DNA from: Nocardiopsaceae bacterium
Lineage (GTDB): Bacteria > Actinomycetota > Actinomycetes > Streptosporangiales > Streptosporangiaceae
Length of the DNA: 33,001 bases
Reading direction: 5' to 3'
NCBI GenBank assembly: GCA_017354375.1
Contig: JAFMRC010000018.1
Span: 1 to 33,001 of the forward strand
A program made the translations under genes and the position numbers. Of this stretch, positions 1 through 33,001 are shown piece after piece (within the stretch, counting starts at the first letter, position 1; each line of letters opens with the position of its first letter). Below the pieces are notes generated by a model. That model did no database searches. It had not been told where the DNA came from and saw nothing but the letters and a program-made list of their open reading frames with translations.

Positions 1-3000
1 CCAGCCCGATCAGGTACCGAGCCAGCCGGTTCGCCCGCTCATCCAGCTCCCCGTAGGACAGCTCCCCGCCCGCCCACGCCAGCGCCGCCCCGCCCGGCGT
101 CCGCGCCACCTGCGCCTCGAACAAGCCCGCCAGCGTCAGCGGCGGAGTCGTCTGCGGCGCCAGTCCGGCGGCGGCGCCGCTCCACTGCCCGGTCAGCATC
201 TCGCGCTCCCCGGGCAGGTAGACATCCAGGTCGCCGACCCGCTGGCCCTGATCGACGATCACGGTCTCAAGCACGCGCAGCAGCCGTGCCGCGATCGCCT
301 CCGCCGTCGCCTCGTCGAAGAGGTCCAGGGCGAACCGCAGCCGCCCGGCGATCCCGCCCGGAAAGCCGCCGGCCGCCCGCGTCTCGGCCAGGCCGAATTC
401 CAGGTCGAGCATCGCCGTTCCCACCCGGACCGGCTCGGCCGCGCACACCAGCTCCGGAGACTCCAGCGCCAGGCCAGTCTCCTCGTCGACCGCCACCATC
501 ACCTGGAACAGCGGGTTACGGGCAGGCGACCGGGCGGGGTTCACCGCCTCCACCACCCGCTCGAACGGCACGTCCTGATGCGCGAGCGCGTCCAGCACGA
601 CCTGGCGGACGCGGCCCAGCAGCCTGGCGAACGGCGGGTTCCCCGACACGTCGGCCCGCAGCACCAGCGTGTTCACGAAGAAGCCGACCAGATCCCTCAG
701 CGCGTCATCGGCCCGTCCCGCCGCCGGAGCCCCCAGCGGGATATCGTCCCCCGCGCCGAGCCGGGACAGCAGCGCCGCCACCGCCGCCTGCACCACCATG
801 AACACCGTCGCCCCATGACGGCGGGCCACCTCCGCGAGCCCGGCGTGTACTTCTGCCGGGACGGTAAAGTCCACCGTCCCGCCCCGGTAGGAGGCGACCG
901 CCGGACGCGGCCGGTCAAACGGCAGCGCCAGTTCCTCCGGCACCCCGGCCAGCGCCTTGGCCCAGTACTCGAGCTGCCCGGCCGCCAGGCTGGACGGATC
1001 GTCCTCGTCCCCCAGCAGCTCCCGCTGCCACAGCGCGTAGTCCGCGTACTGCACCGGCAGCGGCGCCCAGTCCGGCGCCCGGCCCTCAAGCCGCGCCGCG
1101 TACGCCCGGTTCAGATCCCTCCCCAGCGGACCCATCGACCAGCCGTCGGAGGCGATGTGATGCATCACCAGCAGTAGCACATGCTCGTCCGGGCCGACCG
1201 CTCTATCCGGAACCACTGTTTTATCCGGAACCACGGGGAACAGCCACGCCCGCACCGGAAGGTCCGCGGTCAGGTCAAACGGGGCCCGCGCCGCCTCCGC
1301 CAGGGCCACAGGCAGCTTCTCCTCGCTCATCCTCTCTGTCACTAGCAACGGCACCAGCACAGGCCCCTCGGCTGTCCCGTCCAGGATCCGCTGCCACGGC
1401 ACATCAACATCAGCACCAGTGTCCGCTGTCGTCTCGGGGAACACCGTTCGCAACGACTCATGACGGCCGATCACGTCCGCCAGCGCCCGCTCAAGCGCAC
1501 CGGCATCCAGCGGACCCGACAGCCGTACCGCCACCGGGATGTTGTACGCCGCCTCCTGGCCTCCCAGCCGGTTCAAAAACCACAGTCGCCACTGCGCGAA
1601 CGACAACGGCACCCGCTCAGGCCGCGGACGCGCCGCCAGCACGGGCCGCACACGCCCGTCTCCCCGCCTGACCAGCACGTCCGCCAGCTGGGCAGGGGTC
1701 GGCGCCTCGAATACCGATGCGATTTCCAGCTTCGCCCCCATCACAGCCCGCACCCGGCTGATCAGCCGGATGCCCAGCAGCGAGTCACCGCCCAGGTCAA
1801 AGAAGCTGTCGTTTACCCCGATCCGCCCGATCCCCAGCACATCGGCGAACAACTGCGCCAGGATTTCCTCCTGCGGCGTCCGAGGGGCCACGTACTGCCC
1901 GGCGGCACCTGCCTGGTAGTCCGGGGCGGGCAGCGCGGCCCTGTCCAGCTTGCCGTTCACCGTCACCGGCAGTTCGTCCAGCACCGCTACCGCCGACGGC
2001 ACCATGTAGTCCGGCAGTTTCCCGGCCGCCCACTCCCGAACCCGCTCGCCCGTCACCTGCTCTCCATCGGCAGGGACCACATATCCCACCAGCCGCTTAT
2101 CGCCCGGGCGGTCCTCGCGCAGCAGCACCGCCGCCCGCCCCACCCCAGGGGCCCCGCCCAGCACCGCCTCCACCTCGCCCAGCTCGATCCGGAACCCGCG
2201 CAGCTTCACCTGATCATCGGCCCGGCCGGCGAACTCCAGCTGCCCGTCACCCCTCCACCGGGCCAGGTCACCGGTCCGGTACATCCGCTCGCCCGGACCC
2301 TCGCCGGGAAACGGGCAGGCCACGAACCGCTCCCCGGTCAGACCCGCGCGCCCCAGGTACCCCCGCGCCAGACCCGGCCCGGCCAGGTACAGTTCCCCCG
2401 TCACCCCCGGCGGCACCGGGCGCAGCCGCTCATCCAGCACATACGCACGTGCCCCCGCGACCGGCTGCCCGATCGGCGGGACGCCCTCGCCCCCTGGCCT
2501 GTCCGAGGACAATGGCCCGGTCATCGTCGCGCACACCGTCGCCTCGGTCGGCCCGTACCCGTTGACCATCACCCGCCCCGGCGCCCACGTCTCCACCAGC
2601 CCCGCCGGGCACACCTCACCCCCCAGCATCAGCCGCCGCACCCCCGCCAGCGACCCCGCCGGAATCCCCGCCAGCACCGCGGGCTGAATAAACGCATCCG
2701 TCACCCCCAGCCCCGCCAGCTCCTCCGCCAGCTCCGCCCCCGCCAGCTTCCCCGCCGACGGCACCGCCAGGCACGCCCCCGTACCCCACGCCATCACCAG
2801 CTCATGCACTGACGCGTCAAAACTCAGCGACGCCACCTGCGACACCCGGTGCCCCGGACCCACACCCGCCCCCACAACGGCAGCCAGCCCCGCCAGCCCC
2901 GCATGAGAAACCACCACCCCCTTCGGCACCCCCGTCGACCCTGACGTATAGATGACGTACGCGGGATGTGCCGTCCGCAGCGGAGCCGTCCGGTCCGCAT

Positions 3001-3448
3001 CGGTGATCTCCTGGCCCGGGCATCCCGCCACCGCCGCCGCCGTGGCCGGATCATCCACCACCACCAACGGCAGGCCAGCCATCCCCGCAAGCCCGTCCCC
3101 GCTCGGCCCGGCCGCACCCGCCGCGTCCGTCACCGCCAGCACCGGCCCGGCGTCGGCCAGCATGAACGCGATCCGCTCCGCCGGAAGCCCCGGATCCACC
3201 GGCAGGTACGCCGCCCCCGACTTCGCCGCCGCAAGTAGCGCCACGCACGCCGTCACGCCCCGGGGCAGCACCAGCGCCACCACCCGCTCCGGACCCGCCC
3301 CCAGCCCGATCAGGTACCGCGCCAGCCGGTTCGCCCGCTCATCCAGCTCCGCATAGGACAGCTCCCCGCCCGCCCACGCCAGCGCCGCCCCGCCCGGCGT
3401 CCGCGCCACCTGAGCCTCAAACAACCCCGCCAGCGTCAACACCGACAT
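1..3448 (-). CDS. Non-ribosomal peptide synthetase, N-terminal part (A-PCP-C-A...), partial
   Basis: The frame is open from an ATG at 3448 to the left edge (about 1149 residues visible). It encodes a modular peptide synthetase that activates amino acids as adenylates, loads them on carrier domains and condenses them. Domains in order: adenylation about 1-505 (A3 [11 protein letters not shown] near 165; [46 protein letters not shown] near 499); carrier about 530-600 ([12 protein letters not shown], Ser carries phosphopantetheine); condensation about 610-1040 (HHIASDGW near 762; [11 protein letters not shown] near 919); then a second adenylation domain that leaves the window. It begins directly with A, so this looks like a loading module. 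Aligning to GrsA by eye gives a pocket code near DAHFMGGVCK, which matches no specificity I know. GGAG lies 4 nt before the start. No MbtH-like or tailoring gene is visible here; the product is unknown. Confidence 0.95.
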
Positions 3449-3618
3449 ACTCTCCTGCCTATCCCGCTAGCCTGGGCGTCAGCTTGCTCTCACCAGGAGT
3501 AACAGCAGTCCCGATAACAGCGACACTCTACTATGATCCGCTTCTAACCATCAGATTCACCGCTAAAGGGAACCTCCCCGTTAGCCGCTCCGACGTACAT
3601 TTATTGATATATGTCGAT
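3449..3618. other. Intergenic leader upstream of the NRPS
   Basis: These 170 bp separate the phosphotransferase-like gene from the NRPS start. The stretch is markedly AT-richer than its surroundings, with TA-rich runs near 3520-3540 and 3595-3620, so it probably holds the NRPS promoter on the minus strand. I could not settle on a -35/-10 pair. No ORF of note is seen. Confidence 0.4.
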
Positions 3619-4440
3619 CTACAAGACGCCCCGATGCTGCGCCCACCTGCGGGCGGCGCGCGCGATCGTCGTTATCCATACGGCGGCGGTGTTCTCGCGG
3701 TTGTGCTGTTCGTCGATCTCGGTCCACATGCTGACGTTGGCGTGGGCGAAGACATCGACGTGTGCAGGGTCGGCGGTGGCGTAGGCGGGCAGGCGCCTGG
3801 CGAGGGCTTCGGCCTGCTCGGCCGTGTGCCCATGGGCCATGAGCCGGAGGAGCCAGCAGGCGGGGTCGATCCAGGCGGCGCCTAGGGTGGCCCAGGCCCA
3901 GTCGACCAGCCAGGCCCGGCCGCCGGAGATGAGGACGTTGTCCGGCATCCAGTCGGTGTGGATCAGCGACGGCCCGGCGAGCACCTCGGCGTCGCGAGGG
4001 TCATCGACGTAGGACTTCCAGCGGTCCTCGGCGTACTTCACCGGCTCGTGGCCGTTGGGGACCTCGACGGCGGCCAAGGTGGCCATGAGGTTGATGATCA
4101 GCTCAAGGTCGGGCGAGCCTGGGCGGTAGTCGGCGGCCCGACCCTCGAGATGGGCAAAGCCGAGGACGTTCCAGCCAGCCTCGTCGAACTGCCACAGCAG
4201 TTCAGGAGAGATCCCTTTGACCATGGGTGCCGCGGCGGCCTCCCTGAGCTGGGTCTTGGCCTGCCGGTGCCCGGAGGGCAATCCTTTGACGAAGACCTTC
4301 GCGGTCTCCGTGTCGATGACTGCGGCCAGCGGGCTGTTCATCCCGTCGGCCACCGCGTGCCCGGTGGTGATCGGCCCGGTCCGGACGCTGATCGCGTTCT
4401 TGAGGGAGCCGGGCAGGTCGTCCCACTGGATGCGTTCCAC
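3619..4440 (-). CDS. Aminoglycoside phosphotransferase-fold (APH/choline-kinase-like) protein
   Basis: This 273-residue protein has the APH kinase-like fold, whose members move the ATP gamma-phosphate to antibiotics or small metabolites. Visible features are a lysine-bearing strand (VFVKGL, about K52), the catalytic loop LIHTDWMPDN (H161, D163, N168) and the metal-binding LVDWAW (D180, in place of the usual DFE/DWE). An alpha-helical C-terminus follows. The start is GTG 4440 with GAGGA just upstream, 6 nt after the stop of the small upstream gene, so the two are probably cotranscribed. The substrate cannot be read from sequence. It could be self-resistance for the neighbouring NRPS product, but such genes are common and often unrelated to nearby clusters. 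Confidence 0.85.
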   Translation of the reverse strand: MERIQWDDLPGSLKNAISVRTGPITTGHAVADGMNSPLAAVIDTETAKVFVKGLPSGHRQAKTQLREAAAAPMVKGISPELLWQFDEAGWNVLGFAHLEGRAADYRPGSPDLELIINLMATLAAVEVPNGHEPVKYAEDRWKSYVDDPRDAEVLAGPSLIHTDWMPDNVLISGGRAWLVDWAWATLGAAWIDPACWLLRLMAHGHTAEQAEALARRLPAYATADPAHVDVFAHANVSMWTEIDEQHNRENTAAVWITTIARAARRWAQHRGVL

Positions 4441-4446
4441 GGTTCC

Positions 4447-4689
4447 TCATCGTGCCAGAGGAGACGGTCCGGCTCGCGGTGCCGGGCCGGGCCTGGCGGG
4501 TGGTCCGGCGGGCGGTGTTGATGATCGCGTTGACTGGTTTCTGGGGCTAGCGGCCAGGCCCATGGCGTAGGTGCGGTCGGCTTCGTCCATCTCGGCGCGG
4601 ATCCGGGAGACGCCCTCGGCGATGTCGGGTCGCTGGGTGAGCTGGTTGATGCGGTCGTTGCCGCGGATGAACTTAACTTCCTCGTTCAT
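4447..4689 (-). CDS. Small protein, probable truncated XRE/antitoxin-like N-terminus
   Basis: This 80-residue ORF has a good ribosome-binding site (AAGGGAAG 6 nt before ATG 4689), which is why I prefer this start to one further upstream. Residues 1-48 (MNEEVKFIRGNDRINQL... RIRAEMDEADRTYAMGLAA) read like the conserved N-terminal helices found before the HTH of small actinobacterial XRE antitoxin-like regulators. The expected HTH does not follow. After residue 48 the sequence becomes a Pro/Ala/Arg-rich tail typical of a wrong frame. I read it as a remnant cut by a rearrangement at about 4545, though a genuine short protein cannot be excluded. The phosphotransferase-like gene starts 6 nt downstream. 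The family assignment is from memory of similar sequences. Confidence 0.45.
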   Translation of the reverse strand: MNEEVKFIRGNDRINQLTQRPDIAEGVSRIRAEMDEADRTYAMGLAASPRNQSTRSSTPPAGPPARPGPAPRAGPSPLAR

Positions 4690-4858
4690 CGGTACTTCCC
4701 TTCTGGCGCAGTCATGCATCGACCATCGCCTCGCCGCGCGCTGCAGCGCTCGCGTAGAAAACGTCCCCGATCGACTTCTTATCGAACCCGACAACGCCCG
4801 CGAGGAGGGCTCCACCAGCTACCCGAGCCGGGCCGGAGACCGGTACCCTAGCAGGAGT

Positions 4859-4881
4859 TCTGCGTCACAGGGTGACGCAGA
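4859..4881. repeat. Perfect 10-bp inverted repeat just upstream of tRNA-Thr
   Basis: The arms TCTGCGTCAC and GTGACGCAGA are perfect complements separated by AGG. The repeat ends 6 nt before the tRNA 5' end. It could be an operator, a recombinase arm site or a processing hairpin in the tRNA leader; there is no U-tract, so a terminator is unlikely. Confidence 0.6.
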
Positions 4882-4887
4882 CGCCAA

Positions 4888-4960
4888 GCCGGTGTAGCTC
4901 AGCAGGCAGAGCATCCGCCTTGTAAGCGGCAGGCCAGCGGTTCGAATCCGCTCACCGGCT
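4888..4960 (+). tRNA. trnT: tRNA-Thr (anticodon TGT)
   Basis: A complete 73-nt cloverleaf can be folded by eye. The acceptor stem is GCCGGTG/CACCGGC with discriminator T. The D stem is GCTC/GAGC. The anticodon stem is (T)CCGC/GCGG(C) around the loop CTTGTAA, giving anticodon TGT. The variable loop is AGGCC, and the T stem AGCGG/CCGCT encloses TTCGAAT. CCA is not encoded. The first anticodon-stem pair is a T-C mismatch. The 3' half of this gene is repeated at 12741-12785. Confidence 0.95.
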
Positions 4961-4962
4961 CC
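4918..4962. repeat. attL-like direct repeat (3' half of tRNA-Thr)
   Basis: These 45 nt run from the anticodon loop through the 3' end of tRNA-Thr and recur at 12741-12785 with one mismatch (C4956 versus A12779). Duplication of a tRNA 3' half is the classic footprint of site-specific integration, with this copy keeping the tRNA functional. Confidence 0.75.
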
Positions 4963-5074
4963 TACCCTGACCAGTCAAAACACGGTCGGCATGTCAACGG
5001 CATCTGAAATCCCGGCGCCTGACCCCACACCCGACGTGTCCGGAGAACGGGGGCAACCTCAGGCCGGGCTTCTT

Positions 5075-5473
5075 CTACCCGTCCGCGTGTTCTTGCTCGA
5101 TGTGCTCGAAGATGTCGGCGTCGGTCTGCTGCTGCCAGCCGGGAAGCTGGTCCCAGTCAGCAACGTAGCCGGGCTTGGGGTCGGGGATGTGCTTGTGGAT
5201 CTGGGCTATCCAGCAGGTCGCGACGAAGCGTCCCTTCTGCTCGCGGGTCAGTTTTGCGGTGGTGCCGCCGCTGACCTCGATGAACTGGCGGACCTGCTCG
5301 CAGACGGCTGCGGCGGCCTGGCGCTCCCATTCTGGGATCTCCTCCCACGGCGCGATGTACCCGGGCTTGGGCTCTCCGGGGAAGTACTTGCGCACTCCGG
5401 TGATCCAGGCGTCGCGGAAGGTCCGGCCGTGTTCTTCGGCGGCGGTCTGCAATCTGGGTCCTTTCGGCGTCAT
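5075..5473 (-). CDS. Small protein with internal domain duplication, coupled to the XRE-TPR regulator
   Basis: This is a 132-residue protein that I do not recognise as a named family. It contains two related halves. Residues about 25-65 (RKYFPGEPKPGYIAPWEEIPEWER) and about 93-130 (HKHIPDPKPGYVADWDQLPGWQQQ) share the pattern K-x-x-P-x(1-2)-PKPGY-[IV]-A-x-W-[ED]-[EQ]-[IL]-P-x-W. Each half then continues into a helix (AAAAVCEQVRQFIE; TDADIFEHIEQE). It is cytosolic, with no signal peptide or membrane segment. The ATG at 5473 overlaps the regulator stop as ATGA, so the two are translationally coupled and probably work together, for example with this protein as a ligand or antagonist of the regulator. 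That role is inferred from context only. Confidence 0.75.
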   Translation of the reverse strand: MTPKGPRLQTAAEEHGRTFRDAWITGVRKYFPGEPKPGYIAPWEEIPEWERQAAAAVCEQVRQFIEVSGGTTAKLTREQKGRFVATCWIAQIHKHIPDPKPGYVADWDQLPGWQQQTDADIFEHIEQEHADG

Positions 5474-6765
5474 GTGGCTGCGGTAAGACGGCTGATGCGG
5501 TCGTTCAGCTCGCCCAACCTGGAGTCGGCGAGCAGCGGCTGGATCTGCTCCTGAAGGCCGGTGAGCTTGCGGCCGAGGTAGCCGGCGGAGCGCGTCTGCT
5601 CGGCGATGCCGATCGCGTCGTCGGCATAGTGCAGGATCTGGCTGGTGTCTTTGTGCTGGACGCCGATCATCGCCAGGTCGGCCAGGATGCTGCCGCGGCG
5701 GCGCGGCGAGACGGTTCCGGCCAGCGCGCTGTTCAGCTCGCTCTCGGCGAGGCCGGCCCGGCCGAGGGCCAGGTAACAGGTGCCGCGTTCCTCGCCGAGC
5801 CGGGTGCCGTCGAACCGGAGCCAGCCGCCAGGGCGCGCGGGGCCGGCGAGATCGAGAACGCTGTCGGCGGTATCGAGATTCCGCTGGCAGCCGCTGGCAT
5901 CCCCGATGTCGGCGAGTGCCTGCGCCTGGACCGCGGCGACCCACTGCCGCGTGGGCAACTGGCTATCGCCGTTGCGGGCGACCCGGCTGGCCGCCTCCAG
6001 GACGTCGGCGGCCTGGTCGTACTGCTTGTCGTAGATGTGCACGAAGGACTGGCGGGTTAGCGCGCATGCCCACCGGTCCCAGGATCGGGCCTCGCGACCG
6101 GCGGAGGCGGCAAGCGCGTAGCAGTGGGCAGCGTCGCCGTACTCGTCGGCGTCGAAGAAGATCTCGCCGGCGAGCTGGAACAGGTCGCAGGCCAGGACGC
6201 ACAGCTGCCGGTGGACGGTGCCGGGCGGGCTGCTCTTCATCTCCGTGACCAGGGCGCCGAGCTGGTCGCGGACAAGGGGATACACCTGGCGCTTGGACGT
6301 GGCGAGCGCGAACACCTGCCACAGGTGCTCGTTGAGCTGGGCGTGCGGGCCGAGGCCAGCAACCGTGCGGGTCCGCCCAGGAGGAGGGAGTTCTCCGGAT
6401 GCTGCCGCGGGCACGGAGACAAGGACACCGGCGATGCTCAGCAGGCGGAGTAGCTCGCGGCGGTGCATATCGTCAGTCGTCTCCAATGACTCGGTGCGGG
6501 AAAGCTCCTGCCCGCACGCACCCGGTCCCGGGCGGGCGGACGGCACGTGCCCCTGGGGCGCAGGATTGAGCAGGGCGTCCAGTTCGCCTGGCGGGATCTT
6601 GAGAACCTGGCAGAGCTTGCGCCGGAGATAGGGGAACGGGTCAGTTTCCCCGCGTTCCCACCGGCCGACCGTGGTGCGGTCGACGCCGAGCTGCTCGGCG
6701 AGGAACTCCTGGGTGTAGCCCAGGGCCTTGCGACGCCCGGCGAGGCGCGGCCGTCTGACTGCCAC
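5470..6765 (-). CDS. XRE-family HTH regulator with TPR-like C-terminus
   Basis: This 431-residue protein starts at GTG 6765 (GGGAGGTG 6 nt upstream). Residues about 7-62 form a Cro/C1-type HTH (RRKALGYTQEFLAEQLGVDRT, VGRWERGET). A linker carries the RRELLRLLSIAGV segment seen in the large Streptomyces-type XRE-TPR family. From about 130 to the end the protein is alpha-helical with TPR-like pairs (CYALAASAGREA, AADVLEAAS, ALADIGDASGC, CYLALGRAGLAESELNSAL). Such proteins bind DNA as dimers and sense peptides or proteins through the TPR part. It diverges from the lasso precursor across a 182-bp intergenic region with a palindrome (6815-6829), so it most likely controls the lasso operon. That control is inferred from position. 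Confidence 0.88.
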   Translation of the reverse strand: MAVRRPRLAGRRKALGYTQEFLAEQLGVDRTTVGRWERGETDPFPYLRRKLCQVLKIPPGELDALLNPAPQGHVPSARPGPGACGQELSRTESLETTDDMHRRELLRLLSIAGVLVSVPAAASGELPPPGRTRTVAGLGPHAQLNEHLWQVFALATSKRQVYPLVRDQLGALVTEMKSSPPGTVHRQLCVLACDLFQLAGEIFFDADEYGDAAHCYALAASAGREARSWDRWACALTRQSFVHIYDKQYDQAADVLEAASRVARNGDSQLPTRQWVAAVQAQALADIGDASGCQRNLDTADSVLDLAGPARPGGWLRFDGTRLGEERGTCYLALGRAGLAESELNSALAGTVSPRRRGSILADLAMIGVQHKDTSQILHYADDAIGIAEQTRSAGYLGRKLTGLQEQIQPLLADSRLGELNDRISRLTAAT

Positions 6766-6814
6766 ACGGCACCTCCCACGGCGATTCCTGTCGCCTCCAG
6801 CCTACGGAACCGTG

Positions 6815-6829
6815 CTGGCCCCGGGCCAG
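6815..6829. promoter_or_regulatory. Candidate operator in the regulator/lasso divergent promoter region
   Basis: The inverted repeat CTGGCCC-C-GGGCCAG has perfect 7-bp arms and a single central base. It sits between the divergent XRE-TPR regulator and the lasso precursor. It is a reasonable operator for the regulator, but palindromes rich in G and C arise easily in such DNA. Confidence 0.35.
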
Positions 6830-6947
6830 GCTGCCATCCAGATGCATCACCGATGCCGCACCGCTGCCGTGGCCCGGGACGAGCGGGCAGGTTGCACTGG
6901 GTAATGCCGCCCGGACCGGGCAGGCGCCACGAGAGAAAGGTTCTGCC

Positions 6948-7085
6948 ATGGACACGCCCACCCCCATCCCCGCCAGCCGCGCCCGTTACGTCGCCCCCGG
7001 CCTCGTCGATCTCGGTCCCGCTACCGAGGTGACGCTTGGCAAGTACGCCGAGGACACCCAGGACGAGGGCCGGTACTTCGAGTAG
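6948..7085 (+). CDS. Lasso peptide precursor with predicted aspartimide motif
   Basis: This 45-residue ORF has AGAAAGG 7 nt before the ATG. The leader carries the full lasso recognition pattern YxxPxLx3Gx5T: Y14, P17, L19, G23 and T29, with T29 at position -2. Cleavage after L30 gives the 15-residue core GKYAEDTQDEGRYFE. Gly1 can form the macrolactam with Asp9, the only acidic residue at positions 7-9, giving a 9-residue ring and a short EGRYFE tail in which R12, Y13 or F14 could act as plugs. Asp6-Thr7 lies inside the ring. Characterised lasso peptides modified by PIMT-like enzymes (cellulonodin-2, lihuanodin) carry an aspartimide at an Asp-Thr pair, as far as I recall. Cyclase, RRE, peptidase and methyltransferase genes follow. 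The ring size and the modification are predictions. Confidence 0.9.
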   Translation: MDTPTPIPASRARYVAPGLVDLGPATEVTLGKYAEDTQDEGRYFE

Positions 7086-7109
7086 CGGCAACCAGGCCGA
7101 TATGGCCTG

Positions 7110-7148
7110 TGCGCGGGCGGTCGGCGTCACGCCGCTGCCGTCCGCGCA
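7110..7148 (+). promoter_or_regulatory. Strong hairpin between lasso precursor and cyclase genes
   Basis: An imperfect inverted repeat pairs TGCGCGG-x-CGG...CGGCG with CGCCG...CCG-x-CCGCGCA around a TCA loop. It lies 25 nt after the precursor stop and before the cyclase ribosome-binding site. No T-run follows, so it is not a standard intrinsic terminator. It may stabilise the precursor mRNA or attenuate read-through, raising the ratio of substrate to enzymes. Confidence 0.55.
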
Positions 7149-7170
7149 CGCGCCGGGAGGTGAATGACAG

Positions 7171-8985
7171 ATGTGGATTGGCGGGATCGCGGGCACCCAG
7201 CACACGCCCGCAGTGCACAAGCCGCTGTGGGGAGCCCCGCGGCCCGCGTGGACCGTGGGAGATTCCGGCGAGGCCGGGCTGCACGTGGCGTTCTCGGCCG
7301 GCTCGCGATGCCGGCTCGCGATAGCCGGGGACTGCTACGCCACCGCCGCGGACCTGGAAACCGGCCTGGACGCGGTCGACCGGCACGACTGGCGGGCGCT
7401 GACCAGCTGGCCCGGCTCCTACTGGGCAGCATGCGACGACGGGCAGGAGACCACCGTCCTCACCGACGTGGCTGGCTCCAAGCCGGTCTACTACACCCGG
7501 CACCATGGCGGGACCGCCTGGGCGACACAGGCCGGGCCGCTCGCCGACCTGACCGGTGTCGGCCCCGACTACGGGGCGCTGGCCGCGTGGATGACCTGCC
7601 CCGCAGTGCCCGAGGCATACCCGGGCGGGACCACGTATACGGGCGTCCGCCGGCTTCCCGGCGGGCACGCCCTCCGCATCGGCAGGGACGGTGTTCCCCG
7701 CGTCACCCGCTACGAGCCGGAGGACGAGCACCAGCCGTTCGACGACGCTGCCGTGGCGCTCCGCGAGGCACTGATGACCGCCGTCAGCATGCGTGCTTCC
7801 CGGGCAGGGCGGCTGAGCAGCGACTTCTCGGGAGGCCTGGACTCCACGACCCTCGCGATCCTCGCGGTCAGGGCCGGATTCCCGGTCCTCGCGCTCACCC
7901 ACTGCGATCCGGCCATCGTGAACGACGACCTTGAGTACGCCAAGCGCCTGGCGGCTGGCGAGGACGAGAACCTCCTCACCCACGTTGCCGCTGGCAGCGG
8001 CCGCTTGTTCTTCGATGACCTGGACTCAGCCCCGCGAACGGACCAGCCCCTCGCCGACACCGCCCGGTGGGCGGTGCACGCCGGCTTCCGCCAGCCCGTC
8101 ACCGAGCACGGCTCCGATATCCACATGACCGGAAGCGGCGGCGACACCCATCTGGCCGCCGGCCCGCAGGCCCTCGCCTGCCTCGCCGCTGCCCTGCCGG
8201 GCAAGTCGGCGGAGTTCATGCGTCACTGCTCGGCCCGGGCCCGGCTCCGGCAGCTCCCTGTCCACTCCGTGGTCAGGTCGGCGCTGGCGCTGTCCCGGAC
8301 CTCCTACGAGCAGGCTCTCGGCCGGGTCGCCGACGCGATCCGGAATCCGGCGGCCCAGCCGGCCGGGCGCGCGGCGATGAACTGGGCTGGGCACGGAAGG
8401 ATGGCCGTATGGCTGACCGTCGATGCCCGCAGGCAGCTCGCCGGGACGATCACCGCGGCAAGCGTCCCGGACGGCGATCCTGCGCAACCCGCCCTGCGGG
8501 CTGCCTGGAATGAGCTCCGCGAGTTCGGCACCTACCAGGCCGAGCTGGACCTGGTGGCACGAGGCGGCGGCGTGCCTGCCCACGCCGTGCTGCTCGACAA
8601 CAACGTGGTCCGCGCCGCCATGTCCATCCCGGTCGTGCAACGGCTGTCCAACGACGTGCAGAAGCCGCTCCTGAACGCGGCCTTCAGCGGCACGCTGCCC
8701 GCGCTCCTGCTCCGCCGCCCGACAAAGGGCGGCTACGACGGCAGCGGCTACGCCGGGATAGCGGCGAACGCGGAGCGGCTCACGGAGATGGCCCGCCAGT
8801 CTCCGCTGGCCGGCGCCGGGCTCATCGACCCCGGCCCGGTCCGGGAAGAGATCGCCCGGATGGCCGCCGGGGCACCTGGCCGCATGGCCATGCTCGAAGC
8901 CTTCGTCGCCGCTGACCGGTGGGCTGCCGCCCAGGACAGCCGTCACCGGGTCCGCTGGACCGAAGGAGCCCCGGATCGTGCCTGA
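7171..8985 (+). CDS. Lasso peptide cyclase (asparagine synthetase-like, C protein)
   Basis: This 604-residue protein is an asparagine-synthetase homologue that adenylates the ring-forming acidic side chain and closes the isopeptide bond with Gly1. Residues about 1-190 are a degenerate N-terminal glutaminase-like domain (no Cys2; GSYWAACDD, TDVAGSKPVYY, VRRLPGGHAL). Residues about 195-604 form the ATP-pyrophosphatase domain, with the PP-loop DFSGGLDSTTLA near 218-226 and a second conserved GSGGDTH near 320. The start is ATG 7171, about 10 nt after GGGAGG; an overlapping ATG at 7164 is in another frame. The stop overlaps the GTG of the RRE gene by 8 nt. Length and position fit the lasso C protein. 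Confidence 0.93.
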   Translation: MWIGGIAGTQHTPAVHKPLWGAPRPAWTVGDSGEAGLHVAFSAGSRCRLAIAGDCYATAADLETGLDAVDRHDWRALTSWPGSYWAACDDGQETTVLTDVAGSKPVYYTRHHGGTAWATQAGPLADLTGVGPDYGALAAWMTCPAVPEAYPGGTTYTGVRRLPGGHALRIGRDGVPRVTRYEPEDEHQPFDDAAVALREALMTAVSMRASRAGRLSSDFSGGLDSTTLAILAVRAGFPVLALTHCDPAIVNDDLEYAKRLAAGEDENLLTHVAAGSGRLFFDDLDSAPRTDQPLADTARWAVHAGFRQPVTEHGSDIHMTGSGGDTHLAAGPQALACLAAALPGKSAEFMRHCSARARLRQLPVHSVVRSALALSRTSYEQALGRVADAIRNPAAQPAGRAAMNWAGHGRMAVWLTVDARRQLAGTITAASVPDGDPAQPALRAAWNELREFGTYQAELDLVARGGGVPAHAVLLDNNVVRAAMSIPVVQRLSNDVQKPLLNAAFSGTLPALLLRRPTKGGYDGSGYAGIAANAERLTEMARQSPLAGAGLIDPGPVREEIARMAAGAPGRMAMLEAFVAADRWAAAQDSRHRVRWTEGAPDRA

Positions 8986-9298
8986 CATCGAGAACGACGA
9001 CGAGCGCCTCCTGCCGAGTCGGCACGTACGGGCCATCATCACCTCGCAGGGCGGCGCGATCCTCGACCTGCGGCCCCGCCGGGGCCGCTGGTACACGCTT
9101 ACCTCCACGGCCTGCTTCTGGTGGCAGTGCATCCAGGACGGCCGCACCACAGGCGAGGCCAGCCGGGCGGTAGCCGGCAAGTACGAGATACCGGCACAGC
9201 AGGCCGCTGCCGACCTTGCCCCCTTCCAGGCGGAGATGCTCCGCAAGCGGCTGCTCATGCCGGCCAGCCGCCGCAGGACAGCGAGGCAGCGGCATTGA
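8978..9298 (+). CDS. Lasso RRE protein (B1, PqqD-like leader-binding)
   Basis: This 106-residue protein has the size and pattern of the RiPP recognition element that binds the precursor leader (the YxxPxL part) and presents it to the peptidase and cyclase. The beta strands VRAIITSQGGAILDLRPRRGRWYTL are followed by the helical part STACFWWQCIQDGRT...AADLAPFQAEMLRKRLL typical of PqqD-like folds. The GTG start at 8978 overlaps the cyclase stop and has GAAGGAG upstream. The peptidase gene follows with a TTGA overlap. The B1 and B2 functions are therefore on separate genes, as is usual in actinobacteria. Confidence 0.88.
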   Translation: MPDIENDDERLLPSRHVRAIITSQGGAILDLRPRRGRWYTLTSTACFWWQCIQDGRTTGEASRAVAGKYEIPAQQAAADLAPFQAEMLRKRLLMPASRRRTARQRH

Positions 9299-9714
9299 GC
9301 ATCGACATGACTGGCTCGGCAGGCCAGCCCGGAACTTCAAGGCCCCCGGTGGCAGCCGAGTTCGCCGCGCTGGTACTGGCACTGCTGATGCTCCGGTGCC
9401 TTCCGCTCCGCGTCACCATCACGATCGCCGGCGTCATCGGCCGTCTCGGAACCCGCCCCGCGGCCGCGGCCGAGGCACTCGACGCGGTCTCCGCCGTCAA
9501 GCAGGCCGCCGCCTGGTGGCCGGGCCGCGCCGCGTGCCTGGAAACCCCGCTGGCCGCGTATATCGCCCTCGCGCTGCGCCGCCGCCGGGCAGACTGGTGC
9601 ATCGGATGCCGCCTTAGCCCGGTCGAGCCCCACGCCTGGATCGAAACGGCCGCCGGGCCGGCCGGCGAGCCAGACCAGGCTGGCAGGCGGCTGCACGCTG
9701 CCGTCCGCACCTGA
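9295..9714 (+). CDS. Lasso leader peptidase (B2, transglutaminase-like cysteine protease)
   Basis: This 139-residue protein cuts the leader after the Thr at -2 has been recognised. The catalytic region is visible: AACLETPLAAYIALALRRR carries the nucleophilic Cys and PHAWIE the His, matching the C...HAW pattern of lasso B2 proteins. Residues 15-45 are hydrophobic (ALVLALLMLRCLPL), as in many B2 proteins. I chose the TTG at 9295 because it overlaps the RRE stop (TTGA), implying coupling; an ATG at 9307 (135 residues) is possible but has no clear ribosome-binding site. The substrate is the 45-residue precursor at 6948. Confidence 0.87.
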   Translation: MSIDMTGSAGQPGTSRPPVAAEFAALVLALLMLRCLPLRVTITIAGVIGRLGTRPAAAAEALDAVSAVKQAAAWWPGRAACLETPLAAYIALALRRRRADWCIGCRLSPVEPHAWIETAAGPAGEPDQAGRRLHAAVRT

Positions 9715-9742
9715 CCCGGAACGCAGACACCCGAGGAGAGCC

Positions 9743-10834
9743 GTGCCCGACGCCACCGTCACTGCTGGAGAGGACCATGTTGCCCGCGCCGCCCGCGCCG
9801 TGCCGCGCGATCACTACATCGGCCATCCCCGCCTCGGGGCGGTCCCGCAGGCCACCGCCCAGGGAGCTATCGAGCGGGACCTCCGCCGCGCGAACGTCCG
9901 GCCCGGCCACAAGATCCTCGAAATCGGCACCGGCACCGGGCTCACCGGCGCCCTGCTCGCCGAGCTGACCGGCCCGTCCGGGCACGTCGTGTCCGTGGAC
10001 ATCGACCCCGGCCTGATCCGCCGGGCCCACGCGCTGCACGCCGAACGGCACGTCCGGAACATCACGCTGGTCACCGGCGACGGGAACAAGGGCGCGCCCG
10101 GCCACGGCCCCTTCGACGTGATCATCGCCTGGGCCACCCCCACCGTGATCCCCCGGGCGTGGCTGGACCAGGCCGGGCCGGGAGCGCGGATCTGCGCCCC
10201 GGTCTACTACGCCCAGACCACCAGGGCCAGCGCGCACGTGCGCGCCACCGTCACCGCCAGCGGCGGGCTTGATGCGATCACGCTCGGCCCGGCCTCCTAT
10301 GTCGACATGGGAGGAGAGGTCAACACCAACTTCACGGTCCCGATGTTCTACATCGACGCCGTCCGCAGCTCCGGCGGTCGGCCCTCGTGGATCAGCGTCG
10401 CCTGGCGGGGCCGGCACCCCGGCCACGACCCCCAGCGCGCACTGGAAATGCTCGCCGAGCCGGGCCACCGGGAGCCGCGGCCCCTCGCACCTGACACGGC
10501 CGGGCACCGCCAGGCGTGGCGGGACTTCCGCGCCTACTGCGCGGCCCTCGACCACGGCAGCAACCTCACCAGCCACGGCACCCCGGACGGCGGCAACGCC
10601 ATCGGGTTCTCCAGCGGCAATAACGCGGCCGTCCTCACCGACGTCGGCACCATCTTGGCCAGCACGGCCGCCTCGCCCGCCCTCGCCAAGCTCCGCGACC
10701 GCCTCGACGACTGGGAAAACGCCGGACGGCCCGGACTCAGCACACTCAACGCCACGGCACAGGACAAAGACGGCGACCTAGTCATCCGCCTAGCCCTGCC
10801 ACGGACCGAACACCGCAAGATCAGGCCCACCTGA
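9743..10834 (+). CDS. PIMT-like O-methyltransferase of the lasso operon, probable aspartimide-forming enzyme
   Basis: This 363-residue, SAM-dependent methyltransferase is related to protein L-isoaspartyl methyltransferase. Motif I is ILEIGTGTG (58-66), followed by VVSVDIDP (about 82-89) and VIIAWATPTVI. About 150 C-terminal residues extend beyond a normal PIMT of about 210. In aspartimidylated lasso pathways, such extended PIMT homologues methylate a ring Asp and the ester collapses to an aspartimide. The start is GTG 9743 with GAGGAG upstream, 28 nt after the peptidase, at the end of the precursor-cyclase-B1-B2 operon. The Asp6-Thr7 pair in the core supports this role. The canonical PIMT SQPxxVA loop is replaced by AVPQATAQ. 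Aspartimide formation is inferred. Confidence 0.88.
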   Translation: MPDATVTAGEDHVARAARAVPRDHYIGHPRLGAVPQATAQGAIERDLRRANVRPGHKILEIGTGTGLTGALLAELTGPSGHVVSVDIDPGLIRRAHALHAERHVRNITLVTGDGNKGAPGHGPFDVIIAWATPTVIPRAWLDQAGPGARICAPVYYAQTTRASAHVRATVTASGGLDAITLGPASYVDMGGEVNTNFTVPMFYIDAVRSSGGRPSWISVAWRGRHPGHDPQRALEMLAEPGHREPRPLAPDTAGHRQAWRDFRAYCAALDHGSNLTSHGTPDGGNAIGFSSGNNAAVLTDVGTILASTAASPALAKLRDRLDDWENAGRPGLSTLNATAQDKDGDLVIRLALPRTEHRKIRPT

Positions 10835-10900
10835 GCAATTCACGACCGGCGTGCCTCATGTGCCTTCATGCCGTGAACTGCCTCAGCCTGCGATGATGAC

Positions 10901-10929
10901 TTTACACACTAGATAATCGCCGGGATATT
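10901..10929 (+). promoter_or_regulatory. Predicted sigma70-type promoter downstream of the lasso operon
   Basis: TTTACA (10901-10906) and GATATT (10924-10929) are separated by exactly 17 bp in a locally AT-rich patch. Transcription would start near 10936, shortly before the ATG at 10949. It would drive the broken gene and the second methyltransferase separately from the lasso operon. Confidence 0.45.
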
Positions 10930-10948
10930 CGCGCTACTGTCGGCCGCG

Positions 10949-11327
10949 ATGAGAGTCGGCATCCAGGTCCAGGGCCAAGCCGAAGCGGTCAGCGAACTGT
11001 GCGCGACCTTCGACCGCTACCGCCAGGGCAGCATCGGATGCTCATGGTGGCCCGGGATGATCTCCCTCCGCGACTACGTGCACGGAACGGCGGGCCGAGG
11101 TCGCCAGGCGCGGCCTTCATGGTGCTACGGCACTCCCGGCCAGGTGCGTGCACAGCAGCTCGCGGCAGGCACGGCATGGAATGGAAGATCACCTCGCCCG
11201 GAGAGGCATGCCGACGGCGGCCGGGCTGCTCGAAGGAACGTCCGGAATCCAGCTCACCCGAAACGAACCCCCCGAAGCCAGCAGCGATCGGTCCCCGTGG
11301 GACGCCTGCCTGCTGCTAACCGTGTAG
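10949..11327 (+). pseudogene. Probable frameshifted small gene between the two methyltransferases
   Basis: No single frame looks convincing across this stretch, but pieces in different frames do. First is an N-terminal segment from ATG 10949 (MRVGIQVQGQAEAVSELCATF). Next is a middle segment in the +2 frame (FMVLRHSRPGACTAARGRHG, then MEWKITSPGEA). Last is a C-terminal segment in the third frame (LLEGTSGIQLTRNEPPEA, then SDRSPWDACLLLTV) ending at TAG 11325. Joined, they read as a plausible protein of about 120 residues. I therefore call it a decayed gene with at least two frameshifts; its family is unknown. A shorter intact reading from ATG 11181 (48 residues) is possible. A promoter-like element lies just upstream. 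Confidence 0.35.
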
Positions 11328-11351
11328 ATCCAGACCAGGTGAAGGAAGACG

Positions 11352-12566
11352 ATGAACGCGACGGCACCAGCTGCCAGTCCAGAGCGACTGAACGAGATCA
11401 TGATCGACGCCATCAAGGGCGGACGGCCGGTCGGCACCAGTGATCGCCGTATCCTTGGCGCGATCTGGACCGTACCACGTCACCTGTTCGTCCCGGGTGC
11501 CGCCCTCGAAGACGCGTACGATCCGGACCTCACCGTGATCACCAGGCGTGATGCCGGAGGTGCCGCGCTGTCGTGCGCCTCGGTCCCCTACCTCGTTGCG
11601 GCCATGCTCGGCCAGCTTGATATCCGGGACGGTCACCGTGTCTTCGAGGGAGGGGCCGGGACGGGGTGGAACGCGGGGCTGCTCGCCACACTGGCCGGAC
11701 CAGATGGACATGTCTCCACCATCGACATTGACCCGGGCATCTCCGCAGAGGCCAGGGACAATCTTGAGCGGGCCGGATTCGGGGACGTGCATGTCGCCAC
11801 CGGGGACGCCAGCCTCGGCGTGCCGGAGCACGCCCCGTACGACCGGGCCATCATCACGATCGGCAGCCTCGACATCCCGCCCGCGTGGATAACCCAGCTC
11901 AAGCCGGGAGGGCGGCTCGTCGTCCCGCTTCGCTGGCGCGGCCAGACCCAGTCCGTCGTGTTCATCCTTGATGACGACGGCATCCTGTACTCCGACGGCT
12001 CATTCCTGTGCGGCTTTGTCCCCATGATCGGGCAGAAATGGGAGCGCTCTGCGTCGATCGACTCCCACGACCTGGTCCGCCTGTACTGGGACGCCGACCA
12101 GGAAATCCTGCCTGACCAGCTGGCCGGCGTCCTCGACGGCCCGGCCACCCGAATCGACTCCGGCGTCACGGTCGGTCCGGAAGAATCCCTGGATCCGATC
12201 TGGGTCCGCGCCACCTCAACAGACCCGGCGGTCTGCCGTATCGCAGCCGAGCCCGCCGCCGTCACGAGCGGATTGTGCACGCCGGTCATCAGGGCACGCA
12301 CCCTCGCACTGGCCGAAGGCGACTCGATCGCCTACCTCACCGCCCAGCGCCTCGGGGAACCAGGGCGTGGCGCCCGACTCGGCGCCACCGGGCACGGATC
12401 CGACGGTGCCGGCCTCGCGGAACGCCTTTGCCGCCACATCAGCACCTGGGGCACCGACCGCACTGCCAGGCCGTCCATCACCGTCTACCCGACGGGCTCC
12501 GCGCCCCGCACTCCGGGAGTTCAGGTGATCGAGCGAGAACACTGTGAGCTGACGGTTCGGCAGTGA
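11352..12566 (+). CDS. Second PIMT-like methyltransferase (FxLD-system-like)
   Basis: This 404-residue protein is a PIMT homologue distinct from the one at 9743. The N-terminal half keeps the PIMT order: VPRHLFVPG (41-49), TRRDAGGAALSCASVP (64-79, substrate loop), VFEGGAGTGWNAGL (97-110, SAM motif I), VSTIDIDP and LKPGGRLVVPL. About 180 further residues follow. The organisation resembles the extended methyltransferases annotated with 'FxLD' RiPP systems, which are thought to act on Asp in ribosomal peptides. Motif I has Gly where Ile/Val is usual (FEGGAG rather than LEIGAG), which could affect SAM binding. The start is ATG 11352 with AAGGAAG close upstream. Its substrate could be the lasso core, the lost neighbouring gene product or damaged protein; this is unresolved. 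Confidence 0.85.
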   Translation: MNATAPAASPERLNEIMIDAIKGGRPVGTSDRRILGAIWTVPRHLFVPGAALEDAYDPDLTVITRRDAGGAALSCASVPYLVAAMLGQLDIRDGHRVFEGGAGTGWNAGLLATLAGPDGHVSTIDIDPGISAEARDNLERAGFGDVHVATGDASLGVPEHAPYDRAIITIGSLDIPPAWITQLKPGGRLVVPLRWRGQTQSVVFILDDDGILYSDGSFLCGFVPMIGQKWERSASIDSHDLVRLYWDADQEILPDQLAGVLDGPATRIDSGVTVGPEESLDPIWVRATSTDPAVCRIAAEPAAVTSGLCTPVIRARTLALAEGDSIAYLTAQRLGEPGRGARLGATGHGSDGAGLAERLCRHISTWGTDRTARPSITVYPTGSAPRTPGVQVIEREHCELTVRQ

Positions 12567-12670
12567 CAATGCGGTTAAGGGGCTGTTCTAGCCGGTACCT
12601 TCCCCCGGTGCCCATGGTGCCTAAAGAGGTACCTACACACCGCGGTTCGTGGCATCCTGGTGAGCATGCT

Positions 12671-12688
12671 CCAGGAGAGAACTCCTGG
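12671..12688 (+). terminator. Hairpin downstream of the second methyltransferase
   Basis: CCAGGAG and CTCCTGG form a perfect 7-bp stem with an AGAA tetraloop, 105 nt after the methyltransferase stop. No T-run follows, so termination would be weak or Rho-assisted. The hairpin also lies within 60 bp of the attR-like repeat and could be a recombinase arm element. Confidence 0.3.
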
Positions 12689-12740
12689 TCAGGGAACCTG
12701 GGTAGCTATTCACGACCTTCGATATAGGCGCGAGCCGCTA

Positions 12741-12785
12741 CCTTGTAAGCGGCAGGCCAGCGGTTCGAATCCGCTCACAGGCTCC
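12741..12785. repeat. attR-like partial copy of tRNA-Thr
   Basis: This copy contains the anticodon loop, 3' anticodon strand, variable loop, T arm and 3' acceptor strand of tRNA-Thr(TGT), 44/45 identical to 4918-4962. It lacks any D arm or 5' acceptor, so it cannot be a tRNA. The mismatch (A12779) would break the acceptor stem, consistent with loss of selection. Confidence 0.75.
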
Positions 12786-12828
12786 ACCTCGACTGTTGCG
12801 CGTCAGCCCTCCCGCCCGGCCAGGTAGG

Positions 12829-13892
12829 TTACGTTCTTTGATACGTGGTCATCCGGCCTCGTCCCCCATGCTGGCGGACGAGCCCCTGCTCCCGGAGGGC
12901 ACGGAGACCCCGGCGGACGGTATCGGCCGACATCCGGGTCTGGGCCGCGAGCTTCGAGGCCGTCGCGGCGCTCCCGCCAGAAGGTCGTAGATCTTCTGGT
13001 CGCGGCCCGACAGGCCTGGTATCGCGGTTGCGGACGACGTCGATTGCGGCGAGGGAATCTGGGACTGCTGCCCGAGCATGACCGTGAAGCGGATACCGGA
13101 GTCGAAGTACCGTGCAGGTGGAAGCCTCGCTTCCCGAAGAGCCTCTGTCACCAAGGGGATGCCGCTGGCAAGGGCCTCGACGGCTCGTGCGCCCGTGTCC
13201 GTGGAGTAGACGTGCTGGCAGATTTCTACCAGTTGGCGGTTACGGGCCGAGGTGACTGGATCGCGTCCCAGCCGCTCGACGTTGATCCCGTACAGGCCGC
13301 CGGGGTTGGCGATGACTAGCCGGTCGCGCCGGAGCCTGACCTCGATGGCGAGCCCGGCCGACCAGGCATCGAGATCGCGGTGAATGAGCGCATTCGCGAT
13401 CAGCTCCCGGAAAGCGACAAGAAGGTAGGCGTAACGGTCATGCACGCTGCCGTCTTCCTCGGTGACGATGAAGGTGTCGAAGGTGCGGCGCGCCCACTCC
13501 ATCGCCTGATCGAGCATGCGGGGAATGGGGCCAGTGATCTTGGCCTGGTTGCGGGCACGGGCCCCGGCCGGCGCCCCCTGGAGCGGCTCGGCGGCGGCCT
13601 GGATGACGAATCGGGGGAAGAACTGCTGAGGATACAGGCCCAGCGCCAGGATCCCAGCGACCCTGGGCACGTCTTCCGCCGTGATGACGCACGCGCGCCG
13701 GAGAAGCTCCTTCCGGTCGGTGAACCTGCCCAGTCCCTCGGGCTCTCCGTGCCGCACGCTCTGCATGTAGGCGTCTACCAATTCCGGGTCAAGGTCGGAG
13801 AAGACCGCACGAGCGAAGAGAGATCTTGAGTCACAGGCTCGCCCTACGGCAAATGTGCAGCAAATGTGCAACCGTGCGCACATATGCTGCAC
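12829..13892 (-). pseudogene. Decayed AlbA/RecG-type ATP-binding transcriptional regulator
   Basis: The central part (RELIANALIHRDLDAWSAGL, LVIANPGGLYG, SARNRQLVEICQHV, RYFDSGIRFTVML) is the HATPase-like C-terminal region of the AlbA_2/'divergent AAA-4' regulator family. The N-terminal AlbA/Schlafen-like domain of roughly 200 residues is missing. The C-terminus is frameshifted near 12985-12990: one frame stops making sense after KIYDLLAG, while another continues SAATASKLAAQTRMSADTVR and RGLRALREQGLV, a winged HTH that ends at TAA 12829-12831. The gene is thus both 5'-truncated and frameshifted. It lies 43 bp outside the attR-like repeat and meets the next fragment at a large inverted repeat. 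Confidence 0.7.
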
Positions 13893-14185
13893 ATTTCATG
13901 GTGACGGGCAACGAAGTTGAGCCGGGTCCGTGCCGCGTCATCCCATGCCTGCTGCCTGGTCCTGGTCTTCAGGGCGCCGGTGAACACGATGACCCGCCCG
14001 TACAGGGGATGATCCTGGTCCGCGTCCGGGTTGGTGTCCGGGATGACCGGGTGGTCCCGTGTGTTCTCGTGCCTGCGTTTGGCGCTGGGGACGTAACGGC
14101 AGGGCTCCAGGTGCACCTTGCTCGCGAGAGGATGCCCGCCCATCGCTGCAACCAATCTATAGATTGGCAACTTATAGATTGCCAA
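13844..14185 (-). pseudogene. Fragment of a BRCT-domain protein
   Basis: The recognisable segment is DHPLYGRVIVFTGALKTRTR followed by QQAWDDAA, the start of a BRCT domain (GxxVVFTGxL...Rxxa). It is preceded by CRYVPSAKRRHENTRDHPVI, which resembles the linker of actinobacterial DnaQ-like exonuclease-BRCT proteins. The rest of the BRCT fold is absent: after DDAARTR the sequence runs into the inverted repeat at 13851-13896 and overlaps the neighbouring pseudogene. No exonuclease domain is present. The apparent start lies inside the AT-rich iterons and is not credible; ATG near 14143 (MGGHPLASK) is more likely. I treat it as a truncated remnant. Confidence 0.55.
13851..13896. repeat. Perfect 12-bp inverted repeat with embedded direct repeat
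   Basis: AAATGTGCAGCA (13851-13862) and TGCTGCACATTT (13885-13896) are perfect complements. AAATGTGCA is also repeated directly at 13862-13870, and an inner ATGTGC/GCACAT pair nests within. It sits where two gene fragments meet, so it may be a rearrangement scar, a transposon-end remnant or an operator. Confidence 0.7.
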
Positions 14186-14196
14186 TTTATAAATTG
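14153..14196. promoter_or_regulatory. Three palindromic iterons at 15-bp spacing upstream of the DUF234 ATPase gene
   Basis: The sites CAATCTATAGATTG (14153-14166), CAACTTATAGATTG (14168-14181) and CAATTTATAAATTG (14183-14196) repeat exactly every 15 bp. The first and third are perfect palindromes; the middle has two non-pairing positions. The patch is strikingly AT-rich and ends 14 bp before the ATPase ATG. It is most simply a cooperative operator overlapping a promoter, with TATAGA/TATAAA as possible -10 elements. Confidence 0.65.
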
Positions 14197-14210
14197 ATAC
14201 TCTCTAGCTC

Positions 14211-15590
14211 ATGCGTGAGATGGTGGACCGGGACAGGGAGCGGCGGCAGCTCCTTGATGCTGCGAGTGCGGTGCCTGCCCTGATCGTGGTCATCGGCAGG
14301 CGCCGGGTGGGGAAGAGCTTCCTGCTGGAGCGGACTTTCACCGGGGACCGGGTGGTCTCGTTCCAGGGGGATGAGCAGGATGAGGCTCACCAGCTGGAGC
14401 TGTTCGCCGCTGAGGTGGGGCGGGTGCTGCTGGGCAGTGATGCCCTGCGGTTCGGAAGCTGGGATTCTGCCCTGACGTTCCTGGGGGACCAGGCCCGGTC
14501 GGGGCCATTGACGGTAATCCTGGATGAGTTCCAGTGGCTGAAGCACGCCCAGCCCGTACTGGACTCGGTGATCCAGCGGCACTGGGACCGGTGGGACCGG
14601 CAAGCGCTTCCAGTGACACTGATCCTGGCCGGGAGCGCCCTGACGCTGATGGAGCAGATGCTGGAGAAGGGCGCTCCGCTGTTCGGGAGGGCGACCGCCC
14701 GGCCGCGGCTGGAACCCCTCGACTACCGCGACGCGGCCGGGTTCGCCACGGAGACTGACCCGGAAGCCCTGCTGCGGCGCTGGGCGGTGCTGGGAGGAAC
14801 CCCCCAGTACCAGGTATGGGCGGGGGACCGGCAGCTGAACGACGTCATCACCAGCCGGATCCTCGCCAAGGACGCCGCCCTGTACGACGAACCGCGTCAT
14901 CTGCTGCGCGAGGGGGAAGGCATTCGCGATTCTGGTACCTACCTGTCGATCCTGCGAGCGATCGCTGGCGGGGCCACCCAGCATAACGAGATCGCCCAGA
15001 AAGCCCGCGCGTCATCGGCGAGCCTGTCCGTCAAGCTGCAGCGGCTCGAGGATCTCGGGTACATCGAGCGCCGTTTCCCGCTCACCGCGGACGGAAAGGA
15101 GCAGCGTCCCGGCTACCACATCGAGGATCCGTTCTTCCGCTTCTGGTTCCGTTACGTCGCGGGTAACCGGAGCCGCCTTGAACGGCACCGCACCGATGAG
15201 GTGCGGGAGGAGATCCTCGCCGACATGGACAACACCATGGGCTGGGCGTTCGAGCGGTGCTGCCGCCGCTGGGCCGCGATGTATGCCGACGAGGGAGTCA
15301 CGGGGTCGCCGCGGGAAATCGGGGCATGGTGGTCACGCGACGGGCAGACCGAGATCGATGTCGTCGGGACCGGCCGCCACCGTTACGTCCTCCTCGGCTC
15401 GTGCAAGTGGCGCCGCACGGTGGACATCGACGTCCTCGACCAGCTGCGCGACCACCAGGCCCAGCTCGGCGGGCGCGCCGCCGCGGCACGGCTGATCATC
15501 TTCGGCCGCGAGCACTTCACCCGCGCTCTCCGTGAACGGGCAGCCGAAGAGGGCGTTCACCTGGTCTCGGCAGCAGACCTGTTCGCGTAA
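14211..15590 (+). CDS. AAA-type ATPase with DUF234 (PD-(D/E)xK-like) C-terminus
   Basis: This 459-residue protein belongs to the archaeal-style ATPase family. The Walker A motif is GRRRVGKS (29-36) and Walker B LTVILDEFQW (near 100). A helical lid follows (LEPLDYRDAAGF, RWAVLGGTPQY), then a winged-helix segment (GATQHNEIAQKARASSASLS, LQRLEDLGYIERR). The C-terminal DUF234 region starts with YHIEDPFFRFWFRY and contains EIDVVGTGRHRYVLLGSCKW. That has the shape of a PD-(D/E)xK nuclease core, but Ser-Cys replaces the usual acidic residue before Lys, so nuclease activity is doubtful. No Shine-Dalgarno precedes the ATG and it begins 14 bp after the iterons, so a leaderless mRNA is likely. The role is unknown; the family is often suspected in defence or mobile-element maintenance. 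Confidence 0.88.
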   Translation: MREMVDRDRERRQLLDAASAVPALIVVIGRRRVGKSFLLERTFTGDRVVSFQGDEQDEAHQLELFAAEVGRVLLGSDALRFGSWDSALTFLGDQARSGPLTVILDEFQWLKHAQPVLDSVIQRHWDRWDRQALPVTLILAGSALTLMEQMLEKGAPLFGRATARPRLEPLDYRDAAGFATETDPEALLRRWAVLGGTPQYQVWAGDRQLNDVITSRILAKDAALYDEPRHLLREGEGIRDSGTYLSILRAIAGGATQHNEIAQKARASSASLSVKLQRLEDLGYIERRFPLTADGKEQRPGYHIEDPFFRFWFRYVAGNRSRLERHRTDEVREEILADMDNTMGWAFERCCRRWAAMYADEGVTGSPREIGAWWSRDGQTEIDVVGTGRHRYVLLGSCKWRRTVDIDVLDQLRDHQAQLGGRAAAARLIIFGREHFTRALRERAAEEGVHLVSAADLFA

Positions 15591-15604
15591 GCCTACCCGG
15601 GCGT

Positions 15605-16651
15605 TTAGTCTGGCTGCCCAGGGCTGATCATCGTCATGCCGGCCGGGGACGCCGTGTCCAACCCGGGCAGCAGGTCCGCCGCCTCCGCAAGGCCGACGAC
15701 CCGCTCGATCAGGTCCTGGGGCCGCAGGTCGCCGTTGTCGATGAGGCCGAGCATGCCGGGGTAGTCGGCGGCGGCCATGCCGTGGCTGCCGAGCAGGTCC
15801 AGTTCCCAGCCGATGACGCGGGCCATCGGGATACGCGGGTGGCCGCCGACCGGGGGGAGCAGGCCGACCTGGACGTGCCGGCCGCGGCGGCGCAGGGACA
15901 AGATCGAGTCCGCGCAGGCCTGCTCGCTGCCGACCGCGTCGATGGCCACGTGGCTCCCGCCGCCGGTGATGTCGTGGACCGCGGCCGGGATGTCCGCCGA
16001 GCCGTCGGATGCCAGTACGTGCCCGGCGCCCAGGGACTTCGCGGCGTCGAGGGCGCCCGCGTGGCGGTCGACGGCGATCACGCGGGCGCCAAGAGCGCGG
16101 GCGATCATCACCGTGCTCAGGCCGACTCCGCCAGCGCCGATGACGGTGACCCACTCGCCGGCGGCGACCCGGGCCCGGCCGGTCAGGGCGCGGTAGGCGG
16201 TGGCGAACCGGCATCCCAGGGACGCCGCGGCCTCGAACGACACGGCGGGCGGGATCGCGACCAGGTTGGCGTCGGCGGCGTGCAGGGCGACGTACTCGGC
16301 GAACGAGCCCCAGTGCGTGAACCCGGGCTGCCGCTGGTCCGGGCAGACCTGGGCGTTGCCGCTCCGGCACCACTCGCACCGTCCGCAGCCCTCGACGAAC
16401 GGGACCGTGACCCGGTCGCCAGGAGACCACTTCGACACCCCGGAGCCCACTGCGGTGACGACGCCCGCGAGTTCGTGCCCTGGCACATGGGGCAGCGTGA
16501 TCTCGTCGTGCCCGGCCCAGGCGTGCCAGTCGCTGCGGCACAGCCCAGTCGCCAGTACCCGCACCACTACGCCACCCGCGGGCGGCACCGGGTCGGGCAC
16601 CTCCCGAACCTCAAGCGGACCACCTATGCGATCCATCACCACTGCACGCAT
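15605..16651 (-). CDS. Zinc-dependent alcohol dehydrogenase (MDR family)
   Basis: This 348-residue medium-chain dehydrogenase oxidises or reduces an alcohol/aldehyde with NAD(P). Catalytic zinc ligands are C38 and H59 within GHE; structural zinc is held by C89, C92, C95 and C103 (CGRCEWCRSGNAQVC). The Rossmann motif is VIGAGGVGLS, followed by a basic-acidic VIAVDRH, where Asp suggests NAD. I chose ATG 16651 (MRAVVMD), 8 nt after AGAGG, over upstream GTG 16660 and ATG 16657, which sit on the ribosome-binding site. It converges with the DUF234 gene (14-bp gap). CAGTCTG repeats lie just upstream, so it probably has its own promoter. The substrate is not identifiable. Confidence 0.9.
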   Translation of the reverse strand: MRAVVMDRIGGPLEVREVPDPVPPAGGVVVRVLATGLCRSDWHAWAGHDEITLPHVPGHELAGVVTAVGSGVSKWSPGDRVTVPFVEGCGRCEWCRSGNAQVCPDQRQPGFTHWGSFAEYVALHAADANLVAIPPAVSFEAAASLGCRFATAYRALTGRARVAAGEWVTVIGAGGVGLSTVMIARALGARVIAVDRHAGALDAAKSLGAGHVLASDGSADIPAAVHDITGGGSHVAIDAVGSEQACADSILSLRRRGRHVQVGLLPPVGGHPRIPMARVIGWELDLLGSHGMAAADYPGMLGLIDNGDLRPQDLIERVVGLAEAADLLPGLDTASPAGMTMISPGQPD

Positions 16652-16670
16652 CCGCATCACCTCTCACCAT

Positions 16671-16697
16671 CAGTCTGAACCAGTCTGGATCAGACTG
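16671..16697. promoter_or_regulatory. CAGTCTG half-sites at 10-bp spacing (candidate operator)
   Basis: CAGTCTG occurs at 16671-16677 and 16681-16687, and its complement CAGACTG at 16691-16697. Each is one helical turn from the next; the last two form a perfect 7-3-7 palindrome. They lie between the dehydrogenase start and the end of the upstream gene, overlapping that gene's stop codon. An operator for the dehydrogenase is likely. Confidence 0.5.
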
Positions 16698-18882
16698 ACG
16701 ACTGAGTAGGCGGCTTCTCAGTTGCGAAGGACTCCGGAGGGACTGGGTGGATCCCCGCGCGGTGGGATGCTGTCGCGGCCGACCGGGCCTGCCGGAGTGC
16801 CCGGAGATTCAGGCTCAGGATCCTGAGCAGCCGCCGCCACCAGGGAGACGTGAGCGGGATCACGATGCGCCGCTCTATCTCCGCCCGAGTCACGTCGGCG
16901 CGGTCGAGCGCCACCCACCGCTGGACGATGTCGATCACGGTCCGGGCGGCATCGCCCGGCGAGGCCGAGGAGGCGACCCACGCTGCGGCCCCCGTCGCGG
17001 GCGAGGCCGGAGAAGCGGCAACCACGAAGAGCGCGCAGACCTGATCGGCCAGGCCGTCATGGCTACGTGCACTGTCGAGCCACAGGCACATCATCGATTC
17101 GGTCGCCTCGCGGAATACGGTCCCGGTCACGGGACGGAAGTCGAGAACGGCTCGCCATCCCCGGGTGAAGCGCAGGAGGCCAGAACCCGGAGCCTCGGCG
17201 AGAATCGCGGGCAGCCCAGGGCCGGGCAGCCCCGGGCCTGGTGGCTCGATGACGCTCGCGAGATGGAGGAACAGCGTCGCCCCCGCCCTGCGTCGCCGTC
17301 GGCGCTCTTGTGGATTCAGCCTTTCCTCGCTGGTCTCGCTTTCCTCACTGGTTTCGGCGCACCAGTCGAGCGCCGACGCCGTGACCGTTCTCCGGTGCCC
17401 CGCGTCGGCGAGGGCCAGCGAGGTGGCGATGACCTCATCTCGGACTTGGTCATCGCCCCTGGTCGCCAGGTGCTTTAGGCGGGTCAGGGCCACGGACGGG
17501 TATTCCCGGCCGATTAGCTCGCAGACCTGCGCGATGGTGAGCTTCAGCGTCTGCGGCGTGGCCGCGTCACGCGACCATTCGTAAAGGGCCCGTCGAACCC
17601 TCCCGCCCACGCGCTGATGCGTGCTCGTCAAGGAGAGCGCGATGAACGCCAGCTCGGCCCGGCCCTCTTGCCCCCAGCGCCGTACCGCCGCCGTGACGTG
17701 GTCCGCCGCGCCATGCTCGGCGGCCAGGCCCGCGAAGGTCTCGGCGACCTCGTTGGCCTTCCCGTGCTCCCCGGCCTCGCGGGTGGGCAGCTCGCTCAGC
17801 CATGTCAGCAGGTCCGTACGGGCCAGCGGGTAGTCCGTGAGAGCGTGCCGAAGCGCCGATTCGGCGTATCCGACGCGATGGAAGACGATCGTGCCGTTCT
17901 CCGATTGGGTTTCGAGCAGCGACCGCAGTCCCGTCACGGGCCACCATCCCAGGCCGCCGCCGTTCACCTCCATCGGCAGCTGTCGGGCCAGCGACGACGC
18001 GGCGGCATAGACGTAGCCTTCGTCGGCCCCCGACGGCAGCGTGGCCGCCGCTATCAGGAGGGCGCGATCGTGCGGTCGCGGGTTCCGGCCGAACCAGTCG
18101 CGTAGTTCCTCCTCCCATCCCAGGTAGGCGCTCGCGACCTCTGCCTGCCGTTTCTCAAGGGAGCCTCCTCCTCTATCCACGCGTGCGATGAGGTCGGCGA
18201 GCCGGACCGCCTCGGCCGGAAGCGCACCTTCAAGCAGGTCTCCGGCCCGTCCCCACCCTGCCCATTCGGGCAGCCGGTGCTTCTCGGTTATCCAGCGTCG
18301 GTATACGGGAAGGGGCTGCGGAGGTTCAACCGGAACGCGGGGCAGGGAACCCGCACCGGGATCCGTGAGCTCGCGGTCCGCGATGACCGCCAGGTAGCCG
18401 CCGCTGTCGCGTACCGCGTCGGCGCAGCCCCCGAGCCGGGATAGCTCGGTGTCCTCCGCCACGCGGATCAGGTATCCGCACGGATTCCCGTGGCCGATTT
18501 CCTCGATGTCTTCCTTCTCGAGCAGGAACCGGCGGATCCGGACGCCCGGCCGCAGCTCGCGCATGGCCGCGATGGCCGTGGTTTCCCGGCCGCTCCCCAG
18601 CCGCCCGGTGAGGACGACGGCATGGGCGAGCCCGAGCAGCCGCACGACCTCGCCGTGGTTGCGCGCGGGCACGTAGCAGGCCATCCGTAGCGCCACCTCG
18701 GTGGAGCCGAGGTGCGTGGCGGGCTGTCCCCGCATGATTGCGTAGTACTGCTGGATGAGGTCGCGACCGACCCTGTTGCCGGCGGCGACCTGCGCGAAGT
18801 CTCCATCGACATCGACATCGACATCGACGCCGCCACCGGGAACCGCGCTGGTACCGGGTACCGCGCTCCACGGACCGGTCAT
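16690..18882 (-). CDS. STAND-like P-loop protein coupled to a nucleotidyl cyclase
   Basis: This is a 730-residue protein of no named family known to me. Residues 19-27 are a (Val-Asp) repeat, then GDFAQVAAGNRVGRDLIQQ (27-45), which resembles the tail of the upstream cyclase. Around 86-105, AVVLTGRLGSGRETTAIAAM is a Walker A variant (GxxGxGRET, Arg for Lys), and GGYLAVIADREL (about 160-171) may be the Walker B strand. This pattern fits the small STAND-type NTPase cores of actinobacterial conflict proteins. The remaining 550 residues are helical and HEAT-like (ALLIAAATLPSG, AELAFIALSLT). The C-terminal hydrophobic stretch WWRRLLRILSLNLRAL may contact membrane. Its ATG overlaps the cyclase stop (ATGA). 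It is the likely effector or signal integrator; this role is inferred. Confidence 0.8.
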   Translation of the reverse strand: MTGPWSAVPGTSAVPGGGVDVDVDVDGDFAQVAAGNRVGRDLIQQYYAIMRGQPATHLGSTEVALRMACYVPARNHGEVVRLLGLAHAVVLTGRLGSGRETTAIAAMRELRPGVRIRRFLLEKEDIEEIGHGNPCGYLIRVAEDTELSRLGGCADAVRDSGGYLAVIADRELTDPGAGSLPRVPVEPPQPLPVYRRWITEKHRLPEWAGWGRAGDLLEGALPAEAVRLADLIARVDRGGGSLEKRQAEVASAYLGWEEELRDWFGRNPRPHDRALLIAAATLPSGADEGYVYAAASSLARQLPMEVNGGGLGWWPVTGLRSLLETQSENGTIVFHRVGYAESALRHALTDYPLARTDLLTWLSELPTREAGEHGKANEVAETFAGLAAEHGAADHVTAAVRRWGQEGRAELAFIALSLTSTHQRVGGRVRRALYEWSRDAATPQTLKLTIAQVCELIGREYPSVALTRLKHLATRGDDQVRDEVIATSLALADAGHRRTVTASALDWCAETSEESETSEERLNPQERRRRRRAGATLFLHLASVIEPPGPGLPGPGLPAILAEAPGSGLLRFTRGWRAVLDFRPVTGTVFREATESMMCLWLDSARSHDGLADQVCALFVVAASPASPATGAAAWVASSASPGDAARTVIDIVQRWVALDRADVTRAEIERRIVIPLTSPWWRRLLRILSLNLRALRQARSAATASHRAGIHPVPPESFATEKPPTQSSV
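18805..18828. repeat. In-frame hexanucleotide repeat (ATCGAC)x4
   Basis: Four perfect copies encode the alternating Val-Asp run near the N-terminus of the STAND-like protein. It is a simple-sequence tract able to change copy number without frameshifting. Confidence 0.9.
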
Positions 18883-19643
18883 GACCGCCGCTGCCGGATG
18901 TCGCCGCCGACCTGGTTCCCGATGACGTTCTGGGCGCCGTCACCCGTGACGGACACCTCGCCGAGCGACACGCCGCCGGAACCGCCGTGCTCTCCGAGAC
19001 CGACGGAATCATCCGGCGCACCCGGAGCCGCGTCAGCGTCAGCCGGGCGCCGGGAAGGCACCGGGACATACAGGAACGCCGTCCGGTCGAATTGCTTGAC
19101 CCTCGCCGCTACCGGCGTGAACTGGCTGGCGCGGAGCCTGGTGTGGCCGCCGCGGACGTACACATCGAACATCTCCGCCGAGACGACCATCGCCGCGAGC
19201 GTGAGGTCCGGGTCGCTGTCGGCCAGGGCCGCCTTGAGCGGCTCGCACTCCAGCAGCCGGTGGACGTCGTTCGTCGCGGTCGAGATGCCCGCGGTGACCG
19301 GGCGCTCGTCATCGACTAGGCCGGCATGGAGGGCGATCCGCAGCCGGAGCCGAAGGCCGTCGGCGCGCAGCCTCGGCGCGCCCTCGGCGAGGATGTCCTG
19401 CACCTGGCGGCCGAACGGGTGAATCAGCGAGATAGCGGCCTGCTCCGGCAGGATCGCGAAAAGACCGTCCCCCGAGTGCTGCCGCACGCGTGCGGTCCGC
19501 CACGCGTCACCCAGCCCGCTGCGGTCGCAGGCACATTCGACGGCTCGCCGGATCTCGGTATGCAGTCCGGGCAGCTCGATGTCGCGATTGCGGCTGAAAC
19601 CCTCCGCATCGACGGCGAGCAGGGCGTGGTACGACGGTGCCAT
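18879..19643 (-). CDS. Class III nucleotidyl cyclase-like protein
   Basis: This 254-residue protein has the class III cyclase fold. ALLAVDAEGFSRNRD gives the first metal Asp (D12), and QHSGDGLFAILP the second (D59). GISTATNDVHRLLE gives Asn125 and Arg129 in the NxxxR arrangement used for transition-state stabilisation. The key catalytic residues are therefore present, so it probably makes a cyclic nucleotide; which base cannot be told by eye. The C-terminal tail (about 200-254) is Gly/Asp-rich and ends in SVTGDGAQNVIGNQVGGDIR. GGAAGGAG before ATG 19643 fixes the start; a longer reading would translate promoter iterons. It follows a Crp-type gene and is ATGA-coupled to the STAND-like gene. The layout recalls Pycsar (cyclase plus effector), but with different partners. 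Confidence 0.82.
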   Translation of the reverse strand: MAPSYHALLAVDAEGFSRNRDIELPGLHTEIRRAVECACDRSGLGDAWRTARVRQHSGDGLFAILPEQAAISLIHPFGRQVQDILAEGAPRLRADGLRLRLRIALHAGLVDDERPVTAGISTATNDVHRLLECEPLKAALADSDPDLTLAAMVVSAEMFDVYVRGGHTRLRASQFTPVAARVKQFDRTAFLYVPVPSRRPADADAAPGAPDDSVGLGEHGGSGGVSLGEVSVTGDGAQNVIGNQVGGDIRQRRS

Positions 19644-19722
19644 CGTTTCTCCTTCCACGGTGGGCGTGGCCCGGTGGGCATGACTCAGCCACCATGCGAC
19701 CGCCGGCAAACGATGACTGTCC

Positions 19723-19783
19723 GAAATCAGACGTTGACCCGAAATCAGCTCATGTCCGGAAATCAGACGGTGCGCGAAATCAG
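19723..19783. promoter_or_regulatory. Four GAAATCAG iterons upstream of the cyclase operon
   Basis: GAAATCAG occurs at 19723-19730, 19741-19748, 19759-19766 and 19776-19783, spacing 18, 18 and 17 bp. Three copies are preceded by CCG or CCCG. The last overlaps the stop codon of the Crp-type gene. They fill the 136-bp gap before the cyclase and are the best candidate operator for the adjacent Crp-type regulator or another activator. Confidence 0.6.
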
Positions 19784-20421
19784 GCGTCGCCGCAGCCGGA
19801 CTTGCCTGCGGCACTCAGTTGCGCTCGGTCGGTGATGACGATCCTGCGGCGGGACGTCGCGATGATCCCCTGCTCGCGAAGGCGCGCGAGCTCCACGGCG
19901 ACCGTGCTACGGGAAAGCCCGACCGCGAGGCCCAGCTCGGCCTGGTCGAGCCCGATGTCGGCTTGTCCGTCTGGCCCGGGGAGCGCCAGCCGCAGCAGAG
20001 TGCGGGCCAGCCGTGGTCCAGCGGGCAGCGTGGCGATCTCCGCCCGCCATTCCTCGCCCTCGCGAATGCGGGTCATCGCGTGCCGCAGCAGTTGCGGCTG
20101 CAGTCCCAGTGAGCGCACCAGGAACAGGAACCGCTCGGCGGGCACCACCCTGACCTCGCAAAGATCCACCGCGACAACGGTGGCGGAACGATCGGCCCCG
20201 CCCAGGATCGAGATTTCGCCCAAGACCTCGCCGGGCCCTCGCACGCCGAGGATCAGGATGCTGCCGTCACACGACGTGCGGAACACCTTGACGCGACCCG
20301 CGACAAGCGCCAGGACGTGAGTCGGGGGCTCGCCCTGCCTGAGCATGACCCTGCCCGGTTCATAGAAGCCACGCCCGCCTGCTGCCATCAGGCGCGCCCA
20401 GGCTTCCGGTGAGAGGTCCAC
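19780..20421 (-). CDS. Crp/Fnr-family cyclic-nucleotide-responsive regulator
   Basis: This 213-residue protein has the CRP layout. Residues about 1-115 form the cNMP-binding beta-barrel. The phosphate-binding cassette is GEISILGGADRSATVV, with E69, R78 and S79 corresponding to the Glu, Arg and Ser that hold cyclic nucleotide in CRP. A dimerisation helix follows (FLFLVRSLGLQPQLLRHAM), then the Crp-type HTH (DQAELGLAVGLSRSTVAVEL, ARLREQGII). It lacks the Fnr iron-sulphur cysteines. The start is GTG 20421. The next gene on the strand is a nucleotidyl cyclase, so this regulator most likely senses that enzyme's product and controls the operon through the iterons. That loop is an inference. Confidence 0.9.
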   Translation of the reverse strand: MDLSPEAWARLMAAGGRGFYEPGRVMLRQGEPPTHVLALVAGRVKVFRTSCDGSILILGVRGPGEVLGEISILGGADRSATVVAVDLCEVRVVPAERFLFLVRSLGLQPQLLRHAMTRIREGEEWRAEIATLPAGPRLARTLLRLALPGPDGQADIGLDQAELGLAVGLSRSTVAVELARLREQGIIATSRRRIVITDRAQLSAAGKSGCGDA

Positions 20422-20460
20422 TCCCTATTTTTCCCATACGCGGGGCAAATGGGTGAATAG

Positions 20461-21129
20461 TCAGGTTGCCAGGCGTTTGCGGGCATCTTCGGCGAACGTC
20501 GAGTTCATCGCCTCGATGGCGGGCTGGACGCGCGGCAGCAGGTCACGCTCGGTGGTGAAAGCCCGGAACAGCAGTTCCACGCTCACCTCGTGCCCCGGCC
20601 GCGACACGACCTCGACGGCATCTCCCGCCTCGATCGAGCCTGGCGTGATGACGCGCAGGTAGGCGCCGGGCCGCGCGGCCTGGGTGAACCGCTTCACCCA
20701 CTGCTTCTCGCCGAGCCACCCCGCGAACGTGCGGCACGGGATGCGCGGCGACGTGACCTCGAGCACCACGCCGGAACCGACCCGCCAGCGTTCCCCGATC
20801 CGGGCGCCGGTCACGTCCAGGCCCGAGGTGGTCATGTTCTCGCCGAACACGCCGCCCTCCAGCGGCCGACCGAGCGCCTCCGCCCAGGAGTCGAGATCCT
20901 CGCGGGCGTACGCGTACACGGCCTGGTCATCACCGCCGTGCCCGCGGAAGAAGATGCTGTCCCCGGCGACCCCGCTGCCCGCCGTGCGCGTCGCCTCGTT
21001 CGGGCCGGGCGCGGCGACGCGCACCGGCCCGGACACGGGCCGCTTGTCGATCCCGGTCCGGCCGCCCGGCCCGTCGGCGTAGTCGGTATCGCGCGGGCGC
21101 GCGACGTTCACGGAGAGCAAGAAACCCAT
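20461..21129 (-). CDS. MOSC-domain protein
   Basis: This 222-residue protein has the MOSC fold found in molybdenum-cofactor sulfurase C-termini and YiiM-like proteins. It contains AGDSIFFRGHGGDDQAVYAY, followed by LGRPLEGGVFGENMTTSGLD and IGERWRVGSGVVLEVTSPRI, and the conserved Cys in PCRTF. It ends with a short helical region. MOSC proteins bind or transfer sulphur or Mo-pterin-bound species; the exact reaction here is unknown. I chose ATG 21129 (MGFLLSVN); a GTG at 21138 is possible and neither has a clear ribosome-binding site. It starts 12 nt beyond the T-rich tail of the terminator that closes the corrinoid operon, so it has its own transcript. It lies 39 bp upstream of the Crp-type gene and could be cotranscribed with it. 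Confidence 0.88.
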   Translation of the reverse strand: MGFLLSVNVARPRDTDYADGPGGRTGIDKRPVSGPVRVAAPGPNEATRTAGSGVAGDSIFFRGHGGDDQAVYAYAREDLDSWAEALGRPLEGGVFGENMTTSGLDVTGARIGERWRVGSGVVLEVTSPRIPCRTFAGWLGEKQWVKRFTQAARPGAYLRVITPGSIEAGDAVEVVSRPGHEVSVELLFRAFTTERDLLPRVQPAIEAMNSTFAEDARKRLAT

Positions 21130-21140
21130 GCCTAGCACGC

Positions 21141-21213
21141 TAACAACAAAACGCTACGTGCCAAAAGCGCACTTGGGCTCGCTCTAGCCGGCCCGGGTGC
21201 GCACCTGGCACGT
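21141..21213 (-). terminator. Intrinsic terminator of the eight-gene corrinoid/betaine operon
   Basis: On the minus strand, directly after the etfA stop, a nested inverted repeat pairs outer arms ACGTGCC/GGCACGT and inner arms GCGCAC/GTGCGC across 4-nt internal loops (21156-21213). A T-rich tract (GTTTTGTTGTT) follows at about 21142-21152. Stem plus U-tract is a typical Rho-independent terminator, unusually clear for such GC-rich DNA. Confidence 0.8.
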
Positions 21214-22361
21214 TAGGCAGCCGCAGAACGGGCGCGGATCGCAGCGACCAGGGCCGGGATGATCTCGTGCAGGTCGCCGATGACTGCGTAGTCGGCATGC
21301 GCGAGGATCGGCGCCCCGGGGTCGGTGTTGATGGCGATGATGTGCTTCGCTCCGGAGCAGCCGGCTATGTGCTGGATCGCGCCGCTGATTCCGCAGGCCA
21401 GGTATAGCTCCGGGGTGATCTTGGTGCCGGTCTGCCCGACCTGCTGCCGGTGCGGGCGCCAGCCCTCCGAGGTCACCACCCGGGATACGCCCACCACGCC
21501 GCCGAGTAGGGAGGCGAGTTCCTCCAGGGGAGCGAACCCGTCGGCCCCGCCCACGCCCCGGCCGCCGCCGACCACGACCCGGGCGGTCGCCAGCGACGCG
21601 CCCCCTCCGCCGTCGCGTACCGGCGACTCGACGGCCCGGACGACTAGGTCGCCGTCCGGAATGGCGGGCGCACAAACCGCGCCCGGGGATGGGGCCATTC
21701 CGGAAATGTCGGGCACTACGCGGTGTACCTCGGCCGCTTCGGGCGGCGCGCCGCTACCCGATGGCGCGTCGGCTTCGGTCGGCGGGATCGCCTCGGCGGC
21801 CACGGTGAGCAGGGCGACCGGGGCGTCGAGGACAGCCTCCTCTTCCAGCAGGCCGGCCCACCGCTGCCGCGTGATTACGTACCCTCCGTCCGCTGGAGCC
21901 GGAGCCGATACCGATAGGCAATTCGCCGCCATCGGGAGGCCGGTGATGGCGCCGAGGTGGGCCATCACCTCGTTGCCCCGGTCGGTGGCCGCGGCGAGCA
22001 CGGCGGTGGCGCCAGTCTCCTCGATCAGGCCGGCGATCACCCTCGCCCACGCCTGCGGGGCGTACCCGGCGACCACGGCCGATCCGACTAGGTAGACGTC
22101 ACCGACCCCGTGCTCCGCCAGCACGCCGGGAAGCCCGCCGCCAGCGTCAGCGTCGCCGAAGACCACGGCCGCCAGCGACCCCGTCCCGGCCAGCGCACGG
22201 CCGACCCCCAGGGCACGCAACGAAGCCTCGGTCACCGTGACATCCGCGTGGGCCGACAACGATGTCCCACTAGATTGCGGTGGATTTCCGGTAGCGGGGT
22301 ACTGGTAATCCACCGCAGTATCACCCGGAACCTCGAGTTCCAGCAGGACCAGTGCCTTCAT
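21213..22361 (-). CDS. etfA: Electron transfer flavoprotein alpha subunit
   Basis: This 382-residue protein is the FAD-carrying subunit of ETF, which takes electrons from flavoprotein dehydrogenases and passes them towards the respiratory chain. The C-terminal FAD-binding part is canonical: GQTGTKITPELYLACGISG, AIQHIAGCSGAKHIIAIN, then PGAPILAHADYAVIGDL. The N-terminal half matches ETF alpha (LVLLELEV, VIAGLIEETGATAVLAAATD, RGNEVMAHLGAITGLPMAAN) with a Pro/Ser/Gly-rich insert near 215-240 that makes it longer than usual. The ATG at 22361 overlaps the etfB stop (ATGA). It ends at a terminator. The electron donor is most likely the adjacent dimethylglycine-dehydrogenase-like protein. Confidence 0.95.
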   Translation of the reverse strand: MKALVLLELEVPGDTAVDYQYPATGNPPQSSGTSLSAHADVTVTEASLRALGVGRALAGTGSLAAVVFGDADAGGGLPGVLAEHGVGDVYLVGSAVVAGYAPQAWARVIAGLIEETGATAVLAAATDRGNEVMAHLGAITGLPMAANCLSVSAPAPADGGYVITRQRWAGLLEEEAVLDAPVALLTVAAEAIPPTEADAPSGSGAPPEAAEVHRVVPDISGMAPSPGAVCAPAIPDGDLVVRAVESPVRDGGGGASLATARVVVGGGRGVGGADGFAPLEELASLLGGVVGVSRVVTSEGWRPHRQQVGQTGTKITPELYLACGISGAIQHIAGCSGAKHIIAINTDPGAPILAHADYAVIGDLHEIIPALVAAIRARSAAA

Positions 22362-23131
22362 GAGAGGATTCCCAATTCGTCGAGGACGCGGACGAGTTCC
22401 GGGACAGCGGCCACGCCCTCGCCCAGCACCGTGGCCTGGTGCGTGCCGCCCTCCGGCACCCGCAGCCTGGTCTTCCGCAACCCCTCGGGCAGCGACACGT
22501 CCTTGATCTCGACACGCTCGACCGGCGCGCGCTTGGCCCGCAGCCGGCCGGGCAGCGACGGGTACCGGGGCAGGTTGAGGCCCTCCTTCACGGTCACCAC
22601 CGCGGGCAGCGGCAGCGAGTAGGCCTCCTCGACGCCCCGGTACTCCCGCCGCGCGACCACGCCGTCGGCCGAGACGTCCAGCGACTTGATCCCGGTGACG
22701 ACCGGCCAGCCGAGCAGGTGGGCGACCCGGATGCCGACCTGGTAATCGCCGGTGTCGGAGGCCTCGTTGCCGAACAGCGCCAGGTCGTAGCCCGGCTCGG
22801 CGGCGGCGCGGGAGCCGATCTCCGAGGCGATCGCCGTAGCGGTGGCGATCGGACCGTACTCGCGCCCGTCGGTTTCCAGCAGCACCGCCCGCCCGGCGCC
22901 GAGGGCGAGCGCGCCGCGCAACTGCTCGATCGCGGACTCCGGGCCGAGCGTCAGCACCGACACGGTGCCGCCGAGCCGCTCGGTGATCCGCACCGCCTCC
23001 TCCACCGCGCACTCCTCGTGCGGGCTGATGGTGAACCCGGACATCCGGGTATCGACGCCGAGCCCGTCGCCGGTCAGCGTGATCCGGCCGCCGACGGTGG
23101 GCACCCGCTTGACGCAGACCAGGATCTCCAT
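22358..23131 (-). CDS. etfB: Electron transfer flavoprotein beta subunit
   Basis: This 257-residue ETF beta subunit opens with MEILVCVKRVP. It carries MSGFTISPHEECAVEEAVRI and TVSVLTLGPESAIEQLRGAL, and DLALFGNEASDTGDYQVGIRV in the AMP/recognition region. LPAVVTVKEGLNLPRYPSLP is the conserved ETF-beta signature that contacts partner dehydrogenases. The ATG overlaps the preceding stop (TGATG) and its own stop overlaps etfA (ATGA), so the flavoprotein, EtfB and EtfA are translationally linked. It acts in the cytosol as a heterodimer with EtfA, carrying electrons from dimethylglycine or sarcosine oxidation. Confidence 0.95.
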   Translation of the reverse strand: MEILVCVKRVPTVGGRITLTGDGLGVDTRMSGFTISPHEECAVEEAVRITERLGGTVSVLTLGPESAIEQLRGALALGAGRAVLLETDGREYGPIATATAIASEIGSRAAAEPGYDLALFGNEASDTGDYQVGIRVAHLLGWPVVTGIKSLDVSADGVVARREYRGVEEAYSLPLPAVVTVKEGLNLPRYPSLPGRLRAKRAPVERVEIKDVSLPEGLRKTRLRVPEGGTHQATVLGEGVAAVPELVRVLDELGILS

Positions 23132-25641
23132 CAGGCCCGCACCCGCTCGTTCGAGGGATCGAACAGCGGCCGGGATCCGGCGACCGCGACCGTTACCGGG
23201 TACCGTTCTCCCAGGTACTCGACGAGCAGCGGAGTTCCCTCCACCGCCAGGCCGGCGGGCAGGTAGGCCATCAGCAGGTGCTTGCCGAGCGACGGCCCCG
23301 ACCCGGCGCTGGTCACGTACGACGGCCGGCCCTTCGCGTCCGTGATCCGCTCCCCGTCGGTGGTCAGGATCGGCTCGCCGCCGAGCATGTACCGCGCGGT
23401 CCCGTCCGCGGACCGGTGCGAGTCCACAGTCAGCGTGCACAGCAGCGCGCACGGGGCGGCGTCGCGCTGCGCCAGGTACGCCTCCTTGCCGACGAACGGC
23501 TGGGGCTTCACCCGGGGCCTGGTCATCCCGGCCTCGACCAGGGTGTAGTCGGGCGTCAGCTCGGCCCCGTAGGAGCGGTAGCCCTTCTCCATCCGCCCGG
23601 TGGTCGCGTACACGCCGATGCCGGCCGGCACCAGCCCACGGGTCTTCCCGGCCGCCCGCACCGCGTCCCACACCCGCGCGCCCTGCTCCATCGGCGCGTA
23701 CAGCTCCCAGCCCAGCTCGCCCACGTAGGAGATCCGCGAGGCGAGCACCACGATGCCGCCGATCTCAACAACCCCGATTTTCCCGAACGGGTAGTGGTGA
23801 CTGCTCATTTCCTCGCCGCTGGCCGCGGCGAGGATGACCCTGGCGTTCGGCCCCCACACCCCGATCGTCGTCTGCGCCGAGGTGAGGTCGGCCAGGGTGG
23901 CGTCCGCGGGCAGGTGATCGGCGATCCACTTCTTGTCGGACATCCCGGTGGCGGCCCCGGTGACGAACCGGAACCGGTCTTCGGCCAGCCGCATCACGGT
24001 CAGGTCGGCGCGGATCCCCCCGTCCGGGTCGAGCATCGACGTGTACACCACCCGGCCGACCGGAACGTCGATTTGCGCGACGCACAGCGACTGCGCCCCG
24101 GCGAGCGCGCCGGGGCCGGACACGTCGAGCACCACGAACGACGACAGGTCGAAGATCCCGGCGGCCTCGCGCATCGCCAGGTGCTCGGCGTTGATGATCG
24201 GGGACCACCAGCGGGAGTCCCACTCGGCGGGCCGCTCCATCAGCCGCCCCGCGTACTTCTCCAGCAGCGGTGCGTTCGAGGAGTACCAGTGCGGCCGTTC
24301 CCACCGGGCGGCCTCGAAGAACACCGCGCCTAGTTCCTCCTCCGCGGCGTGCATCGGGCTGACCCGGGCCGGGCGGTCGCGCTCCCACTGCTCGGCCGGG
24401 TGCACGATGCCGTACATCTTGTTGAACCCCTCGGCGGCCCGCGAGCGGGCGTGCGACCTGGTCTCCTGCACCGGGTGGAAGCGCGCGGCGTTCGCCTCGT
24501 GCACGTCGGTGGTGGGCACCCGGCCCGACATCAGCTCCGCGACCGCGCGGCCGCAGCCGGGTCCCTCCTTGATCCAGCTGGCCGCCGCCGCCCACAGCCC
24601 CCTTACCCCGGGCAGCTCGCCCAGCAGCGGGTGCCCGTCCGGCGTCATCGAGATCAGCCCGTTGATCGCGTAGTGGATGCCCGCCTTCTCGTCGCCGAGC
24701 AGCTCCGGCATCAGCTCAAGGGCCTGGGCGAGCTGCGGGTCGAAGTCCTCGGAGGTGAACGGCATCTCGGTCGGCGACAGCGCCGCCTCGGCGATGGACG
24801 GGATCTCGTCGGGGGCGATGAGGATCGGCCGGTGGGCGTAGGAGCCGACCTCCATGTCGCCGCCGTGCTGGCGCTCGTACATGCCGGCGTCCATGTCGCG
24901 GACGATCGGGTAGCCGATCTCACCGGGGGTGCCCGCGAACAACGAGATCGGGCCCACGCTGATCATCTGGTGCACGATCGGGCTGAGCGCGAGCCTGGCG
25001 CCCGCCATCGCGGCGACCCGGGGCGACCACACCCCGCAGCAGATCGCGACGTTGCCGGTCTCGATCTCGCCCTCGGTGGTGCGCACCGCGCGCACCCGGC
25101 CGCCGGCCACCTCGATGCCGGTGACCTCGGCCCCGGGCAGCAGGGACAGCGCGCCGGCCTGGCGGGCCCGCTCGCGCATCAGCGTCCCGGCCCGCAGCGA
25201 GTCGACGACGCCGACCGTGGGGAAGTACGCGCCGCCGAGTATCACCTCCTCGTCGAGGTAGGGAACCAGCTTGCGCACCCGGTCCGGCGTGATTAGCTCC
25301 GCCGGTATGCCCCACGCCCTGGCCTGGGTGCAGCGCCGCCGCAGCTCGGTCATCCGCTCCGGGACGCGGGCGATCTCGATGCCGCCGGATTCGGTGAAGG
25401 TGCCGAGTTCCTTGTACTGCTCGACGGAGTCCCTGGTCAGCTCGAACATCATCTTCGAGTACTCCACCGGGAAGATGAAGTTCGAGGCGTGGCCGGTGGA
25501 GCCGCCCGGGTTGGGCAGCGGGCCCTTGTCGACCAGCACCAGGTCCTTCCAGCCGAGCAGGGCTAGGTGGTGGACGAGGCTGTTGCCCACGATGCCGGCG
25601 CCGATGACCACGGCGCTGGCCCGCTCCGGGACGTCTGTCAT
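23131..25641 (-). CDS. Dimethylglycine/sarcosine dehydrogenase-like flavoprotein (DAO-GcvT fusion)
   Basis: This 836-residue protein has two halves. Residues about 1-400 are a DAO-type FAD oxidoreductase: VVIGAGIVGNSLVHHLALLG (11-30), GGSTGHASNFIF (H51, placed like the covalent-FAD His of this family), VAICCGVWSPRVAAMAG, and GHPLLGELPGVRGLW with the final FAD contacts. Residues about 420-836 are a GcvT-like tetrahydrofolate-binding domain: GIFDLSSFVVLDVSGPGAL, YTSMLDPDGGIRADLTV, RISYVGELGWELYAP and the C-terminal barrel. The family oxidatively demethylates dimethylglycine or sarcosine and passes the one-carbon unit to THF, with ETF as acceptor. The start ATG 25641 (GGAGAAGG upstream) overlaps the DUF1638 stop. 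The exact substrate is inferred from the operon. Confidence 0.9.
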   Translation of the reverse strand: MTDVPERASAVVIGAGIVGNSLVHHLALLGWKDLVLVDKGPLPNPGGSTGHASNFIFPVEYSKMMFELTRDSVEQYKELGTFTESGGIEIARVPERMTELRRRCTQARAWGIPAELITPDRVRKLVPYLDEEVILGGAYFPTVGVVDSLRAGTLMRERARQAGALSLLPGAEVTGIEVAGGRVRAVRTTEGEIETGNVAICCGVWSPRVAAMAGARLALSPIVHQMISVGPISLFAGTPGEIGYPIVRDMDAGMYERQHGGDMEVGSYAHRPILIAPDEIPSIAEAALSPTEMPFTSEDFDPQLAQALELMPELLGDEKAGIHYAINGLISMTPDGHPLLGELPGVRGLWAAAASWIKEGPGCGRAVAELMSGRVPTTDVHEANAARFHPVQETRSHARSRAAEGFNKMYGIVHPAEQWERDRPARVSPMHAAEEELGAVFFEAARWERPHWYSSNAPLLEKYAGRLMERPAEWDSRWWSPIINAEHLAMREAAGIFDLSSFVVLDVSGPGALAGAQSLCVAQIDVPVGRVVYTSMLDPDGGIRADLTVMRLAEDRFRFVTGAATGMSDKKWIADHLPADATLADLTSAQTTIGVWGPNARVILAAASGEEMSSHHYPFGKIGVVEIGGIVVLASRISYVGELGWELYAPMEQGARVWDAVRAAGKTRGLVPAGIGVYATTGRMEKGYRSYGAELTPDYTLVEAGMTRPRVKPQPFVGKEAYLAQRDAAPCALLCTLTVDSHRSADGTARYMLGGEPILTTDGERITDAKGRPSYVTSAGSGPSLGKHLLMAYLPAGLAVEGTPLLVEYLGERYPVTVAVAGSRPLFDPSNERVRA

Positions 25642-26249
25642 GGCCTTCTCCCATCTTCCGTTTCTGCCAGCAGGGTGGCCAGTTCCCGTTCCAGCCGGCG
25701 GGTGCCGGTATCGACGCGAGTCAGCGGGAGGCGGAACAGCGCCGCGATCCGTTCCGCCGCCGCGGCCAGCTCCGGGGTGGGGTCCTGGGCGAGCCACACC
25801 AGCCGCCGGTAGTGGCCGAAGTAGTCGGGCCACAGCTCCGGGTGGGCGTCGAGCCCGAGCTCGGCCAGCACCGTGCGTTTGAACGACCGGACCAGGAAGT
25901 CGGTCAGCAGGTACGTGCCGGGGTCGGCGGCGAACAGTTCGGCCACCTGGGAGGATCCGGCGTACACGTCGTAGCAGTGCAGTCCGGGCAGGCGGCGCAC
26001 GCCGTGCCTGGCGCACACCGCGTCCAACCCGCCGTAGCTGCCGCAGTCCGCGTAGGCCAGGATGACGGAGCGCCCGGCGGCGTGGGCAGTCACCACGATC
26101 CGTTCGGCATAATCGGCGATTTTTTCCGGCCGGTTGTGCAGGAGGGCGGGCAGCGGCCGCACCACGACCGGCCAGCCGCGGCGGGTGGCGATCTGGCGGA
26201 TGTCCGCGGCCAGGGCGCCGCAGCAGACCACGTCAGCCTCCCGGGCCAT
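25638..26249 (-). CDS. DUF1638 protein
   Basis: This 203-residue protein has the DUF1638 pattern: VVCCGALAADIRQIATRRGW, then PLPALLHNRPEKI, SVILAYADCGSYGGLDAVC, LPGLHCYDVYAGS and DPGTYLLTDFLVRSF. DUF1638 genes recur beside corrinoid-dependent methyltransferases, where a role in cofactor or metal handling has been proposed but is not established. Two Cys-Gly/Asp motifs (CCGA, DCGS) and the His-Cys near HCYDVY could bind metal. I chose ATG 26249, which overlaps the end of the activator gene by 17 nt; starts further upstream would read through that gene. Its stop overlaps the flavoprotein start (ATGA). Confidence 0.82.
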   Translation of the reverse strand: MAREADVVCCGALAADIRQIATRRGWPVVVRPLPALLHNRPEKIADYAERIVVTAHAAGRSVILAYADCGSYGGLDAVCARHGVRRLPGLHCYDVYAGSSQVAELFAADPGTYLLTDFLVRSFKRTVLAELGLDAHPELWPDYFGHYRRLVWLAQDPTPELAAAAERIAALFRLPLTRVDTGTRRLERELATLLAETEDGRRP

Positions 26250-28113
26250 GGGGGAATGCCAGCTGGCCGACGAACCTGTCGTTGAAGTCGGCGCGGTCGC
26301 TGAGCTCGACATACCTCACCTCCTTGAGCAGGGCTAGGCCGGCGGCGCGCTCGGCCAGGCTGAGCAGGGCCATCTTGGCGCCCTCGCCGGCCACGTTCCC
26401 CGCGGACACCACGCGCGTGACCGGCACGCTCGGCACCAGCCCGATCCGGATCGCGCTGGCCGCCGACAGGTAGCTGCCGAACGAGCCGGCCAGCAGCACC
26501 TGCCGGATGTCCGCCTCGGTGAGGCCGGCCTCGCGGAGCAGGATCCGCCAGCCCGTGGAGATCGCGGCCTTGGCGAACTGGAGCTCGCGGACGTCGCGCT
26601 GGGAGAGGTAGACGTCGTCGGTGAGCAGGAAGACGCGCTCGCGGCCACGCTCGCCGTCGCGCTCGGTGAGCCGGCCGGCCAGGCCGGGTGCCCTCGCCTT
26701 CGCCTCCCCGGCGGTGACGAACCGGCCCGAGGAGTCGAGCAACCCGACCCCGACCAGGCTGGTGACCGCGTCCACCAGGCCGGATCCGCACAGGCCGGCC
26801 GGGGGCACGTCGCCGATCACCGTGAAGTCGACCGAGTCCGGGGTCATCGTGACGACCTCGATCGCGCCCTCGGCGGCTCGCATCCCGCAGCGGATCGCCG
26901 CGCCCTCGAAGGCGGGCCCGGCGGGCGCCGCCGTGGCCAGCAGCCAGTCCGCGCAGCCGAGCACGATCTCGCAATTCGTGCCTATGTCGATGTACAACCG
27001 GATTCGCGAGTCGCGATCCATGCCCGAGGCGAGCAGCCCGGCGGTGATGTCGCCGCCCACGTACGCGCCGAGCGCCGGGAAGACCACCGCGCGGGCCCGC
27101 TCGTGCACCCGGACCCCGACGTCCGCGGCGAGCACCTCGGGCAGCAGCCGCGCGGCCATGATGAACGGCGCCATGCCCAGGGGCTCCGGGTCGATGCCGA
27201 GCGCGAGGTGGATCATCGTGGCGTTGCCGGCCAGCGCGATCTCATACACCTCGCCCGGGGCGACGCCGCCGCGCTCGCACACCGTGGCGGCCAGGCCGGC
27301 CAGGGTCTCGTGGGCCAGCGCGGTCAGCCGGGCGAGCGCGCCGGGGTCCATCATGGTGGCGCTGATCCTGGTGATCACGTCGGCGCCGAACGGCTGCTGG
27401 GCGTTCAGGGCGGATTCAACCGCCACCGGCGTTCCGGTGGTCAGGTCGAGCAGCGTGGCGACGACGGTGGTGGTGCCGAGGTCGAAGGCGATGCCGAACG
27501 CGCGGCCGGTGGTGTCGCCGGGCTCGACCGCGATCAGCGTGTCGTCGACGACCACGGCGGTCACCCGGTACCCGGCATCGCGCAGGGTGCGGCCAAGGGT
27601 GCGGAGCACGCTCAGCTCCGTCTTCGGCTCCAGGTCGGTGAGCCCGGCCAGCACCCGTTCGGCGTCGGTGGCCTGATCGGCCAGGTCCGGCTCGGCCAGT
27701 TCCAGGTAGCGCTTGCGCACCGCGGGACGGAGGATCACCTGCCTGCCCACGCCGACGGTCGCGGCCTTCGGCCTGGTGACCAGCGGCGGGACGTGCACGG
27801 TGGCGTCCCGGGTCGCGACCGTGCGGCAGGCCAGCCGCCAGCCATCGCCGAGCTCCCGCGGGCTGTAGGCCCTGGTGTCCAGGCTGGTCGGGGGCGGCGG
27901 GTCCTCCAGCTGGATCCGGCACTTCTTGCAGGTGCCGTGGCCGCCGCAGGTGGAGTCGATCGCGATCCCGTTCCAGCTCGCGGCGTCGAAGAGGGTGACC
28001 CCGGCCGGGACGTGCACGAGCTGGCCGTTGAAGCGCAGGTTGACCCGCGCGGGTGCCTGGGGTGCTTCGGGCGCCGGGGGTGCCTGGGGTGCCTGGGGTG
28101 CCTGGCCGGTCAC
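26233..28113 (-). CDS. Corrinoid reductive activator (RACo/RamA-like ASKHA protein with 2Fe-2S domain)
   Basis: This 626-residue protein restores inactive Co(II) corrinoid to Co(I) using ATP. After a Pro/Ala/Gln-rich leader, residues about 23-105 form a plant-type ferredoxin domain with ligands C56, C62, C65 (STCGGHGTCKKC) and C96 (RLACRT). A linker follows. Residues about 200-626 form the DUF4445/ASKHA ATPase: FGIAFDLGTTTVVATLLDL, GNATMIHLALG, GAYVGGDITAGLLASGM, LYIDIGTNCEIVLG and VLLAGSFGSYL. The start is GTG 28113, which overlaps the pterin-methyltransferase stop (GTGA); the longer reading to 28179 would overlap that gene by 70 nt. The partner is the corrinoid protein two genes upstream. 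Confidence 0.9.
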   Translation of the reverse strand: MTGQAPQAPQAPPAPEAPQAPARVNLRFNGQLVHVPAGVTLFDAASWNGIAIDSTCGGHGTCKKCRIQLEDPPPPTSLDTRAYSPRELGDGWRLACRTVATRDATVHVPPLVTRPKAATVGVGRQVILRPAVRKRYLELAEPDLADQATDAERVLAGLTDLEPKTELSVLRTLGRTLRDAGYRVTAVVVDDTLIAVEPGDTTGRAFGIAFDLGTTTVVATLLDLTTGTPVAVESALNAQQPFGADVITRISATMMDPGALARLTALAHETLAGLAATVCERGGVAPGEVYEIALAGNATMIHLALGIDPEPLGMAPFIMAARLLPEVLAADVGVRVHERARAVVFPALGAYVGGDITAGLLASGMDRDSRIRLYIDIGTNCEIVLGCADWLLATAAPAGPAFEGAAIRCGMRAAEGAIEVVTMTPDSVDFTVIGDVPPAGLCGSGLVDAVTSLVGVGLLDSSGRFVTAGEAKARAPGLAGRLTERDGERGRERVFLLTDDVYLSQRDVRELQFAKAAISTGWRILLREAGLTEADIRQVLLAGSFGSYLSAASAIRIGLVPSVPVTRVVSAGNVAGEGAKMALLSLAERAAGLALLKEVRYVELSDRADFNDRFVGQLAFPHGPGG

Positions 28114-29045
28114 GGGGACGCCGCCTGCTGTTCCCGGGCTTGCCGGGCGCGGTGGGCCGCGATCCAGGCGGCGCCCCATTCATCATGGTTCAGCACCAGG
28201 TCGGCGGCCTTGACCGCGCGGACGAGGTCCGGCGACCGGGCGTCCATGATCGCGCTGGTCAGCCCGTGCGACATCGCGGCGGGCAGGAACGCGGCCCCGA
28301 TCGCGGGCCGGCCCGGCATCCCGAACGACACGTTCGACGCCCCCAGCGTCATGTTCACCCCGAGTTCCTGCCTGATCGCGGCGATCGTGTCCAGGGTCCG
28401 CCGCGGGTGCCCGGTGTCCGCCCCGACCGGCATGGCCAGCGGATCGATGAGGATGTCGCACGCGTCGATGTGGTACCTCTCCGTCGCGACGTGGATGATC
28501 TTGCGGGCCAGCTCGACCCGGCGGGCCGGATCGTCGGGGATCTCGTCCTCGTCGTTCGGCAGCCCGATGACGGCGGCGCCATGCCGCTTGACCAGCGGCA
28601 AGATGACCTCCAGCCGGTCGTCCTCCGCGGTCACCGAGTTGACGAGCGCCTTGCCCTGGTAGGCGGCCAGGCCGGCGTCGAGCACCTCGGGAATCGAGGA
28701 GTCGAGCACGAGCGGCAGGTCGGTGAGGCCCTGGATGAGCCTGACCGCGCGGGTCATCAGGGCGGCCTCGTCGGCGAGCGGCGCGCCCATGTTCACGTCG
28801 AGCAGCATGGCGCCGCCCGCGACCTGGTCGGCCACATCGGCCTCGATGGAGGACAGGTCGCCGTCGCGGAGCCGGCGCTGGAAGGCCTTCCTGCCGGTCG
28901 GATTGATTCGCTCGCCGATGATCGCGAACGGCCGGCCGGGGCCGATCGTGACGGTGCTCCCGGGGCTCCCGGTGTTCCCGGGGCTCCCGGGGCTCCCGGC
29001 GGCGGGTTCGGCCGGGTCCGCCGCGGAGGTCAGTACCGTGTCCAT
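28110..29045 (-). CDS. Corrinoid:tetrahydrofolate methyltransferase (MtgA/AcsE-like pterin-binding protein)
   Basis: This 311-residue DHPS-like TIM barrel moves the methyl group from methyl-corrinoid to tetrahydrofolate. Visible motifs are FAIIGERINPTGRKAF (about 40-55), MLLDVNMGAP, LPLVLDSSIPEVLDAGL, KALVNSVTAEDDRLEVILPL, CDILIDPLAMPVG and VNMTLGASNVSFGMP, all typical of the MtgA/MtvA/AcsE group. The first 33 residues are a Gly/Ser/Pro-rich low-complexity leader encoded by short DNA repeats. Its ATG directly follows the corrinoid-protein stop with no gap. The operon suggests it works with the MttB-family enzyme in glycine betaine demethylation. Confidence 0.9.
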   Translation of the reverse strand: MDTVLTSAADPAEPAAGSPGSPGNTGSPGSTVTIGPGRPFAIIGERINPTGRKAFQRRLRDGDLSSIEADVADQVAGGAMLLDVNMGAPLADEAALMTRAVRLIQGLTDLPLVLDSSIPEVLDAGLAAYQGKALVNSVTAEDDRLEVILPLVKRHGAAVIGLPNDEDEIPDDPARRVELARKIIHVATERYHIDACDILIDPLAMPVGADTGHPRRTLDTIAAIRQELGVNMTLGASNVSFGMPGRPAIGAAFLPAAMSHGLTSAIMDARSPDLVRAVKAADLVLNHDEWGAAWIAAHRARQAREQQAASP

Positions 29046-29711
29046 TCAGGCGCTCGCCATCGCCTTGCGCTGGTTGAGCAGTTCCCTGGCCCTGGCCACG
29101 GCGGCGGAGGCGTCCGCGGCGTAGCCGTCGGCGCCGACCGCGTCCGCGTACTCCTGGGTCACCGGCGCGCCGCCGACCATCACGATCACCCGATCCCGCA
29201 GGCCCGACTTGGCCAGCGCGTTGATGTTCGCCTTGAACATCGGCATCGTCGTGGTAAGGAAGGCGGAAAATCCCACGATATCGGGCTTATGGGTTTTTAT
29301 AGCGTCAATGAACTTCTCCGGGGAGACCTGCACCCCGAGGTCGATCACCTGGAAGCCCGCGCCCTCGAACATGATGTTCACCAGGTTCTTCCCGATGTCG
29401 TGCACGTCGCCCTTGACCGTGCCCATCACGATCGTCCCGATGGTCGCGGCGCCGGTCTCGGCGAGCAGCGGGCGCAGGACGTCGAGCGCGCCCGCCATCG
29501 CCTTGCCCGCGATCAGCATCTCGGGCACGAAGAAGTCACCCCGCTCGAACCTCGCGCCGACCTCCTCCAGCGACGGGATCAGCGCGTCGTACAGCAGCGT
29601 TTCCGGCCCGATGCCCTGGTCCAGCCCCTGGCGGGTGAGGTCGAGCACCGCCGGCCCGTTGCCGGTCAGGGTCTTGTCGTACAGTTCGGCGAGCAGTTCC
29701 TCGGACCTCAT
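29046..29711 (-). CDS. Methyltransferase corrinoid protein (MtgC/MttC-like)
   Basis: This 221-residue protein carries the cobamide that shuttles the methyl group. Residues about 1-85 are the helical cap (LLYDALIPSLEEVGARFERG, DFFVPEMLIAGKAM). Residues about 90-221 are the B12-binding Rossmann domain with GTVKGDVHDIGKNLV; H104 in DxHxxG is the lower cobalt ligand, and SAFLTTTM and VGGAPV follow as in MtbC/MtgC. ATG 29711 overlaps the iclR stop (ATGA). The methyl donor side is most likely the divergent MttB-family enzyme and the acceptor side the pterin methyltransferase immediately downstream. Confidence 0.93.
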   Translation of the reverse strand: MRSEELLAELYDKTLTGNGPAVLDLTRQGLDQGIGPETLLYDALIPSLEEVGARFERGDFFVPEMLIAGKAMAGALDVLRPLLAETGAATIGTIVMGTVKGDVHDIGKNLVNIMFEGAGFQVIDLGVQVSPEKFIDAIKTHKPDIVGFSAFLTTTMPMFKANINALAKSGLRDRVIVMVGGAPVTQEYADAVGADGYAADASAAVARARELLNQRKAMASA

Positions 29712-30505
29712 GCGGCACCTGCCTTTCGCGTCTTGGGGGATTCCCGCGTTCCCGTCTTCGGCCTGTGGCCGAGCGCCGCGGACAGGGCGCTGGCCTCCGC
29801 CACGCACGCCCTGGCCGCGGTCGCCGGGCGATCCCCCGTCATCCGCGCCGCCGGCGCCGACACCGACAGCCCGGCAACCGCCATGCCGTCGTGGCGGAAC
29901 ACCGGGGCGGCCAGCGAGACCAGGCCGGGCTCAAGTTCCCCGTCGGTTACCGCGTAGCCGCGGGTCCGCACCCGGGCCAGGTCGGCCGCCAGCGCGGCGG
30001 CCGTGGTGATGGTCTTGCCGGTGCGTCGCTCCAGGCGGTCGCCGGTCACGGCCCCCGGCGCGCCGTAGGCGAGCAGCACCTTGCCGATGGCGGAGCAGTG
30101 CAGCGGCACCGGCAGGCCCACCCAGTTAGTCCCGCCGATCAGGTAGGTGGACTCCACCTGCGCGATCACTTCCGCTTCCCCGCCGGTGACGACGCCCAGG
30201 TTGACCGTCTCCCCGGTCGCCCGGCCGAGCCGGTCGAGGAACGGCTGCGCGACGGTGACCAGGCTGGCCTCGCCGCCGCGCCAGGCGAAGCTGACGAACA
30301 TGTCGCCGGGCAGGAACCGGCCGGCCTCGTCCCGGCGCACGAGGCCGTTGCGCTCAAGCGCGAGCAGCAGCCGCGAGGTGGTGGACTTGGCCAGCCCGCA
30401 GGCCGCGGTCAGCTCGGTGAACGTGACCGGCCCCGCCGAATGCACGACCTCGGCGAGCAATCCAGCCGCCCGGTCGATGGCCTGAGTGCCGTTGGAATTG
30501 CTCAT
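29708..30505 (-). CDS. IclR-family transcriptional regulator
   Basis: This 265-residue protein has an N-terminal winged HTH (TFTELTAACGLAKSTTSRLL, LALERNGLVRRDEAGRFLPG, residues about 28-70). A C-terminal IclR effector domain follows (VNLGVVTGGEAEVIAQVES, VPLHCSAIGKVLLAYG, GYAVTDGELEPGLVSLAAPV, AGLSVSAPAARM). It leads the corrinoid operon, ends in an ATGA overlap with the corrinoid-protein gene, and diverges from the MttB-family gene over 111 bp containing GTTCC/GGAAC palindromes. It probably controls both transcripts in response to betaine or a breakdown product; the ligand is unknown. Confidence 0.93.
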   Translation of the reverse strand: MSNSNGTQAIDRAAGLLAEVVHSAGPVTFTELTAACGLAKSTTSRLLLALERNGLVRRDEAGRFLPGDMFVSFAWRGGEASLVTVAQPFLDRLGRATGETVNLGVVTGGEAEVIAQVESTYLIGGTNWVGLPVPLHCSAIGKVLLAYGAPGAVTGDRLERRTGKTITTAAALAADLARVRTRGYAVTDGELEPGLVSLAAPVFRHDGMAVAGLSVSAPAARMTGDRPATAARACVAEASALSAALGHRPKTGTRESPKTRKAGAA

Positions 30506-30520
30506 CGCCTGGTCCCCATT

Positions 30521-30544
30521 GTTCCGCTTTATGGAACTAAGTTC
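30521..30544. promoter_or_regulatory. Candidate IclR operator in the divergent betaine promoter region
   Basis: GTTCC (30521-30525) pairs with GGAAC (30533-30537). GAACT (30534-30538) pairs with AGTTC (30540-30544) around a single A. The overlapping palindromes lie in an AT-rich patch next to a TATTAT (30545-30550) that could be the -10 of the MttB-family gene. Palindromes of the GGAA/TTCC type are typical for IclR proteins. Confidence 0.5.
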
Positions 30545-30616
30545 TATTATGTGATGCTAAAACTCGTGTTTATCATCGGTCAAGACGCACCTTCCCGCCG
30601 CGTTAAAGGACCGCCG

Positions 30617-32056
30617 ATGTTCGTCAACAAGATGCCGCGATACGAGATCCTCTCCCCGGACGCGATTTCCGTGCTCGACCTCGGATGGCGCAGGATCGTC
30701 TCCGAGGTCGGCGTTCAGTTCGCCAAGCCCGAGGCGATTGAATTGTTCCGCAATGCGGGACAGAAGACCGATGGCGAGGTTGTCTACCTCGATCCTGAAT
30801 TCGTGCTCGACCAGGTGGCGAAGGCGCCGCGGGAGTTCGGGATACAGGCTCGCAACCCCGCGAATAACGTGCGCATCGGCGGCGACAACATGGTTTTCGG
30901 CGCCGTGTACGGACCACCGTTCGTGCGGGAAGGCGAGGTGCGCCGGGACGGGACCCTCGATGATTTCCGGCGGCTGGCGATGTTGTCGGAGTCCTTCCCC
31001 GAGCTGGACTCGGCCGGCGGCGTGATCTGCGAGCCGAACGACGCGCCGCTCGACTCCCGGCACCTGGACATGACCTACGCGCTGGCCACGCTCACCGACA
31101 AGATGTACATGGGCAGCGTGGTCTCCGGCGCCGCCGCCGCGGACACGATCGAGATGACGTCGATCCTGTTCGGCGGCAGGGAAGCGATCGAGCGCGAGCC
31201 GGCCGTCGTGTCGCTGATCAACTGCAACTCGCCGCTGCGCTGGGACGACCGGATGCTGGACGCCCAGTTCGAGTACTGCGCGGCGGGGCAGCCGGTGGTA
31301 CTGACGCCGTTCCTGCTGATGGGCGCGATGTCGCCGGTGACGATACCGGCCGCGCTCGCCCAGCAGCTCGCCGAGGCGCTCGCCGGGATCGCGCTGGCGC
31401 AGCTGATCCGGCCGGGCTGCCCGGTGATCTTCGGCTCATTCCTCTCGAACATCGACATGCAGTCGGGTTCGCCATCCTTCGGCACCCCCGAGTCCGCCCT
31501 CGGCCTGCTGTGCACCGGCCAGCTCGCGCGGCATTACGGGCTGCCGTTCCGTACCGGCGGGGGGCTGAACTCCAGCCAGGTGGCCGACGCGCAGTCCGCG
31601 TACGAGGCGCTGATGACGCTGCTGCCGACCTTCCTGGCCGGGGCGAACTTCGTGATGCACGCGGCGGGCTGGCTGGAAGGCGGGCTGGTGAGCTGCTATG
31701 AGAAGTTCATCATCGACATCGAGTTGCTGCGGATGCTGCGCGCCGAGTTCACGCCGCTGGAGATCTCCGAATCGTCGCTGGCCTTCGACGCGCACGCCGA
31801 GGTCGGGCACGGCGGGCACTTCCTCGGTGCCGCCCACACGATGGAGCGCTTCCGCACCTGCTTCTACCGGCCGCTGCTGTCCTCGAGCGCGAATTTCGAA
31901 CGCTGGCTCAAGCTCGGCGGCAAGGACGCCACGGCCCGCGCGGGCGAGATCTGGCGCGCCACCCTCGACGCCTACCAGCCGCCGCCGCTGGACGACGCGA
32001 TCCGCGCCGAGCTCGACGACTTCGTGGCCCGGCGCCGCCGGGAGTTCGGGGACTGA
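30617..32056 (+). CDS. MttB-superfamily methyltransferase, non-pyrrolysine (probable glycine betaine methyltransferase)
   Basis: This 479-residue TIM-barrel enzyme transfers a methyl group from a quaternary amine to a corrinoid protein. Family landmarks are GVQFAKPEAIELFRNAG, DSAGGVICEPNDAP, TDKMYMGSVVSG, NCNSPLRWDDRMLD, QPVVLTPFLLMGAMSPVT, FGTPESALGLLCTGQLARHY, PFRTGGGLNSSQVADAQSAY and the C-terminal HAEVGHGGHFLGAAHTMERF. The reading frame has no internal TAG and ends with TGA, so it is a non-Pyl member. The neighbouring dimethylglycine-dehydrogenase-like gene and betaine binding protein suggest glycine betaine as substrate, but carnitine, proline betaine and others are possible in this superfamily. 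AAAGGA lies 6 nt before ATG 30617. It diverges from iclR. Confidence 0.92.
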   Translation: MFVNKMPRYEILSPDAISVLDLGWRRIVSEVGVQFAKPEAIELFRNAGQKTDGEVVYLDPEFVLDQVAKAPREFGIQARNPANNVRIGGDNMVFGAVYGPPFVREGEVRRDGTLDDFRRLAMLSESFPELDSAGGVICEPNDAPLDSRHLDMTYALATLTDKMYMGSVVSGAAAADTIEMTSILFGGREAIEREPAVVSLINCNSPLRWDDRMLDAQFEYCAAGQPVVLTPFLLMGAMSPVTIPAALAQQLAEALAGIALAQLIRPGCPVIFGSFLSNIDMQSGSPSFGTPESALGLLCTGQLARHYGLPFRTGGGLNSSQVADAQSAYEALMTLLPTFLAGANFVMHAAGWLEGGLVSCYEKFIIDIELLRMLRAEFTPLEISESSLAFDAHAEVGHGGHFLGAAHTMERFRTCFYRPLLSSSANFERWLKLGGKDATARAGEIWRATLDAYQPPPLDDAIRAELDDFVARRRREFGD

Positions 32057-32064
32057 GGCAGCCG

Positions 32065-33001
32065 TCAGCTCGTCAGGTGGTTCGCCTTCAGGAAGGCGCT
32101 CGCCACCGCGGCCGGGTTCAGCTTCTGCACCGCGACGGCCTTGTTCAGCGCCTGCATGGCGGGCGCGGTGAGCAGGCTGTTCAGCTTGTCATAGGTCTGC
32201 TTGAAGTCCGGGCCGAGCTTCTTGAGGAGGCTGGCCTTGATCACCAGGCCCACGTGCTGGAAACCGAAGATGTGCTTCGGATCGCTCAGCACGGCGTACT
32301 TGCCGCTCAGTAGCTGCGGGTCGGTGGAGAATGCATCGCCCACCTGGACCTGGCCGCTGTCCAGGGCGTTGTAGATCGGGCTCCCCGCATCGAGCGGGAC
32401 GAACTGCAGGTTGGTCAGGCCGTAGGCCTGCTTCAGGCCGACGTAACCCTGGTACCTGGTGGCCTCGGCCGAGTAATCGCCCAGCTTCAGCGGCCCGAGG
32501 CCCTTTAGCTGCGAGACCGACGTCAGGTTGCCGTGCTGCTTCGCGAACGACTTGAGCGTGATCAGCTCGTCGGTGTCATAGAACGGGGTGACCGGTGTCA
32601 TGACCGTCGCCCCGTGCTTAGCCTCGTACTGCTGAGACAGCTTCAGGGTTTGCGCCTGCGATTTCAGTGGCTTTTCGTATCCGGCGTCGCTGGAGACTAT
32701 CTCGCCGAGGTACTCGGGATAGGCGTTGATCTTGCCGGACTGGAAGACCCTGTTGATCAGCTCGCTGCTGCCGATGTTGTCCTTCAGCTGGACGGTGTAT
32801 CCCTTGGCCCGGAATGCCTGGGCGTACAGCTGGCCAAGCACGAATTCCTCATCGAAGTTCTTGTCGCCGAGGACGATCGTGGGCTTTCCCTTGCCGGGTA
32901 GGGCGCCCGATCCGCCCGTGCCGCCACCGCCGTTCCCGGAGCCGCCGCATGCCGCGGCGAGGAGCAGCGAGGCCGTCACGGTCGCCACCAGCCCGGCGTG
33001 G
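32065..33001 (-). CDS. OpuAC/OsmF-type glycine betaine/choline ABC transporter binding lipoprotein, partial
   Basis: About 312 residues are visible; the 5' end lies beyond the window. The visible start is inside a signal peptide (hydrophobic core ATVTASLLL then lipobox LAAAC), followed by a Gly/Ser linker, so the mature protein is a lipoprotein on the outer face of the membrane. The binding domain has IVLGDKNFDEEFVLGQLYAQ, NIGSSELINRVFQSGKINAY, PEYLGEIVSS, TPFYDTDELITLKSFA and QVQVGDAFSTDPQLLSGKY, as in OpuAC/OsmF/ProX-like proteins that bind quaternary amines. It converges on the MttB-family gene with an 8-bp gap. Context suggests it captures the betaine the operon degrades. A GTG at 32988 is an in-frame start but would lack the signal peptide's basic N-terminus. 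Confidence 0.88.
   Translation of the reverse strand, partial: HAGLVATVTASLLLAAACGGSGNGGGGTGGSGALPGKGKPTIVLGDKNFDEEFVLGQLYAQAFRAKGYTVQLKDNIGSSELINRVFQSGKINAYPEYLGEIVSSDAGYEKPLKSQAQTLKLSQQYEAKHGATVMTPVTPFYDTDELITLKSFAKQHGNLTSVSQLKGLGPLKLGDYSAEATRYQGYVGLKQAYGLTNLQFVPLDAGSPIYNALDSGQVQVGDAFSTDPQLLSGKYAVLSDPKHIFGFQHVGLVIKASLLKKLGPDFKQTYDKLNSLLTAPAMQALNKAVAVQKLNPAAVASAFLKANHLTS

Follow-up and report, generated by a model that had tools for sequence, protein, structure and literature searches.

A lasso peptide operon with a PIMT-like methyltransferase and a predicted aspartimide-bearing product in a Nocardiopsaceae bacterium

Described systems and gene content of the locus

According to a 2026 review (PMC13001092), no more than two aspartimide lasso peptides (lassimiditides) had been characterised. 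Cellulonodin-2 from Thermobifida cellulosilytica carries its aspartimide at Asp6 and closes its ring at Asp9, and its methyltransferase TceM acts on the threaded lasso only (PMC13001092, PMC9266682). Lihuanodin from Lihuaxuella thermophila has a core of 15 amino acids with a 6-residue tail, an Asp6-Thr7 pair and a ring closed at Asp9, and its methyltransferase LihM is a PIMT homologue with WxxxGxP (PMC13001092), the motif reported for lassimiditide methyltransferases. Group 1 lassimiditides are defined by D(T/S)AD at core positions 6-9, while group 2 members have the modified Asp in the loop. A function of aspartimide lasso peptides was not found stated in the literature searched.

We analysed a stretch of 33,001 nucleotides (the window) from a Nocardiopsaceae bacterium, whose genome is a 5.6-Mb draft in 580 contigs and 87% complete. 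It contains a locus that resembles lihuanodin in core and tail length, Asp6-Thr7 pair, ring-closing Asp9 and type of methyltransferase, and for which the ring and aspartimide positions of cellulonodin-2 are predicted. The locus also differs from both systems. Its core has Gln8 and hence a DTQD motif, whereas lihuanodin has Ala8 and cellulonodin-2 has DTAD; LihM is only 31% identical to the methyltransferase encoded here; and the lihuanodin methyltransferase gene lies upstream of the precursor, whereas here it ends the operon. The features are:

6948..7085, plus strand: lasso precursor A, 45 aa (NF033521; leader motif; homologous precursors in the same gene order)
7038..7082, plus strand: predicted core peptide (by invariant G1, D6 and D9, see below; chemistry from PMC13001092, PMC9266682)
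7171..8985, plus strand: lasso cyclase, asparagine-synthetase-like, 604 aa (NF033561, PF00733, SGGLDS)
8978..9298, plus strand: RRE / PqqD-like leader-binding protein B1, 106 aa (PF05402)
9295..9714, plus strand: B2 leader peptidase, transglutaminase-like (NF033537, PF13471; Cys and His signatures)
9743..10834, plus strand: PIMT-like O-methyltransferase (MT), 363 aa (PF01135, WENAGRP, AlphaFold model, MT tree)
5470..6765, minus strand: divergent HTH-TPR regulator of the NsdA family (NF053720, 154.3 bits, cut-off 75)

The initial annotation had placed five genes at 6948-10834, with cyclase, RRE, peptidase and MT following each other with overlaps or short gaps, and both statements held. All five reading frames are intact and lie on one strand, and the junctions A/C/B1/B2/MT measure 85, -8, -4 and 28 bp. 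The start of B2 may be TTG at 9295 or ATG at 9307. Every protein scored above its curated profile cut-off: the precursor with 19.3 bits (NF033521, cut-off 19), the cyclase with 324.6 (albusnodin/ikarugamycin family NF033561, cut-off 300), the RRE with 40.5 (PF05402 PqqD, cut-off 23.4), B2 with 65.6 (NF033537, cut-off 33) and also above the PF13471 cut-off, and the MT with 86 (PF01135 PCMT, cut-off 20.3). The catalytic signature SGGLDS lies at cyclase residue 220, and B2 keeps its Cys and His catalytic signatures. Although the cyclase belongs to the same family as that of albusnodin, which carries a Lys acetylation (PMC13352647), the operon has a PIMT-like MT instead and no acetyltransferase was seen in it.

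The precursor consists of the leader MDTPTPIPASRARYVAPGLVDLGPATEVTL and the core GKYAEDTQDEGRYFE, with T29 (position -2), G31 and D39 as key residues. As proposed earlier, it matches the strict leader motif YxxPxLx3Gx5T, and this is the single match in a six-frame search of the window. Other genomes encode homologous precursors whose cores are almost identical, such as GRYAEDSMDQERYFE and GKYAEDSQDNNRYFE, with the gene order conserved, and the precursor call is therefore not a chance match. With Thr at -2 of the leader, Gly1, an Asp within core positions 7-9, a cyclase, an RRE and B2 all present, the locus is, as judged from its sequence, a complete lasso peptide operon. The divergent NsdA-family gene is a possible regulator of the operon; HTH or TPR genes adjoin the precursor in several relatives too.

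Two further gene groups were noted elsewhere in the window. Positions 23131-32988 hold a corrinoid one-carbon cluster that is likely involved in quaternary amine demethylation. It comprises an MttB-family methyltransferase (below the pyrrolysine-type cut-off), a B12-binding protein, a pterin-binding methyltransferase, a RACo-like activator, a GcvT/DAO fusion and a glycine-betaine-binding protein. At the open end, positions 2-3448 on the minus strand read as a non-ribosomal peptide synthetase with adenylation, carrier and condensation-like stretches.

The core peptide and the D(T/S)xD loci

The core starts with the ring segment GKYAEDTQD, containing Gly1, the Asp6-Thr7 pair and Asp9, and ends with the tail E10-E15. 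The residues named in the initial annotation are thus in place, in the same layout as in cellulonodin-2 and lihuanodin. Gly1 and Asp9 are predicted, by analogy with these peptides, to form a 9-residue macrolactam ring, with Asp6-Thr7 as the predicted aspartimide site. Asp9 is the sole acceptor for a ring of 7-9 residues, since Thr7 and Gln8 cannot close it.

How common such cores are was addressed with a lassimiditide-MT profile. It gave at least 36 long matches (E about 1e-75 or better) in at least 34 of 299 genomes of the family, probably Streptosporangiaceae as GTDB defines it, counts that are lower bounds because few candidates per genome were scored; the next matches followed only at 5e-53. 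In a phylum-wide sample of 396 genomes the window alone reached the level of about 1e-75 among the matches listed. A scan of genome contigs also recovered Lihuaxuella thermophila, the lihuanodin producer, with the core GSKYSDTADESSYRW.

From loci having both an MT and a precursor we compiled 24 cores, including that of the lihuanodin locus. G1, D6 and D9 are invariant in all 24, a count that is partly conditioned because D[TS]xD was used to find three loci (L101, L102 and L108); most precursors came from a leader pattern or from annotation, with no requirement for D6. Position 7 is T in 17 cores, S in six and H in one. In lasso cores of MT-less clusters from related genomes, D6-[T/S]7-x-D9 was found in none of nine. 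The locus L042, with a DTSD core, was at one point taken as a D6-T7 lasso without an MT and was rejected as such, as a PIMT-like gene lies just past its B2 on the same contig. We also noted two lasso cores (L042:3441-3503 and L043:2575-2802) whose tails contain DSDAG(K/Q)YY and which have a PIMT-like gene in their vicinity. The short core and 6-residue tail had been taken as signs of a new product. This view could not be upheld: 22 of the 24 cores have 15-16 residues, that of lihuanodin (15) included, and a short tail is hence normal.

The order precursor-cyclase-RRE-B2-MT is also present on large Streptomyces plasmids (L170, L172, L173 and L174), and in a further plasmid relative (L171) the MT is split off. 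The cores of these five loci include GTNNFDHADDTEYKNA, which has His in place of Thr7.

Residue 8 sets the core apart from the published D(T/S)AD motif. Because it has DTQD and lacks Ala8, we filed it as group-1-like and not as strict group 1; group 2 membership was ruled out, as no Asp follows position 9 in loop or tail. Eight loci including the window lack Ala8 and have K, Q, E or M instead (the others are L039, L120, L122, L123, L125, L126 and L129). Their cores are GKYAEDTQDEGRYFE, GRYAEDSMDQERYFE, GKYAEDSQDNNRYFE, GKFAEDTKDQNRYFE, GKFAEDSKDQNRYFE and GKFAEDTKDQNRYFD, together with two longer-tailed ones (L120 and L122), and Glu5 and Arg12-Tyr13-Phe14 are common to all eight. In quick trees with a single support measure, the MTs of these loci form one clade together with decayed relatives and two further loci (SH-aLRT 92), with the window MT inside a subclade of support 100. 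The cyclases of six of the eight loci (the window and five others) likewise form a clade with support 100, and those of L120 and L122 branch apart. These loci may represent a separate lassimiditide subgroup whose MT and cyclase have acquired another substrate specificity and for which Ala8 is dispensable, a proposal to which we give slightly less than an even chance.

The methyltransferase, its relatives and a second PIMT

The MT keeps the LEIGTGTG signature and carries WENAGRP at residue 324 in its C-terminal domain, which corresponds to WxxxGxP. This motif alone is no proof of a lasso function, as it also occurs in MTs without an adjoining lasso cyclase. An AlphaFold model of the MT (METHYLTRANSFERASE; pLDDT 92.1, pTM 0.90) was compared with PIMT structures. 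The catalytic domain matched PIMT 2yxe (Z 24.6, 186 residues, 3.0 A), and residues 6-355 matched the two-domain Thermotoga PIMT (TmPIMT) 1dl5, an enzyme whose C-terminal domain is also present in RiPP-associated PIMT homologues (PMC10787088). In this second comparison (Z 23.6, 282 residues) the rmsd was 8.2 A, and the domain orientation is therefore probably unlike that in 1dl5. The modelled protein has a predicted PIMT fold with a C-terminal extension or domain, as expected of a lassimiditide MT. When PDB sequences were searched with the MT profile, only PIMTs and other SAM-dependent methyltransferases were returned, and none of these entries bore the name of a RiPP MT. In the MT tree, the protein falls among lassimiditide MTs and is separated from FxLD-type and other PIMT-like proteins. 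Its identity to the MTs of DTAD loci is only 28-40%, which, like Gln8 in place of Ala8 in the core, counts against a lassimiditide assignment.

The closest relatives of this MT sit in decayed or solo contexts. In Kribbella catacumbae (L045, 3226-4825, plus strand) a frameshifted MT is accompanied by a B2 remnant, and neither a cyclase nor a precursor was found. L116 has an intact MT (2942-4360, minus strand) that is 57% identical to the window MT and lies beside a B2 tail, in a genome without a cyclase match. Two solo MTs belong to the same clade (L130:5433-6491 and L131:2897-3949). Such contexts suggest that MTs of this branch may persist without a lasso operon and, as far as these sequences tell, seem able to outlive it. 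One could hence argue for an ordinary lasso peptide that stays unmodified and for an MT that serves another substrate, for example in protein repair, as close relatives survive in genomes with a decayed lasso operon or none (L116, L130, L131). We regard this as quite improbable. The MT gene begins only 28 bp downstream of B2, its product carries the motif of lasso MTs, and MT and D6 core are found together in 24 loci; even the solo MT of L116 still adjoins a B2 remnant, indicating that it derives from a lasso operon.

Downstream of the MT, a second PIMT gene is preceded by a gene remnant:

10916-11318, plus strand: decayed LanC fragment split over two frames, which are 57% and 54% identical to the LanC encoded on contig C356 of this genome
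11352-12566, plus strand: intact FxLD-type PIMT (TIGR04364, 342.8 bits, cut-off 320)

This PIMT lies 517 bp downstream of the MT on the same strand, and a second PIMT-like gene near the lasso MT is also present in L110, L114 and L122, so that a further modification of the lasso peptide by this enzyme had to be weighed. Such a role is very improbable. The DNA from 11174 to 12511 shares 77% identity with the LanC-MT end of an intact LanB-LanC-MT cluster (contig C356, L168), the gene is preceded by the broken LanC fragment, its product groups with FxLD-type MTs and not with lasso MTs, and the core offers no further Asp to modify. We rejected it as a part of the lasso pathway and regard it as the remainder of an FxLD lanthipeptide cluster. 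The window holds no recognisable lanB homologue. A neighbouring FxLD precursor was rejected as well: the sole F-x-L-D match in a small ORF runs antisense within the MT gene.

Predicted pathway and product

By analogy with the characterised systems, we consider a lassimiditide, a lasso peptide bearing an aspartimide, to be the likely product of the operon. The proposal that the Asp-Thr pair is converted into an aspartimide has gained support: ring Asp9 and Asp6-Thr7 are placed as in the two characterised pathways (PMC13001092, PMC9266682), all 24 cores have D6, and the MT groups with lassimiditide MTs. Modelled on the cellulonodin-2 and lihuanodin systems (PMC13001092, PMC9266682), the RRE protein would bind the leader and B2 would cleave between Leu30 and Gly31. 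The cyclase would activate Asp9 and couple it to the amino terminus at Gly1, closing the ring around the threaded tail, with an expected [M+H]+ of 1789.766. Once the lasso has folded, the MT would methylate its Asp6, and attack by the Thr7 amide nitrogen would expel methanol and leave an aspartimide in the ring (expected [M+H]+ 1771.756, the lasso minus a second water). Any hydrolysis would be steered by Thr7 to Asp, so that the ring size would be kept.

The MT could also act on Asp6 with no lasting aspartimide. Hydrolysis would then yield isoaspartate or plain Asp, or else the methyl ester would be stable and form the end product. Indeed, isoaspartate is largely the end state in other RiPP classes with PIMT homologues (PMC13001092), and Gln8 and the acidic ring are unlike the two characterised peptides. 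The core does, however, contain Thr7, which in lihuanodin directs hydrolysis to Asp, and the lihuanodin aspartimide is water-stable. We hold such an outcome to be unlikely and favour a lasting aspartimide as the end product.

Aspartimide lasso clusters are a known kind, and the present one is an additional predicted member of a little-described subgroup. Published lists comprise 48-67 clusters; the present one is new as a sequence as far as searched. If the D(T/S)xD loci are indeed a separate subgroup, an aspartimide would be placed in an acidic, short-tailed and uncharacterised lasso, possibly with a different aspartimide stability. The combination of Gln8 with a 15-residue core would allow a clean test of the role of Ala8 in methylation or aspartimide stability, and the cluster would likewise test how the MT recognises a threaded substrate.
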